DNA from: Chitinophaga oryzae | GTDB lineage: Bacteria; Bacteroidota; Bacteroidia; Chitinophagales; Chitinophagaceae | Assembly (NCBI RefSeq): GCF_012516375.2 | Contig: NZ_CP051204.2 | Span: forward strand, 5,394,001-5,458,000 | Direction of reading: 5' to 3' | DNA length: 64,000 nucleotides | In this document: positions 1-64,000 of the stretch, one piece after another | Position numbering within the stretch: the stretch's first letter is position 1 | Layout of the letters: each line of letters begins with the position of its first letter | The notes under the pieces: model-generated | Told to the model about the DNA's origin: nothing | Databases searched by the model: none | The model's input: only the letters and a program-made list of their open reading frames with translations | Program-made: the position numbers and the translations under genes

Positions 1-72
1 TTTGACAACTTCGCCTATGGATATTTCAGATTATCGGAAGTGGCGGTGAAAGAGTATACGATACAAGAATGA
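1..72 (+). CDS. C-terminal tail of an unidentified protein (partial)
   Basis: An open frame enters from the left edge in frame 1 and stops at TGA 70-72. Only 23 residues are visible, rich in aromatic residues (FAYGYFRLSEV near the start). The short tail resembles the C-terminus of DUF4249-type Bacteroidota lipoproteins, which often end in a G-Y-F segment, but this is too little sequence for a firm family call. The next gene starts 52 bases downstream on the same strand. Confidence 0.45.
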   Translation, partial: FDNFAYGYFRLSEVAVKEYTIQE

Positions 73-124
73 ACCGAGGCACAGCCATCGCATATATTAT
101 CCACCATCCATTAAAGTACGGGAT

Positions 125-352
125 ATGAACGAATTAACCCGGGAAGTATTAATATTCAGCACCAATGTTAACACAGTCAAAGCCGTCAGGAAGCTGGCGC
201 CGTTATTCAACGGACACCAGCTGATTTCCAAATGGAGTTTTGACCTGGAGGACTGCGATAAAATTCTACGGATAGAAGCCGCCGCCAGAATCCCGGACGA
301 AATTATCAACATATTGCGAAGCAAGGGCTTCAATGGTAAAGAACTTAGCTGA
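125..352 (+). CDS. small hypothetical protein, HMA-like fold without metal cysteines
   Basis: A 75-residue cytoplasmic protein with no signal peptide or membrane segment. The pattern of strands and helices (LIFSTNV, then a helix with AVRKLAPLF, a strand KWSFDLED, a strand LRIEA, a second helix) is the beta-alpha-beta-beta-alpha layout of heavy-metal-associated or ACT-like small domains. The metal-binding CxxC loop is absent, so copper chaperone activity is not expected. It follows the partial gene at 1-72 in the same direction and could share its transcript. I do not know a function; the fold reading is inference from pattern. Confidence 0.6.
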   Translation: MNELTREVLIFSTNVNTVKAVRKLAPLFNGHQLISKWSFDLEDCDKILRIEAAARIPDEIINILRSKGFNGKELS

Positions 353-389
353 CGAGGCAATGACTATGCCCCGCAGCGGGACCGGGATA

Positions 390-2444
390 TTATAAATTGA
401 CCACTACGCCCAGGTTGGCAACCGTTCCTGTTCCTTTAACGTAATAACGCCCCTCCGTTGTAGCGCCACGCACCGCTGAATGAGTGGGATAATAACTGGC
501 GTTAAAGAGGTTATTCACTGCAAAAGTCAACGTTACATGCCTGAGTTTATAGGAAGTATACATATCGAACAACGTATAGCCGGTAACGGGGTATTTTCCG
601 TAATTCCATACTTCTTTAGGAAATACATCGCGGCTTCCGATTTTAGTCATTTGAACGGAGAAGTCCCATTGGCGGGTAAATTTAACGTTCACATGGCCGC
701 CGATTTTTATGGGCGAAATAGTGGAATTGTCTACTTTTCCGTCATAAGAGCCGTCGTTTTTTGTATCTTCTTTTCCATCCATATAGCCGAGTACGCCGCC
801 CAGGCTCAACCAATTGGTTGCTTTGTATCCCAGCACCGCCTCTGCTCCGTATATACGTTGTGGTAACTGGACCAGCTCGAAATTACCCGGGGTGACCTCT
901 TTGAAGCTGGCCCCTTTTTTACTGGTACTATAATAGCCGGTCACCTCGTAACGGAAGCGCTGAATGTCTCCATTTACACCCAGCTCAAAATTATTCACTT
1001 TTACAGGAGCAACGTTTATCGCATTTAAAGAAACACCATTTCTCAGTACCAGTCCTATGTCTCCAATAGAATAACCTTGCGAAAAGCTGGCAAACGGCTG
1101 GGCATAGGAAAATTTATTGTATCGCAGGCCGGCATTAAACACCAGTGCATTGTAGGTATTGGTGGCGCCCGGCACCAGCTTATTGCCCCTGGTAAAATCG
1201 CTGACTTTAAACAAGAGGTTCTCATAACGCGCACCGGCTTTGAATATCCAGTCTTTAGCCAGTATGAATTTGGATTGCAGGTAAGGGGCAATGCTATTCA
1301 TATTCATATCCGGAGTAACCAGTTTGTCAGCCATATCTTTTTGTACGGTATGGTCCTTTAACAAGTCTATGCCATAAATCAATTGCACATGGTTATTGCC
1401 CGGCAATACAAAAGGCGTGGAAAAATTGAACCGTCCGCCCCAGTGGTCAGAGTATATTTGATTATACGCTTCAAATACCGAATTAATATCATTATAATAT
1501 ACCGCAACATTCGCTTCTGTTTTACCAAAGGTACCGGTGTACTTTACGTTGAATGTTTTATTGTAGGGCGTTCCTCCCAGGATGTTGGTATCTCCCCGGA
1601 CGCCGATGGCCGGAGAAACACCGAAGTCTCCTTTGGTACCGATGTATTTACTGTCCTGGATACTGTTGAAATAATTACCCATCACCTCTATACGATGACT
1701 GGCAGAGAAATCATATCCGATCTTTACCAGGGCATTGTATGACTTCGTTTCTCCCAGCCCGTAAAAAGGGCTGACAACAACACCATCGGAAGACCTTACC
1801 ACACCGGAATGTGCCATCTTACCCTGCACAACGTAATCAAATCTTCCCACGCCCCCTTTGAATACCTGTGAGAGGTTATACCCGTATGTTTCATCAGCCT
1901 TAACGAGATTCAGGCTGTTATTGAAATAAGTAGAAGAGCTGAAGGGAACAGTTTTCTCCGGCTTTGTCGTAATATAATTGATAATACCACCCGCACCGCC
2001 GTTGCCATACATGGAGGATGCGCCGTTGATTACTTCGATATGATCTATCGCGCTGACATCGATCGTTCTGAGGTCACGTCCGCCGTTTCTCAACGGGGTA
2101 GATTGCGGGATACCATCGATCAGTACCAGGAAGTTCCTGCCTCTCAATTTCCCGATAAAATTATTCTGTCCTTCTTCACTGGGTGAAATTCCCGGTATTT
2201 TCTGCATCAGGATATACGGCAGGTTGTTGTTGATCTGCGCCTGTTTCCCCACCTCTTTCGCCGATATCAACAGCACGGAGGAAGGGACTTCGTTCACACT
2301 CTCTGCTACCCGGCTGGCTGTAACAATAACATCTTTCAACTGACTGGTGGTATCCGTGATTCTCCCGGGCCTGGTACTATCTTGTCCGAAGGCATTTGTG
2401 GCGGCAGTTAAGACTAAAAACGCTGAAATATAGCCTGCTCTCAT
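390..2444 (-). CDS. TonB-dependent outer-membrane receptor
   Basis: A 684-residue receptor with a signal peptide of about 20 residues ending near AFGQ. A TonB-box-like stretch (LKDVIVTASR, around residues 36-46) is followed by a plug domain (to about residue 165, with the typical LIDGIPQ and IDHIEVINGASSMYGNGGAG segments) and a 22-strand-type barrel ending in an aromatic/hydrophobic C-terminus (NLGVVVNL). It lacks the N-terminal carboxypeptidase-like domain of SusC proteins, so it belongs to the siderophore/cobalamin/heme-type receptors; the substrate cannot be told. It stands alone, facing the small gene at 125-352 convergently. Barrel repeats include APYLQSKFILAKDWIFKAGARY, typical of FecA/PupB-like receptors. 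Confidence 0.9.
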   Translation of the reverse strand: MRAGYISAFLVLTAATNAFGQDSTRPGRITDTTSQLKDVIVTASRVAESVNEVPSSVLLISAKEVGKQAQINNNLPYILMQKIPGISPSEEGQNNFIGKLRGRNFLVLIDGIPQSTPLRNGGRDLRTIDVSAIDHIEVINGASSMYGNGGAGGIINYITTKPEKTVPFSSSTYFNNSLNLVKADETYGYNLSQVFKGGVGRFDYVVQGKMAHSGVVRSSDGVVVSPFYGLGETKSYNALVKIGYDFSASHRIEVMGNYFNSIQDSKYIGTKGDFGVSPAIGVRGDTNILGGTPYNKTFNVKYTGTFGKTEANVAVYYNDINSVFEAYNQIYSDHWGGRFNFSTPFVLPGNNHVQLIYGIDLLKDHTVQKDMADKLVTPDMNMNSIAPYLQSKFILAKDWIFKAGARYENLLFKVSDFTRGNKLVPGATNTYNALVFNAGLRYNKFSYAQPFASFSQGYSIGDIGLVLRNGVSLNAINVAPVKVNNFELGVNGDIQRFRYEVTGYYSTSKKGASFKEVTPGNFELVQLPQRIYGAEAVLGYKATNWLSLGGVLGYMDGKEDTKNDGSYDGKVDNSTISPIKIGGHVNVKFTRQWDFSVQMTKIGSRDVFPKEVWNYGKYPVTGYTLFDMYTSYKLRHVTLTFAVNNLFNASYYPTHSAVRGATTEGRYYVKGTGTVANLGVVVNL

Positions 2445-2511
2445 AAAATAAAAAACATTGTTTTGGAACTGGCGCAGGACTGCCTGGCCGCTCCATATCC
2501 TGAAATTGCCG

Positions 2512-2548
2512 CAAAATTAATCGTTACAAGGGGGAAAGCGTAATCAAA
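2512..2548 (-). promoter_or_regulatory. candidate promoter of the TonB-dependent receptor
   Basis: On the minus strand a perfect -7 element TAATTTTG (2512-2519) is preceded by TTTG (2545-2548) with a 25-base spacer, slightly longer than usual. Predicted transcription would start near 2506, giving a leader of about 60 bases before the ATG at 2444. Confidence 0.4.
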
Positions 2549-2661
2549 AACGGAATTTTTCAGGTAGAAATCACCCGGAGCCAGGATTTCAGTTAAATAC
2601 ATAACCACTTTTACCACCTACAGCAGTGAGTGATGCATTAAACATGACGTATATATGCTTA

Positions 2662-3813
2662 TCAATTATTTCCCGCGTCGAATGTTATTACGGAGTTAGA
2701 TGCGGGGCGTTCTGCTCTGATTATCAACGGGAAAGAATCTTTAACGGGTATCCAGCGCTCCTTTCCAAATTTTCCAAAATCAACATATGTGCCCAGAAGC
2801 GTAAAACATTCAAACACAAAAGGTATCCCCTCCGCTCCCAGCGCTGAATGCTGATCTGCCACATGGAAGTGAAGATGTGGACCGGTAGTCTGACCAGTAA
2901 ACCCCACAGCTGCAATAACATCACCTTTTTTTACCCGTTGTCCGGCCACAACTTTGATGCTTCCCGGCTTCAGATGTTCGTAAAAGGCGATGCAGTTATT
3001 TCCTATATCTATTGAAATGTAGTTCCCTGTTGCCTTCTCTGCGGGGTACTCAGGGTGGTTTGCCAAAGTGTTGCTTTCCCGGAAATCATCCCTGGTTGCC
3101 GAAACAATGCCGTCACTCACTGCCAGCACCGCTGCCCCATAGCCATACCAATTTTTCACCACATCATTGTCTCCGTTGGCATACCGTCCCAGCGTATCAA
3201 GCTTGATGAAATCTATGGCAAAACGTCCGGGAATCCGCGCCTTCCCATCAACCGTATAAATTACCCTGCGATGCCCGCGGCTCCAGGAAGGATCGTAAAC
3301 TGCCGCCCAGGGACCACCGGCCAAAGGTGCTCCAAGAGCTACCCGCGGCTTCTCTGATATGCTCATAAATGCGCCCTGGACCAAAAATGTTTGCTTTTTA
3401 TTACCCTGCGATACCGAGAGACTAAGACGATGAACCAATTGCACACCAGTTTTATCATTTTGCAATTCAACAAACACTACCCTTGAATTACCCGGTGCAA
3501 TTAAATCCTCTTTATCCTTTATTTGCAATCCAGGCCTGCTAAGCCTATTTAGCAAATCACCCCTGTTAAAGGAAGCAACAACAGAAGAATCAGCAACATC
3601 CAATACTTCCATCTTTTCCAGACTTATGGAATCGTTTGAGAAATTAGTCAGATAGAGCTCATAGTAAACAGCGGGTTTTCCGTTTATAACGACAGTACCG
3701 GTCCCAAAAGGAATATGCATGTCGACAGATGGCCGGTATTCCTGGCCAAAACCCGGATCGATACCAGCGGTAATGATCATGAAAAAGCATAACAGTCTTT
3801 TGACTATTGCCAT
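2662..3813 (-). CDS. secreted M23-family (LytM-like) peptidase domain protein
   Basis: A 383-residue protein with a signal peptide (cleavage near GFGQ, residue 24). The C-terminal half carries an M23/LytM fold: the segment GVIAAVGFTGQTTGPHLHFHV has the conserved G-x-S/T-G...HLHFH motif whose histidines bind zinc. The other ligand pair, usually H-x3-D, appears as R-F-A-I-D (about residue 184), so the canonical histidine is arginine; an upstream G-H-R-R could supply a ligand, as I recall for a Bacteroidota subfamily. The N-terminal half (residues 25-150) is beta-rich and unassigned. Likely periplasmic, acting on peptidoglycan or a peptide. Single gene. Confidence 0.8.
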   Translation of the reverse strand: MAIVKRLLCFFMIITAGIDPGFGQEYRPSVDMHIPFGTGTVVINGKPAVYYELYLTNFSNDSISLEKMEVLDVADSSVVASFNRGDLLNRLSRPGLQIKDKEDLIAPGNSRVVFVELQNDKTGVQLVHRLSLSVSQGNKKQTFLVQGAFMSISEKPRVALGAPLAGGPWAAVYDPSWSRGHRRVIYTVDGKARIPGRFAIDFIKLDTLGRYANGDNDVVKNWYGYGAAVLAVSDGIVSATRDDFRESNTLANHPEYPAEKATGNYISIDIGNNCIAFYEHLKPGSIKVVAGQRVKKGDVIAAVGFTGQTTGPHLHFHVADQHSALGAEGIPFVFECFTLLGTYVDFGKFGKERWIPVKDSFPLIIRAERPASNSVITFDAGNN

Positions 3814-3945
3814 TTTTTATTGTTTTAAATGCTGGTCTGACTTAAATTTAAGCAAAAAAGGTATTCTTTCAGAGTCGTTTGACACAATGGATGACGGAAT
3901 CTTAACGCAGGAATTTCCAAAGCCGCAAACTATAAATAAAATCCG

Positions 3946-4206
3946 ATGAATTTAAGATCATTCATAAATAATGAAATTTTACGACTAGACAACTATATCA
4001 GTACTTGTTTACCTAAAACAAGTATTGAATTATTGGTAAAGAAAGAGGTAATTTATGGAAAGAAATTCTGCCGGCCAACAGGCATAATACCACCTTTCCT
4101 GAGTTTTGCGAAAGCAGGAATAAATGTAATCGTAGTTAACCTGAAGGTTAAACATGAAGTCTTCCTCCCGGCAAAAACCGGCGATGAATTTTCGGTCCTT
4201 TTGTAA
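3946..4206 (+). CDS. doubtful small ORF (86 aa)
   Basis: An 86-residue open frame in the 430-base gap between two minus-strand genes. It is AT-rich compared with its neighbours, has no recognisable domain, signal peptide or clear ribosome-binding site, and no -7 element upstream. It could be a real small gene, a decayed one or chance. The rest of the gap (3814-3945) holds no feature I can support. Confidence 0.2.
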   Translation: MNLRSFINNEILRLDNYISTCLPKTSIELLVKKEVIYGKKFCRPTGIIPPFLSFAKAGINVIVVNLKVKHEVFLPAKTGDEFSVLL

Positions 4207-4244
4207 TTCCATTGGTATCCAAAAGTCCCCAACCGTTCAATGAT

Positions 4245-5936
4245 TTACTTAATCTTTTCGTGTATAGGCAACCGTTGATTAACCGGTTCTTTCTTTATTT
4301 TATTCTCAGGGCAAATCTCTTTCTTCAAAACATCAGTCCCTTTAAGGCCACGTGTAGTAAACTCGATGCTGTCTTTAGGCTGATTGCCGGCAGGCGTAAT
4401 ACGGATAACATAATCTGTTTCCTTCTCCAGCATGATGGTAATGGTCCTTCCGGGAGTTGCTATGAAACACCAGCCAATGTTGCGCTGCCGGTTGTACAGG
4501 TATATGCACGCATCGTAATATTGCGGGCACACCGTAGCTTCGAAAGGAATCTCCAGGGCCGGTCGCGGCAGGGGGATTACATCCATTTTTTGCGGGGTAT
4601 ACCAGCTATAAATATCGTCGTCACCTTTCCCGCCAACCCTGTTGGAGGAAAGATATCCGCTTCCATCTTCCCGGCTCACCAAATAAAAATCGTCTCCGGA
4701 CGTGTTCACAGGGTATCGCATGTTTTCCGGAGTTGTCCACTGCGCCTTGCTGCCATTCGATTTGAAGATATCGAAACCGCCCATACCCACAAGGCCTTTG
4801 CTTGAATAATAGAGATCTCCATCAGCTCCTATAGTAGGAAATTCTTCTTCATCTGCTGTATTAATGGTTGGACCGCAATTCCGGGGCGTTCCCCAGGAGC
4901 CATCTGCCTGCCGTTCACTATACCAGATATCAGTGGCGCCTAGTCCACCAGGCATGTCTGAGGTAAAATACAAAATGTTTCCATCCTTGCTTAAAGCAGC
5001 ATGTCCCACTGAATATTCCTCTGGTTTATTATAGGCAAATGCCGTTGGCTGCGCCCATTTCCCGTTGCTGTCTTTCTTACTGACATACAATTCCAAACGT
5101 CTGTTACCCGATATCGTCACTTTTTCTATCCTTTCCTTCACCGTAGCGATGCGGCGGTCTGGTTCTGTTACAGTGAACCAGGCTGTCTGGTATCCATTAT
5201 CAAATGCTACAGGGCCAACGTGGTACCGGTACTGGTTAAACATAGAGGAAAGATCGCTCAGGTAAACGTTTCCATACTTGCTGCTATCTGCGAGATACAA
5301 TTTGTAATAGGGATCATTTGTACGGCCATAGTTGTTTTTATTCACCTTACTGCCGGGAGCCAGTTGGTCCCGAAACAGGGAATCCGACATAAATACAATA
5401 CCATTGGGGTACCAGGTAGCACCCCAGTCAGACTTTGCTGTATTGAGCCTGGCCACGTTCCGGACATCATCCCTGGTTGGTTGCCCCATCCATTGAACAG
5501 CGGCATCACAACCGGCAATTTTGTTTTCTACCAGGCGGGCCTGGTTGTTCTTCCGTGCATATTGCTGAAAGGCTGTTTTGGCAGCATCATATTTGCCCAG
5601 GCTTTTCAGCATATCTCCATAATACAATTCATCGACGGGATCAGCATCCGGCATTGCCACCAATTTCCCATACCATTCCGCTGCATTGGTATAGTCATTT
5701 ATTTGCCGGTAACACTCAGCGAGACGTTCCAGATTTTTTGTACTGACCTTCTTCTTTTTTGCCATTCTTTTATAGAGATTAGCCGCTTTTGCATAATCCT
5801 GCTGCAGATAATATATGGTTGCCTGCCGGGCAACAGATCTTTGTTCCTGGGCGCATACGTACCGGGCCAGCAAACAGCAAAATATAATCCCAACCGTTCT
5901 CATCATGTGGTTATTAACAAAGTGAAAAGCTCTCAT
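4245..5936 (-). CDS. TPR and PD40 beta-propeller protein of the SprF/adhesin operon
   Basis: About 563 residues with a signal peptide (cleavage near VCAQ). Residues 25-140 are tetratricopeptide-like helices (QDYAKAANLYKRM; GKYDAAKTAFQQYARK). Residues 160-460 are PD40/WD40-like propeller repeats (GHAALSKDGNILYFTSDMPGG; EEFPTIGADGDLYYSSKG; SREDGSGYLSSNRVGGKGDDDIY). This is the domain order of T9SS/gliding-associated OmpA-type proteins (PorE-like), but the C-terminal OmpA domain is missing; a short beta-rich tail replaces it. An open frame extends upstream to a TTG at 5945; I chose the ATG at 5936, five bases after the SprF stop. An ATG pair at 5906 would also leave an intact signal peptide. Last gene of the giant-adhesin operon; probably helps export or anchor it (inference). 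Confidence 0.8.
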   Translation of the reverse strand: MRAFHFVNNHMMRTVGIIFCCLLARYVCAQEQRSVARQATIYYLQQDYAKAANLYKRMAKKKKVSTKNLERLAECYRQINDYTNAAEWYGKLVAMPDADPVDELYYGDMLKSLGKYDAAKTAFQQYARKNNQARLVENKIAGCDAAVQWMGQPTRDDVRNVARLNTAKSDWGATWYPNGIVFMSDSLFRDQLAPGSKVNKNNYGRTNDPYYKLYLADSSKYGNVYLSDLSSMFNQYRYHVGPVAFDNGYQTAWFTVTEPDRRIATVKERIEKVTISGNRRLELYVSKKDSNGKWAQPTAFAYNKPEEYSVGHAALSKDGNILYFTSDMPGGLGATDIWYSERQADGSWGTPRNCGPTINTADEEEFPTIGADGDLYYSSKGLVGMGGFDIFKSNGSKAQWTTPENMRYPVNTSGDDFYLVSREDGSGYLSSNRVGGKGDDDIYSWYTPQKMDVIPLPRPALEIPFEATVCPQYYDACIYLYNRQRNIGWCFIATPGRTITIMLEKETDYVIRITPAGNQPKDSIEFTTRGLKGTDVLKKEICPENKIKKEPVNQRLPIHEKIK

Positions 5937-5941
5937 GGTAA

Positions 5942-6958
5942 TCAAAAATATCTTGGACTGAGTATACGTGTTCTTTTCCCGGGGAAGGTAATACCCAGGG
6001 ATATTTCATGTGACCCGCTCTGGGCAGAAGCCAGTTTACTGATCGTAAGATCGTAGGCATAACCGATCCGGAACCGGTCATTAGCATAAAATTCAACCAC
6101 TGCGCTGGCAGCATCGAGCGGATCAAGATATGAAGGCAGATTTGGCTTGTTCCACAAACGCACGCCTGTTCTGTAAGAGCCCCCTACCCACAATTTTTCC
6201 GCGATCAGTAAAAATGCCGTCAGGTCCACATTCGTAGGGCCTTTAAAATCTTCCTTTATCAAAACTGAAGGTTTGAGTTTGAAATTCTCTCCCAGATCAA
6301 ATACTGTCCCAGCCGTAAGATACAGGTGCTGCGTTTTGCGGATCGTTTTGTATTGATACCCTTTCCAATAATATCGGGTAGGGTCCGTATACAATGAGAA
6401 GAGGTCCATCACTGATGCACTGGCATAAAACCTGGGGGTGAAATAATAGATCCCGAAGCGCGCGTCCGGAATAAGCGTCGACACCCTGGCTGCCGGGATG
6501 GTGGGATCCCCGTCGTCGTTGAATTGCAGCGTAGTTCCATCGATAGCATACTGTGTGGCCCCGGCGCCTATGCCGAAGCATAAACGCCTGGTACCATCTT
6601 CATCCAGCGGAATACGGTAAGAATACATTCCGTAAAATGCAGTAGCATCCTGCGGCCCCAGCTTATCGTATGTTACCTGCAGCCCCAACCCTACCCTGTC
6701 GTCTTTTGATTTAACTACCCCATCTACCGAAACGGCTGCGGTGACCGGCGCCCCGGGAAAGTCAACCCATTGCTTTCTGTAAATAGTATTCAGATAGAGA
6801 TCTTCCTTGTAACCCGCGTAAGCCGGATTTACACTCAACATGTTAAACACATATTGACTAAACTGCAGGTTCTGCTGCCCTCTTGCCAAAGCAGGAAAAA
6901 GCATCAATCCTCCTATACACTTTAACAACACCCGGTTCCATCTTGATATATTATACAT
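5942..6958 (-). CDS. PorP/SprF family type IX secretion outer-membrane protein
   Basis: A 338-residue protein with a signal peptide (to about residue 27, ARGQQ) followed by the family hallmark LQFSQYVFNMLSVNPAYAGY at residues 31-50. The rest is a predicted beta-barrel with family motifs (YRKQWVDFPGAP; VGLGLQVTYDKLG; Y-R-x-P...LCFGIGAG). In Flavobacterium johnsoniae SprF is required for surface delivery of the adhesin SprB, a cargo with a CHU_C (type B) C-terminal domain, and sprF-like genes sit just downstream of such cargos. Here it starts 24 bases after the stop of a giant type B cargo, so it is very likely that protein's dedicated partner. Confidence 0.92.
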   Translation of the reverse strand: MYNISRWNRVLLKCIGGLMLFPALARGQQNLQFSQYVFNMLSVNPAYAGYKEDLYLNTIYRKQWVDFPGAPVTAAVSVDGVVKSKDDRVGLGLQVTYDKLGPQDATAFYGMYSYRIPLDEDGTRRLCFGIGAGATQYAIDGTTLQFNDDGDPTIPAARVSTLIPDARFGIYYFTPRFYASASVMDLFSLYTDPTRYYWKGYQYKTIRKTQHLYLTAGTVFDLGENFKLKPSVLIKEDFKGPTNVDLTAFLLIAEKLWVGGSYRTGVRLWNKPNLPSYLDPLDAASAVVEFYANDRFRIGYAYDLTISKLASAQSGSHEISLGITFPGKRTRILSPRYF

Positions 6959-6982
6959 AACATTTTTTTTTCGTTTACGTAA

Positions 6983-9900
6983 TTATCTCAACAATTCTAT
7001 CCAACCCTTATATACACGTTCTCCTTCCGGTGCTCTCAGTTTCAATATATAGTAGTAGGTACCCTCATTCAAACCATTTCCATCCCATTTGTTATCATAG
7101 TCTTTGCTCTGGTGCACCATATTCCCCCACCTGTTATAAATGAACAAACCGCTACCAGGGTATTTGCCTAATCCCTGGACCACAAAGCGATCGTTCTTTC
7201 CATCTCCATTCGGGGTAATAACATTTGGAATAAATATCTCATCACTTGCAGTTATCGTTACTACCGATGTATTGGAACCTGGCGCCGGATCATCTTCATT
7301 GCCCTTTATGGTTGCCGCATTGCGGATACTACCGCCGCTTATTATCTGCACGGTATAAGTCATCGTAAGCGCATCCGTGGTGCTCACATCCCCGATGGTC
7401 CATATAATACTGCGCCTTGCCGGGTCATAGTGCGCCGCTCCTTTCGTTACTGTTATATCTACAGGCACTCCCAATGCAACGGGCAGCACATCTGTAACCA
7501 CCACGCCGGTAGCAGCATTTGGCCCACGATTGCTTACTTCGATCTTATATCCGATACGTTTGGCAACAACATACGGCTGTGGCGTAACTACTGCCTTATT
7601 AATCACCAGGTCGGCCAATCTCACCGGATTGATGTCCACTTTCGCAGTGTCCGGCACAGACGTTGCAGGCGGCCCGGTAACGATAGCAGTATTGCTGATG
7701 GCGCCCTGGTCAAGCAATACCACATCATATGTGAGGGAGGTGCTTTGCCCGCCTGTTAATGAATCTATTGACCAGGTGGCTGTATGGGATGCAGCGTTAT
7801 AATTTACCGTTCCAAGACCTGGCTTGCCAAACACCGGTGTTGGCAGGTTATCGCCCGCAAGCACATCCGTTACTACCACATCTTTAACAGTAACAGCACC
7901 AGCGTTGCTAACCGTCAATGTATACGTTACCTTATCGCCTGCTTTGTATGGCCCTGGTGTTACTGTTTTAATGATATGCAGCGGGGCTTTCGCAACCACT
8001 GTTGTGATCACCGGGGGCGTAGTATTATTGTCCGGTACATTATCTGTCACTCCTGAAGGAGGAGTCACGGTGGCTGTATTTCTCAATGTACCGATAGTGG
8101 CCGCAGTACCGGAGATCAGGATACGCACGCTGCCGTTGGCAGGCAAAACAGCGATCGTGCCGGTCACATTATTACCGCTTGCACTGACAACAGTACCTGC
8201 CGCGCCGTTCGACTGGCTTTGAACAGTGGCAGTTACTCCAGTCACCCCTACAGGCACCGCATCGCTGAAGGTAGCGCCGCTTACACCAGACGGACCGGCA
8301 TTAGTTATTGTTACCACATAGCTGATAGCGCTTCCCTGTACCACTGTAGCCGGTCCTGTTTTAGCAACCTGCAGGTCTGCCACTTTACTTACCGTTGTTA
8401 TAACAGGAGGTGTAACAACAGCCGGTTGGCCGGGAACGTTAGCTGTAGCGGTATTTACCAGTTGTCCGCCATAGCCCGCAGGAACTGTCCCGGTCACTGT
8501 TATCAGGATGCGATTGCCAGCGCCGGCGCCAATATTGGCGGTTACGCTGATGTTATTACCGGCGCCACTGCTGCCGGCGATAACATTACCGTTGCCAACA
8601 ACGGAAGTTGACCAGGTAACATTTTTCAACGCAGCAGGCACCGAATCAGTGATAACAACAGCACTGGCATCACTCGGGCCAATATTCCCGGCTGTAATCC
8701 GGTATATCACCTGATCGCCTGTACCGGCAACGGCCGGTCCTGTTTTCTGCAGGGTTACGCCTGGCTGCTGTACAATCTTCGTTATCACCTTACTGCTATC
8801 GGGCGTAGTTGTCACCACTGTTGACGGCACTTTTACATAGGCCGTATTGGTAACGGTAGTTGCAGTGGTCTGTTGTAAAGTTCCGGCAATAGTGATACGC
8901 AAATGACTTCCACTCGTGGCCGCCGCCTGTATGCTGATATTATTACCCGTACCATTGGCCGGACCGGTAAATATAACGTTACCGGATACGCGCACTGCCT
9001 GCCAGCTCTTGACGGTAATGAGCGATGGTACAACATCAGTGACTATCAACGTATCAAGATCAGACGGACCATTATTGGTGACCTCTATCGTATAGGAAAT
9101 ATCACCGCCTGCCGCCAGCTGGGCCGGACCGCTCTTGGCTATCAGCACATTGGCCTTACGCTGCACATTCGTTACTGTTGTATCTGAAGTTATCTCCGGA
9201 CTACCGGGAGCAGATACTTTAGCTGCGTTCTTCACCTTGCCGCTGAAATTCGGATCCAGTTTTCCATGGATGGTTACAACGATTTCATTACCTGCACCTG
9301 CCGCTATATTGCCTGTTACCGCTACCGCCGTACCTGAACCGGCAGCGCCGGCAGTAACGGTAGCATTTCCGGTGGCTGTCGCTGTCCAGGTTACGCCATT
9401 AATACCCGCCGGCACATTATCAGTAATCACTGCACCTGTTGCATCGCTGGGCCCGGTGTTCGTTACTGTTACAACATATGTTATAGCATCCCCGGCCTGC
9501 GCAGCAGATGGCGCGGCTTTAGTGATATGCAGTCCCGGACGCCTGGTTACCTGGGTTACTACAGGTACACTGTTAACAGGTGTTCCACCAGGAGGTACAG
9601 CAGCGGCTGTATTCGTAATGACGCCTGTAAAGGTCGGATCAACCACGCCATTGATGGTGATAGTTATTTCGTTCCCGGCGCCGGCAGGGATATTAGCATG
9701 CAGTTGTATATTATTACCGCTACCGCTGTTGCTGCCGGTGATGACAGTATTGGTACCCGTTGCCGCGGCAGTCCAGGTGACCTTTTGCACCTGTGGAGGT
9801 ACGAGATCAGTTATACTGGTATTGATGGCATCGGACGGACCGGCATTCGTGACCACAACAGTGTACACAATGGCCTGCCCTGCAATCACACCTGAGGGTC

Positions 9901-12900
9901 CGCTCTTAACCACATTCAACCCTTGTTTGTTACTGATGGTTGTGTTTACAGAACTGGTAGCAGGTGTTCCACCAGGCAATGTAGCTGAAGCAGTATTGGT
10001 TATTACTCCTGAGGAAGAGGAAGCCACGATACCTGTAACCGTAATACTGATCTTGTTACCAGCACCCGCCTTTATATTTCCGGTTAAACTGATGTTGTTT
10101 CCTGTGCCACTATTCTGGCTCACACTGGTACCTGTACCTGTGGCTATAGCCGTCCATGTCACCTGTTGTATCTGGGAAGGCACGGCGTCAGTGATGCTGA
10201 CATTACCGGCATCGGAAGGCCCGTTATTAACAATATCGATCGTGTAGGTAACCGGCGCCCCTGCGAAAATCGTAGCCGGGCCGCTCTTGGTAATCTGTAA
10301 TGCTGCCTGGTTCACCACGTCGGTGTTTACCGGCGGTCCGGTAACGGTGGCGCCTCCATTTGGCGTAGCCGAAGCTGTGTTCACCAGCGTGCCACTGAAT
10401 GACGGGCTCACGGTACCGGTCACGCTGATCACAATCTTATTGCCTGTTCCGGCCGGCAGGTTGCCTGTAACATGAACCGTATTACCACTTCCGGTGCCAC
10501 CGGTCAGCACTGCTCCACTGCCAGCCGAAGTAGCTGTCCAGCTTACGTTCTGCACAGCAGCAGGCACCGCATCATCAATGCTCAGGTTCATGGCATCTGA
10601 AGGGCCATTATTGACCACGGTGATACTGTATGTTATCCGGTTTCCAGCTGCAATAGAAGCAGGACCGCTCTTAACTACCTGCAACCCGGTTTGCTTATTG
10701 ACAGTGGTAGATACCGTACTGGCAGCCGGGGTAGGGTCAATGACTCCTGCCGGCGGTACAGCGGTGGCTGTATTCGTCAATGTACCGGTAAACGCGGGAT
10801 CTACCATACCAGTCACTGTAACAACTACCTTACCTGTACCTGCTGGTATTCCGGCAGTAATATGGATGTTACTACCCGTGCCGGATGCCGTATTTACGGT
10901 GGCTCCGCCGGATACGGCAGCATTCCAGTTTACATTACTGATATTGGCCGGTACATTATCTGCAATAGTGGCGCCGGTAACATCAGCAGGACCGGCGTTC
11001 GTTACCTCAAATGTATAGCTGATCTGTTGTCCTGCATGGATATTTGCCGGACCTGTTTTGATGATATTCAGATCTGTTGACTTGTTGACAGATGTCGTAA
11101 ATGAACTTGTTTTAATGGAACCTGATGTAGCCGTTGCCGTATTTGTAATAGATGAACCAGCTGCCGGAGAGATGGTGCCGGTAATGGTAATCAATATCTG
11201 GCCCGGACCATCCGTAGTACCTTCGATCGCAGCCTGCAGATTAATATTATTACCACTTCCGCTTGTTGCACTTACAGTAGTACCGCCGTTACCGGTAGCA
11301 GTGGCTGTCCATGTCACATCAGTGATCACCGCCGGCACCAGATCTGTAATATTTACAGGTGTAATATTGGATGTGCCGTTGTTGCTGACAGTCACCCTAT
11401 ACACAATCTTGTCCCCCACATTAGCTTCTGCAGGGCCACTCTTACTGATCTGCAGTCCTGCATCTGTATTGATGTTGGTATTAATAGTGCTGGTATTGGT
11501 TCCCGGTACCGTTTCTGTAATACCTGCGGGTGGTGTTACGGTAGCTGTATTCCTGATGGTACCCGGCGTAGCGCCTGCATTTACAACGCCATTGATATTT
11601 ACCGTTATACTATTGCCGGTACCAGCCGGAATATTCCCTGTAACAGTCAGGTTATTACCGGAAAGATCAGTAGTAAGCACCTGGGCTGTACCATTCGCAG
11701 CAGCTGTAAACGTGATATTGGTTATCTGGGCTGGTATTGCATCCCGTATGACGGCTCCCGGCACATCTGAAGGGCCGTTATTGGTAATAAGCAGCTGGTA
11801 ACTGATTGGCTGACCGGCAGCCTTATCAGCCGGGCCTGCCTTAATAATAACCAGGTCAGCTTTCCTGTCTACGGCAGTAGTTACCGTGCTGATAGCAGGT
11901 GTTGGATCAGTGGCGCCCGGAGGTGGCGTCGCCGTAGCTGTATTTTTCAGCGTTGTCACTGTTGTAGCAGGATCTGATTTACCGTTTACAACGATAGTGA
12001 CATTATTTCCCGTGCCTGCCGGTATACTGGCGGTGATGTCCACATTACCGGTCCCGGCGGCAGCGCTCACAGAAGTACCGGCTCCCGCAGCGGTGGCTGT
12101 CCAGGTCACATTTTGCAAGCCTGGAGGAATTACATCAGCGATACGACAGCCAACAGCATTAGCCGGTCCTGCATTGTTGACCACAATGGTATAAGTCACA
12201 TGCTGACCGGCAGTCACCTGCTGGGGACCGCTTTTTACAATATTCAGGTCAGTGATGTTATTCACCTGCGTGGTAACGGTGCTAACAGAGGGTGTTTTGC
12301 CTGGTACTGCAGCAGTAGCGGTATTGGCAATTGATGCCGATGTATAGGCCGGATCAACGACAGCGCTTATGGTAAATGTAATTTTATTGGCAGCACCGGC
12401 AGGTATATTACCTGTTACTGCAATATTGCCATTTCCGGAAGCAGCGCTCACGGTAGTACCTGCCCCTGTAACAGCTGCTGTCCACGAAACCTGCTGTAAA
12501 CCGGCCGGTAGATTATCGCTGATGGCAACATTGCTGGCATTGGACGGCCCGCTGTTGGTAACGTCGAGTGTATATACAACAGGCTGTCCTGCTGAGATAG
12601 TAGCCGGTCCGCTCTTCACTATTGTCACATTGGGATCATTGGTCACCGTTGTTGTCCTGGAATCCGATACCGGTGTTTTACCGGTTATGCCGGCCGTTGC
12701 TGTATTGGTGAGCGTGCCGGAGAAAGACGAATCCACCGTACCATGAATAGTGATACTGATATTATTAGCTGCTCCCGCAGGAATATTGCCGGTGAGGTTG
12801 ATATTACCGGTGCCGGCAGCCGCGCTGACGCTGGTGCCTGTACCGTTGGCTGTTGCTGTCCAGCTGGCATACAACAGGTGCGAAGGAAGGATGTCTGTAA

Positions 12901-15900
12901 TGGCGACACCGGTAGCATTAGATGGTCCCGTGTTGGTCACCAGTAACTGATAAGTGATCTGCGTGCCGGCACTCGCCTTATCCGGCCCGGTTTTAACGAT
13001 CTGCAAAACAGGGTCGCTGGTGATCGTTGTAGTGACTGTATCACTTGATACTGTTGGTTTACCCGGAACTGTTATCAGCGAGAAGTTACGCAGCGCAGCT
13101 CCGGTATACGCCGGATCCACTTGTCCTTTAACAGTGATGGTTATACTATTTCCGGCGCCGGCGGGTATATTCCCGGTAATGTTAACATTGCCAGCACCAT
13201 TAACGGTATTTACGGTTGTACCTGTTCCCGCAGTAACAGTGCTCCACGTTGGATTCAGCACACCGGCAGGAATAGCATCCGTAATTGTTGCGCCAATGGC
13301 ATCCGATGGCCCATTGTTGGTGACGGTAATGGTATAAGTGATATTCTGCCCTGCGCTAAGCGTAAGCGGACCGCTCTTGGTGATCTGCACATCAGGATCG
13401 TTGGTAACGCTGGTAGTGACCTGAGTGGTAACCGGCGGTTTACCCGGAAGCGTTGCAGCAGCTTTATTAACAATACTACCGCTAAACGCAGGGTCCACTA
13501 CTCCTGTAACGGTAATGGTGATTTTATTGGCAGCGCCCGCCGGGATATTACCGGTAATATTCACATGCCCGCTACCGGACTGTGCACTGGATGTAGTACC
13601 GTTACCGCTGGTGGCAACCGTCCATACGGCTCCTGAAATACCCGATGGTATGGAGTCTGTAATCACCACTCCCAGGGCATCAGAGGGCCCGTTATTACCC
13701 ACAACAATCGTGTAGGTGATGTTATTACCTCCACTGACAGATAGTGGTCCGCTTTTACTGATTGTGACATCCGGCGTGTTAGTGACTACAGTGGTAACAG
13801 GCTGGCTGGGTACGGCAGGGCCACCCGGTTGTTCAGCAGTAGCTGTATTGGTGATGCTACCCGCAAAGGCCGGATCTATTTTACCACTCACCGTAATGGT
13901 GATACTATTTCCTGCGCCGCCGGCTACGTTACCGGTAACTGACAAGGTACCGTTGGTGATCGTTGCGCTGGCAATGCTGGCATTTCCGGACGCAGAGGAA
14001 GCGCTGACAACAGGATTCAGAATATGGCTATCCAGCACATCTGTTATTTGTACGCCTGTTGCATCGCTCGGACCTGCATTGGTCAGTTCCAATGTATAAG
14101 TGATGTTCTGTCCCGCACTGAGTGTGGCCGGGCCACTCTTTGCCAGTTGCAGTGAAGTCTTCCTGCCAACAACGGTAGTTACCGTATTGGACGGTTGCGA
14201 AGGTTTACCGGCAGGTGTCACGGTAGCAGTGTTGGTTAATGTGCCTGTAATGGCAGGATCCACTTTGCCTCTTACAACGATGGTGATCTTGTTTCCGGCG
14301 CCGGCAGGAATATTGGCTGTGACGCTCACATTACCTGACGTACCGGCGCTGCCGGCTGTTACGGCAGCTGCACCCGTTGCTGTGGCCGTCCACCGGGCTC
14401 CCTGTATCTGAGCCGGAATATTATCTGTTATTACTGCACCGACTGCATCAGAAGCGCCATTATTTATCACTTCTACCGTATACGTAATACTATCTCCGGC
14501 ATCAAGTGTTGCAGGACCATTCTTGGTGATGACCAATGCCGGATCATTGGTAATACTGGTAGTTACCTGGCTGGTTACAGGCGTACCACCGGCTGGTGTA
14601 GCACTTGCGGTGTTGGTAATAGTGCCGGCAGGTGTAGCGGCTGGTATTCTTCCCCTGATAACAATAGTAACTCCATTACCGCTGCCAGCAGGTAAGCTGG
14701 TCGTAATATTGATATTACCGGTGCCATTCAACGGGCTTCCGCCCGTAATGCTGGCAGAACCGGTAGCGGTGGCTGTCCAGCTCACGCCTGTCAGCGTTGC
14801 CGGAATGTTGTCCTGGATATTGGTATTCGGAGCATCACTTGGGCCGGCATTTGTTACCTGTATGGTATACACGATAGTATCGCCTGCAGATACGGTCCCA
14901 CTGGGCGGGCCGGTTTTCACAATATTAACACCTGTCTGGTTCGTAACAGTTGTACTCACCGTATTAGAGGGTATGGGCGTAGTGCTTCCGGGGGGCGTAA
15001 CACTTGCAGTATTTAAAATGGTGCCGGTAGCGGAAGATTTAATAGTGCCATTAACGGTAATAGTAATAGTATTTCCACTACCTGCAGGAAGATTACCTGT
15101 AAGGTTAATATCGCCACTTCCGCTGGCAGCGCTTACTGTGGCAGTTCCCTGTACGCTGGCTGACCAGGTAACGCCGGTGATCTGTGCAGAAATGGTGTCT
15201 CTCAATATTGCACCGATGGCATCAGACGGTCCGTTATTAACGTAGGTGATAGTATAGCTGATAGCCGTTCCTGCCGGAGCATCCGGCGTACCGGTTTTTG
15301 TTGCCTTAAGATTGAATTGCGGACTATAGGTGTCGGTATCAGTAACAGTATTATTAGCGGTGTTATTATCAGTATAACCGGCGGGCGGCGTAACAGTAGC
15401 TGTATTTGAAAGATTACCGGTAAATCCTGCCGGTACCGGTAATGTAAGCATATAAGTTATGCTTCCACCGGCAGGTATATTTACCAGTTGATTAATAGCG
15501 CCCGTACCATTGGGAGCCGGCACTGTTGCACCATTAAGCGTGCTTGCGCTCCACGTTGCCGTAGTGATGCCGGCAGGTAACGCGTCACTGACAGTTGCCC
15601 CGGTTACATCTGAAGAACCATTATTGCTCACAACGATTGTATACACCGCGTTTGTTCCCGGGGTATACGTAGCCGAACCATCTGTTTTGGAAATAACCAG
15701 ATCTGCAACACGGCTGATCAGGGTGGTATCCTTGGCTGTTGGCGGCGTTGGATCGGTGGCGCCCGGAGGTGGCGTAGCCGTAACGGTATTTATCAATGCG
15801 GTTCCGCTTACGCCCGCACCCACGGTACCGGCAATCGTCAGGGTGGCGCTTTGACCAGTGGCTAACGTCAATCCTGTCCAGGCTCCGGTCCCGCTGGTAT

Positions 15901-18900
15901 AGCTACCGGCAGATGGCGTATAGCCGGTGGCGGTAAATCCGGATGGTAAGTTATCCGTTACCGTTACAACATCGGCCGGTAACAATGTAGCAGGGCCATT
16001 ATTGGTCAGCGTAATCGTATAAGTCAGCGCCTGGCCGGCTACGGCTGGTTTTGGAGTCGCCGTTTTGGCCAGGTCCAGGTCCATAATACGGCTTACCAGT
16101 GTCGTGTCTTTCGCTGTTGGCGGCGTCGGATCTGTAGTACCGGTCGGCGGTACCAGCGTCACGCTGTTGATCAGGCTCGTGCCGGTATAACTATTGCTGA
16201 CCGTGCCGGTAATTGTCAGGGTAGCAGCGCCGCCAACCGTCAGCGACAAGCCGGTCCACGCGCCGGTGGCACTGTTATAGGTACCTGCGGACGGAGCGTA
16301 GTTGTTAGCCGTAAAACCAGATGGCAAATTATCTGTGAGCGTCAACGTATCGCCGGGCAGCATGCTGCTTGGGCCATTATTCGTTAGCGTAATGGTATAA
16401 GTCAGCGCCTGGCCAGCTACGGCTGGTTTTGGGCTGGCTGTCTTCGTCAGCCCGTAATCCATCACACGGTTGATCGTCGTCGTCTGACGGGCCGTATCAT
16501 TTAACAGGTTCGGATCAGGGATCGTTGGCGGGTTGGTGACGATAGCGGTATTATTCAGGCTATCGGCAGCATTGGCCGCTACGGTACCTGCAATAGTGAT
16601 AGTGGCGTTCTGGCCGGGCGTAAGGGTCAGGCCTGTCCAGATGCCATTGCCGCTGGTATAGGTGCCTGCAGAGGCAGTATAACCATTAGCCGTATAACCG
16701 GCAGGCAGGTTATCTGTCACAGTGATGCTATCCGATGCATTTATAGCAGACGGGCCGTTATTGGTAACAGTAAGCGTATAAGTCAGTGACTGACCGGCAA
16801 CAACCGGATTTGGATTAGCTGTTTTAGTGATCGACAAATCATAGGCCGATTGTATGATCAGGCTATAGTCTTCCACTTCCCCATCCATTGCAGCACCAAA
16901 AGTACTTGTTGCCGTCAGCGGATCGGTGGTCAAACGGAAACGCGCATAGGTAATCCCTCCTGAAATGCCTGCTCCTGTGATTAAGGTATTAACATTAGTC
17001 CAGGTAAGCGTCGCAGTGGTCCCGTTATTGGCGACTGTAGCACCGGTTGCTTCTTCCGGATCAAAAGTACCGTTACGGTTAAAGTCGATCCAGCCTTCCA
17101 GATTAGCGTCCGTACCGGTAGTATTGGTAACAGGCAAAGTAAGTGTATAAGTGGTGGTCGCGGCTGTAAGCACAGGTAATGGTGCGGTCAGGCCATCGTC
17201 ATTCGGATCACCGTTGGGTACATTCGCGTCAGCGCCGGCGGCCACCGCAAGCGCTTCTGGTTTGCCTGCAAGGGTAGCCCCTATTTTCAATCCGGGATTA
17301 ACAAGATGCACTGGTCCATCAGATGCTGATAAAGTACCGTAACTATCCGGCGCATCTCCCAAATCAGCATTCGCTACGGCTACTACGCCATTAAATTCCG
17401 AGGTATTGTTTCCGGCATCGGTGGCTGTTGCCGTCAACAAACTACCCTGTGCCACCCCACTAAGGGCCGGCAATGGAATAGTAAACTGAAACCGGTTAGC
17501 GGTATGGGTTCCCGTTATACCGGTCCCATCGTCCATATACGTGCCGGTAGCGGCGTCCTGGTCTGTAATACCTGCTACCGTTCCTCCTTCCTTAAATGTG
17601 GCCAGGTACCTGCGGCCCTCACCAAATCCCAGGAGGTTGGTAAATGCAGCTGGCAGCGGATTAGGGCTTAAGGAAGGCACAGGAGCAAAGCTGGCATCCC
17701 TGTCGGCCAGAAACAGCTCAATAGTGGCCCCCGGGACGGAATAACCTTTTATGACCAGGTTATTGCCTATAATTGCCGCGCCGGTAACAACCGGGAAATT
17801 GAGTAATGCATTAGGACCGGAAGTCGAGCTTCCATTAGGGGTAACAATATCCGGCGCACTGCCTGCAGGCCGCAAATCAATTCCCAGACCTTCATTGGCA
17901 TAAGTACTGTTCTCTGTAATCTTATTGCCCAAAGCGGCAGCACTGCCTCCTATTGCGATACCGGAGGCTCCTGCAGCGGTAACAATATTCCTGGTAATAA
18001 CACTGTTCGTGGTATTATTGAACTGAATATTATCTCTTTCCGCTGCAATCGTACCTGCTGCTCCATTTCCGGAAAAAGTATTGTTGGTTACTGTAGTACC
18101 GCTTCCTATAGCCACTTTCAGCCCTTCATTCAGATTGTTTTGCACACTGTTTCCGGTAATACCGAGGCCCTGAAGGTCCGTTGATACCGTTCCGCTGGTC
18201 ATTTCAATACCGATGCCGGAAGGTTGCACCGAAGTCGGCGCTCCGTTTCCGTTATTCAGTATTTCATTACCTGAAATAGTCAGGCCATTGATCGCTGCAC
18301 TTTGCCGGACGCCTGCAAAGTCGGCACGAATAATATAGTTATTGGTGACACCGGCATTTCCGCTAATAGAAATATTGGAGCCCGGATTGCTTCCGGCGGC
18401 TTCTGTATTGGTTGAAACAGCTGCGCCTCCGATAATATTCTCCGTGATCAGGTTATTATTACCGGTACTAAGAATATTGGCTCCTGCACTGGTATTGTTA
18501 CCAAACCGGCTGATAGCGATATTTCGGACAATCTCATTATTGCCGCTCAAATTCAACCCGCTTGCAGCGGTACCAGCGGCGCCATTCCAACGTATTTCCA
18601 CCTCTGGCCGCTGTACTCCGGGCAACGATAGCTGGTCAACTCCCACTTTAGTCCCCGGGTTACCAGCCACCCCTGATTGTGTGTTGCCAATATTGGCTGT
18701 TTGGGTACGGCCGTCAATACTGGTGTTAGCATCTGTAACGGCAGGTAATAAAGTGGTAAGATTAATAATGGCAGTAGCGCCACCTCCGGCAGCGGTTAAC
18801 TGATCAGGTTTGTTAATCCCGGGGTGCGCGTTACCGTCCGGAATCATGAAAATACTGGTTTCCACACCGGGCGCAGGCGCAAAGATACTGTTAGCCGCCT

Positions 18901-20467
18901 GGCTCAACCCCGTATTGGTTAATATATTGCTGTTACTAATAAATTGCTGTAATGAACCCTGCCCTGTATTATTAGTATTAACGATCGTGGAGAAGTTAAA
19001 CCCAAAGTCAATTCCGGTGATACTGGCAGTCTCAATGGCAGCCTGCGATACAGATTGTGCCGCCCCGCTTACGCTCCCACTCAATACAAAAGTACTTGTA
19101 TTCAAAGCAGTAGTACCGATTGTACCTGTACCCGGATCTGCTGTAGCCGGGCTTCTACCTCCCACTTCATCCACCACATTATTCAGGGTAGATGCCACCA
19201 CCCTTTCAGCCCTGAATGTTTGTACGCCCAATTCTGTTCCGTTACTGCCTGGCCGCGTAGACTTCACCGTACTATTTACAACTCTGATGTAAAAAACACC
19301 ATTTCCGCTTACACCTATGGCATAGGTACCATCAGCCTGCGTGTTGGTAAAATTCTCCAGGTTACCCGCAGCGTTATACACTTCCACCCTGGCATTAGGA
19401 ATCCCGGCGGTCCCTCCGGTACCAAATGTCCTGCCTGCACCACCCCCATAGTTAACGTCTTCGAATACACGCCCGGAGATCTTAAATGAATTGGAGCCAA
19501 GGTCTCCATATTGAAGAGGAATTGGTCCACTCAACACAGTAACAGATGAGGCCGGAATGCTACTATTACCGGACCATGCATTGGTCCCGGAAAATTCGCT
19601 GGCATTTATTCTTACTATATAAGTGGCAGTACTGCCTGAAATCGGGGAACTGGTAATTACATTACCCTGCAAATCAAATCCTATCCCGGCTAAATTATAG
19701 TAGGTTGCAGGAGCAATCACCGGCACCGATTTATACCCCAATATACTACCATTGGCAGGCGAAATCTCCCAAATAGAAGGTATGTTGCTGGTAGTTGTTC
19801 CACTTACAAATAATCTACCGGCGGGGCTGAAGTCAATATCCCCCCCTCCCACCGGAAGGTCAGTAACACTGGAAGGAGCAGGTATGATACTGGTTGAAAC
19901 CACTGCCGCCGTTGCTTTATCGAGGTTAACCATGTAAGGCCGGCCGGGCAGGTTATTTGCATTCGCAGGACTATAGTTTGCAATTGTGAAAAGCGAGCCG
20001 GATGTAGTAAAGGCCAGCTTTCCGAACACCAGGTTTCTTGCTGCGTTGTTTGCATCGATAAATGTAGCATTAAGAGTGCCCACCGTTGAAAGCGTTCCTC
20101 CCGTAGCCGGCGGCGGATTAGGTACGAACTTCAGCAACCTGGCACCGGCTACCTGGCTGTCTGTAAAGTAGATGTCTCCATTCAGATCTACTGCCAATGC
20201 CGTGGCTGAAGTGATGGTGCCCGGAGCGAAGGTATAAATAAACGTAAGGGCTCCGGTAGCATTGTCTATACGTACAATATTCGTAGTACTATAGGAATAA
20301 GAAACACCATACCCCTGCGCATATACGCTTTGCGCACTACTGATACAGAACAGTATTATCCCCGATAGAATTACCAGGTATCCCGATATTTTCTTCTTAC
20401 AATCTTGCCACATATGACAAGCACGATAATAGACATAAGGGTTCCTAAGCGTAGAACTTTTACTCAT
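6983..20467 (-). CDS. giant T9SS-secreted surface protein with about 25 DUF11 repeats (SprB-like)
   Basis: A 4494-residue secreted protein. Order of domains: signal peptide/anchor (hydrophobic stretch at about 29-50, ending VYAQ); beta-propeller-like region (50-330); an SdrD/CNA-B-like domain beginning ISGRVFEDVNYGG (about 330-430); a parallel beta-helix with N-x-I/N-x-F repeats (about 495-875); a GEVED domain beginning DLGDAPDSYG (about 1033-1203); then 25 DUF11 repeats of about 128 residues (about 1204-4408), most starting as I-x-K-S/T-G-P...AG...I-T-Y-T...V-T-N-N/A-G-P-S-D/N-A; and a CHU_C gliding-associated C-terminal domain (4409-4494: FIPNVITPNGDG; YNRWG; WDG; GTYYYIL; Y-K-G-W-I-E-L-L-R). 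CHU_C is the type B T9SS sorting domain. It should be exported through T9SS and form a long fibre on the cell surface, for adhesion or gliding (inference). First gene of an operon with a SprF-like partner and a PD40 protein. The opposite strand shows long open frames that are only composition shadows of the repeats. Confidence 0.93.
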   Translation of the reverse strand: MSKSSTLRNPYVYYRACHMWQDCKKKISGYLVILSGIILFCISSAQSVYAQGYGVSYSYSTTNIVRIDNATGALTFIYTFAPGTITSATALAVDLNGDIYFTDSQVAGARLLKFVPNPPPATGGTLSTVGTLNATFIDANNAARNLVFGKLAFTTSGSLFTIANYSPANANNLPGRPYMVNLDKATAAVVSTSIIPAPSSVTDLPVGGGDIDFSPAGRLFVSGTTTSNIPSIWEISPANGSILGYKSVPVIAPATYYNLAGIGFDLQGNVITSSPISGSTATYIVRINASEFSGTNAWSGNSSIPASSVTVLSGPIPLQYGDLGSNSFKISGRVFEDVNYGGGAGRTFGTGGTAGIPNARVEVYNAAGNLENFTNTQADGTYAIGVSGNGVFYIRVVNSTVKSTRPGSNGTELGVQTFRAERVVASTLNNVVDEVGGRSPATADPGTGTIGTTALNTSTFVLSGSVSGAAQSVSQAAIETASITGIDFGFNFSTIVNTNNTGQGSLQQFISNSNILTNTGLSQAANSIFAPAPGVETSIFMIPDGNAHPGINKPDQLTAAGGGATAIINLTTLLPAVTDANTSIDGRTQTANIGNTQSGVAGNPGTKVGVDQLSLPGVQRPEVEIRWNGAAGTAASGLNLSGNNEIVRNIAISRFGNNTSAGANILSTGNNNLITENIIGGAAVSTNTEAAGSNPGSNISISGNAGVTNNYIIRADFAGVRQSAAINGLTISGNEILNNGNGAPTSVQPSGIGIEMTSGTVSTDLQGLGITGNSVQNNLNEGLKVAIGSGTTVTNNTFSGNGAAGTIAAERDNIQFNNTTNSVITRNIVTAAGASGIAIGGSAAALGNKITENSTYANEGLGIDLRPAGSAPDIVTPNGSSTSGPNALLNFPVVTGAAIIGNNLVIKGYSVPGATIELFLADRDASFAPVPSLSPNPLPAAFTNLLGFGEGRRYLATFKEGGTVAGITDQDAATGTYMDDGTGITGTHTANRFQFTIPLPALSGVAQGSLLTATATDAGNNTSEFNGVVAVANADLGDAPDSYGTLSASDGPVHLVNPGLKIGATLAGKPEALAVAAGADANVPNGDPNDDGLTAPLPVLTAATTTYTLTLPVTNTTGTDANLEGWIDFNRNGTFDPEEATGATVANNGTTATLTWTNVNTLITGAGISGGITYARFRLTTDPLTATSTFGAAMDGEVEDYSLIIQSAYDLSITKTANPNPVVAGQSLTYTLTVTNNGPSAINASDSITVTDNLPAGYTANGYTASAGTYTSGNGIWTGLTLTPGQNATITIAGTVAANAADSLNNTAIVTNPPTIPDPNLLNDTARQTTTINRVMDYGLTKTASPKPAVAGQALTYTITLTNNGPSSMLPGDTLTLTDNLPSGFTANNYAPSAGTYNSATGAWTGLSLTVGGAATLTITGTVSNSYTGTSLINSVTLVPPTGTTDPTPPTAKDTTLVSRIMDLDLAKTATPKPAVAGQALTYTITLTNNGPATLLPADVVTVTDNLPSGFTATGYTPSAGSYTSGTGAWTGLTLATGQSATLTIAGTVGAGVSGTALINTVTATPPPGATDPTPPTAKDTTLISRVADLVISKTDGSATYTPGTNAVYTIVVSNNGSSDVTGATVSDALPAGITTATWSASTLNGATVPAPNGTGAINQLVNIPAGGSITYMLTLPVPAGFTGNLSNTATVTPPAGYTDNNTANNTVTDTDTYSPQFNLKATKTGTPDAPAGTAISYTITYVNNGPSDAIGAILRDTISAQITGVTWSASVQGTATVSAASGSGDINLTGNLPAGSGNTITITVNGTIKSSATGTILNTASVTPPGSTTPIPSNTVSTTVTNQTGVNIVKTGPPSGTVSAGDTIVYTIQVTNAGPSDAPNTNIQDNIPATLTGVSWTATATGSASITGGSPLNGTGNINITTSLPAGSGNGVTIVIRGRIPAATPAGTITNTASATPAGGTPVTSQVTTSITNDPALVITKNGPATLDAGDSITYTVEVINNGASDAVGAVITDNIPAQIQGARWTATATGAAAVTAGSAGTSGNVSVTANIPAGAGNKITIVVRGKVDPAITGTLTNTATVTPAGKPSQPSNTVTTVVGRKTSLQLAKSGPATLSAGQNITYTLELTNAGPSDATGVQITDVLDSHILNPVVSASSASGNASIASATITNGTLSVTGNVAGGAGNSITITVSGKIDPAFAGSITNTATAEQPGGPAVPSQPVTTVVTNTPDVTISKSGPLSVSGGNNITYTIVVGNNGPSDALGVVITDSIPSGISGAVWTVATSGNGTTSSAQSGSGHVNITGNIPAGAANKITITVTGVVDPAFSGSIVNKAAATLPGKPPVTTQVTTSVTNDPDVQITKSGPLTLSAGQNITYTITVTNNGPSDAIGATITDAIPAGVLNPTWSTVTAGTGTTVNTVNGAGNVNITGNIPAGAGNSITITVKGQVDPAYTGAALRNFSLITVPGKPTVSSDTVTTTITSDPVLQIVKTGPDKASAGTQITYQLLVTNTGPSNATGVAITDILPSHLLYASWTATANGTGTSVSAAAGTGNINLTGNIPAGAANNISITIHGTVDSSFSGTLTNTATAGITGKTPVSDSRTTTVTNDPNVTIVKSGPATISAGQPVVYTLDVTNSGPSNASNVAISDNLPAGLQQVSWTAAVTGAGTTVSAASGNGNIAVTGNIPAGAANKITFTISAVVDPAYTSASIANTATAAVPGKTPSVSTVTTQVNNITDLNIVKSGPQQVTAGQHVTYTIVVNNAGPANAVGCRIADVIPPGLQNVTWTATAAGAGTSVSAAAGTGNVDITASIPAGTGNNVTIVVNGKSDPATTVTTLKNTATATPPPGATDPTPAISTVTTAVDRKADLVIIKAGPADKAAGQPISYQLLITNNGPSDVPGAVIRDAIPAQITNITFTAAANGTAQVLTTDLSGNNLTVTGNIPAGTGNSITVNINGVVNAGATPGTIRNTATVTPPAGITETVPGTNTSTINTNINTDAGLQISKSGPAEANVGDKIVYRVTVSNNGTSNITPVNITDLVPAVITDVTWTATATGNGGTTVSATSGSGNNINLQAAIEGTTDGPGQILITITGTISPAAGSSITNTATATSGSIKTSSFTTSVNKSTDLNIIKTGPANIHAGQQISYTFEVTNAGPADVTGATIADNVPANISNVNWNAAVSGGATVNTASGTGSNIHITAGIPAGTGKVVVTVTGMVDPAFTGTLTNTATAVPPAGVIDPTPAASTVSTTVNKQTGLQVVKSGPASIAAGNRITYSITVVNNGPSDAMNLSIDDAVPAAVQNVSWTATSAGSGAVLTGGTGSGNTVHVTGNLPAGTGNKIVISVTGTVSPSFSGTLVNTASATPNGGATVTGPPVNTDVVNQAALQITKSGPATIFAGAPVTYTIDIVNNGPSDAGNVSITDAVPSQIQQVTWTAIATGTGTSVSQNSGTGNNISLTGNIKAGAGNKISITVTGIVASSSSGVITNTASATLPGGTPATSSVNTTISNKQGLNVVKSGPSGVIAGQAIVYTVVVTNAGPSDAINTSITDLVPPQVQKVTWTAAATGTNTVITGSNSGSGNNIQLHANIPAGAGNEITITINGVVDPTFTGVITNTAAAVPPGGTPVNSVPVVTQVTRRPGLHITKAAPSAAQAGDAITYVVTVTNTGPSDATGAVITDNVPAGINGVTWTATATGNATVTAGAAGSGTAVAVTGNIAAGAGNEIVVTIHGKLDPNFSGKVKNAAKVSAPGSPEITSDTTVTNVQRKANVLIAKSGPAQLAAGGDISYTIEVTNNGPSDLDTLIVTDVVPSLITVKSWQAVRVSGNVIFTGPANGTGNNISIQAAATSGSHLRITIAGTLQQTTATTVTNTAYVKVPSTVVTTTPDSSKVITKIVQQPGVTLQKTGPAVAGTGDQVIYRITAGNIGPSDASAVVITDSVPAALKNVTWSTSVVGNGNVIAGSSGAGNNISVTANIGAGAGNRILITVTGTVPAGYGGQLVNTATANVPGQPAVVTPPVITTVSKVADLQVAKTGPATVVQGSAISYVVTITNAGPSGVSGATFSDAVPVGVTGVTATVQSQSNGAAGTVVSASGNNVTGTIAVLPANGSVRILISGTAATIGTLRNTATVTPPSGVTDNVPDNNTTPPVITTVVAKAPLHIIKTVTPGPYKAGDKVTYTLTVSNAGAVTVKDVVVTDVLAGDNLPTPVFGKPGLGTVNYNAASHTATWSIDSLTGGQSTSLTYDVVLLDQGAISNTAIVTGPPATSVPDTAKVDINPVRLADLVINKAVVTPQPYVVAKRIGYKIEVSNRGPNAATGVVVTDVLPVALGVPVDITVTKGAAHYDPARRSIIWTIGDVSTTDALTMTYTVQIISGGSIRNAATIKGNEDDPAPGSNTSVVTITASDEIFIPNVITPNGDGKNDRFVVQGLGKYPGSGLFIYNRWGNMVHQSKDYDNKWDGNGLNEGTYYYILKLRAPEGERVYKGWIELLR
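7250..16860 (-). repeat. tandem DUF11-coding repeats, about 25 units of roughly 385 bp
   Basis: The coding DNA of the DUF11 array is a tandem repeat with a period near 385 bases. Units are diverged: the first three (MDLDLAKTATPKPAVAGQ type) resemble each other most, the central block is a family with the S-G-P-A start, and the last two (about 7250-8000) are atypical and lack the S-G-P start. The similarity makes the region prone to unequal recombination and to assembly collapse, so the repeat number in this window may differ from that in the cell. Confidence 0.85.
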
Positions 20468-21449
20468 ACACCTGATTTAATGTCAGCAGTTTTTATTAAT
20501 GATAGTCCGGTAAAAAATTAAGCAGCCGTAGATCTGATATTAAGGCGCCATATTGAACAGGTTTTGATGCTGCGCATGGGGAAAGTAATACGCACTTTAT
20601 CCGGCAAGCCGGGCCAGCGGGTAAACTTCATAAGTGATACAGTCATGAGTGATTAATTAAGATGGTTACTGATGGTTACGCAATTTGATCTGGCTGACAG
20701 CCCGGCGTTTTTTCAGGCCCATACGACGTTTGGTATATTGGATTTAAAACAAAAACAGACGTCAGTTAGGCTCCAACGTTCGGTTTATAATCCCATAAAA
20801 AAAGATATTGAAAGGCGTTCAAAGGAAGAATGCATTCGTTTTCCATAGTATAAAATTTCTGCGCATTCAAAAACACAGATGCAATCTCTTCTCTGTTAGA
20901 AATTGTAATGATATAATGACTCTGTTTAGGGTGCTTTAAAGAAGTCTCCGGCGATTGCGTTATACAAGCAATTTTCCTTGCAGCTCATACTTCTTGTGGT
21001 GTCTGGCAAAACTAGCAACTTAATATCAAACTGATATATACGGCTAACGGTTATAGCAATAACCTGCTATGTTATTTACAGAAATAGCAAATTATTGCTA
21101 TCCTTACACGGACAAACACGCCTGCTTCAGGCAGGAATTATCACTTAACGGACAATCTCCACCTGACTTTTTGAAAACAAATACTGCAACTGTAAATCAT
21201 CCTGATGGGGCAACCACTTTTTGGGGGGAGAGTTACTACAAACTGTTGGGAAATGATGAGGCCGGGGCCAAAGGATTTCTCTCCCATGGCTTCTTTTCGG
21301 ATGGAGTCGGGCTGCCCGGATGGGACTGCCGGATCGCGAACCTGTAAAAAGGCAGCATACCCGGCCTCGCCGGAATCAATATAGATAGAGCTAACCAGGC
21401 TGAAAAAAGCACATCGTTCAAAATTTTCAGGCCGGGAAGAAGGTGTAAA
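20468..21449. other. 980-bp intergenic region between the giant-protein operon and the kinase gene
   Basis: No convincing gene. It holds two ATAGCA-N6-TGCTAT palindromes and a -7 box (listed separately). A 92-codon open frame (21069-21347, plus) and an opposite 61-codon frame (21236-21421) cover its right end; neither has a known domain and the plus frame begins inside an operator, so I do not call them genes. On the minus strand a 26-codon frame at 20766-20846 (starting MENECILP) lies in the probable leader of the giant gene; it could be a leader peptide or chance. If transcription starts near 21000 the leader is about 530 bases. Confidence 0.5.
21007..21101 (-). promoter_or_regulatory. candidate activated promoter with two palindromic operators (giant-protein operon)
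   Basis: Two copies of ATAGCA-N6-TGCTAT lie at 21053-21070 and 21084-21101, centres 31 bases apart (about three helical turns). On the minus strand a perfect -7 element TAGTTTTG sits at 21007-21014, with no good -33 element, as expected of an activator-dependent promoter. Operator centres are 47.5 and 78.5 bases upstream of the first base of the -7 box. The same 78.5-base spacing recurs at 24207-24301. Probable regulator: the NarL-type protein encoded at 23439-24071 (inference). Confidence 0.5.
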
Positions 21450-23408
21450 TCAGGATAATACCAACGGGATAGATACCATTATCTCAGTACCTTCAGCGTT
21501 TGAATTGATGTTCGTTTCACCGTTCAGATATTGTACCCTGCGGCGAATAGATTCCAGGCCCATAGTTGATTTTTCGCTACCGGATTTCTTTCCGCCTAAT
21601 CCGATCCCATCATCGCTGATCGTCAGTATCAGGCTATCCTCTTCTTCATAAATCAGGATGCTTACATTTTTAGCCCTGGCATGTTTGATGATATTGGTGA
21701 CAGCCTCCTGGATAATACGGAGTAATGCAATTCGTGTATCTGTATCGACATTAACCAATGACTTATCGTCGATGTGAATGGTTTTATTGTACCGGCTATC
21801 GGGCAACGACTGATCTGTCAGCAGCCTGACCTGCTTTTCAAAAGACAGCTCCTGCTGCCCGTCTGCGGCATTGAACCATTCATGGCTTTTTCTTCTGGCT
21901 GCCTCATAAGCGTTAGCTGTCGCCAGCTGCAATCTACTCAATTTAGTTTTCAGGGTAATATCTTCGGTATCCATTGACAGTGTTTCCAGTTGATGCCTGA
22001 TAGCAGCAATAGACGAAGAAAGACCATCGTGAAGATCCTGCCCAAGTCGTCGCTGCTCTTCCCTCACCGCCTCGTGCCTGGCTTCTTCCATGGAGATGAT
22101 CTGCATATTGGTAGCGTTATTTAAGGCTTCAATCTGCGCTTTGGCTTTCCTGCTCCGGTAAAGCATGATCAGATAGATGGTCAGCACAATAAAGGCCGCA
22201 GCAGATGAAATAACCACCAGCCAAAGCGTTCGCTGTTTTTTGATGGTTTCTGAATGCTGAAGCTCAATCCTCGTATTTTCGGCGTCGGTGTAAGCATATA
22301 ACAAACTATCCATTTGTGTCATCAATATTGTCTTTGCCTTTCGCTCATTCGCCAAAGATTGGGTTAGCCATGTATAGCCTCCCCGGTAGTCTCCTTGAGC
22401 CACCTGAAGTTTTGCTTTGTATTCATCAACTATCGGCTTTTGATTTTTTAAAAAAACGGGAACCGATTCAAGTTTACTTATATAAAAACGTACGCTATCA
22501 TAGTTTTTTAAGGCCAGGAAGTGTTCAATTTTTAATTCATAAAGGGTCCTTTCTATATAGGCTGTCGCCTGGTCTTCATATGTATTTTTTAGTGCCTGTA
22601 TGCTATCCAGCAGCGCCCCTGCTTTGGCTTGCCTGCCTTCAATGGCAGCAATATCATACTGCCTCATCAGTATGAAATAGTCATTATAAAACATGAAGGT
22701 TCTGTTAATGGGGTATTTGTGCTTTAGTTCAGCGCTAATTTGGTCGGCCACCTGTATTGTTTGATAAGCAGCTGCCGTATCATGCATATTCAAATAGGAA
22801 TTGATGGCTCCCATTAAAATGTCTATGGCATGCATCCCGTTAACATTATCTGTTTTTTTTTTCCGCAGCAGCTCAGGCAGGTGTTTTATATACGCTTCTC
22901 TACCCTTATAAATAGAGATAACTTTATCATGTAAGTCCTGTTCCAGCAAAATCTGTACTTTGCTCTGGTCCTCCAGCAAAGGACGTGTTCTGCCATTTTT
23001 TTCTAATTCCCTGGCTTCTTTTTCAGTATAATACATGGCTGCTCCGGTTTCTCCAAACATCAGTGCGTTGTTGGATAATGCCAGATAGTAGTTCACACGG
23101 GGACGCCCATAGTTCTTTTTGCTCCAGGCAATCTCCTTATACAAGCTGAGGAGACGTGCCAGTTCCTGGGTTTTGAATTCTATTCCTTCATCAAGAAACT
23201 GTTGTGTCAACGAGTAGGCCTGATCCAGGTAGGCTGTGTCTGAGATGTTACCGGCATGGTAGGTCTTGTTGAGTTTTTCAAAATTCTGTCTGGCACTGTC
23301 AAGCGACTGCCCGGCAGCAAATTGGCCCGGGCCTATCAGGAGTAAAAAAAATACAATAAGGAAGTACAAATTCTTTTGTGACTGATAGGGATTAACTGTC
23401 GTCATCAT
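21450..23408 (-). CDS. TPR-containing sensor histidine kinase (HisKA_3 type)
   Basis: About 652 residues. A signal/anchor segment (YFLIVFFLLLIG, near residue 17) leads to a periplasmic region of TPR-like helices (about 35-385), a transmembrane helix (LWLVVISSAAAFIVLTIYLIM, near 390), a coiled linker, and the NarX-type kinase core: H-box with RRLGQDLHDGLSSS (phospho-accepting His near 460), N-box EAVTNIIKHARA, and G-boxes DDGIGLG and MGLESIRRR. The open frame extends to a TTG, but I chose the first ATG, at 23408. It follows the NarL-type regulator by 30 bases in the same direction, so the two form a two-component pair. TPR-sensor kinases are common in Bacteroidota; the signal is unknown. Confidence 0.9.
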   Translation of the reverse strand: MMTTVNPYQSQKNLYFLIVFFLLLIGPGQFAAGQSLDSARQNFEKLNKTYHAGNISDTAYLDQAYSLTQQFLDEGIEFKTQELARLLSLYKEIAWSKKNYGRPRVNYYLALSNNALMFGETGAAMYYTEKEARELEKNGRTRPLLEDQSKVQILLEQDLHDKVISIYKGREAYIKHLPELLRKKKTDNVNGMHAIDILMGAINSYLNMHDTAAAYQTIQVADQISAELKHKYPINRTFMFYNDYFILMRQYDIAAIEGRQAKAGALLDSIQALKNTYEDQATAYIERTLYELKIEHFLALKNYDSVRFYISKLESVPVFLKNQKPIVDEYKAKLQVAQGDYRGGYTWLTQSLANERKAKTILMTQMDSLLYAYTDAENTRIELQHSETIKKQRTLWLVVISSAAAFIVLTIYLIMLYRSRKAKAQIEALNNATNMQIISMEEARHEAVREEQRRLGQDLHDGLSSSIAAIRHQLETLSMDTEDITLKTKLSRLQLATANAYEAARRKSHEWFNAADGQQELSFEKQVRLLTDQSLPDSRYNKTIHIDDKSLVNVDTDTRIALLRIIQEAVTNIIKHARAKNVSILIYEEEDSLILTISDDGIGLGGKKSGSEKSTMGLESIRRRVQYLNGETNINSNAEGTEIMVSIPLVLS

Positions 23409-23438
23409 AAGGTTACACAATTATTTTACCGGGACTGT

Positions 23439-24071
23439 TTAGATTATTTCCTGTTTGCGCGCATATGACAATAACGCCGTAATGGAATTGACATTCACTT
23501 TCGCCATCATATTGCGTCTGTGCGCTACAATAGTATGTTTACTAAGATATGTTCGTTCAGCCGTTTGAGCAATGGATAATCCCTGTGCAAAATGTTGCAG
23601 AATCTCCACTTCCCTCGCTGAAAATGGTGTTGCTCCTTTTAAATTTGAATTTGAGTTAATTTCAGCTATCGCCGGGCTGATATATTGTTCGCCACGGCCT
23701 ACCATGGTCAGGCATTCAAGAATCGCATCAAATCCTGATGATTTACTAATAAGCCCGTTGGGACTATAGCTGAGGATATTAGTGATGGCTATTGGACTGG
23801 CTACAGAACTTACGATAATAATCGTAACGTGTTTATTTAACCGTCTGGCTACATTGATAAGGGGCAGCCCATTTTGATTCTTCAAATAGTAATCCAGGAA
23901 TAGATAAACAGGAAGCCCGGTATGTTTCATCAGGAATTGGGTTAATTCCTGCTCCTCACAAAGCGTATGTACTGAACGAAAAAGTTCCAGCCGTTCAATC
24001 AACGCCGAAAAAGAGTCTGCAAACAAAAGGTGATCATCAAATACGATTGCTATAGCCTCCCTTTTTTTCAT
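23439..24071 (-). CDS. NarL/FixJ-family response regulator
   Basis: A 210-residue protein. The receiver domain (about 5-125) has the acidic pocket DD (12-13), phospho-acceptor Asp60 (FLDYYLK) and Lys110 (ISKSSG). A LuxR-type helix-turn-helix follows (about 149-207: FSAREVEILQHFAQGLSIAQTAE...LSKHTIVAHRRN). It is the first gene of a pair with the TPR kinase, 30 bases upstream of it. A degenerate copy of the ATAGCA-N6-TGCTAT palindrome (24097-24114) lies 26 bases before its start codon and a perfect one at 24207-24224, suggesting autoregulation. Because these palindromes also flank a promoter for the giant-protein operon, I infer that this regulator binds them. Confidence 0.92.
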   Translation of the reverse strand: MKKREAIAIVFDDHLLFADSFSALIERLELFRSVHTLCEEQELTQFLMKHTGLPVYLFLDYYLKNQNGLPLINVARRLNKHVTIIIVSSVASPIAITNILSYSPNGLISKSSGFDAILECLTMVGRGEQYISPAIAEINSNSNLKGATPFSAREVEILQHFAQGLSIAQTAERTYLSKHTIVAHRRNMMAKVNVNSITALLSYARKQEII

Positions 24072-24206
24072 AAAAAACTTCTATAGAAGCCCGAATATAG
24101 CAAAAAAATGTGATTTTGATACAGCGAAGATGAACGCAGATATACCTATAAATCATTATATTATACATGTAAATTATCTGGTCCGGCAATAAACGTCACC
24201 ACTACA

Positions 24207-24301
24207 ATAGCAAATTTCTGCTATTTTTTAAAATTCCCTAGCATTTTATTGTCTTAAGATAGGGCCTTATACCTCGTTTTAAAAGAAGTGGATTAATTTT
24301 G
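24207..24301 (+). promoter_or_regulatory. candidate activated promoter with palindromic operator (small protein and kinase)
   Basis: A palindrome ATAGCA-N6-TGCTAT (24207-24224) is centred 78.5 bases upstream of a perfect plus-strand -7 element TAATTTTG (24294-24301). A degenerate copy (left half CTAGCA matches five of six, right half three of six) lies at 24238-24255, centred 47.5 bases upstream. These are the same two distances as at 21007-21101. No -33 element is evident. The transcript would start near 24307, about 65 bases before the ATG at 24372. The operator could also serve the divergent regulator gene. Confidence 0.5.
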
Positions 24302-24371
24302 TATTCCTTCAACACTCCTGTCATAGCAAGCAATTAGCAGAATAAACAAAGTCATAAAATTAATTTTCAGA

Positions 24372-24608
24372 ATGCGATTAATCATTAAAAATGCCGAAAC
24401 TGCTTATGTCACCCCTGCTTCACAGCCGAACCGACTGAATATAGACATTGCAGGAATAGAGCCTGAAGACATCCTGCTTCAGATAGATATAGATCAGGTC
24501 ATAAGCTACTATGGCATCACAGAATTACTCGACATCATTGGCGACCAGGAAATCAGGGCCCATCTTTTACATTCGACAGCGCAAAACCGGGTAAACGTAA
24601 AAATATAA
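24372..24608 (+). CDS. small hypothetical protein (78 aa) upstream of an orphan kinase
   Basis: A 78-residue acidic cytoplasmic protein without signal peptide. Its middle (DILLQIDIDQVISYYGITELLDIIGDQ) resembles a short motif seen at the ends of small Bacteroidota proteins, in which a predicted helix ends with L-L-D-x-I-G; I know no function. It starts about 65 bases after a candidate activated promoter and its stop is 31 bases before the orphan histidine kinase, so the two are probably co-transcribed and may act together. Confidence 0.65.
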   Translation: MRLIIKNAETAYVTPASQPNRLNIDIAGIEPEDILLQIDIDQVISYYGITELLDIIGDQEIRAHLLHSTAQNRVNVKI

Positions 24609-24639
24609 GATTAAGACTGTTTGTTCACCTTATCCCATA

Positions 24640-25365
24640 ATGATGAGAAAAAAGCAAGATACTTCAGATAGCTTCAGTAAAATGCTGATTTCAGTGTTGG
24701 TACATGACCTCAGACAACCATTTGCAACACTTATCTCGGCTGCAGACATGATCAAATATGCAGACCACCCCTTATCCGAAGAAGAGCTGTATATGATCTT
24801 CGACCATATGCGTCATACGGCATCAAAAAGCATTAAGCTGCTTGACGGGCTGGTTTTTTGGATGAAATCCCAAAATAACGGTTATACCTGTCAAACACAA
24901 TCACTACCCTTACGTGAACTCATCAATAGCGCTAACGGGCTGTATATTTATGACCAGGCGAGTAAATCCATCAGTATTTCCAATACTATTCCAGAGCATC
25001 AACTGATTCATGCAAATAAGGAAATGCTGCAATTTATTAATAGGAACATTTTAAGTAATGCCACCAAATACTCTCCCCCGGGAGGAATCATCAATATATC
25101 ATGCAGTGTTGAAGACAATCAGATCACCGTGGCATTTGCTGATCAGGGGATGGGAATAAGGGAAGAACAGCTTGAACGCTTGTTTAGTGTCCAGGATACC
25201 AGGGTGTTAGACAGCCATTATCTTCAAGGCGCCGGAATTGCTTTAAGTATTTGCCAGGATATGATCTGGCAGATGGAAGGGAAATTATGGGCGGAATCTT
25301 CATACGGTCATGGAGCCACTTTTTTCTATTCATTGCCCCTTCCGGCACCAGGCTTACCTTTATAA
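24640..25365 (+). CDS. orphan cytosolic sensor histidine kinase
   Basis: A 241-residue protein made almost only of a kinase core, with no membrane segment or sensor domain. The H-box is LVHDLRQPFATLIS (His22), the N-box INRNILSNATKYS (Asn137/Asn140), the G1 box ADQGMGI (near 168) and the G2 box GAGIALSIC (near 198). No receiver gene is adjacent on this strand. It is preceded by the 78-residue protein and shares a promoter whose operator matches that of the giant-protein operon, so it may feed into the neighbouring NarL-type regulator (inference). The start could be either of two adjacent ATG codons. Confidence 0.85.
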   Translation: MMRKKQDTSDSFSKMLISVLVHDLRQPFATLISAADMIKYADHPLSEEELYMIFDHMRHTASKSIKLLDGLVFWMKSQNNGYTCQTQSLPLRELINSANGLYIYDQASKSISISNTIPEHQLIHANKEMLQFINRNILSNATKYSPPGGIINISCSVEDNQITVAFADQGMGIREEQLERLFSVQDTRVLDSHYLQGAGIALSICQDMIWQMEGKLWAESSYGHGATFFYSLPLPAPGLPL

Positions 25366-25482
25366 AAATGTAATCTTGCGCAAACAACAAAACGTAAGTC
25401 TTTGCTGTTATATCGCTTATGCTACAGACGATGATAAAGAATCAAAACAATTCTTATAACAATCAATATAGATAAGTTGTGT

Positions 25483-25890
25483 ATGGCTTTAGAATTCACT
25501 GATACAAACTTCTTTCGTGAAGTGATATTCTCTGACAAACTTTGTGTTGTTGACTTCTGGTCAGAATGGTGCGGTTCCTGCGCCGCAATGCGCCCAGTCA
25601 TTGAAGCGCTGGCTGATGAGTATGCCGGTAAAGTAAATGTGGGTAAAATAAATGTGGACCGGAACCCCTATCGTGCCTTAAAATACAATATCACCAGCCT
25701 CCCTGTGATCGCGTTCTTCAGAGATGGCAAGCTTGTTTACAAACATGTTGGCATCATTCCCAAAGATAAACTTGACAAGGAAATCCAGGAATACCTCAAA
25801 TCACCAGATAAAATCCAGGCATGCCTCGAACCACTGCATGAAGCAAGGGAATGGCCCGGTCCACCACTGCTTCATCCCTTACCAGGCTGA
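25483..25890 (+). CDS. thioredoxin-family protein with WCGSC active site
   Basis: A 135-residue cytoplasmic protein with the thioredoxin fold: active site W-C-G-S-C (Cys30 and Cys33), cis-proline in SLPVIAFF (Pro74), and G-x-I near 90. Standard thioredoxin has WCGPC; serine in place of the proline is expected to raise the redox potential relative to thioredoxin, as shown for P34S in E. coli thioredoxin. About 25 residues at the C-terminus extend past the usual thioredoxin end. The open frame begins at a TTG (25477); I chose the ATG at 25483. Single gene, ending shortly before a minus-strand tRNA. Confidence 0.88.
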   Translation: MALEFTDTNFFREVIFSDKLCVVDFWSEWCGSCAAMRPVIEALADEYAGKVNVGKINVDRNPYRALKYNITSLPVIAFFRDGKLVYKHVGIIPKDKLDKEIQEYLKSPDKIQACLEPLHEAREWPGPPLLHPLPG

Positions 25891-25973
25891 TTTTTGAACC
25901 GGAACAATTGACAATCGTGATTGTCTCCAGTATACTTGACGGGCGGAAAAGGAAACGCCATTGGACGCTCAAC

Positions 25974-26007
25974 TAAAAAACAAAACCCCGCGACCAGCGC
26001 GAGGTTT
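25974..26007 (-). terminator. rho-independent terminator of the tRNA-Lys transcript
   Basis: On the minus strand a 10-bp stem (AAACCTCGCG against CGCGGGGTTT, with one G-T pair, 5-base loop) is followed by a run of six T. It lies 13 bases after the tRNA 3' end. Confidence 0.75.
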
Positions 26008-26019
26008 GTAAGTTTTCTG

Positions 26020-26092
26020 TGATCCCGCTGGGACTCGAACCCAGGGCCCATACATTAAAAGTGTATTGCTCTACCAACTGAGCTACGGAATC
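26020..26092 (-). tRNA. tRNA-Lys (anticodon TTT)
   Basis: A 73-base cloverleaf on the minus strand. The acceptor stem GATTCCG pairs with CGGGATC (one G-T), followed by discriminator A; the D-arm contains AGCTCAGTTGGTAGAGC; the anticodon stem ATACA/TGTAT holds loop CTTTTAA with anticodon TTT; the T-arm has GGTTCGAGTCC. CCA is not encoded. Confidence 0.97.
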
Positions 26093-26168
26093 ATTTTCCC
26101 CTGAAGGGAGCGCGAAGGTAGTAAAAACATTTTCATCTCCAAAAAATATTCAGAAAAAATTTTGTTCC

Positions 26169-27578
26169 CTATAAATCTTTCAACGCCTGCACTGCGGCAT
26201 GATACCCGCACATGCCATGTACGCCGCCGCCCGGCGGTGTGGAAGCGGAACAGAGATAGATACCTTTGGCGCTGGTACGGTAAGGCGATGTACTTAGCAC
26301 CGGCCGCGTGAACAGCTGGCCGATATCGATAGCGCCCCCGTTGATATCTCCCCCGATGTAGTTGGCGTTGTATTGCTGCATGTCAGCGGCATTCATGACA
26401 TGCCTGCCGATGACACGCTTTTTAAATCCCGGCGCAAAGCGCTCTACCTGGTTTTCGATGATGGCAGTCATGTCTGTGGTATTGCCATTAGGAACATGAC
26501 AGTATCCCCAGGCCGTATGATGTCCCTGCGGCGCGCGCGTCTGATCGAACAGGCTTTGCTGGGCGAAAAGCACAAAGGGTTTTTGTGAAATTTCGTTTTG
26601 CCAGTTGGCCCGCTCCGCTTGTGCAATTTCCGCGAAAGTATTCCCCAGGTGGACAGTGCCGGCTTGCCGGCATTCAGGATTGGTAAATGGTACCGGCCCG
26701 TCGAGCGCCCAGTCGATTTTGAAAACGCCGGGGCCATAACGGTAACGTCCTAACGCTTTTGTATAGCCGGTGCTGAAACGGTGCCCTGCCAGGGCGATCA
26801 GTTGCCTGGGGGATACATCCAGCATCAGCAGCCTTGCCGGCGGCAGCTGGTCAACGTTTTCTACTTTGATACCGGTTTCGATCTTTCCGCCGAGCGACAG
26901 AAAGTACGCCGCCATAGCGTCTGCTATGCCCTGTGAACCGCCTTTTACCAGCGGCCATCCAGCCACATGCCCGGCGGCGCTTAATATAATACCGATAGCG
27001 GCGCCGGAGAGATAATGAAACGGCAACATGGAATGCGCTGCCATGCCGGCCCACAAGCCTTTGGCAGCGGTTGTGCGAAAACGTTTGGCCACTGCCGCTG
27101 CAGACCGCAGGGCAGTCAGCCCGAAACGCGCCATCAGCCAGGGATGCCGCGGGAAATGAAAAGGCGCCAGGATATCCCCGCTCAATTCATTCCAATGCTC
27201 CACCACCGGTCCCACCAGGTCTGCGTAAGCAGCGGCATCAGGCCCCAGGGCAGCGGCAGTAGCGGCTATGCTGCCCTGCAGCACAGCGGCGCTGCCATCA
27301 TCAAACGGATGCGCGGCCGCCACGGCCGGGTATATCAGCTCAAGGCCGTAGTCCTGTAATGAAAGCCCCCTGAAGAACGGTGACATGATCAGCATGGGGT
27401 GTATGGCGGAACATACATCATGACGGAAACCAGGCAACGTCAGCGCTTTGGTGCGCATACCACCGCCGATGGTGTCGCCGGCCTCCAGCACCAATACCTG
27501 TAACCCCTGCTGTTGCAGGGTAATAGCGGCCGCCAGTCCGTTAGGCCCCGCTCCCACGACGATTGCATCGTAACTCAT
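26169..27578 (-). CDS. CrtI/phytoene-dehydrogenase-like FAD oxidoreductase
   Basis: A 469-residue protein with an N-terminal dinucleotide-binding motif (VVGAGPNGLAAAITL, residues 7-21; Glu at the end of the second strand in LVLEAGD) and the family segment IGGGMRT. The C-terminal FAD segment is GIYLCSASTPPGGGVHGMCGY. It resembles the PYROXD2/CrtI-like amine-oxidase superfamily; no carotenoid genes (crtB, crtE) lie nearby, so a carotenoid role is not supported. It overlaps the end of the SoxC-like gene by four bases (start 27578, stop 27575) and is the last gene of the SusCD-DoxX-Sox operon. It may oxidise an imported organic compound (inference). The tRNA lies 77 bases downstream. Confidence 0.85.
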   Translation of the reverse strand: MSYDAIVVGAGPNGLAAAITLQQQGLQVLVLEAGDTIGGGMRTKALTLPGFRHDVCSAIHPMLIMSPFFRGLSLQDYGLELIYPAVAAAHPFDDGSAAVLQGSIAATAAALGPDAAAYADLVGPVVEHWNELSGDILAPFHFPRHPWLMARFGLTALRSAAAVAKRFRTTAAKGLWAGMAAHSMLPFHYLSGAAIGIILSAAGHVAGWPLVKGGSQGIADAMAAYFLSLGGKIETGIKVENVDQLPPARLLMLDVSPRQLIALAGHRFSTGYTKALGRYRYGPGVFKIDWALDGPVPFTNPECRQAGTVHLGNTFAEIAQAERANWQNEISQKPFVLFAQQSLFDQTRAPQGHHTAWGYCHVPNGNTTDMTAIIENQVERFAPGFKKRVIGRHVMNAADMQQYNANYIGGDINGGAIDIGQLFTRPVLSTSPYRTSAKGIYLCSASTPPGGGVHGMCGYHAAVQALKDL

Positions 27579-28786
27579 CTGAATTTCTCCGGTTTAAATA
27601 AAACGGTACCATCTCTTTGTATGATCCATGCGGTGACAGGATTCAGGTGATACCCTCCCATATCCGTGCCACGGGCAGCTGTCAGCTGTTGAAGCGTGGG
27701 TTGTATATACCCGGTATCGTCCACCGCCCTGCTCATGATCTCGGTATGCTGGCCGTCCCAGCGCCAGAGATAACGAAAATAAGTATGCGCTTTGTCCAGC
27801 ACCGGCTCCTGTAACGTTGCTGTATGCCAGTGCCGTCCGGCGTCTGTACTCAACTCCACCCGGCTGATTTTCCCCCGACCGCTCCAGGCAATACCCCGGA
27901 TCTCTATCCAACCCCGCATGACCTGCTGCGGGTAACTGGGATAGGTAATAATAGAACGGGCGTCCATATCGAAACTGAACTGCCGGATCTTCCCGCCCCT
28001 GATCGTCTCCGTGTATTTGGACGTCTCCTCACGCGTCATAAAAGGCTGATCGGAAAGTTCAATACGCCTGATCCATTTTACGTTCGTATTGCCCTCCCAG
28101 CCCGGCAGGAACAGCCGTGCAGGATAACCCTGCTGCGGACGGATCGCCTCCCCGTTTTGCGCGTAAGCGATCATGGCATCCTGCCAGCCTTTGCTGACGG
28201 GGATACTGCGCGTCATCACGGCCGCGTCGGAGCCTTCCGCCAGAAACCACGTGGCTTTAGGGCTCACTCCTACCTCGCGGAACAAGGTGCTGAGCATCAC
28301 GCCGGTCCACTCGCTCTGGCTCGTCAACCCGCATATCTCCTGCGGCGTCATGGTTTCTTTTCCTGTCCTGAAGTTACCGGAACATTCGATAAAAGCGATA
28401 CGTGACAACGCCGGAAACCGCTTCAGGTCCCTCAACGTAAAGACTGTGGGCCGTTCCACCATACCGTGGATAAGCAATTCATACTTATCAGGATCAATAT
28501 TGGGTACGCCATTGTGACTTCTCTCAAAGTGCAGGTCCGATGGTGTAATGATACCGTAGAAGTCCTGCAGCGGCGACCGGGCAGAGATGTCCGACGCCTT
28601 TTTCTCCGGCCGCTCAAAAGGTGAACGGCTACCCAGTTTTCCCACCGGCACGCCGGGCGTTTTTGTCGGGTCTGCCCAAACCTCAGGCGGCGCCTGCTGT
28701 GCCGATGCCCCGGGGATCAACGCTCCCAACGCCGACATCGCCGCTGCCTGCAATAACGTTCGTCGCGCAATCTTCTCTTTCTTCAT
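27575..28786 (-). CDS. soxC: SoxC-like molybdopterin sulfite dehydrogenase
   Basis: A 403-residue periplasmic enzyme. The N-terminus has a twin-arginine signal (ARRTLLQAAAMSALGALIPGASAQ), expected because the molybdopterin cofactor is inserted before export. The oxidoreductase molybdopterin domain (about 75-260) contains the invariant cysteine in FIECSGNFRTG (Cys135), the WTGVMLSTLFREVG segment and GWEGNTNVKWIRRIEL; the C-terminal Mo-co dimerisation domain (about 285-375) has VELSTDAGRHW and FRYLWRWDG. This is the SoxC/sulfite-oxidase family, which oxidises sulfite or a protein-bound sulfane sulfur and passes electrons to cytochrome c. The gene just upstream encodes a cytochrome c of SoxD type. 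No heme-binding b5 domain is present. soxAB, soxXYZ are not in the window. Confidence 0.9.
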   Translation of the reverse strand: MKKEKIARRTLLQAAAMSALGALIPGASAQQAPPEVWADPTKTPGVPVGKLGSRSPFERPEKKASDISARSPLQDFYGIITPSDLHFERSHNGVPNIDPDKYELLIHGMVERPTVFTLRDLKRFPALSRIAFIECSGNFRTGKETMTPQEICGLTSQSEWTGVMLSTLFREVGVSPKATWFLAEGSDAAVMTRSIPVSKGWQDAMIAYAQNGEAIRPQQGYPARLFLPGWEGNTNVKWIRRIELSDQPFMTREETSKYTETIRGGKIRQFSFDMDARSIITYPSYPQQVMRGWIEIRGIAWSGRGKISRVELSTDAGRHWHTATLQEPVLDKAHTYFRYLWRWDGQHTEIMSRAVDDTGYIQPTLQQLTAARGTDMGGYHLNPVTAWIIQRDGTVLFKPEKFR

Positions 28787-28797
28787 ACATTGACTGT

Positions 28798-29334
28798 TTA
28801 TCTCACTTCATGACCACCACGGCGGTCATCGTTTACATACAGCTTGCGGGCCGGCATATCAATCGCAGGCAGCGTGTGTGCATTAATGATAGTATTGCTG
28901 TCGATGACCTGGTTACTGCTCAGCAGGAACGCCGTCAGATGATATACCTCCTCATTGCTCAGCGTGCCGGGCGCATTGAATGGCATCGCCCGGCGGATAT
29001 AGTCGAACAACGTAGTGGCGTAAGGCCAGTAGTTACCAATGGCTTTTACGTGGGAAGTATCTCCCATCGGCGCTACCAGCCGGTAGGCGGCCACCTCCGT
29101 ACCTGTAGGGCCGTGACAGGGAGCGCATTTGGCGATGAAAATAGCACGGCCCGCAGCTGTACGCCCCTCGCCGGGCGGCAACCCCTTCCCGTCAGGAGCG
29201 ATCGAGATATTCACCGAATCTGTTTCCTGCTGTGTGGCCGGCCTTCCGAAGCCGAACCGCTCCGGGCCTGCCGGCGTGGTATGGCAGGCCACCACACTCA
29301 TCCCTGCCATCACCACTGTTAATATTCTTATCAT
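28798..29334 (-). CDS. SoxD-like cytochrome c lipoprotein
   Basis: A 178-residue class I c-type cytochrome. It begins with a short signal and lipobox (VVAC, Cys17), so it is probably a membrane-anchored lipoprotein. The heme site is C-A-P-C-H (Cys70, Cys73, His74); the likely axial methionine is Met117 in RRAMPFNAPGTLSNEEVYHLTAFLL, a typical SoxD/cytochrome c ending. It is 11 bases upstream of the SoxC-like gene and 5 bases downstream of a DoxX-like gene. SoxC/SoxD together form sulfite dehydrogenase in classical Sox systems; here this cytochrome would accept its electrons and pass them to the respiratory chain, perhaps through the DoxX-like proteins (inference). Confidence 0.88.
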   Translation of the reverse strand: MIRILTVVMAGMSVVACHTTPAGPERFGFGRPATQQETDSVNISIAPDGKGLPPGEGRTAAGRAIFIAKCAPCHGPTGTEVAAYRLVAPMGDTSHVKAIGNYWPYATTLFDYIRRAMPFNAPGTLSNEEVYHLTAFLLSSNQVIDSNTIINAHTLPAIDMPARKLYVNDDRRGGHEVR

Positions 29335-29339
29335 CTGTT

Positions 29340-30989
29340 TTAATATTTCCCCGCCTGCAAGGATGAAGGCGTAAGCGCATAGTGCCTGTCTACCCGGTCC
29401 AGCACCACGTATAACCTGTTTTTGTTTTCATCGGTACCGGTAAGGATAACATGATTGCCGTCCGTTGTCTGGTACTGCACCACAAAACGCTGACGCTTTT
29501 CGTTTTTGGGAGCCGCCGCATAATCGCGCTTTCTGCGGGCAGACAAAGCAATGGACGCTATCTTCCCATACTCGTCCCCGATATTTTTTCTTGCGGCAGC
29601 CGGTATCCAGTCTTCCTGCTGCCTCTCGTCTTTATCGTTTCGTGTAACCGCCGGCGTTTTATCGTTACCGAGGTTCACATCCGTTCCACCGTCACCGCCT
29701 ACGCCGGCAGTCCTGTTGCGCCGATCAGGGATGGCTTTGTATTTATCTTCGAGATACAACGTGTGTTCCACCTCATCGGCATAATAGTGAAAAGCCCGCT
29801 GGCCGCCGGCGAGGCCGGTGATTTCAAAAGTGCGGTTTACATCCCGTTGCGGATCACCGCCACCATTGGATAAATCCAGCGGATGCGGCTTATTCACCCG
29901 GAAGGTAAAAGTAGACCAGTTCTCGAAAGTAGCTTCCTGCCATCGCACCGTGTCCAGCGGATTGTATGGGATCACCTGGTCGTTGATACGAAACTCCGTC
30001 ACGTTGTAGTTCCCCCGAAGCACCTTTACTCCGGCCACCGCCGGCTGCTTGTAAGGATCATACAGGAAATTGATCAGCTGCAGATAAAACAACACTCCCA
30101 GGAAAAGAAAAATGGTAAAAGACTTCAGACCGATGCGCAATGCTTTGCCCGCTCTATTAAACACCGGGTAATAATTCACCGGCACCACCGGCTTCTCCTG
30201 CACCAGCAACCGGTAGATGTTGGGAACGTCGTTCACCAGCAGAAAACCTGCCAGCAACACAAAATAGCTGCTGTACACATGTACGCCGCCGTCATACGCA
30301 AAATTGACGTAGACAATATCTCCCAGCGCCGCCGCCAGCAGTATAGCCCCCAGCGTCGTAGTCCTGCGGAAGAACAGCAATGTGCCCGCGGCCACTTCCA
30401 CCACTCCCGCAAAAATCTGGTACCATGGCACAATACCGATCGACAACCAATAGATCTTCTGCGCCGTCAGATCACCAAAGTTCGTATTCAGTATCCCCAG
30501 GGAAGGATAAGGCATCTGCACGGGCAACAGCTTGGTGAACCCGAAACCGATGATACCAATGCCAGCCCGGTAACGCACCACTACCCTCAACCAGTAATAC
30601 AGACCGAAATATTCCGCCCGCTCCGTTTTACGCAGCTTCACGATCCAGGTCCACAGCAATCCGCCACCAGTAGCAATCAACACGGTCGTGAGCCAGTTGG
30701 CATACCCCAGCAGCGACGTGCCAAAAATTTTATTGCCGAAGAAATTGATCCCGGAACCAAACCGGGCAATATCATACAGGTCACGGTAGTTGAGGTGACG
30801 CCAGTCCAGCGCTATCAGCTGGGCGTACCACTCCGGCGTGTTCGGTATCGAAATAGCGATAAAAAAGATAAACGCTATGCGGAACAATACCTTCTCATAG
30901 CCTTTCCAGGCAGTCTTTACAGGCGATGGCGCTGCTTTCGTCACCGGCGCGGCCTCCTGTAAAACAGTTGCTGCTGTTACCATGTTCAA
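29340..30989 (-). CDS. DoxX-like membrane protein with periplasmic C-terminal domain (paralogue A)
   Basis: A 549-residue protein. The first 330 residues hold about seven to eight hydrophobic helices (VLFRIAFIFFIAISIP; ANWLTTVLIATGGGLLWTWIV; YQIFAGVVEVAAGTLLFF; GAILLAAALGDIVYV; SFTIFLFLGVLFYLQLI). The segment YYWLRVVVRYRAGIGIIGFGFTKLLP and GVVEVAAGTLLFFRRTTTLGA match the DoxX/DoxD pattern seen in the membrane subunit of thiosulfate:quinone oxidoreductase. The last 220 residues are soluble and beta-rich, with a glycine/aspartate-rich insertion near residue 435 (GVGGDGGTD). It is a paralogue of the gene directly upstream, which lacks this insertion. It starts 13 bases after that gene and ends 5 bases before the cytochrome gene. 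Quinone-linked electron transfer is inference. Confidence 0.75.
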   Translation of the reverse strand: MNMVTAATVLQEAAPVTKAAPSPVKTAWKGYEKVLFRIAFIFFIAISIPNTPEWYAQLIALDWRHLNYRDLYDIARFGSGINFFGNKIFGTSLLGYANWLTTVLIATGGGLLWTWIVKLRKTERAEYFGLYYWLRVVVRYRAGIGIIGFGFTKLLPVQMPYPSLGILNTNFGDLTAQKIYWLSIGIVPWYQIFAGVVEVAAGTLLFFRRTTTLGAILLAAALGDIVYVNFAYDGGVHVYSSYFVLLAGFLLVNDVPNIYRLLVQEKPVVPVNYYPVFNRAGKALRIGLKSFTIFLFLGVLFYLQLINFLYDPYKQPAVAGVKVLRGNYNVTEFRINDQVIPYNPLDTVRWQEATFENWSTFTFRVNKPHPLDLSNGGGDPQRDVNRTFEITGLAGGQRAFHYYADEVEHTLYLEDKYKAIPDRRNRTAGVGGDGGTDVNLGNDKTPAVTRNDKDERQQEDWIPAAARKNIGDEYGKIASIALSARRKRDYAAAPKNEKRQRFVVQYQTTDGNHVILTGTDENKNRLYVVLDRVDRHYALTPSSLQAGKY

Positions 30990-31002
30990 TAATGTTAGAT
31001 GT

Positions 31003-32355
31003 TTATAATTTGAGTTTCCTTAACCGGCCTTCTCCTTTGGCGGCTTCTTCCAGCAGATATTTTTTGGGCAGCTTGTCCAGCACCGCCAATACCGAATCTT
31101 TGGCGGCGGTAATGCCCGCCAGTACCACCCTGCCTGCCGATGGCCGGCTGTACTGCAACACAAACACATCATGCTGGTAATGCGGGTTCCGGTTGCTGAG
31201 CAGCAACCGCTGATGAACACTGTCTATGACATAGCTGTAATAGTGCCTGCCATTGGTGCCTTCAGACTCATATCTCTTGCCGGTATCTGCTTTCGGCACA
31301 AGGTGCGCATTATTACTGTCCAGCAGCACCGGCTCATTGGAACGGATGCTCAGTGTGTTCCATTCCTCGAACACGACGTTCTGCCAGCGTTTGGGATGTG
31401 AAGGAGAATAAGTGACGGTATCACCGTTAAGCACATACGTACTAACATTATATAATCCGGCGGCAGCGGCCAATCCCTTTGCAGTCGGATATTGATAAGG
31501 GTCCTTCCGCGCGCCTGTACCGGTTTTGACACCATAAATCAACACAAAAAAAAGGACAAAGGCCGACTTCAGTGCCACCCGGCCTACTTTCCAGCCACCG
31601 GTAAAAGAAGGACGAAAATTGTTCGGCGCCGTAGGCAACTGCAGCACCAACAGCCGCACTACCCTCAACAGGTCAAAACTGAAAATGAACAGCGCCAGCG
31701 TAATCAGGTAAAGGCTGTACACCGTATCACCGCCTTCATATGCGAGATTGGACATGAAGATGTTTCCGCAAAATATCAGGAAGATAAAAGCGGCGATGGA
31801 GGCCGTTTTCCTGTGCAGCAACAACAGTCCTGTCACGATCTCCACCAACCCGAGGAATAACTCGTACGAGGGTACGATTCCCAGACTGAGGGAAAACAGC
31901 TTCCACCGGTTAAAGGCGCCGTATGGCGTATTCAGGCTGCTGAGCGAAGGATACGGGGCCTGTAAAGGAAAGAATTTTATAAAACCGTAAGCCAGAATGG
32001 CCAGCGCCAGCCGGTAACGCACCAATACCCGCAACCAGTAATAAAGTTTATCGTAATTGTCCGTCCTCCCTGCATCGCGATAAGTCCATATCAGCCCGGC
32101 CACCACGGCTATCCCGAATATAATTCCCCAGTCGGTAAATGCTGCCGGTCCGGCGGAAAAGCGGGTGGTATAGCGGGCCAGGTTAAAAATATCCTGGTAG
32201 GCCAGCTCCGGCCAGTCCACCTTACCCAGATAACTGTAGAATTTCCAGTCCAGCGGCAGTACCTGCAGCAGCAGGTAGACGAACAGTATCCGGAAGGCTG
32301 TTTTCTCCGGTGCGTTCCAGCGGCTTTCCGCACCTGTTTGTGAAGTAATATCCAT
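31003..32355 (-). CDS. DoxX-like membrane protein with periplasmic C-terminal domain (paralogue B)
   Basis: A 450-residue paralogue of the gene downstream. Matching segments are DNYDKLYYWLRVLVRYRLALAILAYGFIKFFPLQAPYPSL (against YFGLYYWLRVVVRYRAG...PYPSL), GLVEIVTGLLLLHRKTASIAA, and the C-terminal domain (FEEWNTLSIRSNEPVLLD; HYYSYVIDSVHQRLLLSNR). About seven membrane helices are predicted, then about 160 periplasmic residues. DoxX-family proteins include DoxD of thiosulfate:quinone oxidoreductase; the C-terminal extension is not part of that subunit as I know it. It lies 21 bases after the SusD gene in the seven-gene operon. Confidence 0.75.
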   Translation of the reverse strand: MDITSQTGAESRWNAPEKTAFRILFVYLLLQVLPLDWKFYSYLGKVDWPELAYQDIFNLARYTTRFSAGPAAFTDWGIIFGIAVVAGLIWTYRDAGRTDNYDKLYYWLRVLVRYRLALAILAYGFIKFFPLQAPYPSLSSLNTPYGAFNRWKLFSLSLGIVPSYELFLGLVEIVTGLLLLHRKTASIAAFIFLIFCGNIFMSNLAYEGGDTVYSLYLITLALFIFSFDLLRVVRLLVLQLPTAPNNFRPSFTGGWKVGRVALKSAFVLFFVLIYGVKTGTGARKDPYQYPTAKGLAAAAGLYNVSTYVLNGDTVTYSPSHPKRWQNVVFEEWNTLSIRSNEPVLLDSNNAHLVPKADTGKRYESEGTNGRHYYSYVIDSVHQRLLLSNRNPHYQHDVFVLQYSRPSAGRVVLAGITAAKDSVLAVLDKLPKKYLLEEAAKGEGRLRKLKL

Positions 32356-32376
32356 AACAGTAATTATTTTGGATGA

Positions 32377-33729
32377 TCAATAACCGGGGTTCTGTGCAAG
32401 CCTGCCTTTGGACAACAGGATCTCCTGTGCCGGAATGGGGAATAGGTACTTTTGGGCATCTGTCAGTCCCAGCACGGCGGCGGCGCGGTTGGTCCTCACC
32501 AGGTCAAACCAGCGATGCGGTTCAAAGGCAAATTCAACGCGTCTTTCGTTCTCAATTGCCAGCAGCGCCGCTTCTTTAGAAGTGCCGGTGAAGTCTGTCA
32601 GACCGGCCCTGCCCCGTACGGCATTGAGCGGTGTCAGCGCCTCGGTGGTTTTGCCCTGTTGCGCCAATGCCTCGGCATAGATCAGGTACAGCTCCGCGAT
32701 GCGGATAATATAGGCCGGATCAGTGGCGGGACTGCGGTAGTAAAGATTGCCATACCAAAGACCTGCAGATGTTCTGCCTACCAGCGCCTTGCGGTTACCC
32801 CCAATGGCGGCATCATTCACCAGGGTAATAAACGCATCGGCCGGCGCCCATTGCCGGGTGCCGCCATTAGCCGGAGGCTGCCAGCTGTTGCGGTGGCTGT
32901 TGGTATAGGTAGCACTATAGGACAGTTCAAAAACACTTTCCCTGGTAGCCACGGTACTGGCCGGAGAAAAGAAAGCGGCATAAGGTTGTACCAGCTGGTA
33001 ATTCTTTTGATCAGCCAGTACTTTGGCGGCATAGGCGGCCGCTTCGCTCCATTGGCCACGATATAAATAATACCGCGCTTTCAGCGCCCACACTGTTTCC
33101 TGGTTGATCCTGACAGGATTGGCGGATACCGGCGCTTTGAGCAATGGCTCGGCTGCATTCAGGTCGGCTAACACCTGTGCATATACGGCCTCCTGGTTGC
33201 GCTGCTCCACGTTCTCCTTGTCGGCCATTGTCAGGGTAGGCGTCAACGTGATCTGCACGTTTCCCCATGTCCGCGCCAGATCGAAATAGCTCAGCGCACG
33301 GATGGCCAGCGCTTCGCCGACGATCTGGTTTTTATCATCGGAGGAGAAAGCGGCGTCGTTTACACCCGGCACTTTGGTAATGACGTGATTGGCGCTGTTG
33401 ATCGTGGCATAGATGGCCGACCACACACTGGCCAGGTTGCCGTTGTCTGCCTGGATATTATGTGTGATAAACTGTTGTATGACCGATTGGGAGCCGGTCC
33501 ACTGCACATTATCCCCCGGCAGGTAGCCGAATGTCTGGAACAGGCTGCCGTAGTAACCATCGGCAGACAGCTTACGGTAAGTGCCGCGCAGCGCGGTCTG
33601 CGCAGAGGTCTTGTCTGTGATGGTCTGGTCGTCGGAGACGTAGTCTTTGGGTTTGACATCGAGGAACTTCCCGCAGGAGATGGCCAGCACTGTCCAGAAG
33701 AGTAATAAATATCGGAGTAGTTGTTTCAT
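32377..33729 (-). CDS. SusD/RagB-family outer-membrane lipoprotein
   Basis: A 450-residue protein with a lipoprotein signal (Cys19 in LAISCGKFLDVKPKDY; the K-F-L-D-V start is typical of SusD). TPR-like helical pairs follow, with family segments LVGEALAIRALSYFDLARTWG, ETVWALKARYYLYRGQWSEAAAYAAKVL, and the C-terminal YLIYAEALAQQGKTTEALTPLNAVRGRAGL and RRVEFAFEPHRWFDLVRT. SusD proteins sit as lids on their SusC channel and bind the imported ligand. The SusC gene is 10 bases upstream. In contrast with usual SusCD loci no glycoside hydrolase is nearby; the downstream genes are DoxX-like and Sox-like, so the ligand may not be a glycan. Confidence 0.94.
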   Translation of the reverse strand: MKQLLRYLLLFWTVLAISCGKFLDVKPKDYVSDDQTITDKTSAQTALRGTYRKLSADGYYGSLFQTFGYLPGDNVQWTGSQSVIQQFITHNIQADNGNLASVWSAIYATINSANHVITKVPGVNDAAFSSDDKNQIVGEALAIRALSYFDLARTWGNVQITLTPTLTMADKENVEQRNQEAVYAQVLADLNAAEPLLKAPVSANPVRINQETVWALKARYYLYRGQWSEAAAYAAKVLADQKNYQLVQPYAAFFSPASTVATRESVFELSYSATYTNSHRNSWQPPANGGTRQWAPADAFITLVNDAAIGGNRKALVGRTSAGLWYGNLYYRSPATDPAYIIRIAELYLIYAEALAQQGKTTEALTPLNAVRGRAGLTDFTGTSKEAALLAIENERRVEFAFEPHRWFDLVRTNRAAAVLGLTDAQKYLFPIPAQEILLSKGRLAQNPGY

Positions 33730-33739
33730 CAGTCAGGAT

Positions 33740-36700
33740 TTAAAGGGTGAGATGGATGCCTGCCTGTACGCTGCGAGGCTGCGGAGGCGTACCGAGGTCC
33801 AGCCCCTGGACGGTTTGAATGGAGGTCACATTGGCCTCGGGGTCCGGACCGGTGTAGTTGGTCAGCAACCACAGGTTACTACCGGTAACATACACACGCA
33901 GTTGGTTCATGTGCAGCCGCGCGGTGACGTTCTTGGGCACCGTATAACTCAGGGTGACTGATTTCAGCCGCAGGAAAGAACCGTCTTCCAGGAAACGGCT
34001 GTTCTGATCAATCGTATAGTTCAGGCCATAGGCGGTAAGCCGCGGCACATCGGTCACGTCGCCGGGCTTCTGCCAGCGGTTCAGCTGGTCGGCCACCAAT
34101 ACCCTGTTGGCATCGCGGGTGCCGCCGCCTTCACCGAAGAACTTGTTCAGGTTATAAACATCGTTGCCGTACTGGAAGGAGAAAAGCACATTCAGGTCGA
34201 AGCCTTTCCAGGAGACAGTGTTGCTGAAGCCGCCGAAGAAGTCCGGCATGGCATTACCCATCACCCGGCGGGCAGATACGGGAAGCTTGCCTTTCTCCGC
34301 GCCTTCAAAAATCACGCTGCCGGTTTGAGGGTCCACGCCCAGCTGCTTGTAAAGCCAGAAAGCATACATGGGAGATCCTTCCTGCATGATGATCCAGTCG
34401 CGGTTGTACTGGTAAACAGGTGTCGGCAGCTTTTCTATACGGTTTTTATTGCCGGAGATGGTGAGGCTGCTTGTCCACCGCAGTGCCTTGTTTGTAATAT
34501 TGACGGTATTAATGCCGACCTCGTAACCTTTGTTGCTGATTTCGCCGGCGTTGCTGTTGAGCGAACTGAAGCCGGTCATACCGGGTACGGGCAAACGCAG
34601 TAACACGTTGCTGGTGTATTTATAATAGACATCGGCGGTAAGACTGATCCGGCCTTCGAACAGGCCCAGGTCGATACCGGCGTTTGTTTGACTGGTACGT
34701 TCCCATTGCAGGTTGGTATTGGACAGTTGTTGCGGCGCCGTTCCCGGCTGATCGCCGGAGCTGCCGTCGGGGTAACCGAAGCCACCGCTCCACAGCCCCT
34801 GTGAGGCGAAGTTGTCTATACCTGCCTGGTTGCCGGTCACCCCGTAACTGGCCCTGATTTTAAGGTCGCTGATACGGGAATTATTTTTCAGGAAGGCTTC
34901 TTCTTTCACGCGCCATGAGGCGCCTACCGCCGGAAAATAGCCCCAGCGGGTATCTTTACCGAACTTGGAAGAACCGTCTGCCCTGATGCTGGCTTCGAGA
35001 TAATATTTACCCGCATAGTTGTAATCGATGCGGGAGAAAAAAGAAGCCAGGTTCACTTTTGTCCACGTTTGGTTGGAAGTACGTGTAGCCGCGGCCGATA
35101 TATCCTTGTAGGCATTGCTGGCGAAGCCGGTGCCCTGCGCCGAGGTAAGGGAAATGGTGTTGCTCTGCAGGGTATTGCCTGCCAGTACACCAAGGAAGTG
35201 GCCGGTACCCAGCCGTTTTTTATAGGATAATGTCTGTTCGTTGATCCAGGCGGTGTTCTGCGTAATGGCGGAAGTGGCCAATCCATTGGTAGGCGCGGCT
35301 CCCAGCTGTGTAAAATTGTTCCAGTATTCCGATTCGTTGTAGTTATTATAGTCAAGGCTGAACGTGCTGCGGAATTTGAGGTCCGGCAGAATAGCGGCAT
35401 CGAGGTAAATATTACCGATGTAGCGGAGACTGGTAGTGTTCACATCATAGTTGTTGATGAGCACCTGTACGTTGTCGAACCCTGCCCATCTGGCCGGTGT
35501 ACCGTCTGCATTGAATTCCGGCAGATAGGTGGGGGTATGCAATGCCGCCTGCAGCAGGCCTCCCTGCGGGCCATCGCCGGCACGGCCCTGGTTGCGGTAG
35601 CTGCGCGAGAAACTGTTGCTGGTACCCACGCTGATGCGGTCGTTCACACGCTGGTCCAGGTTGAGTTTGAAGTTCACCCGGTCGAATGACATGGGCCGCA
35701 GGATGGATTCCTGTTTGGAAAAGCCGCCGCCGATATAATATTTCGTTTCCTTACTGCCGCCCGACAGCGAGAGGTTATAGTTCTGTAGTCCTGCATGGCG
35801 GAAGATCTCCCCCAGCCTGTCGTACGTCTGCTGTTCGGAGGGCAGCCCGCGGGGCGCCGGGGTGGCTTCCGGGCGGTCTGTTTTGGCACGGAACGGCAAC
35901 AGCTCATATTTTTTTCTGCCGGCCTCATCTCCGAGAGCTACAGCGTCCGCATAGGAGTTGCGATAGAATTCGTTGATCAGCTCCGCATGTTGCGGGCCGG
36001 TGGTCAGGTCCCATAGCCGGGGCGCCCAGGCTACGCCGCCGGACACATCTACATTCAGACGGGATTTGGTGTTGTAGTTCCCTCTTTTGGTAGTGACGAT
36101 CACCACGCCGTTGGCGCCACGGGAACCGTAGATGGCGGTAGCGCTGGCATCTTTCAGCACCTCTATATTTTCGATGTCTGCCGGGTTGAGGTCCGCCAGC
36201 ACCGAGGCGCTGCGCCCGCCGGTATTGACCGTCTGCAGGTTGGTGTTATTGATAAACACGCCGTCTACAATATACAGCGGGTTGTTGTCCGCATTAATAG
36301 AGGTGGTGCCTCTTACGCGGACAAATACGCCATCGCCGGGAACGCCGGTGTTGGAATTGATCTGCACACCGGCAGCGCGGCCCTGTAGCTGCGCATCGAA
36401 GCTGGCCACCGGTACGTTGGCCACGTCGGCGCCTTTAACAGAGGAGATGGCGCTGGTAAGGTCGCGGCGTTTCTGCGTGCCATAGCCTACCACCACCACA
36501 TCGTTCAGTTGCTGGGAAAGCTCCGCCATGGCGATGTTGCCGGCGTTGGACTTGTCTACGTATATCTCCTTCAACTGGTACCCGAGCGCGGAGATCTGGT
36601 AAATCACCGGTACTTTCTGGCCGGTGCGAAAGAAAAAATCTCCCTGCCGGTTGGTCTGTACTTCGTGCGTGGTGCCTTTAATGTGTACGATGGCGCCCTC

Positions 36701-36862
36701 CAGTGGCTGTGATGTTTTTGCGTCGATGACTTTTCCGGAGAGTGAGATGTTGTGTTGCACAACAACCCCCGATTTAGGTAAGAGCGTGTCCCCTCCTTTC
36801 TGCTGCGCCGGGGAAAGAAAGGGCAACAGCAGGCCTAAACTGCTTGCAATAGCAATTTTCAT
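33740..36862 (-). CDS. SusC/RagA-family TonB-linked outer-membrane transporter
   Basis: A 1040-residue protein. Signal peptide to about residue 20; carboxypeptidase-like domain (about 38-112: SGKVIDAKTSQPLEGAIV); TonB-box-like VVVVGYGTQKRRDLT; plug domain with the SusC signature PLYIVDGVFI and IEVLKDASATAIYGSRGANGVV; then the barrel ending GIHLTL. It transports a ligand captured by the SusD lid, using TonB energy. It heads the operon and probably sets the expression of all seven genes. Upstream I see no clear TAnnTTTG box on the minus strand within 300 bases; regulation is not visible. Confidence 0.95.
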   Translation of the reverse strand: MKIAIASSLGLLLPFLSPAQQKGGDTLLPKSGVVVQHNISLSGKVIDAKTSQPLEGAIVHIKGTTHEVQTNRQGDFFFRTGQKVPVIYQISALGYQLKEIYVDKSNAGNIAMAELSQQLNDVVVVGYGTQKRRDLTSAISSVKGADVANVPVASFDAQLQGRAAGVQINSNTGVPGDGVFVRVRGTTSINADNNPLYIVDGVFINNTNLQTVNTGGRSASVLADLNPADIENIEVLKDASATAIYGSRGANGVVIVTTKRGNYNTKSRLNVDVSGGVAWAPRLWDLTTGPQHAELINEFYRNSYADAVALGDEAGRKKYELLPFRAKTDRPEATPAPRGLPSEQQTYDRLGEIFRHAGLQNYNLSLSGGSKETKYYIGGGFSKQESILRPMSFDRVNFKLNLDQRVNDRISVGTSNSFSRSYRNQGRAGDGPQGGLLQAALHTPTYLPEFNADGTPARWAGFDNVQVLINNYDVNTTSLRYIGNIYLDAAILPDLKFRSTFSLDYNNYNESEYWNNFTQLGAAPTNGLATSAITQNTAWINEQTLSYKKRLGTGHFLGVLAGNTLQSNTISLTSAQGTGFASNAYKDISAAATRTSNQTWTKVNLASFFSRIDYNYAGKYYLEASIRADGSSKFGKDTRWGYFPAVGASWRVKEEAFLKNNSRISDLKIRASYGVTGNQAGIDNFASQGLWSGGFGYPDGSSGDQPGTAPQQLSNTNLQWERTSQTNAGIDLGLFEGRISLTADVYYKYTSNVLLRLPVPGMTGFSSLNSNAGEISNKGYEVGINTVNITNKALRWTSSLTISGNKNRIEKLPTPVYQYNRDWIIMQEGSPMYAFWLYKQLGVDPQTGSVIFEGAEKGKLPVSARRVMGNAMPDFFGGFSNTVSWKGFDLNVLFSFQYGNDVYNLNKFFGEGGGTRDANRVLVADQLNRWQKPGDVTDVPRLTAYGLNYTIDQNSRFLEDGSFLRLKSVTLSYTVPKNVTARLHMNQLRVYVTGSNLWLLTNYTGPDPEANVTSIQTVQGLDLGTPPQPRSVQAGIHLTL

Positions 36863-36946
36863 TATCTTTACTTTGGTATGAAAAAAATAAGGCCGGTGCC
36901 AGTATTCACATACTGCACTGTAAAATGTCCCACAGCCTTGTTTGCC

Positions 36947-36980
36947 AGCCGGAACTGCTCCAACAGTTCCGGCTTTTTTT
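36947..36980 (+). terminator. strong rho-independent terminator without an obvious gene
   Basis: A perfect 11-bp stem (AGCCGGAACTG, 6-base loop, CAGTTCCGGCT) followed by seven T on the plus strand. No plus-strand gene ends here: the SusC gene to the left runs the other way. It could end a short RNA starting near 36880 (see findings) or be a structure in the SusC leader on the other strand. Confidence 0.65.
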
Positions 36981-37170
36981 ATATCTTATCCTGAAAATGA
37001 TTTAACAACATCGGAAAACCGGGGAGGCTGATAAATCGCTTAATAAATAATGTATCATGGTGATTCCTGGTTGAGAACTTACGTTGGGAAGGGCTATGCA
37101 CGGTGGATGAAAGTTGATCCAAAGTGGCATACGGAAACGTGCCAGGGTACAATAATACATATTTTTTCAT
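36979..37170 (-). CDS. small ORF (63 aa), possibly a decayed YCII-like gene
   Basis: A 63-residue frame starting MKKYVLLYPG, which resembles the first strand of YCII-related small proteins (MKKYLLLY type), but the rest does not follow the family and length is about half the usual. It has a perfect -7 box (37199-37206) and an inverted repeat just upstream, so it may be the remains of a regulated gene or a genuine small protein. It is more AT-rich than its neighbours. Confidence 0.3.
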   Translation of the reverse strand: MKKYVLLYPGTFPYATLDQLSSTVHSPSQRKFSTRNHHDTLFIKRFISLPGFPMLLNHFQDKI

Positions 37171-37172
37171 AA

Positions 37173-37206
37173 AGTCTATAATTTTAGTAGACTATTTACA
37201 AAAATA
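37173..37206 (-). promoter_or_regulatory. -7 box with inverted repeat at the predicted transcription start
   Basis: Minus-strand -7 element TATTTTTG at 37199-37206 lies just upstream of an inverted repeat AGTCTA-N9-TAGACT (37173-37193) that would cover the transcription start, a usual place for a repressor. The ORF at 36979-37170 begins right after it. No -33 element is evident. Confidence 0.35.
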
Positions 37207-37242
37207 TCATTTGGCTCTAACGGGCAGGGCTATTGTTTAAAA

Positions 37243-37277
37243 CAAAAAAGCCTGAAGCATTTGAAATACTTCAGGCT
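37243..37277 (-). terminator. rho-independent terminator after the GNAT gene
   Basis: Minus-strand stem AGCCTGAAG/CTTCAGGCT (9 bp, 11-base loop) followed by TTTTT, 22 bases after the stop of the acetyltransferase gene. Confidence 0.75.
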
Positions 37278-37298
37278 CATACCGGTATGCGGAAAAAT

Positions 37299-37820
37299 TT
37301 ATGACAGTGTTTTTTTCATCATAATATCTGTCTGCTCCTCCTCTCCCATGCTGAAAATATGCTGACTGAAAGCTACGAAACCGTTCTTCTCGTAAAACCG
37401 GATCGCCCTGGGATTATGTTCCCATACGCCCAGCCAGAGATAAGACTTCCCGAGCGCCAGCGCTGTCTCCAGCGCTTTTTCGTACAACAGTTGGCCTACT
37501 TTTTTACCATGATAATCGCTGCTAACATAAATACGTTCAATCTCGAGCGCAGTATCATCCTGCGCTTCTGTCTGCGCTTTACCGGTATTCAGTTTCAGGT
37601 AACCGACCGGCTTCGTTCCTTCCGTCGCCACAAAAAAGAAGGACTCGGGATTGTTCAGCTCACCGCGGACCTTCTCATCGCTAAAACTTTCTTCCAGGTA
37701 CCGTTGCATATTGGTCGCCGTATTATGCGGCGCAAACGTTTCAAAAAAAGTCTGTCGCCCGATCAGCAGGATAGTGGCCAGGTCATCCGCTGTAGCTTTT
37801 CTGATGGTGATTCCGTCCAT
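37299..37820 (-). CDS. GNAT-family N-acetyltransferase
   Basis: About 173 residues from the ATG at 37820 (MDGITIRKATADDL). It has the GNAT fold: N-terminal ITIRKATADDLATI, the central LEIERIYVSSDYHGKKVGQLLYEKAL with the acetyl-CoA loop (Q/R-x-x-G-x-G/A equivalent H-G-K-K-V-G), and NPRAIRFYEKNGF near the end. The frame is open further upstream to 37931, but a perfect -7 element (37841-37848) lies inside that extension, so the start at 37820 is preferred. The substrate (amino group of an antibiotic, protein or metabolite) cannot be told. Single gene with its own terminator. Confidence 0.87.
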   Translation of the reverse strand: MDGITIRKATADDLATILLIGRQTFFETFAPHNTATNMQRYLEESFSDEKVRGELNNPESFFFVATEGTKPVGYLKLNTGKAQTEAQDDTALEIERIYVSSDYHGKKVGQLLYEKALETALALGKSYLWLGVWEHNPRAIRFYEKNGFVAFSQHIFSMGEEEQTDIMMKKTLS

Positions 37821-37840
37821 GTGGTATGCGTTAAGGACCA

Positions 37841-37848
37841 CAAATATA
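37841..37848 (-). promoter_or_regulatory. -7 element of the GNAT gene
   Basis: Minus-strand TATATTTG, 20 bases before the ATG at 37820; the predicted leader is about 15 bases. No clear -33 element. Confidence 0.4.
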
Positions 37849-37986
37849 CCACCGTATCGGCGGACACCGATAGCCCGGTTTTCATAAAATAAACGGTCCA
37901 CTTTTAAAATAAATCCATTTCCTGCTGACATATGGTTGTCACTTGCCGGTTATTTCTTTGTAATCACGAACAGAACGATTAACTTA

Positions 37987-39054
37987 ATGATGATGAACAC
38001 TTTTGATATTACTCAACAGCGATTACGGCAGCAATGCCTGATTACACCGCAGCACAAGCGGGCCGGTGAACTGGTTTCCTGGATGGGGGCTGTGCAGGCA
38101 CAGGATTACGGCGCCGCGAAGTGGGCCATCGGGCAACGGCTTGCCGGCGCTACGGAGACGGCCATCGACGAAGCCATGGCCAGCTGGGAAATCATCCGAA
38201 CGCATGTGTTGCGCCCTACCTGGCATTTTGTGTCGCCGGCAGACATCCGCTGGATGCTGAAGCTGACAGCCCCCAGGATCAAAGCTTTCTGTGCGTATAA
38301 CGATAACCGTTGGGGTATCACGAAAGCGGTCATCACCAAAAGCCAGAAAGTACTGGAAAAACAGCTGCGCAATAAACAACAGCTGACACGGTTGCAGCTG
38401 GGACCGGCATTACAAAAGGCTGGTATCGTTACAGACGAATACCGCCTCGGCTCACTGCTGGCCCATGCGGAACTGGACGGACTTATCTGTAGCGGACCAC
38501 GCCATGGTAAACAGTTTACCTATGTGCTGCTGGAAGAACACGTGCCGCCGGCTGCCCCGCTTTCCAAAGCCGAATCGCTGGCTACGCTGGCGAAACGGTA
38601 TTTTGACAGCCACGGCCCCGCCACGTTACAGGATTTCGCGTGGTGGTCCGGATTGACGGTGACAGAAGCCAAAAGTGGACTGGAAGCCATAAAAGAGCAG
38701 CTTGTTGCCGTAGAAGCAGACGGCAAAACCTACTGGATGCCACCCGCGGAAGCCACTAAAGCCCAATCTTCCGTGTTCCTGCTGCCCGCTTTCGACGAGT
38801 TCACCGTCGCCTATAAAAAGAGAGACATACAACAACTGCGTATTGACGGCCAGCTTGCTCCCATGGCCAGCCTCGGCCCGGTCATCGTGGCCGACGGGCA
38901 AATCACCGGCACCTGGAAACGGACAGTCAACAAAAAAGACATCACCCTGGAACTGCAACACCTCCACCCACTGAAGAAAACACAGCTGACCACACTGAAA
39001 AAAGCTATTCAGCAATACAGCGCTTTCAGCGGACTTCCCGTTGTAATAAAATAG
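37987..39054 (+). CDS. winged-helix DNA-binding protein (AlkZ/HTH_42-like)
   Basis: About 355 residues. The family pattern is clear: QRLRQQCL...GAVQAQDYGAAKWAIGQRL near residue 30-55, an IIRTHVLRPTWHFVSPADIRWML segment at about 70-95, and a C-terminal FLLPAFDEFTVAYKKR...GQLAPMASLGPVIVADGQITGTWKR. Proteins of this family (winged helix DNA-binding domain, PF06224) include AlkZ, a DNA glycosylase that unhooks interstrand crosslinks; Q-A-Q in the QAQDYG segment matches the catalytic Q-x-Q motif. Whether this protein is a glycosylase is inference. The frame extends to a TTG at 37936; I chose the first of three adjacent ATGs (37987). Single gene. Confidence 0.82.
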   Translation: MMMNTFDITQQRLRQQCLITPQHKRAGELVSWMGAVQAQDYGAAKWAIGQRLAGATETAIDEAMASWEIIRTHVLRPTWHFVSPADIRWMLKLTAPRIKAFCAYNDNRWGITKAVITKSQKVLEKQLRNKQQLTRLQLGPALQKAGIVTDEYRLGSLLAHAELDGLICSGPRHGKQFTYVLLEEHVPPAAPLSKAESLATLAKRYFDSHGPATLQDFAWWSGLTVTEAKSGLEAIKEQLVAVEADGKTYWMPPAEATKAQSSVFLLPAFDEFTVAYKKRDIQQLRIDGQLAPMASLGPVIVADGQITGTWKRTVNKKDITLELQHLHPLKKTQLTTLKKAIQQYSAFSGLPVVIK

Positions 39055-39223
39055 CACCCGCCAAAAGCCATTTAGCCATCCTGACAGCCGTGCCTCCTGT
39101 CAAGGTAAAGTAGTGCCGTTCCTCAAAGGCGTTTATCCTGCTACAACAGCAGCTCTTCCCTGAATGACACTCATCCGGCTCAATCTACCCCGGCAAGCCG
39201 CTCAAAAAATAAATTTCAAAAAA

Positions 39224-39270
39224 GAACGATCATTCTTTTATATTTGCATTACAAAAACGAACGATCATTC
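39224..39270 (+). promoter_or_regulatory. promoter flanked by two GAACGATCATTC palindromes
   Basis: Two identical imperfect palindromes GAACGATCATTC lie at 39224-39235 and 39259-39270, both followed by TTTT, on each side of a perfect -7 element TATATTTG (39239-39246). A TetR-type repressor binding both would block RNA polymerase. The VOC gene starts at 39289. No TetR gene is in the window. Confidence 0.6.
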
Positions 39271-39288
39271 TTTTTAAAAGACAATACA

Positions 39289-39663
39289 ATGACACTCAAC
39301 CACTTAAACCTGACCGTCAATAATGTCACCGATGCAGCCCACTTCTTTCAGACGTACCTGGGTTTTACAGCAGCCAACGATCACCAGCCCAATGATGCGA
39401 TGGCCATACTCATCGGTCCGGATGGGTTCCTGCTGGTACTCATGCATAACCGTTTCAATGACAAAGGCAATTCCACCTACCCCGATGCCTTTCATATCGG
39501 TTTTTACCTGCCGGACCAGGCGGCCGTGCACCACATATGGCAGCAACTGCATGACGGCGGCATTGCCCTCACCGAAACGCCCCGGCGCATCCGTAAGACC
39601 TTTGGATTTTACTTTCAGTACGATAATATCTTAATAGAAATCACCACTCCCGGCAAAGACTAA
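39289..39663 (+). CDS. VOC-family (glyoxalase/bleomycin-resistance-like) protein
   Basis: A 124-residue protein with the paired beta-alpha-beta-beta-beta units of the vicinal-oxygen-chelate fold: LNHLNLTVNNVTDAAHFFQTYLGF at the start, HIGFYLPDQAAVHHIWQQL for the second unit, and FYFQYDNILIEI near the end. Metal-binding positions typical of the fold are His5 (LNHLNL), His in HIGFY and Glu in LIEI. It may be a dioxygenase, isomerase or resistance protein. It starts 43 bases after its predicted -7 box, between two operator-like palindromes, and is followed three bases later by a MarR-like gene with which it forms an operon. Confidence 0.87.
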   Translation: MTLNHLNLTVNNVTDAAHFFQTYLGFTAANDHQPNDAMAILIGPDGFLLVLMHNRFNDKGNSTYPDAFHIGFYLPDQAAVHHIWQQLHDGGIALTETPRRIRKTFGFYFQYDNILIEITTPGKD

Positions 39664-39666
39664 CAC

Positions 39667-40092
39667 ATGGAATCCTTAAAGCCTATCGGCTGGTATCTGA
39701 AAGAAGCAGACAGCCTGATCACCGCTGCCTTCAACAACGCCTTTGAAAGCTTAGGCCTTACCCGCTTTCACTGGCAGCTGCTGAGAAACATCGCGGATAA
39801 CGGAGAAATATATACGAAAGACTACTACCCGCAGGTAGCGCGGTTCATCACGCCGGAAACATTCCGGGCAATTATCACTTCCCTGACGGACAGGGACTGG
39901 ATCAGCGTGCACAACGACATCTGCCGCTTCACTGCTTCCGGTGCGGACGTATTCGCATCAATAGAAGAAAGGCAAAAGCACATCCGGGACAAGATGCTGG
40001 AAGGCACCGATCCAGAAGACTACGCCCACACCGTTCTTTTCCTGGACAGGATTATTCAGAACTTAAAAACGCTCCCAGAGGTCCAGCCATAA
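39667..40092 (+). CDS. MarR-like winged-helix regulator
   Basis: A 141-residue helical protein. The arrangement (KEADSLITAAFNNAFESLGLTRFHWQLLRNIADNGE, then a helix-turn-helix, then an ITSLTDRDWISV...CRFTASGADVFASIEERQKHI wing and C-terminal helices) is the MarR pattern, where a helix near W-L-L-R and a wing bind DNA. It begins three bases after the VOC gene stop and so belongs to the VOC operon, which it may regulate; the paired palindromes upstream are a candidate site, though their length fits a TetR protein better. Its last 30 bases overlap the end of the opposite-strand SnoaL-like gene. Confidence 0.75.
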   Translation: MESLKPIGWYLKEADSLITAAFNNAFESLGLTRFHWQLLRNIADNGEIYTKDYYPQVARFITPETFRAIITSLTDRDWISVHNDICRFTASGADVFASIEERQKHIRDKMLEGTDPEDYAHTVLFLDRIIQNLKTLPEVQP

Positions 40093-40449
40093 CATCCGGT
40101 CCCCGTCACGGATGAACACCGCGCTCGAATGACGGGTGTTCTCACTGTCAGCGAAAGTCTGTATCTCGGTATAAGTCAGCAGCACATGGTAAGAGGTGGC
40201 ATAACCTTCTATATCCTTCACGGCTATACGCATTTCAGGAAATTTCCCCAATGCGCCCGGCATAAATGCTGCCAGCTCTTCCAGGGTAACCCGGTTTCCG
40301 CCGGGCCCCACCATCCGGAAATCGGGGCTGAAATTGCGGAGTAGCTCCGTAGTACCTGCTGTCCCTGCCTGCGCTTCGCCCCGGAACCAGGCGGCTATCT
40401 TTTCATGAAAACGGATAACTTCTTCTTTTGCTTTGCTAAGATTGTCCAT
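40063..40449 (-). CDS. SnoaL/DUF4440-like (NTF2-fold) protein
   Basis: A 128-residue protein of the NTF2-like fold: KEEVIRFHEKIAAWFRGEA, a LLRNFSPDFRMVGPGGNRVTLEELAAFMP central segment, and YHVLLTYTEIQT...SSAVFIRDGDRMLWLDLWERF. Members are small ketosteroid-isomerase-like enzymes or ligand binders; the function here is unknown. Its start overlaps the end of the MFS gene by 14 bases (40436-40449), so the two form an operon with the exporter first. Its last 30 bases overlap the convergent MarR-like gene. Confidence 0.82.
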   Translation of the reverse strand: MDNLSKAKEEVIRFHEKIAAWFRGEAQAGTAGTTELLRNFSPDFRMVGPGGNRVTLEELAAFMPGALGKFPEMRIAVKDIEGYATSYHVLLTYTEIQTFADSENTRHSSAVFIRDGDRMLWLDLWERF

Positions 40450-41845
40450 ATATGATCTTTTGTTTTTTTGCAGATGATTTCAGGGGGATGACCAACAGGA
40501 GCCCCGCCATCTGTAAGGCGGCCAGGATGCCCAGCGTGATGCCGGTGGCGGCAGGCGCCGCGTAAACATCCAGCAGCGCGAAGAATAAAGTCCCCAGCAA
40601 TGCTACCCCCATCACGCTGCCCGTCTGGATGGCCGTACTCACAATGCCGGCGGCCTGGCCGGCCAGCGGCGCCGCGATGTCCGACAGGACGATACGCATC
40701 ATGGAGGGCATCACCATACCGTGCCCTATACCCGCGCAAAATAATCCCGCCTGCACGATCAGCCCCGGTTCCGGCGACAGCGATAATCCTGCTACCACCC
40801 ATACAAACCCAGCGGACAGCAGCCCCTGCCCCAGGCTGACGATATGCACGCCCAGCCGGTTTGCCAGTACAGGAGTGATCAACGGTCCCGCGAAAAAGCC
40901 CGCGGCGTAGGGCAATACCGACAGCCCTGCCGATAATACATCCCGGTGCAACTCGTGCTGCAGATAGTATGGAAACACCAGGAAAAACGCCGCCGTGTGA
41001 TTATACAGGTAGATGATCGTCAGCCCGTTCACAAAACGCCGGTCGCGGAACAAAGGCAGATGTATCAAGGGGGTACGGCCCCGTCGCAGCACATACCGTT
41101 CCGTATATACGAAACACACGGCCGCCGCCGCCGAAGCCAGCAAACAACCGAATATCCATGCCGGCCAGCGCGCTTCCCTGCCCATGATCAACGGATAAAT
41201 GAACAACAACAATCCCGCGGTAATCAGTAACATCCCCGGAATATCCGGCTGTTGCCGCACCGGCGGCCTGTTCTCCTTCAGGATAAACCACCCCGCAATA
41301 GCGGTGATCACCCCCACGGGAATATTGATCATAAACACGCTCTGCCAGCTCCAGCCGAAAAGACCCGCTTTGAGGAGAATCCCTCCCAGCAGCTGTCCGC
41401 CTATAGCCGCCAGCCCGAACACCGATCCAAAGATACCCATGGCCAGCGGCTGTTCTTTCACCGGAAATATTACCCTGATCGTAGATAATACCTGCGGCGC
41501 CAGCAAAGCTGCTGATAATCCCTGCGCTATGCGCGCAGCAATCAGCACCCGGATATCCCCCGCCATCGCACAAATACCCGATGTCAGCGTAAATACCGTC
41601 ATGCCGGTCAAAAAAATACGTTTGCGCCCGTACATATCCCCCAACCGGCCGCCTGTCACCACAAATACCGCGTATGCCGCCCCATAACCGGCTATCACCA
41701 GCTGCAAAGCCCCGTCTGAAGCACCGAGGCTGGTCTTGATAGCCGGCAAAGCCACATTGACAATAAAAAAATCCAGTGGCGACAAAAACGCGCCCAGGCA
41801 TAACACTGCCAGTGCCCACCAGCGGCGGCTTTCCATTGCTTCCAT
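40436..41845 (-). CDS. MFS drug exporter, DHA2-like with about 14 helices
   Basis: A 469-residue membrane protein with the MFS motif A equivalent GGRLGDMYGRKRIFLTG after helix 2, LIAARIAQGLSAALLAPQVLSTIRVIFP in helix 4 (motif C region) and a conserved RG/GRxPxxIxLPLFRDRRF near the middle. The number of hydrophobic helices (about 14) matches the EmrB/QacA (DHA2) family, proton-driven exporters of drugs. It is divergent from an AraC-family gene 90 bases away, which probably controls it, and co-transcribed with the SnoaL-like gene. Exported compound unknown. Confidence 0.88.
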   Translation of the reverse strand: MEAMESRRWWALAVLCLGAFLSPLDFFIVNVALPAIKTSLGASDGALQLVIAGYGAAYAVFVVTGGRLGDMYGRKRIFLTGMTVFTLTSGICAMAGDIRVLIAARIAQGLSAALLAPQVLSTIRVIFPVKEQPLAMGIFGSVFGLAAIGGQLLGGILLKAGLFGWSWQSVFMINIPVGVITAIAGWFILKENRPPVRQQPDIPGMLLITAGLLLFIYPLIMGREARWPAWIFGCLLASAAAAVCFVYTERYVLRRGRTPLIHLPLFRDRRFVNGLTIIYLYNHTAAFFLVFPYYLQHELHRDVLSAGLSVLPYAAGFFAGPLITPVLANRLGVHIVSLGQGLLSAGFVWVVAGLSLSPEPGLIVQAGLFCAGIGHGMVMPSMMRIVLSDIAAPLAGQAAGIVSTAIQTGSVMGVALLGTLFFALLDVYAAPAATGITLGILAALQMAGLLLVIPLKSSAKKQKIIYGQS

Positions 41846-41935
41846 AAAACTCCGTGCTTTTTATGGCTGCAAAGAAAAACCCATTTGTACAATAAAAAAC
41901 TGTACTTTAACAGGTTTTGCCAGTACTTTTGCTTC

Positions 41936-42814
41936 ATGTTCAATAAACTGCTGCACGAGCCATACGATATCGTACTGGAGGAAAAAGACAACTGGGAACA
42001 GACGCGGTTCTCCCAACCCGCCTTTCAGCTGGTCTATATCCGCGAAGGCAAAGGGCATCATCACATCAATGGCAACCGGTATGATTACCATCCCGGCAAA
42101 TTATATATCGTTGCCCCGGAAGACCACTATCACTGCGACATCACGGAGCGCACCACTTTCATTATTATTCGCTTCACGCAGCTTTTTATCACACAATTAA
42201 AAGATGATGCGGAAAGGCTGGAGCTGTGCGACTGGATGAAAAAAACAGATTACATCTTCCATAACTTCCACTCCAAGGCAGGCTGCATTTTTCGCGATGC
42301 TGCGGACGAAGCTATGACGCAGATGCTGCTGAACAGCATTGCCCGTGAACATCAGCAGCATGGCAAGGGCTATCAGCTGATCATCCGGCAGTCCATCTCC
42401 ATCCTGCTCAACCTGATCGCGCGTAATCTCCTCATGTCGGAATCACCGGACATTCAGGAAAACAACGGTCCATCCTCTGTATTACGTATTATCAGCTATT
42501 TGCAGGAACATGTGTATCAGCCGGAAATGTTGCGTATGCCTGTACTGGCGGCACAGTTCAACATGTCGGTACATTACCTCGGCGAATATTTTAAAAAACA
42601 CACCGGTGAAAGCGTACAGGATTATATTATCAGCTATAAACTCAGGCTGGTGGACGTCCGCCTGGCGTACAGCAATATGCGTGTCCGTGAAATAGCACAG
42701 GAACTGGGCTTTACAGACGAGAGTTACCTTTCCCGTCTCTTTAAAAAATACCGTGGCACCACGCCCGGCATGTACCGGAAGTTAAACCGCAAGCAACCGG
42801 TCAACGTTCCGTGA
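41936..42814 (+). CDS. AraC-family transcriptional regulator
   Basis: About 292 residues from the ATG at 41936 (the frame opens upstream at a TTG). The N-terminal cupin-like effector domain includes FQLVYIREGKGHHHINGNRYDYHPGKLYIVAPEDHYHC; the C-terminal AraC domain (about 190-290) has two helix-turn-helix units (LRMPVLAAQFNMSVHYLGEYFKKHTGESVQDYIISYKLRL; VREIAQELGFTDESYLSRLFKKYRGTTPGMYR). It is divergent from the MFS exporter with a 90-base gap, a common activator/target layout. A perfect -7 box TACTTTTG (41924-41931) ends only four bases before the ATG, so a leaderless transcript is possible. Confidence 0.9.
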   Translation: MFNKLLHEPYDIVLEEKDNWEQTRFSQPAFQLVYIREGKGHHHINGNRYDYHPGKLYIVAPEDHYHCDITERTTFIIIRFTQLFITQLKDDAERLELCDWMKKTDYIFHNFHSKAGCIFRDAADEAMTQMLLNSIAREHQQHGKGYQLIIRQSISILLNLIARNLLMSESPDIQENNGPSSVLRIISYLQEHVYQPEMLRMPVLAAQFNMSVHYLGEYFKKHTGESVQDYIISYKLRLVDVRLAYSNMRVREIAQELGFTDESYLSRLFKKYRGTTPGMYRKLNRKQPVNVP

Positions 42815-42877
42815 GCAAAGTAGCTGTTGCTAATGCCGGATTTTATTCGCAATTTATAGGGGTTAAATCCCCTTCCC

Positions 42878-43510
42878 ATGAATGTGTCCCCCACCGCAAA
42901 GTACTTCCGCACCGGCGCCTGGATACTGCTATCCCTGCTGGCCGTCATCGTAGGCCTTTACCCTTCCCTTTATTTTGTTTTGGGAGAGAAGTTTGGGCTG
43001 CTCCGTTCCAAACCTCCTGCATTACTGACCAATACGCTGTGGCGCATCGGTTTCTATGCCCACATCCTTCCCGGCGGGCTGGCACTGCTGATCGGCTGGT
43101 TGCAATTCAATCGCAGGTTAAGGGAACGGCGGGTACAATTTCACCGGCAACTGGGTAAAGTATATGTCATCGCCGTGTTGATCAGCAGCCTGGCAGGCTT
43201 CTGTATCGGCTTCACCGCCACCGCCGGACCCGTTGCGCAGGCCGGCTTCATTTGCCTGGCCATCGTCTGGTTTACCACTACCCTGCTGGCTTATACCACC
43301 ATCATAAAAGGTAATACGGCACAGCATGAAAAGCTGATGATTTACAGTTACGCCGCCTGCCTCGCCGCCGTCACGCTCCGGCTGTGGCTCCCGCTGCTGG
43401 TATATGAACTGCATCAGTTTGTCATTGCGTACCGCGTGGTAGCCTGGCTTTGCTGGGTGCCTAATATTTTCGTGGCCTGGCTCATCGCGCGCCGGCCCAG
43501 CGCAGCATAA
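42878..43510 (+). CDS. DUF2306 membrane protein
   Basis: A 210-residue integral membrane protein with about seven helices (YFRTGAWILLSLLAVIVGLYPSLYFVL; AHILPGGLALLIGWLQF; VYVIAVLISSLAGFCIGF; AGFICLAIVWFTTTLLAY; RVVAWLCWVPNIFVAWLI). The N-terminal HILPGGLALLIGWLQFNRRLRERRVQFHRQLGKVYV segment with R-R-x-x-F-H-R-x-L-G-K, and the EHEKLMIYSYA-like HEKLMIYSYAACLAAVTLRLWLP segment, are the family hallmarks; conserved histidines suggest heme or metal contact, but the function is not known. It follows the AraC gene by 63 bases and may be co-transcribed. Confidence 0.85.
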   Translation: MNVSPTAKYFRTGAWILLSLLAVIVGLYPSLYFVLGEKFGLLRSKPPALLTNTLWRIGFYAHILPGGLALLIGWLQFNRRLRERRVQFHRQLGKVYVIAVLISSLAGFCIGFTATAGPVAQAGFICLAIVWFTTTLLAYTTIIKGNTAQHEKLMIYSYAACLAAVTLRLWLPLLVYELHQFVIAYRVVAWLCWVPNIFVAWLIARRPSAA

Positions 43511-43668
43511 CGTATTTTTCCCCAGGATAACCACCTAACAGTCAAACATATACTAAATATCCACCAACCGTAGGCGTCATAAAACTAAATTTTTATACTT
43601 CTTTTTAAACATATGGCATAATTTTCGCTAAACGTGGCTAAACCTAAGATTCTTCAAAAATTTGAACC

Positions 43669-44145
43669 ATGAAACAGATAGTTTTAGCCTTAGCCACTGT
43701 AGTAACACTCTTCGCATGTAACAGTAACAGTGCCGATACTGCAGCAGCAGTTGAAAAGGCCAAACAAGAGACGCTCGATTCCATCAATGCCGTTAACGTA
43801 GCTAAACAGCAGGTGATCGACTCCATGAACGCTATCCATCATTCCGCCCATAAAAGCCACCCGGTAGAAGCGCCTGCCCGCAATAACTACGCAGCGCCCA
43901 ACACCGTAGCCGCCGATAATACCCCTGCTCCCGCACCAGCACCCGCTCCGCAGAAGAAAAAAGGCTGGAGCCATACCGCTAAAGGTGCCGTAGTAGGTGC
44001 TGGCGCCGGTGCCATCACCGGGGCTATCGTAAACCCTGACCGCGTGAAAGGTGCCGCCATCGGCGCTATCATTGGAGCAGGCGTAGGCGCAGGTACCGGT
44101 GCGATCGTGGACCACACCAAAAAGAAAAGAGCCGCACAGCAATAA
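43669..44145 (+). CDS. lipoprotein with glycine-zipper domain
   Basis: A 158-residue protein with a lipoprotein signal (Cys17 in TLFACNSNS). A helical stretch follows (AAAVEKAKQETLDSINAVNVAKQQVIDSMNAI), then a proline/alanine linker, then a C-terminal glycine-zipper (about 112-150: GAVVGAGAGAITGAIVNPDRVKGAAIGAIIGAGVGAGTGAIV) with small residues every fourth position, typical of YMGG-like membrane-inserting segments. It probably sits in the cell envelope and may oligomerise. Function unknown. A strong terminator follows it at 44203-44229. Confidence 0.82.
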   Translation: MKQIVLALATVVTLFACNSNSADTAAAVEKAKQETLDSINAVNVAKQQVIDSMNAIHHSAHKSHPVEAPARNNYAAPNTVAADNTPAPAPAPAPQKKKGWSHTAKGAVVGAGAGAITGAIVNPDRVKGAAIGAIIGAGVGAGTGAIVDHTKKKRAAQQ

Positions 44146-44202
44146 TTTGTTTTCCCGGGATTAAAATCCCGCTCTATATTTAATCACTTATTTCTTTATA
44201 AA

Positions 44203-44229
44203 AGACGTCTCCCCCCGGAGGCGTTTTTT
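44203..44229 (+). terminator. rho-independent terminator of the glycine-zipper gene
   Basis: An 8-bp stem (ACGTCTCC / GGAGGCGT, one G-T pair) with a CCCC loop, followed by TTTTTT. Confidence 0.8.
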
Positions 44230-44292
44230 ATTGCCCGCAGGGCCGCCGGGCTGGAGTTCTTGGCTAAGATGAGGGATCCGGTCACAGGGCTA

Positions 44293-44805
44293 TCACTCCC
44301 GGAACATAAACTTGTCCAGCGCTTTCCAGGGGCCCTGCAGGTACGCCCAGGTACCGAAACCGGTCGCGGTGATATCGAATGGAGTGAAAGTTTCTTTTAG
44401 CTGTGCCTGCAGCTGCGCCGCCTTAAAAGCGGTTACTTTATTCTGTATGGTAATATGCGGCCGGAGCGGCTGCCGGTCCTGCCGTACCAGCCAGGGATCA
44501 AATGCGGCCTGTAAGTCCTTATGCAGCTCCTGTAGCGCGGGGGCGTGCAACGTATAGGCCACCCCGGTACCGAAGCTCACAATATCATTTACCTGCAGTG
44601 GCATAGGGGCCCGTTGGCTATACTGTTGCAACGTCTCAGGGATAGCGGCTTCCATACCGGGCAACCGGTAGAACAAGGTAAGATGCGCCTTGAGGTAATT
44701 GGCATGCGCCGGGAAATGCAACTCCCTCAAAGTATTGAACCATGCCATATCGGAAGGGCTTATTTCCAGCGTTACGATGACCGGTTTGGGCTGCAATTGA
44801 AACAT
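44293..44805 (-). CDS. 2H phosphoesterase (2'-5' RNA ligase-like)
   Basis: About 170 residues from the ATG at 44805; the frame is open to a TTG at 44838. The two H-x-T motifs of the 2H phosphoesterase family are present: His41-Leu-Thr43 (AHLTLFYRLPG) and His117-Ile-Thr119 (RPHITIQNKV), about 76 residues apart as expected. These enzymes cleave or join 2',5'/2',3'-cyclic phosphates in RNA or small nucleotides. The gene is divergent from the small membrane protein gene at 44852, 46 bases away. Confidence 0.88.
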   Translation of the reverse strand: MFQLQPKPVIVTLEISPSDMAWFNTLRELHFPAHANYLKAHLTLFYRLPGMEAAIPETLQQYSQRAPMPLQVNDIVSFGTGVAYTLHAPALQELHKDLQAAFDPWLVRQDRQPLRPHITIQNKVTAFKAAQLQAQLKETFTPFDITATGFGTWAYLQGPWKALDKFMFRE

Positions 44806-44851
44806 ACGCACATTTATCTGTATTTTGCAAAGTAACAATCTTACCCGTATA

Positions 44852-45385
44852 ATGGAACATACCTGGGATATCCTTACTTATCTGATAGACGGTTGTGCTA
44901 TTTCCATCTTCCTTTTTCTGATAGCTGCTGTATTCATACCCGCATTAAAAAATGTTCGGTCAACATATTTACGCATTGCCAATACAACCTTTTCCATCCT
45001 TGGCTTAATTGCGCTGGGAATTTCGATCGTCCTGTACAGTACGATAGCCATCGATCTCCGGGACAATGAACTCCTGGGATTCCTCTCTCATAGAGCAAAA
45101 TTTATATTGGCAGGGTTATTACTCCTGGGCATCGTCCCAATAATGGCGCTCTTCGGAAAGCGCGTAACCCAGACGGGATTTACATGCCTGTTATTGATTG
45201 TTGTCATTATCATAACACACATCGACGCCACTTCACAATGGTTGACTAATTTGACAGGGTTTTATAGTTTTCCTCGCGGTCACCTGTACGAAGCCCCCAT
45301 CGTTAAATGGTACCGGCTCCTCATTGCCCTCCTTTTCTTCATAATTTGCTACTGGTTTACCCGTAGAAAAATCAGCCGCGCGTAA
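44852..45385 (+). CDS. small five-helix membrane protein, hypothetical
   Basis: A 177-residue protein (ATG 44852; the frame opens at a TTG upstream) with about five hydrophobic helices (YLIDGCAISIFLFLIAAVFIPAL; FSILGLIALGISIVLYSTI; FILAGLLLLGIVPIMALF; FTCLLLIVVIIITHI; YRLLIALLFFIICYWF). No family recognised. It is divergent from the 2H phosphoesterase gene and its last 14 bases overlap the end of the convergent LytTR regulator gene. Confidence 0.72.
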   Translation: MEHTWDILTYLIDGCAISIFLFLIAAVFIPALKNVRSTYLRIANTTFSILGLIALGISIVLYSTIAIDLRDNELLGFLSHRAKFILAGLLLLGIVPIMALFGKRVTQTGFTCLLLIVVIIITHIDATSQWLTNLTGFYSFPRGHLYEAPIVKWYRLLIALLFFIICYWFTRRKISRA

Positions 45386-46058
45386 TCAGTGCGTAGAACT
45401 GTTTGCGGTAAGTCTCCGACACCGGGATGATAGCATCGCCCACCCGGATACCGTCTTTTTCAATACTGTCAATTTTGGAGATGGCCACCATATAGGACTT
45501 GTGCACCCTGCAGACCTGCTGTGGCGGCAGCTCCTGCTCAAACCAGCCGAACGGCTGCAACGTCATGATCTGCTTCTGCTGCGTATATACTTTACGGTAG
45601 TCACGCCGCCCTTCGATGTATAAGATATCATCGAGCGATACTTTCTCCAGCTTCCACGATGTTTTAATGAAGATGTATGCCGGCGCAGCAGGCGCCTGCC
45701 GTTGCAGGTTATGCTGTACCTTGTCCATGGCCTGTATAAACCGGTCGAAGGTATAAGGCTTCAGGAGATAGTCCGTCACGTTCAGCTCATATCCTTTCAG
45801 TGCATATTGTTCATAAGCCGTGATCAGCACCACTTCGCAGCGTGTATTGTCCGCCTCCAGCAATTGTATGCCTGAGATACCCGGGATATTGATGTCCAGC
45901 AGGATAAGCTGCACCGGATGCAGGCGAAGGTATACCATCGCGTCGGCGCCATTGTCGAAAGTAGCCAGCAGTTGCAGATAAGGCAGCTTCTCTACGTACT
46001 CCTTCGCCCGCTCCAGCGCCAGCGGCTCGTCTTCTACTATGATACAACTGATTTTCAT
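45372..46058 (-). CDS. LytTR-family response regulator
   Basis: A 228-residue protein: receiver domain (1-115; phospho-acceptor Asp55 in LILLDINIPG, Lys100 in DYLLKPY, acidic EDE 9-11) and a LytTR DNA-binding domain (about 128-228: KLEKVSLDDILYIEGRRDYRKVYT; VCRVHKSYMVAISKIDSIEKDGIRVGDAIIPVSETYRKQF). It overlaps the LytS-type kinase gene by four bases and is the last gene of an operon ABC-ATPase, ABC-permease, kinase, regulator. The pair probably controls this transporter. Its end overlaps the convergent membrane-protein gene by 14 bases. Confidence 0.93.
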   Translation of the reverse strand: MKISCIIVEDEPLALERAKEYVEKLPYLQLLATFDNGADAMVYLRLHPVQLILLDINIPGISGIQLLEADNTRCEVVLITAYEQYALKGYELNVTDYLLKPYTFDRFIQAMDKVQHNLQRQAPAAPAYIFIKTSWKLEKVSLDDILYIEGRRDYRKVYTQQKQIMTLQPFGWFEQELPPQQVCRVHKSYMVAISKIDSIEKDGIRVGDAIIPVSETYRKQFYALITRG

Positions 46059-47076
46059 GCGTCCTGTAATATAAGGTTTACCTGGTAAACGCCCGCTTCC
46101 CGGGTGATACTCAGTTCATGCCGGCCGGGATACAGTAACTGCAACCGCTTTTGCAGCAAGTCGTTGCCCAGCCCGTTGTGTTCCTGCTTCATCGGCGCCG
46201 TCACGCTGTAAAGGTTACGGCAGACGAACACCATCCGGTTTGTTTCTATCTGCAGCCGTATCTGTATCGCTTTTTCCGCCTTTTTATGCTCCGCATGTTT
46301 AAAGGCATTTTCGATATAGGAAATGAACAGCATCGGCGCTATCATACGGTTGCCGGGCGTTCCGGTCACTTCATAGGTCACATAACCTGCATTGGACGAG
46401 CGGATACGCTGTAACTCAATGTATTGATCGATGTAGGTCATCTCCCGCGACAGCGGTATCAGCTCCCCGTCGGTTTCATACAACATAAACCGCATGATGC
46501 CGGATAGTTTATTCAGATACATGGAGGCCTTCTGTGCATCTTTCGAAATCAGTATGTCAATGTTGTTAATCGTGTTAAACAAAAAATGAGGGTTGATCTG
46601 CGCTTTAATCAGCGCCATAGACGTCTCATAATTTTTCCTGTTCAGCGCTTCTTTTATTTTGATGTCATTATACCAACTGATAAAGCCTTTCAAGACCAAT
46701 CCGATAATGCCATGAATGGTTGCCAGTCCGGCCGTTACCAGTACCAAAGCGGCAAACTGCCGCCAGTTGCCGGCGAGACCTTTGTAAGGCAACAGCAGCA
46801 GCAGGGAAATAAACCCGCTGAGAAGTACCGCCGCCACACCTGTCAGAAACAGCCACCCTATCCGGTGAGGATGCATATAGCGTTTGAACAACAGACCGTA
46901 AAAACTATAAAAACCCAGCAGCGCAGGTACGAAACAAAAAATGGCTATCGGTATCATACTGCTGATGTCAATAGCCGTAATTTTCCCCGGGTAACGATCA
47001 CCAGACAAAAAAAGAGCAGGAAACAATACATCATCCAGTAGCCGATATGTATCACAACCGTGACGATCTTTTTCAT
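46055..47076 (-). CDS. LytS-type sensor histidine kinase with apparent frameshift
   Basis: The kinase body (frame of 46055-46957, 300 residues from an internal ATG) has membrane helices (AIFCFVPALLGFYSFY; LFLTGVAAVLLSGFISLLLLL; ALVLVTAGLATIHGIIGLVL) and the His_kinase core: ALIKAQINPHFLFNTINNIDILI (His124), and the ATPase-like segment near the end. The expected N-terminus of this family, MKKIVTVVIHIGYWMMYCFLLFF, sits two bases after the permease stop but in another frame (46954-47076), and ends in TGA overlapping the kinase ATG as ATGA. Adding one base in the GGGGAAAA run near 46985 would join the two frames into one normal protein. A longer in-frame reading from 47113 lacks the family N-terminus. 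So this is a one-base deletion, a sequence error or translational coupling of a 40-residue leader peptide and a shortened kinase. Confidence 0.75.
46954..47076 (-). other. N-terminal transmembrane segment of the kinase, in a different frame (40 codons)
   Basis: Forty codons from an ATG two bases after the ABC permease stop, coding a single membrane helix of LytS-kinase type, ending in TGA at 46954-46956. The ATGA overlap with the kinase frame could allow translational coupling. Without it the kinase would lack its first helix. Confidence 0.65.
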
Positions 47077-47078
47077 AG

Positions 47079-47852
47079 TTATCCTTTTTCCCTTTTGTTG
47101 ATATATAACACATACGCCACTACGCAGAATGTTATAAAATAGCCTGCGGCCAGGGCGTAAATACTGACAGGTCTTATCACCTGATGAAAACCGTCGTTAA
47201 ATACGAGTATACAGTAAATGTAGGGAATAATGTAACTGTATTTCCACTGGAATACAATGACAGACACAATATACCCGGCCAGCCCGATTCCCAGCGGCAC
47301 CATAAAATTCCGGTAAAGTAATCCCAACAGGAACTGCATCGCCACTATCGGTAAACAGGCCAGCAGGAATTGTCCGTTACCATACAGGTATTTCAGCCAT
47401 GGAAAAGGCGCTGCGGGGAAAGGTACTCCCTTTACGAACAATGCCGGCAGCACGCCTGTCAGGTAAATACCGGTATTAAACAACAGGAAGAAGAACAATA
47501 ACATGACCAGGATGACAGTCAGTTTAGCCAGGAAGATGGTGGTAAACCGTTGCGGTGTCACATGCAACAGCTTCCAGGCGTTGCTGCGGGTCTCCAGCTG
47601 CGTGATCAGGCTGGTGACCAGGACCACGCCGATCGGCAGCAGAAAGAAACCCATATACTGCCAGGAGCGGTTGTACAGCTGCACCCAGATATCCGCCGAA
47701 GCATTTTGTTTTGCCAGCAGATCGAAATGATAAAAACGGATACACATTACGATGACCGGCACCAGCGTGCCGCCAATGACCGTGAGCCAGGCGGCCGCAC
47801 TGTGTCTTCGCTTGATCCACTCGCTCTGTACACTATAGAGATAAGCTGTCAT
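47079..47852 (-). CDS. ABC-2-type transporter permease
   Basis: A 257-residue membrane protein with about six helices (WLTVIGGTLVPVIVMCI; YMGFFLLPIGVVLVTSLI; LTVILVMLLFFFLLFNTGIYLTGVLPAL; FLLACLPIVAMQFLLGLLY; IYALAAGYFITFCVVAYVLY). The segment LETRSNAWKLLHVTPQRFTTIFLAKL is typical of lantibiotic-immunity and multidrug ABC-2 permeases. It starts four bases after the ATPase gene stop (minus strand) and is followed by the two-component genes, so it probably forms an exporter under their control. Substrate unknown; peptide-antibiotic resistance is a reasonable guess. Confidence 0.85.
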   Translation of the reverse strand: MTAYLYSVQSEWIKRRHSAAAWLTVIGGTLVPVIVMCIRFYHFDLLAKQNASADIWVQLYNRSWQYMGFFLLPIGVVLVTSLITQLETRSNAWKLLHVTPQRFTTIFLAKLTVILVMLLFFFLLFNTGIYLTGVLPALFVKGVPFPAAPFPWLKYLYGNGQFLLACLPIVAMQFLLGLLYRNFMVPLGIGLAGYIVSVIVFQWKYSYIIPYIYCILVFNDGFHQVIRPVSIYALAAGYFITFCVVAYVLYINKREKG

Positions 47853-47855
47853 GAT

Positions 47856-48764
47856 TTAAGATTGAATAAGGTCCATAAAGATGGTTTCGAGATCGTTTTT
47901 AACAGGCTGAATGCCGAATACGCCAATACCGCGCTGCACCAGGTGGCTGTTCAGCTCCGCGATGGCCGTTGCCGGCAACGCAGGCACCTGTATCCTGCCG
48001 GTATCGGTGCCAACCGGCACGTTGCGGGCCGCCAGCAGCGCCATCGCGGCCATGTTGTCCGTGGTGTCCAGCAGATAGCCACTCACCTGCTGCCGCAACC
48101 CCGCCAGCTGCTCCAGGCTGCCTTCAAACACCATACGCCCCTGGCTGATGATGCCGATATGGGTGGCCAGCCGCTCGACTTCCGGCAGCAGATGGCTGGA
48201 AATCAGGATACTGATCTCCTGCTCCCGGTTGATCTTCTTCAACAACTCCCGCATCTCGATGATACCGTTGGGGTCCAATCCGTTGGTAGGCTCGTCCAGT
48301 ATCAACAGCTTCGGACGATGCAACATAGCCATCGCCAGCGCCAGCCGCTGTTTCATGCCCAGCGAAAACTGCCCGGCCTTTTTGTGGGCCGCCGCCGCCA
48401 GTCCCACCGTCTGCAACACCTCCATGATACGGGACCTCGGGCATTGATAAATACGCTGCAACACCAACAGGTTTTCCGCGGCGCTCAGGTGCTCGTATAT
48501 CGCCGGACTTTCGATCAGGCAGCCCGTCTGCCGCAGCACCTCCAGGCGGTGCTCCCGGAAAGGGTGCCCCAGAATATGGACTGCGCCCGTCTGCATACGC
48601 AGTAGTCCGGTGATCAGGCGAAGCGTCGTCGTTTTGCCGGCGCCGTTAGGACCAAGAAAACCATAGATAGCGCCCTGCGGCACCCGCAGCGCTATATTAT
48701 GCAACACTGGCGTGCCGTCTCTAAACTGATATGCCAGATCGGCTACTTCAATACAGTAATCCAT
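47856..48764 (-). CDS. ABC transporter ATP-binding protein
   Basis: A 302-residue cytoplasmic ATPase. Walker A G-P-N-G-A-G-K-T (38-45), signature loop SLGMKQR (134-140; variant of LSGGQ), Walker B LLILDEP (153-159) and the D-loop NGLDP. The C-terminal region (about 220-302) is a small domain as in BcrA/NatA-type exporters. It is the first gene of the operon with permease, kinase and regulator, and has the best promoter in this area (48787-48817). Confidence 0.93.
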   Translation of the reverse strand: MDYCIEVADLAYQFRDGTPVLHNIALRVPQGAIYGFLGPNGAGKTTTLRLITGLLRMQTGAVHILGHPFREHRLEVLRQTGCLIESPAIYEHLSAAENLLVLQRIYQCPRSRIMEVLQTVGLAAAAHKKAGQFSLGMKQRLALAMAMLHRPKLLILDEPTNGLDPNGIIEMRELLKKINREQEISILISSHLLPEVERLATHIGIISQGRMVFEGSLEQLAGLRQQVSGYLLDTTDNMAAMALLAARNVPVGTDTGRIQVPALPATAIAELNSHLVQRGIGVFGIQPVKNDLETIFMDLIQS

Positions 48765-48786
48765 AAATAAATAAATGATGACTGTT

Positions 48787-48817
48787 CAAAAATAGCCGCT
48801 CAGTCCGCGTCAGCCAA
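48787..48817 (-). promoter_or_regulatory. promoter of the ABC/two-component operon
   Basis: Minus strand: TTG (48815-48817), a 20-base spacer, then -7 element TATTTTTG (48787-48794). Predicted start near 48781, about 17 bases before the ATG at 48764. Confidence 0.6.
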
Positions 48818-48931
48818 CGGTATTGTGTGATATCCGGCGCTTTCTCTGCAAAACCGGTAAAATGTCCTGCAAAATTTTACATGGTAGTTTATGCAGTCTG
48901 GGTTATATTTAAGATAGATCTATAAAAACCG

Positions 48932-50263
48932 ATGAGGATGACAAATACCCTTTCTGCGCTGCTGGTAACAGCTGCCCTGTTATCGGGGACAGCAGCCACC
49001 GCGCAGACGATACTGTTAAAAAACGCCACCGTAATAGACGGTACCGGCAGCCGTTCCCGGCAGCATACCGATATCCTGCTACAGGCAGACACCATCGCTG
49101 CAGTAGGCCCCCGTCTCAACGCTCCGGGAGCTACAGTGGTAGACCTGAGCGGTAAAACCGTCATGCCCGCGCTGATCAGCGTACATACGCACGTAGGCAC
49201 GCTCAGGGGCATCACCACCAACGCCGTCAACTACACCCGGGAAAACATACTGCGGCAGCTACAGCAGTATGCCGACTATGGCGTGCTGCATGTGCTAGCC
49301 ATGGGTACCGACAGGCCCCTGCTGTTTGAAAGCGGCCTGCGCGACTCCTCCGCCACCGGCCAGCTGCCAGGCGCACGCCTGCATTCCGCCGGCTATGGCT
49401 TTGGCGTGCCCAATGCCGCACCGCCGGTAGACTATGGCATGGACCTCGTCAACCGGCCTGCTACCGTCGCCGATGTGGCCCCCGCCATGGATAAAGTAGC
49501 ACAGGTACATCCCGACGTGATAAAACTATGGGTAGATGATTTTGGCGGACGTTTTAAAAAGATGGAACCGGCAGTATACCAGGCAGTCATCTCCGAAGCC
49601 CACAAACATGGCATCAGAGCCGCTTCGCATCTGTATTACGCAGCAGACGCACTGCAACTGGCCAACGCCGGCGTGGACATCTTCGCACACAGTATCCGCG
49701 ATAAAGACATCGACGAACAGCTGCTGCAAACCATGAAGTCAAAAGGTATCGTATACGTCCCTACGCTGTCGCTCGATGAATACGCCTATATCTATGCACG
49801 CCAACCCAAATGGCTACACGACGATTTTTTTAAACGTTCACTCGAACCCGGCGTATACGAGATGATCACCTCCCCTGCCTATCAGCAACAGCTGCAGGCC
49901 TCTCCCGCCTTCGCCAAAAACAAAGCGGCTTTCGAAACAGCGCTGCGCAACCTGCGTCGCATCTACCGCGCCGGCATTATGGTAGCCATGGGGACCGACT
50001 CCGGCGCAACGCCCGTGAGAGCGCAGGGTTTCTCAGAACACCTGGAACTGGAACTGATGGTACAGGCGGGACTAACACCGCTGGAAGCCATCAGCGTGGG
50101 CACCCGTAATGCCGCCAAAGTGCTGAAACTGCCGAACACCGGCACCATCGCACCCGGACAGGTAGCTGACCTGCTGGTACTGGCCGGCAACCCGGAGAAA
50201 GACATTAAAAACACCCGGCACATCGTGACGGTCTATAAAGCCGGTAAAAACATCCGGCCATAA
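48932..50263 (+). CDS. secreted amidohydrolase-family protein
   Basis: A 443-residue protein with a signal peptide (to about residue 24, TATAQ). The amidohydrolase superfamily is shown by MPALISVHTHVG (His85, His87, metal ligands), an internal His (AHKHGIRAASHLYYAADALQLANAGVDIFAHSI) and the late MGTDSG aspartate, plus the C-terminal GTRNAAKVLKLPNTGTIAPGQVADLLVLAGNP of dihydroorotase/imidazolonepropionase-like members. Likely a periplasmic metal-dependent hydrolase of cyclic amides or dipeptides; substrate unknown. An SDR gene follows 32 bases later on the same strand. Confidence 0.9.
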   Translation: MRMTNTLSALLVTAALLSGTAATAQTILLKNATVIDGTGSRSRQHTDILLQADTIAAVGPRLNAPGATVVDLSGKTVMPALISVHTHVGTLRGITTNAVNYTRENILRQLQQYADYGVLHVLAMGTDRPLLFESGLRDSSATGQLPGARLHSAGYGFGVPNAAPPVDYGMDLVNRPATVADVAPAMDKVAQVHPDVIKLWVDDFGGRFKKMEPAVYQAVISEAHKHGIRAASHLYYAADALQLANAGVDIFAHSIRDKDIDEQLLQTMKSKGIVYVPTLSLDEYAYIYARQPKWLHDDFFKRSLEPGVYEMITSPAYQQQLQASPAFAKNKAAFETALRNLRRIYRAGIMVAMGTDSGATPVRAQGFSEHLELELMVQAGLTPLEAISVGTRNAAKVLKLPNTGTIAPGQVADLLVLAGNPEKDIKNTRHIVTVYKAGKNIRP

Positions 50264-50295
50264 ACTTTTCGTACACCCAACAAAAGCAGCCTGAT

Positions 50296-51114
50296 ATGAC
50301 CTTTCAAAACCGCACTATTTTTATCACCGGCGCCAGCAGAGGCATCGGTGAAGCCATTGCCCTGAAACTGGCCGCCGCCGGCGCCAACATCGTCATCGCC
50401 GCAAAAAGCACGGAAGAAGATCCCCGCCTGGGAGGTACCATCTTTTCGGTGGCGGAAGCCGTAGAGAAAGCCGGCGGTAAAGCCCTGCCGGTAAAAGTGG
50501 ATATCCGTGAAGAAGACCAGATTCAACAGGCCGTGCAGCAGGCGGCTGAAAAATTCGGCGGCATCGATGTGGTCATTAACAACGCTTCGGCCATCCAGTT
50601 GACCAACACCGAACAAACGCCGGCCAAACGTTTCGACCTGATGTATGATATCAATGTAAGAGGTACTTTCCTCGTTACCCAGCATTGTATCCCCTATCTC
50701 AAAAAAGGCAACAACCCGCATATCCTCACCCTGTCGCCACCGGTGAATCTCTCCCCTAAATGGCTGGGCCCACATGTGGCGTATACCATCAGTAAATACA
50801 ATATGAGCATGCTTACGCTGGGATGGGCAGAAGAGCTGAAGTCCGCCGGTATTGCTGCCAACTCCCTCTGGCCGGCCACTACCATCGCTACGGCGGCTAT
50901 CAAAAATCTGCTGGGTGGAGAAGCCCTGATGAAAATAAGCCGCAAACCCGACATCATGGCGGATGCCGCATTTTATATCCTGGGCAAACCTGCCGCGTCC
51001 TGCACAGGGAATAACTTTATTGATGAAGCGGTATTAAAAGCAGAGGGGATTACAGATCTGGCGCACTACAACGTGACACCGGGCGGGAAACTGCAGCCGG
51101 ATTTGTTCCTGTAA
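50296..51114 (+). CDS. short-chain dehydrogenase/reductase (HSDL2-like)
   Basis: A 272-residue cytosolic SDR: NAD(P) motif TGASRGIG (11-18), NNAS at about 95 and the catalytic Y-x3-K in AYTISKYNMS. The closest pattern is the HSDL2-like group (TIFITGASRGIGEAIALKLAAAGANIVIAAKSTE; a short motif H-P-L/L-P-G-T-I equivalent GGTIFSVAEAVEKAGG), but without the SCP2 domain of the animal form. The gene begins 32 bases after the amidohydrolase and may be co-transcribed. Confidence 0.9.
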   Translation: MTFQNRTIFITGASRGIGEAIALKLAAAGANIVIAAKSTEEDPRLGGTIFSVAEAVEKAGGKALPVKVDIREEDQIQQAVQQAAEKFGGIDVVINNASAIQLTNTEQTPAKRFDLMYDINVRGTFLVTQHCIPYLKKGNNPHILTLSPPVNLSPKWLGPHVAYTISKYNMSMLTLGWAEELKSAGIAANSLWPATTIATAAIKNLLGGEALMKISRKPDIMADAAFYILGKPAASCTGNNFIDEAVLKAEGITDLAHYNVTPGGKLQPDLFL

Positions 51115-51211
51115 AAAAATACCGGGGGTTCGGGGGATAATGGTCGGCGTGGCCGTTAACTGATACTCTTTTTCTATGCCACTGATCACCGGCGCCAGCG
51201 ATTCCATAGTA

Positions 51212-51281
51212 CCAGTGAGCAACCGGCAGCTATCATGCTGACCGGGCCGTTGTTCGGCAACACGCTGCTGTTGCTCACTGG
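51212..51281. repeat. 12-bp inverted repeat between convergent genes
   Basis: CCAGTGAGCAAC (51212-51223) and GTTGCTCACTGG (51270-51281) are perfect inverted copies 46 bases apart, just past the stop of the SDR gene and before the stop of the SLH-like gene. It lacks a T-run. It could fold into a long hairpin shared by both convergent transcripts. Confidence 0.5.
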
Positions 51282-51288
51282 CCGCAAA

Positions 51289-52170
51289 CTATTTATCTTC
51301 CTGTAATACTACTTTATAAGCGCTGCCCACAAAGGTTTCGGCTTTAGGCTCAGTGATCACCTGCATGTACATCTTTCCTTCTTCCGGGTTGGAGAGCTTG
51401 TAACGTACGGTGGCAGTGCCTTCGGCGAAGTTGATGCCGGTGATGGCAATCTGGTAGCCGGAATTAGGCTTGCTGCCCCGGGACAATACCACGCTGTTGA
51501 CCTGTGCGTTTACCGGGGTAGTCGTTACCGTTACCTCGCTCTGTTGCTGATGTTCTTCCATACGTTGTTTGTGTTCTTTTACGAATGCCGCGGCCTTTGC
51601 CACCATGGCATTGGCTTCTGCCGGCGTAACATAGGCCCTTGGACGGAAATTATTTCTCTCCAGCTTTACCACGCCGAATTTAATCAGCGCCTGTACCGCA
51701 TTGTTGCTCTTGTCTTTGTTAACGAAAGCGGCAGCATCGCCGATATTGATCCACATCATGTTCATCGGGTACGGGCCGGTGTGCTCTATCGCTTCTTCCA
51801 GCGCGAGGGCAAACTGCTCCCGGGTCATAGGCGTATTGAAACGTTGTTTACGGTCCAGCGTGATACCGTTGTTGGCCGCAATAATCACAGACTGGGCGTA
51901 GGATGCCTTATTATCTGCATACTGGCAGTAGTCGGTGGCCTTCGGTTCTTTGATAAACCGGATGTTGTCAATGTTGAGGCCCAGCCCTTTTACAATCAGG
52001 TCTATACCCTGGCCGTAAGTGATCGCTTTGGCCGCTTTTGGCTGAGCAGCCATGTTCATGGCCGTAGCAACGGTTTCCGTAGCGGGGTAAACATTTGCAG
52101 CCAGGCTGGCGAGGGAGCTGTGAAGCGTCAGGCAAACCAACGGCAATGCAATAACAGTACGTCTGTTCAT
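51289..52170 (-). CDS. secreted SLH-like / PrcB-C-like domain protein
   Basis: About 293 residues from the ATG at 52170 (the frame opens at a TTG at 52197, but a -7 element lies there). Signal peptide to about residue 24. Residues 45-200 look like S-layer-homology-type repeats (ITYGQGIDLIVKGLGLN; FNTPMTREQFALALEEAIEHTG; PRAYVTPAEANAMVAKAAAFV), which bind cell-wall polymers in other bacteria; their role in a Bacteroidota cell is unclear. The C-terminal about 85 residues (NSGYQIAITGINFAEGTATVRYKLSNPEEG) match the PrcB C-terminal domain. Single gene with a good promoter. Confidence 0.75.
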   Translation of the reverse strand: MNRRTVIALPLVCLTLHSSLASLAANVYPATETVATAMNMAAQPKAAKAITYGQGIDLIVKGLGLNIDNIRFIKEPKATDYCQYADNKASYAQSVIIAANNGITLDRKQRFNTPMTREQFALALEEAIEHTGPYPMNMMWINIGDAAAFVNKDKSNNAVQALIKFGVVKLERNNFRPRAYVTPAEANAMVAKAAAFVKEHKQRMEEHQQQSEVTVTTTPVNAQVNSVVLSRGSKPNSGYQIAITGINFAEGTATVRYKLSNPEEGKMYMQVITEPKAETFVGSAYKVVLQEDK

Positions 52171-52194
52171 GGGAAAATTGAGTTTTTCTGGTGT

Positions 52195-52224
52195 CAAATG
52201 TAATTTATTTTATCTTGTATGCAA
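52195..52224 (-). promoter_or_regulatory. promoter of the SLH/PrcB-like gene
   Basis: Minus strand: TTG (52222-52224), a 19-base spacer, and -7 element TACATTTG (52195-52202). The ATG at 52170 would be about 18 bases downstream of the start. Confidence 0.6.
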
Positions 52225-52425
52225 TTGAACAATCATATGTCCCGACCAACAATTCTTATCATTTTTTGATAAATAATAGATTAATAGTCAAACTTTAATG
52301 GCCCACCACTTGTCTGCAGCCGGCAAAAGCAGTACAACGCACAAGGATATTTAAATGTTACTGCGCTCGTTACAGGAAACCATAATTTAATACATTCCGG
52401 ACCACGGAAAAGTTTTGTCGCGGGG

Positions 52426-52569
52426 TGCCCCCTGATTGGCGGACTTGCCCCTGCGGGTTTCACCGAATCATTCCTGAAACACCTGCATGGTATGGGGCCT
52501 CACGGCATCGCTACCATCAAAGCGGCTTTAGCGGAGAAAGGATGGTCACTGGCGCCGGAGCAACGCTGA
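52426..52569 (+). pseudogene. degenerate helix-hairpin-helix (RNAP alpha-CTD-like) remnant
   Basis: A frame ending at TGA 52567-52569 encodes ...LKHLHGMGPHGIATIKAALAEKGWSLAPEQR, which matches the C-terminus of small helix-hairpin-helix proteins (L-H-G-M-G-P...A-L-x-E-K-G). The segment before it (LIGGLAPAGFT) matches the family start A-G-F/Y-T but is about ten residues too close, and no start codon is visible. It is probably a shortened, decayed copy. A terminator hairpin (52540-52580) overlaps its stop. Confidence 0.35.
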
Positions 52570-52580
52570 CCATCCCTTTT
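52540..52580 (+). terminator. rho-independent terminator after the HhH remnant
   Basis: Perfect 9-bp stem GGATGGTCA (52540-52548) / TGACCATCC (52567-52575), followed by CTTTT. It covers the stop codon of the remnant frame. Confidence 0.55.
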
Positions 52581-52623
52581 GCGTTAAATATGTAACTTTA
52601 CGCTGACAGCAAATGAGTTACGC

Positions 52624-53097
52624 ATGAAGTGGCAAGCCATCACCAGAAACAGGCAAAACATCCTCTACGGCCTCTCCCTGGCCATCCTGCTATTTCTCCT
52701 GAAATGGCTGGAACTTCGTTTCCTGATCATTCATCATGCGATGGAAATATATGTCGGCATGATAGCCGTTATTTTTACGGCGCTGGGTATCTGGCTGGCG
52801 TTAAAGCTGGCCCGGCCGAAAGTGGAAACGGTGATCGTGGAAAAACCGGTACCGGTGTTACCGGCTGCCCCCTTCTCGCTGAATACCGCGGAACTGGACC
52901 GGCTCGGACTGAGCAGCCGGGAACTGGAAGTGCTTCAACTCATGGCCGATGGACTCAGCAACCAGGAGATCGCCGGCCGCCTGTTCGTTTCCCTGAACAC
53001 CATCAAGACCCACGCCTCCCGCGTATTCGAAAAACTGGACGTCAAAAGAAGGACACAAGCCGTGGAAAAAGCTAAACGATTGAGTATCATACCATAA
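52624..53097 (+). CDS. membrane-anchored LuxR-type helix-turn-helix regulator
   Basis: A 157-residue protein. Two hydrophobic helices near the N-terminus (LSLAILLFLLKWLELRFLII; VGMIAVIFTALGIWLALKLA) are followed by a proline-rich linker (KPVPVLPAAP) and a C-terminal LuxR HTH (about 95-157: GLSSRELEVLQLMADGLSNQEIAGRLFVSLNTIKTHASRVFEKLDVKRRTQAVEKAKRL). There is no receiver domain. So a DNA-binding domain is tethered to the inner membrane by two helices, a rare layout that may sense membrane state. The next gene (DUF4199) is 113 bases downstream. Confidence 0.88.
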   Translation: MKWQAITRNRQNILYGLSLAILLFLLKWLELRFLIIHHAMEIYVGMIAVIFTALGIWLALKLARPKVETVIVEKPVPVLPAAPFSLNTAELDRLGLSSRELEVLQLMADGLSNQEIAGRLFVSLNTIKTHASRVFEKLDVKRRTQAVEKAKRLSIIP

Positions 53098-53209
53098 TCA
53101 TCATCACCCGAAAGCAGGAAAAAAGGTAAAAAGTCCAAAATCATCCTAAAGTATGAATGGAAAATGATGCCGGAACGGCATTTTTGTACTCACGACTAAA
53201 TACTGACAG

Positions 53210-53758
53210 ATGAAAAAAAATGTGCTCGTTTTCGGATTAATTTCCGGCGCCATTATCAGCCTGATGATGGTATTTTCTGTTTTCTGGTGTTATAATGACC
53301 CCGACTTTAAAGGCAATATGGTGCTGGGCTATGCCGGCATGCTGATCGCCTTCTCTTTCATTTTTATCGGTGTCAAAAACTACCGCGACAAATACAGCAA
53401 CGGCGCGGTCACCTTCGGCCTGGCTTTTAAAGTAGGTTTGCTGATAGCACTGATCGCCTCCACCGCCTATGTGGTGGTATGGCTGGTCGATTACTACCTG
53501 TTTGTCCCGGATTTCATGGACAAATACAACGCCCATATGCTGAAGCAGGCCAAAGAAGCCGGCGCTGACGCCGCCACTCTCAGCAAAAAGATGGCGGAAG
53601 CGGAGAACTTCAAACAAATGTATAAAAACCCGCTTTTTGTTATACTCATCACCTATTCGGAAGTACTGCCCATCGGCATCGTGATCGCGCTCATCAGCGC
53701 CCTGATATTAAAACGCAAAAAAGGCAGGGACACCGCCACCATGATCACTCACTCCTAA
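53210..53758 (+). CDS. DUF4199 membrane protein
   Basis: A 182-residue protein with four membrane helices (NVLVFGLISGAIISLMMVFSVF; GYAGMLIAFSFIFIGVKNYRD; FKVGLLIALIASTAYVVVWLV; VILITYSEVLPIGIVIALISALIL). The segments GMLIAFSFIFIGVKNYRDKYSNG and the helical loop KQAKEAGADAATLSKKMAEAENFKQMYKNP are hallmarks of DUF4199, a Bacteroidota-specific family of unknown function. The VOC gene starts 12 bases after its stop, so the two form an operon, possibly with the LuxR-type regulator. Confidence 0.9.
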   Translation: MKKNVLVFGLISGAIISLMMVFSVFWCYNDPDFKGNMVLGYAGMLIAFSFIFIGVKNYRDKYSNGAVTFGLAFKVGLLIALIASTAYVVVWLVDYYLFVPDFMDKYNAHMLKQAKEAGADAATLSKKMAEAENFKQMYKNPLFVILITYSEVLPIGIVIALISALILKRKKGRDTATMITHS

Positions 53759-53769
53759 AGTATATCCAT

Positions 53770-54150
53770 ATGATAATAGCCATGACCGGGGTCCACGTTG
53801 ACGACCCCCTGGAAGCTTTTCGCTTTTACACAGAGATACTGGGCTTTAAAGAGAAAGTCTATATGCCGGAAGCATTTCTGGCGGTAGTGGTCTCCCCGGA
53901 AGACCCGGACGGCACCACGCTGCTGCTGGAACCATCCACCCACCCGCTGGCCAAAGCCTATCACGAAGGGCTATACGCAGCAGGCATACCCGTCATCGTA
54001 TTGGGCACTGCTGATATTGCAGCAGAATACGAACGGCTGACTGCCAAAGGCGTGGTGTTCCGAAAGCCTCCAACCAAGGTTGACTGGGGTATTGAAGCCA
54101 TCTTTGAAGACGGATGCGGCAATTTGATTACCCTGGGGCAGATTTCCTGA
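53770..54150 (+). CDS. VOC-family protein (glyoxalase-like)
   Basis: A 126-residue protein of the vicinal-oxygen-chelate fold: a VHVDDPLEAFRFYTEILGFKEKVY first unit, a GIPVIVLGTADIAAEYERLTAKGVVF second unit, and a final EDGCGNLITLGQ with the typical D-P/G-N-x-I/L ending. Metal ligands would be His9, the late Glu and a middle His. Similar to VOC proteins often annotated as glyoxalase/bleomycin resistance. It follows the DUF4199 gene by 12 bases and ends at a strong shared hairpin (54153-54186). Confidence 0.87.
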   Translation: MIIAMTGVHVDDPLEAFRFYTEILGFKEKVYMPEAFLAVVVSPEDPDGTTLLLEPSTHPLAKAYHEGLYAAGIPVIVLGTADIAAEYERLTAKGVVFRKPPTKVDWGIEAIFEDGCGNLITLGQIS

Positions 54151-54152
54151 CT

Positions 54153-54186
54153 CAATGCGGCCAGGGCACGAACCCTGGCCGCATTG
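54153..54186. terminator. bidirectional hairpin between convergent VOC genes
   Basis: Perfect 14-bp inverted repeat CAATGCGGCCAGGG / CCCTGGCCGCATTG with a 6-base loop. It lies three bases after the plus-strand VOC stop and 25 before the minus-strand VOC stop, so it may terminate both. A T-run is weak. Confidence 0.65.
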
Positions 54187-54210
54187 TTACGCAAGGCCTT
54201 TCAGGGGCCA

Positions 54211-54624
54211 TCAGCAATTCACCATCCATTTAATCCCGTATTTATCGGTCAGGTTGCCGTGCCAGTCACCCCAGAACTGTTTGCCGAAAGGTACGCCTAC
54301 CGTGCCGCCGGCAGACAGTGCGTCAAACGCCTGCTGCGCGGTCTGCTCATCGGGGAACGTGAGCGAAAGGGATACGTCTCCGCTGTTGCCCTTTGACTCC
54401 TTGCCGGGGAAAATATCGCTGGCATAGATGGCCAGGTCGTTGAAATGCAGGCGGCTATGCAACACCTTGTCCCTATAGGCTTCCGGTGCGTTCATGTTCG
54501 GATTGTCGTAGCGGGTCCATACTTTAAAAGTGCCGCCCAGCGCTTTCGCATAGAAATTCATTGCTTCTTCACAATTGCCCCCGAAAGTGAGATAGGGAAT
54601 CAATTCATATTTTTTTCCTTCCAT
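54211..54624 (-). CDS. PhnB-like VOC-family protein
   Basis: A 137-residue protein starting KYELIPYLTFGGNCEEAMNFYAKALGGTF, the PhnB/3-demethylubiquinone-methyltransferase-like pattern (glyoxalase fold), with DKVLHSRLHFNDLAIYASD and a final FGDWHGNLTDKYGIKWMV-type ending. These proteins are conserved and mostly of unknown function. The gene is convergent with the other VOC gene and 37 bases after the AraC gene end, so probably co-transcribed with it from 55501. Confidence 0.9.
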   Translation of the reverse strand: MEGKKYELIPYLTFGGNCEEAMNFYAKALGGTFKVWTRYDNPNMNAPEAYRDKVLHSRLHFNDLAIYASDIFPGKESKGNSGDVSLSLTFPDEQTAQQAFDALSAGGTVGVPFGKQFWGDWHGNLTDKYGIKWMVNC

Positions 54625-54661
54625 GACATATATTTTTTACGAAGGTGATAAATGCGGCGGA

Positions 54662-55501
54662 TTATAAATTGTACGATTTAGACAGCCGTGCCGCAAGGGC
54701 AGGCTGTATCACCTGTACAATAGTATACTGCTCTTTCAGGAAATGCCGCGGGGTGGTGCCGGAGAGCTGTTTGAATTCGCGGATGAAATGGGACTGGTCA
54801 TAGAAGCCGCAGCTGTGCGCCACGGCGGTCAGTGATTCATAACGACAGCTGTACATGGCCAGGATGGCTTTATTGAACCGCCGTATCTTCAGCAGTTCGG
54901 CAGGGGTGAGTCCTGCCACCTGGCAAAAGCGGCGTTCCATCGCTTTGTAGGAAACGCCGAAAGCCTTACAGGCGCCGGCAACGGACACCTCCTCCCGTTG
55001 CAGCATCCAGGCGGTGCATTGTTGCAGAAAATGATGGGGGGCATTATCAAATTGCAGGCGGCTGAGGAGAAACCGGTCGGTGAGCTGCACCCGTTGTTCG
55101 TCTGTAGCGGCTTCATACAGCTGTTCTTCGAGCAATGTATAGTCTTTGCCCAGCACATCGGGCAGGCTCCAGAAGTCGTTGGCCAGTAAATGGGCGGGGA
55201 TGCGGAACAGCGGATAGGCGCCACCCAGCCGGAAGCGCACGGAGAATACATGCTGGTGGGCGGTTTGGGAGATCCGCAGCGCATGCCGGCGGATACCGAT
55301 AATATGAGAGCCTTTTACCGGCTGGCGGGAACCGTCTTTGACACGGGCATAGTTATCGCCGAAGTTAAACATCAGCTCTATGGTGCCGTCGGGAATCAGC
55401 GATTCCTCTTCCCGGAAGGGAGGCCTGTCGGCGTCGGCCTTCCAGTAACATTCAACATATGGCGCCAGTTGCGGGTGAGGTGCAAACTCCCTGTAGATCA
55501 T
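54662..55501 (-). CDS. AraC-family regulator with DUF6597-like domain
   Basis: A 279-residue protein. The N-terminal half (REFAPHPQLAPYVECYWKADAD...LIPDGTIELMFNFGDNY) matches the DUF6597 sensor domain of Bacteroidota AraC regulators; the C-terminal half has an AraC domain with two helix-turn-helix units (VSVAGACKAFGVSYKAMERRFCQVAGLTPAELLKIRRFNKAI; SLTAVAHSCGFYDQSHFIREFKQLSGTTPRHFL). It starts at 55501 with a good promoter that overlaps the end of the FAH/START gene. Targets unknown; it is followed by the PhnB-like gene. Confidence 0.9.
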   Translation of the reverse strand: MIYREFAPHPQLAPYVECYWKADADRPPFREEESLIPDGTIELMFNFGDNYARVKDGSRQPVKGSHIIGIRRHALRISQTAHQHVFSVRFRLGGAYPLFRIPAHLLANDFWSLPDVLGKDYTLLEEQLYEAATDEQRVQLTDRFLLSRLQFDNAPHHFLQQCTAWMLQREEVSVAGACKAFGVSYKAMERRFCQVAGLTPAELLKIRRFNKAILAMYSCRYESLTAVAHSCGFYDQSHFIREFKQLSGTTPRHFLKEQYTIVQVIQPALAARLSKSYNL

Positions 55502-55517
55502 TTACCGGAGGTTTCTC

Positions 55518-55547
55518 CAAAAATAATCAAACAACACAATTTATCAA
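55518..55547 (-). promoter_or_regulatory. promoter of the AraC gene
   Basis: Minus strand: TTG (55545-55547), a 19-base spacer, and -7 element TATTTTTG (55518-55525), overlapping the last bases of the upstream gene. Confidence 0.5.
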
Positions 55548-56758
55548 CGCTTTTCGAGGATGCTTCTGAAGGTGGACATCGTTTCGAACATATTGTTGCG
55601 GATAATGGGGTCCGATACCCACCGCGGTATACGGGCGCTGCGGTTCGTAGTGATCGTGTAGGTGATCTGCATGGTGTTACTGCCGGTTTCTTCCATCAGC
55701 CATTTGCCACGGGTGCCGGTGATGCGCGTTACATCGCCGGAAACAGGGAAACGGTTGTTCAGCGTACTTTCGAAACTGATTTCGCCGGAACGTTCATTCC
55801 GCATCTTCAGCCGGAACAGCAGACAGCAGTCCTGGTCGCCGAAAGGCCAGGGGATATTGTATTTGAGGTAAGTGATCCATTCGCGGCCTTCTTCCAGCGG
55901 CAGCACCTGGTAAGCTTTGGCGCGGGCATTCCATACCACGCCCTGCTGCTGGTCTGTCAGCAGCCGCGCCACTGAAGGCACATCTGACTGAACGGTGAAC
56001 ACCGCTTTGATCTCCCGCACACTTTCTTCGTTACCGGCCGTGATCCATCGTTCGTACAAGGAGATGGACTTATCCCGTTTTACCAGCCGGTACTCCCCTT
56101 CGGCCTGCTGATGGGCGAAACCGGCAACAGACAGGCTTAACAGCAGGCAAAGCGTGAACATGGTCCGGAAAACCCGGTCCCACAACGTAGAACTCACCCC
56201 GAATCCCAGGTCGTCGTTCTTATAGTGATGCAGGTGATGATTGCGCCAGAGCGGTTTAAGCCATTTGAACGGTGGCGCCCAGGCATGGATAGCGTAGTGC
56301 ATGCTTCCGTACAACAGGTAACCGGACACAAAACCCGGGAAGAAAGCGAACGCATTGTTTTTCATCAGGAGATAAAAAATACTGAATAAGAGCGAAGAGA
56401 TAATGACGCTGGGCACCGGCGGCATAAACAGCCGCTGCCGGTCGCGCGGGTATTCGTGGTGATTGCCATGCAATGTATACACTACCCGGCGGATAGCCGG
56501 TTGGTCGCTGACCCAGTGAAAGATAAACCGGTGCGCCACATATTCGAAGAGCGTCCAGCTGAACATGGCCCCGAAGTAAGTCAGTACTACGCGGAGCAGT
56601 GAATATCCCAGGGTGGCATGGCTGTAATAGAGCATATATCCGATAACGGGCAGGTACATCCCAAAAATCACCGCAGGGTGCGTTTTGGTCAGCATCTCCA
56701 GGTAACGGCTCTTAAAAAGCCTCGCCTGCCCTTTGTTATGCACTTTTTCAAATTTCAT
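55544..56758 (-). CDS. fusion of fatty-acid-hydroxylase-type membrane domain and START-like domain
   Basis: A 404-residue protein. Residues 1-199 are a fatty acid hydroxylase / sterol desaturase domain with membrane helices and the di-iron histidine boxes: HRFIFH (76-81), HGNHH (97-101), HYAIH (154-158) and HHLHH (174-178). Residues 220-404 are START/polyketide-cyclase-like, a lipid-binding fold (SLYERWITAGNEESVREIKAVFTV; VFDVPS-like DVPSVARLLTDQQQGVVW; SGDVTRITGTRGKWLMEE). Between them, MFTLCLLLSLSVAGFA (200-215) looks exactly like the signal peptide of a separate START protein, so two genes appear to have fused by loss of a stop. As it is, the segment may act as an extra membrane helix that places the START domain in the periplasm. 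The ATG at Met200 (56161) could also start a separate product. Confidence 0.85.
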   Translation of the reverse strand: MKFEKVHNKGQARLFKSRYLEMLTKTHPAVIFGMYLPVIGYMLYYSHATLGYSLLRVVLTYFGAMFSWTLFEYVAHRFIFHWVSDQPAIRRVVYTLHGNHHEYPRDRQRLFMPPVPSVIISSLLFSIFYLLMKNNAFAFFPGFVSGYLLYGSMHYAIHAWAPPFKWLKPLWRNHHLHHYKNDDLGFGVSSTLWDRVFRTMFTLCLLLSLSVAGFAHQQAEGEYRLVKRDKSISLYERWITAGNEESVREIKAVFTVQSDVPSVARLLTDQQQGVVWNARAKAYQVLPLEEGREWITYLKYNIPWPFGDQDCCLLFRLKMRNERSGEISFESTLNNRFPVSGDVTRITGTRGKWLMEETGSNTMQITYTITTNRSARIPRWVSDPIIRNNMFETMSTFRSILEKR

Positions 56759-56976
56759 GATGTGTTTTATTGATGGACGTTACAAAAATGCGACGTCCCG
56801 GCAGCCCGGCCAGCCATTTTTTCCCGAATTGTCGGATAACCGGGTTGAATTGTCGTGGATAATTCCCGAATGCGTAAATATTTTTCCCGATTGGATGGTG
56901 CAACTTCTATTTACTGATAGAATTTTGCGCCCGGGATTGTCAACTTATCACCATATATCATCATTATAGCACAGCC

Positions 56977-59424
56977 ATGGCCAGGAAATTATCAGCGTTA
57001 TTATTAACGCTCTTTAGTCTGATAGCCGGTGTAAACGCCCAGAGCGGCACCGGAGGAATCAAAGGAAATATTGTCACCAGCGAGGGAGAACCGGCCGCTT
57101 TTGTGAGCGTACGCATCGAACAGCACAGCAGGGGCACCGTCACCGATGGTAAGGGCGACTTCGCCTTCCGCCGCCTGGAGCCCGGAACATATGTATTACA
57201 GGTATCCCTGCTGGGATACGAGCCCATGGCCGAGACGGTAACCGTAACAGCCGGCCAAACCGCCACTGTAAAGCTGCACCTGCAGGTATCCAAAACACAA
57301 CTGTCGGAAGTAACCGTAGTTGGCGGCCAGAACAAGCTGGCCAACAAGGAAAGTGATTATATCGCGCGCCTGCCCATCAAAAACCTGGAAAATCCGCAGG
57401 TGTACAACGTAATAGGCAAAGAACTGATGAAAGAACAGGTGATCACCAGTTTTGACGATGCGCTGAAAAACGCGCCAGGGGTTACCCGCCTGTGGTCTTC
57501 CACCGGCCGCGGCGGCGATGGCGCGGGTTATTTCACCATGCGCGGGTTCGCGGTACAGCCTACCATGGTCAACGGTATTGCCGGCATCTCCAACGGCAGC
57601 CCCGATCCGGCCGACATTGAACGTGTAGAAACCATCAAAGGCCCCTCCGGCACCCTGTTCGGCAGCAGCCTCGTTTCTTTTGGCGGCCTGATCAACATCG
57701 TCACCAAAAAACCTTACGACGCATTCGGTGGTGAAATCAGCTACACCGGCGGCACTTACGGCCTTAACCGCGTAACGGCAGACCTCAATACCCCGCTAAA
57801 CAAGGATAAATCCGTTATCCTGCGCACCAATGCAGCCTATCACTCTGAAGGCAGCTTCCAGGATGCAGGCTTTAAACGCTCCTGGTTCCTGGCTCCCAGC
57901 CTCTCCTACCGTGTCAACGACCGCCTGTCGTTTCTCGTGAACACAGAATTCTATAGCGGTGAAGGCACCAACCCCACCATGATATTCCTAAACCGTCGCC
58001 GTCAGCTGATTGCCAGAACACCGGACCAGCTGGGCATCGATTTCACCCGGTCTTTCACCAGCAACGATATTGTCATCAAAACACCGTCCGTGAACCTCTT
58101 CGGTCAGGCCAACTATAAAATATCTGACCAGTGGACCTCCCAGACGACTGTTTCCAGGAGCACCCGCCGCAGCCAGGGCTACTACTCTTACGTGATGTTC
58201 CTCGATGAGGGCGGCACACGGGACAACCCTATGCCCGCCAACGACACGCTCATCAGCCGTTACCTGGCCCGCCAGAATTCCACTACCACCGCCACCGACG
58301 TTCAGCAGAACTTCATCGGCGATTTCAAAATCGGTAGCCTGCGCAACCGCCTGGTGGCCGGACTGGACTTCCTGAGCCAATTCACCGAAAACGACAACTC
58401 ACCCTATATCCGCTTCGACCTCATTAATACCGTGAATCCAAAAGACCCGCGCTACTCCCAGCTCAACAAGGCCGCCGTAGACGCCCGCCTGGCCCAGGCT
58501 ACGACCGGGCAGGTAAGAAACGCCACTACCAACTATACTTACAGCGCCTACGTTTCCGACGTATTAAATATCACCGACCAGCTGATCGCCATGGCCAGCT
58601 TACGGGTTGACCACTTTGTTACCAAACCCACCAAAAACTACGTGACCGGCGAGAAAGGCAAAGATGATTTCAGCCAGACTTCCGTCTCCCCGAAGTTTGG
58701 TTTGATCTACCAGGTAGTGAAAGATAAAGTAAGCCTGTTTGCCAACTACATGAACGGGTTCAAAAATTCAGCGCCTGTCACCCAGTCACTGCCGGAGTAC
58801 AGCGGCGTGCTGAAGCCGCAGCAGGCCAACCAGTTTGAAGGCGGTGTGAAACTGAATGTGCTCAATAATAAACTGAGCATGAGCGCCAGCTACTACAATA
58901 TTCTCGTGACGAATATGACACGCAGCATTGACGTGGAAAAAGACGGCAACCACTATAATATTACCGTACAGGATGGTTCCCAGCGCAGCAAGGGTGTGGA
59001 AGTGGACCTGATCGCCAATCCCCTGCCGGGATTAAACATTGTGGCGGGATATGGTTATAATGACAGCAAAATGGAGAAATCCGATTCCGGCATACTCGGC
59101 CGTCGCCCTGTCAGCGCAGGCCCTGAGCATGTGGCCAACTGGTGGATCAGCTATACCGCTACCAGCGGCAAACTGCACGGCCTTGGTCTTGGATTCGGCG
59201 GTAACTACGGCAGCGAAAACCTGATCACCAATTCAAAAGCGACCGGTGTATTCACGCTGCCATCCTACACTGTATTGAATGCTGGTATTTTCTACCAGGT
59301 GAATGCCTATCGTCTTGCGCTGAAAATGGACAATATCACCGACAAGGCATATTATGGCGGATGGACGACCGTAGAGAGAATGATGCCCCGCCGCTTCTCT
59401 GCCAGCGTAGCCTTTAAATTTTAA
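56977..59424 (+). CDS. TonB-dependent siderophore-type receptor
   Basis: An 815-residue receptor. Signal peptide to about residue 21; a carboxypeptidase-like regulatory domain (about 25-105: GGIKGNIVTSEGEPAAFVSV); plug (about 120-250: SFDDALKNAPGVTRLW; GYFTMRGFAVQPTMVNGIAG; IERVETIKGPSGTLFGSS); barrel ending RRFSASVAFKF. The plug pattern MRGF...KGP-S-G-T-L-F-G is that of ferrichrome/FhuA-like siderophore receptors. It stands alone; its stop is inside the first arm of the AATTCGT hairpin (59423). The nearest -7-like sequence, 56922-56929, is one mismatch off. Confidence 0.92.
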   Translation: MARKLSALLLTLFSLIAGVNAQSGTGGIKGNIVTSEGEPAAFVSVRIEQHSRGTVTDGKGDFAFRRLEPGTYVLQVSLLGYEPMAETVTVTAGQTATVKLHLQVSKTQLSEVTVVGGQNKLANKESDYIARLPIKNLENPQVYNVIGKELMKEQVITSFDDALKNAPGVTRLWSSTGRGGDGAGYFTMRGFAVQPTMVNGIAGISNGSPDPADIERVETIKGPSGTLFGSSLVSFGGLINIVTKKPYDAFGGEISYTGGTYGLNRVTADLNTPLNKDKSVILRTNAAYHSEGSFQDAGFKRSWFLAPSLSYRVNDRLSFLVNTEFYSGEGTNPTMIFLNRRRQLIARTPDQLGIDFTRSFTSNDIVIKTPSVNLFGQANYKISDQWTSQTTVSRSTRRSQGYYSYVMFLDEGGTRDNPMPANDTLISRYLARQNSTTTATDVQQNFIGDFKIGSLRNRLVAGLDFLSQFTENDNSPYIRFDLINTVNPKDPRYSQLNKAAVDARLAQATTGQVRNATTNYTYSAYVSDVLNITDQLIAMASLRVDHFVTKPTKNYVTGEKGKDDFSQTSVSPKFGLIYQVVKDKVSLFANYMNGFKNSAPVTQSLPEYSGVLKPQQANQFEGGVKLNVLNNKLSMSASYYNILVTNMTRSIDVEKDGNHYNITVQDGSQRSKGVEVDLIANPLPGLNIVAGYGYNDSKMEKSDSGILGRRPVSAGPEHVANWWISYTATSGKLHGLGLGFGGNYGSENLITNSKATGVFTLPSYTVLNAGIFYQVNAYRLALKMDNITDKAYYGGWTTVERMMPRRFSASVAFKF

Positions 59425-59540
59425 TTACGAATTACGAATTGAGGGCACCCTTTTGGAAAGGTTATTAAATAACCGCTCTGTAAGGGTGCCCTCAATTCGT
59501 AATTCGTAATTCGTAATTCGTAATTCGTAATTTGTAATTA
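59423..59540. repeat. 30-bp inverted repeat with AATTCGT heptamer array
   Basis: Between the convergent TonB receptor and DUF4260 genes lies a perfect 30-bp inverted repeat (59423-59452 and 59482-59511; 29-base loop that itself has GGTTAT/ATAACC). The right arm runs into five perfect tandem copies of the heptamer AATTCGT (59494-59528) and one degenerate copy (59529-59535). The left arm has two heptamers in inverse form. The array reaches both stop codons. Confidence 0.9.
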
Positions 59541-59897
59541 TTTCCGTGGGCCAATCTCTCCCAGATGTGTGTCTTTGAAGCCGGTCATGTATTTGAGCCC
59601 GTAGCCAAATACGCGGTCCATGCAGGAGTGGGCAAACAGGATAATGCCAGCAAACGCCAGCCATTCAAATCCCAGCAGGTGACCGGCGAGGTATACCAGC
59701 AGGGCGATCCCTTTATGGTGAAAGAAGTTGTACACTACGGCGCCCACTTTGTTGCCCGCAGCGTAACCGATCATGCTGAGGTCCGGTAGCAGCAGGCAGG
59801 CCGGGAACACCCACCAGGCATAGGATATCCGCACATTAAAAAGGAGGATGGCCATGAGGAACATAGCAACTTCTTCGAGATTCAACAATGTCTTCAT
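59538..59897 (-). CDS. DUF4260 membrane protein
   Basis: A 119-residue membrane protein with four hydrophobic helices (AMFLMAILLFNVRISYAWWVFPACLLLPDLSMIGY; GAVVYNFFHHKGIALLVYLAGHLL; LAFAGIILFAHSCMDRVFGYGL). The motif LPDLSMIGYAAGNKVGAVVYNFFHHK and the ending HSCMDRVFGYGLKYMTGFKDTHLG are DUF4260 hallmarks; function unknown. Its stop codon abuts the heptamer array. A promoter with TTG and -7 box lies at 59915-59946. Confidence 0.9.
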   Translation of the reverse strand: MKTLLNLEEVAMFLMAILLFNVRISYAWWVFPACLLLPDLSMIGYAAGNKVGAVVYNFFHHKGIALLVYLAGHLLGFEWLAFAGIILFAHSCMDRVFGYGLKYMTGFKDTHLGEIGPRK

Positions 59898-59914
59898 ATA
59901 AAATTTTCTGGCAG

Positions 59915-59946
59915 CAAAAGTAATTAATTAGTTTTGCTGACCTCAA
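59915..59946. promoter_or_regulatory. overlapping divergent promoters of the DUF4260 and DUF92 genes
   Basis: Minus strand: TTG (59944-59946), 21-base spacer, -7 element TACTTTTG (59915-59922), for DUF4260. Plus strand: -7 element TAGTTTTG (59929-59936), 14 bases before the DUF92 ATG at 59950. The two overlap and could exclude each other. Confidence 0.5.
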
Positions 59947-59949
59947 TTT

Positions 59950-60672
59950 ATGAATACGACATTTCAGCATTACGGCCTCTTTGCGTTGCTGCTGGCCGGC
60001 TTTACAGCGGTCTGCGTCCGGACCGGCAAACTATCCGTTTCTGCGGCCATGGCAGCCGGTCTTACAGGGCTGCTGGTCTTTGCCGGCGCAGGCTATCCCG
60101 GCATTGCCCTGCTGGGCACATTCTTCATGCTGGGCACCCTTGCCACTTCCCACAAAAAAAACATCAAAGCAGCTATTGCTGCCGACGGGGCGCATCCCGA
60201 AAAGCAGAAGGCCGGGCAAGTATTTGCCAACGGCGGCGCCGCCGCCCTTATGGCGTTGCTGATGCTGGCCGATCCCGCCCGCAGGGAGTTATATGGACTG
60301 ATGCTGGCAGGCAGCCTGGCATCCGCTACTGCCGATACCGTATCGTCTGAACTGGGCACCGTATATGGCCGCCGCTTTTTTAATGTTCTCACTTTCAGGA
60401 AAGAGCCGAAGGGACTGGATGGCGTGGTAAGCCTGGAAGGTACGCTGCTGGGGGCTGCCGGCGCAGGCGTGATCGCCGTTGTATATGCGTTGGCAGCAGG
60501 ATTCGACCGGCGTATAGCCTTTATCGTAATAGCCGGGGTACTGGGCAACCTGATGGATTCTGTACTGGGGGCGGCGCTGGAGCGGAAACACTACATCGGC
60601 AATGATGCCGTCAACTTTAGCAACACGTTGTTTGCAGCGCTGGTAGCCGGCGCCTGCGGCTGGTGGTGGTAA
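59950..60672 (+). CDS. DUF92 membrane protein (polyprenyl/phytyl-phosphate kinase-like family)
   Basis: A 240-residue protein with about six helices. Family landmarks are the first helices (AAMAAGLTGLLVFAGAGYPGIALLGTFFMLGTLAT), the charged loop TSHKKNIKA, ADGAHPEKQKAGQVFANGGAAALMALLML, the helix SLASATADTVSSELGTVYGRR and FLVTRKEP-like VLTFRKEPKGLDGVVSLEGTLLGA, and the ending GNDAVNFSNTLFAALVAG. DUF92 includes VTE6, which makes phytyl diphosphate; related bacterial proteins may phosphorylate isoprenoid alcohols (inference). A hairpin after it ends the convergent Gfo/Idh gene. Confidence 0.88.
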   Translation: MNTTFQHYGLFALLLAGFTAVCVRTGKLSVSAAMAAGLTGLLVFAGAGYPGIALLGTFFMLGTLATSHKKNIKAAIAADGAHPEKQKAGQVFANGGAAALMALLMLADPARRELYGLMLAGSLASATADTVSSELGTVYGRRFFNVLTFRKEPKGLDGVVSLEGTLLGAAGAGVIAVVYALAAGFDRRIAFIVIAGVLGNLMDSVLGAALERKHYIGNDAVNFSNTLFAALVAGACGWWW

Positions 60673-60698
60673 AGAAAAAGCCCGCACAGTGGCGGGCT
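60671..60698 (-). terminator. rho-independent terminator of the Gfo/Idh/MocA gene
   Basis: Stem AGCCCGC / GCGGGCT (7 bp, 6-base loop). On the minus strand it is followed by TTTTTCTTT, and it lies 10 bases after the minus-strand gene stop. Without the T-run on the plus strand it may also slow plus transcription. Confidence 0.75.
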
Positions 60699-60708
60699 CG
60701 TGTCTGTT

Positions 60709-61791
60709 TTATAAGGTAACGATCTTTCCCGTGCGGACAGACTCGTCGCAGGCAAAAGCGATGCGCAGGCTGTTCACCGCATCCTGCACGTGGTCCGTCA
60801 GGTCTGCGTTTTCGCGGATGGCCTTCAGGAAGTAACGTTGTTCCCGGTTGCACAGCTCCTGGTGGTCCGGTTCGTCTTCCATATTGATCCAGGTATCTTC
60901 TTTCTCAAATTCTCCTTTATCGTTGAGTGCAGCATGATGCAGCCGCAGGGATTCAGTTTTCGTATGTGCTTCGATGTTATCTGAGTTGCCCGCTTTGCCG
61001 GATTCTTTTGCCACAATAGACACACAACCCTGCGGGCCGATCACGTCCTTCACGAAGAAAGCGGTTTCGCTGATCATTGGCCCCCAGCCTGCTTCGTACC
61101 AGCCTACGGAACCATCTTCAAAGCGGATCTGCAGCTGGCCGTAGTTGTAGTTACCGGCCGGGATATCGTTGGACAGCCGTGCGCCGATAGCGCTCACCTG
61201 CACCGGTTTGGAGCGGGTCATCTGGCACATCACGTCGATATAATGCACGCCGCAGTCCACGATAGGGCTCAGACTTTGCAGCAGGTTGCGGTGCACGCCC
61301 CATTTGCTGCCGGAGCTCTGCTGGTTGAGGTTCATCCGCATTACCAGCGGCTTGCCCAGCTGGTGGGCGATCTCCACGAAACGCTCCCAGGAAGGATGAT
61401 GGCGCAGAATATAGCCTACCACCAGTTTTTTACCGGCCTTCCGTGCGGCAGCAGCCACTCTTTCAGCGCCAGCCACGGAGTCTGCCAGCGGTTTTTCTAT
61501 AAATACATGACATCCGCTTTCCAGCGCTTTGATCGCATAACTTTCGTGCGTGTCGGGATAGGTGGAGATGCAGACAGCATCCGGACGGGTGGCGGCCAGC
61601 GCCTCTTCGTAGTTGCTGTACAGCGTGTAACCGCCGCCCAGTTTATCATTTAACACCTGCTTGCTGGAGCCGGTAGATACAATACCACATATATCAAAGC
61701 CTTCCAGGGTGTGATAAGCTACGGCATGGGAAGTGCCCATATTGCCACAGCCTACAACGAGCACCCGTAATGGTTGTACGTTTTCTGCCAT
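60709..61791 (-). CDS. Gfo/Idh/MocA-family oxidoreductase
   Basis: A 360-residue cytosolic protein. An N-terminal Rossmann fold (LRVLVVGCGNMGTSHAVAYHTL), the family motif EKPLADS (about 98-104), VVGYILRHHPSWERF and DCGVHYIDVMCQMTRSKP with the catalytic-type His near 182, and a C-terminal beta-sheet domain. Such enzymes oxidise or reduce sugars and related polyols with NAD(P). The substrate is not visible. Single gene; DUF92 is convergent downstream and YjbQ divergent upstream. Confidence 0.9.
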   Translation of the reverse strand: MAENVQPLRVLVVGCGNMGTSHAVAYHTLEGFDICGIVSTGSSKQVLNDKLGGGYTLYSNYEEALAATRPDAVCISTYPDTHESYAIKALESGCHVFIEKPLADSVAGAERVAAAARKAGKKLVVGYILRHHPSWERFVEIAHQLGKPLVMRMNLNQQSSGSKWGVHRNLLQSLSPIVDCGVHYIDVMCQMTRSKPVQVSAIGARLSNDIPAGNYNYGQLQIRFEDGSVGWYEAGWGPMISETAFFVKDVIGPQGCVSIVAKESGKAGNSDNIEAHTKTESLRLHHAALNDKGEFEKEDTWINMEDEPDHQELCNREQRYFLKAIRENADLTDHVQDAVNSLRIAFACDESVRTGKIVTL

Positions 61792-61886
61792 GAGATAAAT
61801 TTCCGGTTTAGTTTTTCATCAATCCCGGTAAGATACAGTGCAATACAGTGATTTACAAGCAGAATTTTATTGACGGGCGGAAATGT

Positions 61887-61894
61887 TACTTTTG
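61887..61894 (+). promoter_or_regulatory. -7 element of the YjbQ gene
   Basis: TACTTTTG, 17 bases before the ATG at 61911. The nearest upstream TTG (61870-61872) is only 14 bases away, so no clear -33 element. Confidence 0.4.
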
Positions 61895-61910
61895 CAGAAA
61901 CAACAGAAGC

Positions 61911-62342
61911 ATGGAGATTTTTCAGCAGGCATTGCGGCTAAAAGCCCGTCCCAGAGGGTTTCACCTGATTACGCACGAGGTGGTGCAGGCCTTTCCACAG
62001 ATAGGCGCCTTGCAGTCCGGCATGTTGCAGGTATTTATCCAGCACACCTCCGCCGGCCTGACGATCAACGAAAATGCAGACCCTACGGTACGGGTGGATT
62101 TCGAAACGTATTTCAACAAGGCCGTTCCGGAAAACGATCCGGATTATAAGCACAATGACGAAGGGCCGGATGATATGCCTGCTCATCTGAAGTCGTCCCT
62201 GCTGGGCTGTTCCGTGATGATACCTATCCACAACGGCCGGCTGGCGCTGGGCACCTGGCAGGGCATTTACCTCTGCGAGCACCGGGATTACGGCGGTCCC
62301 CGCAACCTTGTGCTGACCGCATGGGGCAAGCCCATGTCCTGA
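61911..62342 (+). CDS. yjbQ: YjbQ family (UPF0047) thiamine-phosphate-synthase-like protein
   Basis: A 143-residue protein with the UPF0047 landmarks: RGFHLITHEVVQAF, LQSGMLQVFIQHTSAGLTINENADPTVRVDFE, DMPAHLKSSLLGCSVMIPIHNGRLALGTWQGIYLCEHRD. E. coli YjbQ has weak thiamine-phosphate synthase activity when overproduced; the main role is unsettled. The conserved H-T-S-A and the late G-x-W-Q-G-I-Y line the active pocket. I chose the ATG at 61911 because a -7 box lies just before it; the frame opens 21 codons earlier. Single gene. Confidence 0.93.
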   Translation: MEIFQQALRLKARPRGFHLITHEVVQAFPQIGALQSGMLQVFIQHTSAGLTINENADPTVRVDFETYFNKAVPENDPDYKHNDEGPDDMPAHLKSSLLGCSVMIPIHNGRLALGTWQGIYLCEHRDYGGPRNLVLTAWGKPMS

Positions 62343-62401
62343 TTTAACGACACCGGTAAGCAGGCCTGGCGGCTTCGATCGCCGGAAAGAAGGAAGACAT
62401 G

Positions 62402-62908
62402 TTATTTCCCCTGCGGGAAACGATCGCCTACCAGGTTGAGCTCAATATGATGTTCGAGATAAGCTTTTAATCCGGCTAACACCCAGCAGAAGCCGCCGGT
62501 GGAGTCCAGCGCTTTCTGTTGTACTGTCTGCACATCACCGGAGAAACCGTCATTCACTACTTCCACGAAAGTAGCGTCGTTGCCATGCGGCGTAAACGTC
62601 CACACCACGCGGGTAGCGTTCTCCGGCGCGTTCCGGTGACCACCTTTCAGGTCATAGCTGTCGTACCAGCGGATTTCGATCCGCCTGTTGGGTTCAATAG
62701 CGATGGTGTCCACAGCGGTGCTTACATTGTACATTTCCCAGGACCAGACCACTTCTTTACCGACCTCCAGTTTACCCGTGCTTTTGGTAAACCAGAACCG
62801 GGTGGTGACAGCCGGGTCAATAAATGCGTTAAACACTTCCGCTGCCGGTTTCCGGATCAGCATGCCGCTTTGTGCGATCGCTGGTTGAGGTGTGTTTGCC
62901 ATAGTCAT
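62402..62908 (-). CDS. SRPBCC/AHSA1-like protein
   Basis: A 168-residue protein starting KPAAEVFNAFIDPAVTTRFWFTKSTGKLEVGKEVVWSWEMY, the AHSA1/SRPBCC pattern (a lipid- or hydrophobic-ligand-binding helix-grip fold), followed by NRRIEIRWYD and the C-terminal helix. Members bind hydrophobic ligands or modulate stress proteins; function here unknown. It is preceded by the strongest operator/promoter structure in this end of the window (62933-62977), in the same style as the VOC gene at 39289, so it is probably controlled by a TetR-type repressor. The start could be the ATG at 62908 or the next one at 62902. Confidence 0.87.
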   Translation of the reverse strand: MTMANTPQPAIAQSGMLIRKPAAEVFNAFIDPAVTTRFWFTKSTGKLEVGKEVVWSWEMYNVSTAVDTIAIEPNRRIEIRWYDSYDLKGGHRNAPENATRVVWTFTPHGNDATFVEVVNDGFSGDVQTVQQKALDSTGGFCWVLAGLKAYLEHHIELNLVGDRFPQGK

Positions 62909-62932
62909 GGTTTTTAAACAATAAAAAAATGC

Positions 62933-62977
62933 GTAATCGATCGGTTACAAATATAAATTATTAAACCGATCGGTTAC
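62933..62977 (-). promoter_or_regulatory. promoter flanked by two GATC-core palindromes
   Basis: Two 16-bp palindrome-like sites share GATCGGTTAC: 62933-62948 (GTAATCGATCGGTTAC, one mismatch) and 62962-62977 (TAAACCGATCGGTTAC). Between them, on the minus strand, lies -7 element TATATTTG (62948-62955). The right site covers the -33 region and the left one the start, as a repressor would. The whole block is a long near-perfect inverted repeat (arms about 24 bases). Gene: SRPBCC at 62908. Confidence 0.65.
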
Positions 62978-62998
62978 GCATTTTTTTTTACAGGTTAA

Positions 62999-63445
62999 TT
63001 AATGGAAGTAGATATCAACGTAGTCTACCACATTATTGCCTTCACAGTTGTCCATTTCCTGCAGCCTCCAGTATTTTCTGGCGCCTTTGGCCAGGAAATG
63101 GTAGGTACCGGTTTTTTCGCAGACCTTACCGCCGTTTACATTGCTGTATTGCGTGCGGATGGTACCGTTAAAAGTCAGCTCTTTGGGGGAGTCCACGGTA
63201 AGCGTTCCGTCGATGGTCACAAAGTCGCCGGTCTTCTCGTCCCGTTGTTCTCCTTTTACCGTATAGGTAGCGTCTTTTTGTTTTTCGATCATCACTTCAC
63301 CGGGGTGGTCCCAGCTGATCCACTGCAGGGTGAAGCTATGTTTTCCTTCGCGGATGGTGTTGCCCGCCCGCTGCTGGGCATAGGCCGTGTATCCGGTGAA
63401 AAGGGTGGCGGTCAACAGGCATGCAGTGATTAATTTCTTCATCAT
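62999..63445 (-). CDS. secreted hypothetical protein
   Basis: A 148-residue protein with a signal peptide (to about residue 24, AYAQQ). The rest is all beta (HSFTLQWISWDHPGEVMIEKQKDATYTVKGEQRD; VTIDGTLTVDSPKELTFNGTIRTQYSNVNGG; YHFLAKGARKYWRLQEMDNCEGN), with a W/Y-rich core typical of small periplasmic Bacteroidota proteins. I recognise no family. It has the clearest promoter in the window, with a full -33 and -7 pair, and may be well expressed. Confidence 0.8.
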   Translation of the reverse strand: MMKKLITACLLTATLFTGYTAYAQQRAGNTIREGKHSFTLQWISWDHPGEVMIEKQKDATYTVKGEQRDEKTGDFVTIDGTLTVDSPKELTFNGTIRTQYSNVNGGKVCEKTGTYHFLAKGARKYWRLQEMDNCEGNNVVDYVDIYFH

Positions 63446-63476
63446 ACGTACAATGTATTGGTTAAAAACAGTGTAT

Positions 63477-63508
63477 CAAATATAAGTGCATTACCGTCTT
63501 TCGCCAAA
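63477..63508 (-). promoter_or_regulatory. consensus Bacteroidota promoter of the secreted hypothetical gene
   Basis: Minus strand: TTTG (63505-63508), a 20-base spacer and -7 element TATATTTG (63477-63484). Start near 63471; the ATG at 63445 follows a leader of about 26 bases. Confidence 0.7.
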
Positions 63509-63514
63509 CCATTG

Positions 63515-64000
63515 CTAACGGCTTAATGTTACCAGCAAGTCGGCCAGTTCTTTCGGCTGGGTGACCATGGCGTCATGCCCCGTTTTCATTTCGTAATATT
63601 TCCATTGGGGAGATTGTTTTGCCTGCGCGGCAAACACTCCGAGCACCGGCAGCTGTGGCTGCGTGCAGGCGATGTAGGCCATCGGCAGGCCGTTGCCGTA
63701 TGGATGATGTAAGGCCAGTGGCTGGGCGAAAGTACGATAGGGTTGTAACGTAAGGCGGGCATCCACCCATTGCCGGTCCTGTGCATTGCTGACGCCAAAC
63801 AGGCTGGAAGGCCGTATGGACAGGCTATGCATCCCGTGTTGCGCCGCGTCTTTTTCAAATTCCTTTTGAAGCGATGCCGGATGTACGGAAATACAACTCT
63901 CCCCATTCCCCGCGATAACGGCATCCAGGAAAACCAGTTGACGGATTCTCTCCGGCATACGGTCAGCCACCCCGGCGATCACCACGCCCGCATAACTGTG
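63515..64000 (-). CDS. alpha/beta hydrolase, C-terminal part (start beyond window)
   Basis: The frame is open to the right edge. The visible 161 residues begin HSYAGVVIAGVADRMPERIRQLVFLDAV, the nucleophile elbow (G-H-S-Y-A) of an alpha/beta hydrolase, with Ser as nucleophile and Asp in FLDA; the C-terminal GHDAMVTQPKELADLL holds the catalytic His. The first glycine of the elbow and the N-terminal half lie outside. The fold resembles esterases of the salicylate-binding-protein-2 type. Single gene as far as visible. Confidence 0.85.
   Translation of the reverse strand, partial: HSYAGVVIAGVADRMPERIRQLVFLDAVIAGNGESCISVHPASLQKEFEKDAAQHGMHSLSIRPSSLFGVSNAQDRQWVDARLTLQPYRTFAQPLALHHPYGNGLPMAYIACTQPQLPVLGVFAAQAKQSPQWKYYEMKTGHDAMVTQPKELADLLVTLSR

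What the first reader, a model, noticed from the sequence alone, without database searches (positions are those of the whole stretch)
26169..36862. Seven-gene operon joining SusC/SusD to DoxX-like, SoxD- and SoxC-like proteins
Seen: SusC, SusD, two DoxX-like membrane proteins, cytochrome c, SoxC-like enzyme and CrtI-like oxidoreductase, with spacers of 10, 21, 13, 5 and 11 bases and a final four-base overlap, all on one strand. Known: SusCD imports large ligands; SoxCD oxidises sulfite or sulfane sulfur; DoxD-type proteins are in thiosulfate:quinone oxidoreductase. Inference: an uptake system for a sulfur-containing ligand tied to sulfur oxidation and quinone-linked respiration, an arrangement not usual for a glycan locus (no glycoside hydrolase or sulfatase present). 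The ligand is unknown.
Basis: partly seen in the sequence, partly recalled or inferred. Interest (0 to 1): 0.78.

Follow-up and report, generated by a model that had tools for sequence, protein, structure and literature searches.

The report
SusCD operon carrying sulfite-oxidising enzyme
A seven-gene operon in a Chitinophaga-like bacterium joins an outer-membrane nutrient importer to a sulfur-oxidising enzyme pair; similar sets recur across Bacteroidota, sometimes with a different sulfur enzyme, which points to an undescribed way for these bacteria to take up and oxidise a sulfur-bearing compound.

Summary
The seven ORFs, order, strand and spacers are as described. SusC and SoxC pass curated cut-offs, SusD its Pfam models. 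The cytochrome's best solved relative is SoxD, but it has one heme. "DoxX-like" rests on weak fold evidence and public labels; kinship to TQO DoxDA was tested and not found. The last gene is a CrtI-superfamily flavoprotein, not CrtI or CrtO.

The set is conserved though uncommon. Of 40 Bacteroidota SoxC loci, 39 carry DoxB and 36 an orthologous SusCD. In 294 genomes of the window's family all 11 full-length SoxC genes lie in it. In 5 of 27 related Dox-pair loci an MBL-rhodanese (persulfide-dioxygenase-like) protein and a CGC protein replace SoxC and cytochrome; 6 have only a YeiH-type exporter; 6 have none of these.

SoxY was found in 0 of 19 cassette genomes, and 40 of 40 Bacteroidota SoxC keep an Arg present in SorA but not in Paracoccus SoxC: most likely a periplasmic sulfite dehydrogenase. 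The ligand and the Dox proteins' role remain unknown.

The parts
33740..36862 (-). SusC: TonB-linked outer-membrane transporter with CarboxypepD_reg-like and Plug domains
   Evidence: TIGR04056 803.5 bits, TIGR04057, PF13715, PF07715
32377..33729 (-). SusD: surface lipoprotein partner (lipobox ..LAISC-G read by eye from the sequence)
   Evidence: PF07980 8e-30, PF14322 2.5e-19
31003..32355 (-). Membrane protein 'DoxA' (my label; not the TQO subunit DoxA): paralogue of DoxB
   Evidence: hhalign with the DoxB family 100%, E 1.6e-134; no Pfam match
29340..30989 (-). Membrane protein 'DoxB' (my label): DoxX-like helical part plus C-terminal lipocalin-like beta barrel
   Evidence: AlphaFold2 model m47a743e37a21, pLDDT 82.6; weak fold matches to NACHO/TMEM35A, GGCX and lipocalins; some orthologues labelled 'DoxX family protein' in UniRef
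28798..29334 (-). Single-heme c-type cytochrome (CAPCH), lipobox-like SVVAC; related to SoxD
   Evidence: PF13442/PF00034; 2xts_B SoxD 6.9e-30 over residues 26-171
27575..28786 (-). SoxC-family molybdenum enzyme, probably sulfite dehydrogenase, with twin-arginine signal (RRTLLQ)
   Evidence: TIGR04555 479.2 bits over cut-off 420; R8 R9 invariant in 44 rows; CSGNFR motif
26169..27578 (-). CrtI-superfamily FAD oxidoreductase, no signal peptide seen by eye
   Evidence: PF13450, PF01593; NF045689 115.5 bits against cut-off 1000; orthologue in 65 of 294 genomes, most of them not near Dox genes

Best explanation
The operon is an uptake-and-oxidation locus for a sulfur-bearing compound. SusCD brings the ligand across the outer membrane. 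The paralogous membrane pair DoxA/DoxB (DoxX-like helices; DoxB's model also shows a lipocalin-like barrel) handles the ligand or a sulfur intermediate at the inner membrane. Sulfite released from it is oxidised to sulfate in the periplasm by the Tat-exported molybdenum enzyme (SoxC family, sulfite-dehydrogenase type), and the single-heme, probably membrane-tethered cytochrome passes the electrons to the respiratory chain. In relatives a YeiH-type exporter in the same operon would move sulfite made in the cytoplasm to this enzyme; here two PF03601 genes elsewhere in the genome could serve. Shown: gene content, order, conservation, no SoxY found, sulfite-oxidase-type Arg, a persulfide-dioxygenase-like protein in SoxC's place in related loci. 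Inferred: substrate sulfite, sulfur-bearing ligand, cellular locations, roles of DoxA/DoxB and of the flavoprotein.
For: Operon anatomy. SoxC passes TIGR04555. The cytochrome is SoxD-related, and cytochrome and SoxC genes are neighbours in 40 of 40 Bacteroidota loci (39 as ORFs, L036 by tblastn). Arg at Cys+5 in 40 of 40 Bacteroidota SoxC against 7 of 29 scanned SoxC ORFs of other phyla; in the alignments it matches SorA (CSGNSR) and not Paracoccus SoxC (CAANGGMEW). SoxY in 0 of 19 cassette genomes, while the same search rings in 3 of 8 genomes of other phyla. Cassette: 39/40 DoxB, 37/40 DoxA, 36/40 SusC at 40% identity or more, 24/40 PF03601 exporter. All 11 full-length SoxC in 294 genomes lie beside DoxA/DoxB. 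In 5 of 27 Dox-pair loci an MBL-rhodanese protein with the motifs THPHADF and CxxGYR stands in SoxC's place. YeiH is the gene most induced by thiosulfate in Hyphomicrobium and is proposed to export sulfite to the periplasm (PMC11582611, PMC12423496; passages read).
Against: No enzyme in the operon is known to free sulfite from an organic ligand. The CrtI-like gene is common outside the cassette: 65 of 294 genomes have it, and by my comparison only 19 of the 65 have it within about 10 kb of a DoxB match (plus the G576 remnant). Six of 27 Dox-pair loci have neither SoxC, MBL-rhodanese nor an operonic YeiH-type gene (L140 is a truncated contig and L141 has a distant PF03601 gene on the other strand). 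The window's own operon lacks the exporter. The DoxX label is weak, and no structural match shows a sulfur or quinone function. SoxC's best-scoring family is SoxC, not SorA or SorT.
Confidence: 0.52

Rival explanations
1. Sulfite detoxification added to an ordinary SusCD locus: SusCD imports a peptide or glycan without special sulfur content, and SoxC/cytochrome (or MBL-rhodanese, or YeiH) only clears sulfite or persulfide arising from metabolism.
For: S51 (cyanophycinase-like) peptidase genes in 5 of 40 SoxC loci and two copies in L118 without SoxC suggest a peptide ligand. Six of 27 Dox-pair loci have no sulfur module in the fetched stretch.
Against: Full-length SoxC is found only in this cassette among 294 genomes, and the CGC protein only in the MBL-rhodanese type (5 of 294, all in the cassette); a general detoxification gene would be expected in varied places.
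Confidence: 0.25
2. A canonical SoxCD sulfane dehydrogenase within a (hidden) Sox thiosulfate-oxidising system.
For: TIGR04555 match above cut-off; partner related to SoxD.
Against: SoxY in 0 of 19 cassette genomes, with the model ringing in 3 of 8 others; loop CSGNFR instead of CAANGGMEW; one heme, not two (two hemes in SoxD is recalled).
Confidence: 0.07
3. Quinone-linked thiosulfate oxidation: DoxA/DoxB act as a thiosulfate:quinone oxidoreductase like DoxDA, feeding SoxC.
For: Loosely similar layout (DoxX-like membrane part plus soluble part); weak fold resemblance to GGCX, an enzyme that uses vitamin K hydroquinone (Foldseek E 0.02).
Against: Profile comparison with six DoxDA proteins from the class finds nothing (probability 0.2-0.3%, E 0.24); PF07680 not found in the window's genome while it is found in 7 of 198 genomes, 6 of them over the cut-off.
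Confidence: 0.06
4. The molybdenum enzyme acts on another small oxyanion or S-oxide, and the sulfur context of relatives misleads.
For: Substrate range within PF00174 is wide (recalled); no activity is known to me for this subfamily.
Against: TIGR04555 match; retained R89, H91, C135, Y258 and C+5 Arg, which align with R55, H57, C104, Y236 and R109 of SorA (roles recalled); MBL-rhodanese protein in its place in 5 loci and frequent pairing with a YeiH-type exporter.
Confidence: 0.1

Closest known systems
SoxCD sulfane dehydrogenase (Paracoccus, PDB 2xts)
   Same: SoxC family model passed; partner cytochrome aligns to SoxD; genes adjacent
   Different: No SoxY found in 19 of 19 cassette genomes, loop CSGNFR instead of CAANGGMEW, one heme
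SorAB / SorT sulfite dehydrogenases
   Same: Mo domain plus dimerisation domain, C+5 Arg as in SorA, cytochrome c gene beside it
   Different: Sequence is nearer to SoxC (479.2 bits) than to SorA (128.5 against cut-off 600) or SorT (119.5 against 570)
Orphan SoxCD of Gemmatimonadetes and Chloroflexi (PMC6704655)
   Same: SoxC and cytochrome without other Sox genes; its authors call the role unclear (passages read)
   Different: No SusCD or Dox match in the 40 loci of other phyla that I hold; three Gemmatimonadota loci have a neighbour that I read as YeeE/YedE-like (c34)
SusCD polysaccharide-utilisation loci of Bacteroidota
   Same: SusC and SusD adjacent at the head of one operon, same families
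   Different: No glycoside hydrolase, polysaccharide lyase or sulfatase among the seven genes; membrane and redox proteins instead
Thiosulfate:quinone oxidoreductase DoxDA
   Same: Only the general layout of a helical membrane domain with a soluble domain
   Different: No detectable sequence kinship
CstB-like MBL-rhodanese / persulfide dioxygenases (in relatives' cassettes; PDB 3tp9, 3r2u)
   Same: Lactamase_B and rhodanese domains, THxHADF and CxxGYR motifs; the name CstB is recalled
   Different: Four of five start with an RR motif and the fifth with a hydrophobic stretch, so probably exported; they lie in a SusCD operon with a CGC protein of unknown role; activity untested

Membership tests
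SoxCD sulfane dehydrogenase of the Sox system | SoxC family model above curated cut-off | tested here: met
   TIGR04555 479.2 bits, cut-off 420
SoxCD sulfane dehydrogenase of the Sox system | SoxD partner related by sequence | tested here: met
   2xts_B 6.9e-30 over residues 26-171
SoxCD sulfane dehydrogenase of the Sox system | Two-heme SoxD (recalled) | tested here: not met
   One CxxCH in the window's protein and in 39 of 39 cytochrome ORFs of relatives
SoxCD sulfane dehydrogenase of the Sox system | SoxYZ substrate carrier in the genome | tested here: not met
   PF13501 (SoxY) in 0 of 19 cassette genomes, found in 3 of 8 others in the same search; completeness known only for the window's genome; SoxZ not tested
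SoxCD sulfane dehydrogenase of the Sox system | Active-site loop as in Paracoccus SoxC (CAANGGMEW) | tested here: not met
   C[SA]GN[FY]R in 40 of 40 Bacteroidota loci and CSGNFR in the window
Periplasmic sulfite dehydrogenase (SorA/SorT) | SorA or SorT family model above cut-off | tested here: not met
   128.5 against 600; 119.5 against 570
Periplasmic sulfite dehydrogenase (SorA/SorT) | Sulfite-binding Arg five residues after the Mo-ligand Cys (role recalled) | tested here: met
Periplasmic sulfite dehydrogenase (SorA/SorT) | Sulfite:cytochrome c activity | not testable with these tools
   Needs assay
Thiosulfate:quinone oxidoreductase DoxDA | DoxD/DoxA sequence families | tested here: not met
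   hhalign probability 0.2-0.3%; PF07680 not found in the window's genome
DoxX superfamily | Pfam DoxX-type model above cut-off | tested here: not met
   DoxB best MauE at E 0.048, 14.4 bits against 27; DoxA none
DoxX superfamily | DoxX-like four-helix fold | tested here: inconclusive
SusCD nutrient uptake pair | SusC and SusD models matched and genes adjacent | tested here: met
   TIGR04056, PF07980, PF14322 over cut-offs; 10-base spacer
Polysaccharide utilisation locus | Carbohydrate-active enzymes or sulfatases in the operon | tested here: not met
   None among the seven genes
CrtI/CrtO carotenoid enzymes | Curated cut-offs | tested here: not met
   115.5 against 1000 and 56.1 against 238.1

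The most novel reading that the evidence does not exclude
This is one form of an undescribed class of Bacteroidota loci, 'sulfur-utilisation loci': a constant SusC-SusD-DoxA-DoxB core that captures a large sulfur-bearing ligand (perhaps peptide- or polymer-bound sulfur), combined with exchangeable oxidation cartridges: an orphan SoxCD-type sulfite dehydrogenase, often with a YeiH exporter, or an exported persulfide dioxygenase-rhodanese with a CGC sulfur-carrier protein. It would explain why SoxC and its cytochrome occur without SoxYZ in this phylum.
Probability: 0.4. Interest if true: 0.78.

Novelty: new variant of a known kind. Interest (0 to 1): 0.62.

Why it matters
SusCD systems are known mainly as glycan and peptide importers (recalled). 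A SusCD system tied to sulfur oxidation would add a substrate class and give these Bacteroidota a role in the sulfur cycle. It also gives a testable setting for the open question, stated in PMC6704655 (passages read), of what SoxCD does where the rest of the Sox system is missing. Strains with named genomes carry the cassette (Chitinophaga, Pinibacter, Mucilaginibacter, Spirosoma, Runella, Aquirufa), so the test is practical.

Tried and rejected
Canonical Sox system: rejected, SoxY found in 0 of 19 cassette genomes searched; the first own-genome search had no ringing control, so it was repeated with genomes in which the model rings (one of the 28 handles given, L044, was not held and not searched). 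TQO DoxDA: rejected at sequence level. DoxX by profile against one small DoxX protein: probability 9%, not convincing. CGC protein as a SoxYZ-like carrier: the model is confident (pLDDT 93.3) but shows Ig-like domains with generic matches; SoxYZ is not among the rows shown, which excludes nothing. CrtI-like gene as a constant cassette part: weakened, since it is in 65 of 294 genomes and mostly elsewhere. The CGC protein in a wider class sample: only 1 of 295, a genome already known. SoxC in the same class sample at 1e-60: only the own genome, 1 of 295. A consensus Bacteroidota promoter (recalled pattern) upstream of SusC: none found in the window or in six related loci. Distant single Dox-like proteins (8 loci, L143-L150): no SusCD-Dox arrangement and no sulfur theme that I could read, apart from an MBL-rhodanese gene 6 kb away in L150; L143 and L145 lie near contig ends. 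The script stopped with an error before its last listing, so neighbours of the loci of other phyla were seen only as clusters, not locus by locus. Ten paper searches gave listings in which I recognised no description of this cassette; the one for SoxC, SusC and DoxX together returned 0 papers. Passages of PMC5373536 were read and not used.
Full report
Observation. The seven ORFs, their strand, order, spacers (10, 21, 13, 5, 11) and four-base overlap are as reported. The genome is one contig of 8.36 Mb; the nearest named SoxC relatives are Chitinophaga sp. at 86%. SusC passes TIGR04056 and SusD matches PF07980 and PF14322. SoxC passes TIGR04555 (479.2 against 420) and has both Mo-enzyme domains. 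The cytochrome aligns to SoxD of Paracoccus (2xts_B, 6.9e-30). The two membrane proteins match no Pfam or NCBIfam model at 1e-3; with a loose threshold the longer one touches MauE at 0.048. The last gene is a flavoprotein far below the CrtI and CrtO cut-offs.

Conservation. A scan of species genomes confirmed 119 SoxC relatives and kept the best 80 loci; what follows concerns those 80. I treated 40 as Bacteroidota by title and by the cassette; L007 is titled Williamsia, but its cassette is 54-77% identical to the window's, so I kept it as a probable mislabel. Of the 40: DoxB 39, DoxA 37, SusC and SusD at 40% identity or more 36 each, cytochrome 39 as an ORF plus L036 by tblastn, CrtI-like 30, PF03601 exporter 24, S51 peptidase 5. 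L037 has only cytochrome and SoxC; in L020 and L021 the SusCD is a different one (about 24-32% identical); L019 starts within DoxA. The 40 loci of other phyla have SoxC and a cytochrome but no SusCD or Dox match in that search. The cassette is uncommon: at 1e-60 SoxC is in 1 of 295 genomes of a class-wide sample, the window's own, and in 12 of 294 of its family.

Reverse test. In the 294 family genomes DoxB gives 64 genomes with a match at 1e-20. I fetched every locus with a match at 1e-50 or better other than the window's own, 27 loci with a Dox pair in 26 genomes (L114-L128, L131-L142), and 8 of the weaker single-copy ones. Of the 27, 26 have SusC and SusD in the same run of genes (L123 has not). 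SoxC and cytochrome are in 10; an MBL-rhodanese protein and a CGC protein in 5; a YeiH-type gene without either in 6; none of these in 6 (L118, L123, L126, L139, L140, L141; L140 ends after DoxB, and L141 has a distant PF03601 gene on the other strand). The YeiH-type gene is in 8 of 10 SoxC-type loci and in 0 of 5 MBL-rhodanese-type loci, within the stretches fetched. In the same 294 genomes SoxC has 12 matches: 11 full-length, all in the cassette (own plus 10), and one broken remnant in G576 beside pieces of DoxB and the exporter and an intact CrtI-like gene. The CGC protein has 5, all in the cassette, and no genome of the sample has both. In a DoxB tree of 45 rows the SoxC label needs 4 changes against 15.0 in shuffles and the MBL-rhodanese label 2 against 4.9, so each cartridge largely goes with its own Dox subfamily. 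Some long branches are flagged there, and near relatives inflate such clustering.

What the swap means. The MBL-rhodanese protein has Lactamase_B and rhodanese domains, nearest solved relatives 3tp9 and 3r2u, motifs THPHADF and CxxGYR, and in four of five an N-terminal RR. No NCBIfam model passes its cut-off, so that it is a persulfide dioxygenase, making sulfite from persulfides, is inference from the family. Two unrelated proteins of sulfur oxidation thus occupy the same place in the same kind of SusCD-Dox operon. This is the strongest evidence that the operon's business is sulfur.

Which reaction for SoxC. SoxY (PF13501) was found in 0 of 19 cassette genomes, while the same search rings in 3 of 8 other genomes. 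In all 40 Bacteroidota loci the Mo-ligand Cys is followed by an Arg at +5, against 7 of 29 SoxC ORFs over 330 aa of other phyla. SorA has the same spacing and Paracoccus SoxC has not (alignments). That this Arg binds sulfite in sulfite oxidases is recalled. I put sulfite dehydrogenase at about 75%. The cytochrome has one heme in 39 of 39 ORFs; 14 of 39 match a lipobox-like pattern (one looks spurious) and many others start with a hydrophobic stretch, read by eye, so a membrane tether is probable but not tested.

The YeiH link. In Hyphomicrobium denitrificans yeiH rises 526-fold with thiosulfate, and the authors argue that the protein exports sulfite to the periplasm (PMC11582611, PMC12423496; passages read). 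The cassette's exporter passes PF03601 (153.4 against 24.5) but not TIGR00698 (87 against 232.6). The window's operon lacks it; two PF03601 genes lie elsewhere in the genome.

The CrtI-like gene. It is in 30 of 40 SoxC loci and in 16 of the 27 Dox-pair loci, but also in 65 of 294 genomes. By my comparison, 19 of these 65 have it within about 10 kb of a DoxB match (one of them, G395, a distant single copy), besides the G576 remnant. It is a frequent passenger, not a constant part.

Known or new. NCBI calls several SoxC relatives 'sulfite dehydrogenase', and DoxB relatives are 'hypothetical protein' or, in UniRef, 'DoxX family protein' where named. PMC6704655 notes SoxCD without other Sox enzymes in Gemmatimonadetes and Chloroflexi and calls its role unclear (passages read). 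Ten paper searches listed no description of this cassette that I recognised; the library is open-licence only.

Noticed in passing
window 6983-20467 (-), with 5942-6958 (-): A 4494-aa ORF directly upstream of a PorP/SprF type IX secretion membrane protein gene (PF11751): looks like a giant surface protein with its T9SS partner; the large ORF itself was not scanned.
   Followed up: no
window 25477-25890 (+): Thioredoxin gene (TIGR01068 above cut-off) converging on the operon's end across a tRNA-Lys; whether relatives keep it there was not tested.
   Followed up: no
   Followed up: partly
L131:10369-11136 and homologues: Family of about 255-aa secreted proteins with invariant C177-G178-C179 and Ig-like domains (AlphaFold2 pLDDT 93.3), only very weak Pfam matches and no NCBIfam match; 185 relatives in the protein collection. 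Possible sulfur carrier.
   Followed up: partly
L007 (JADCRZ010000009.1): Contig titled Williamsia sp. (an actinomycete, recalled) carries the Bacteroidota cassette at 54-77% protein identity; probable mislabelled MAG.
   Followed up: no
L022, L028, L032, L034, L039, L118: Cyanophycinase-like S51 peptidase genes inside or beside the cassette; the one scanned (L028) is just under the TIGR02069 cut-off (123.7 against 126.6).
   Followed up: partly
L051, L059, L060: A gene that I read as YeeE/YedE-like (thiosulfate transport family, recalled) close to the SoxC-cytochrome pair in three Gemmatimonadota loci (cluster c34); not scanned against a library.
   Followed up: no
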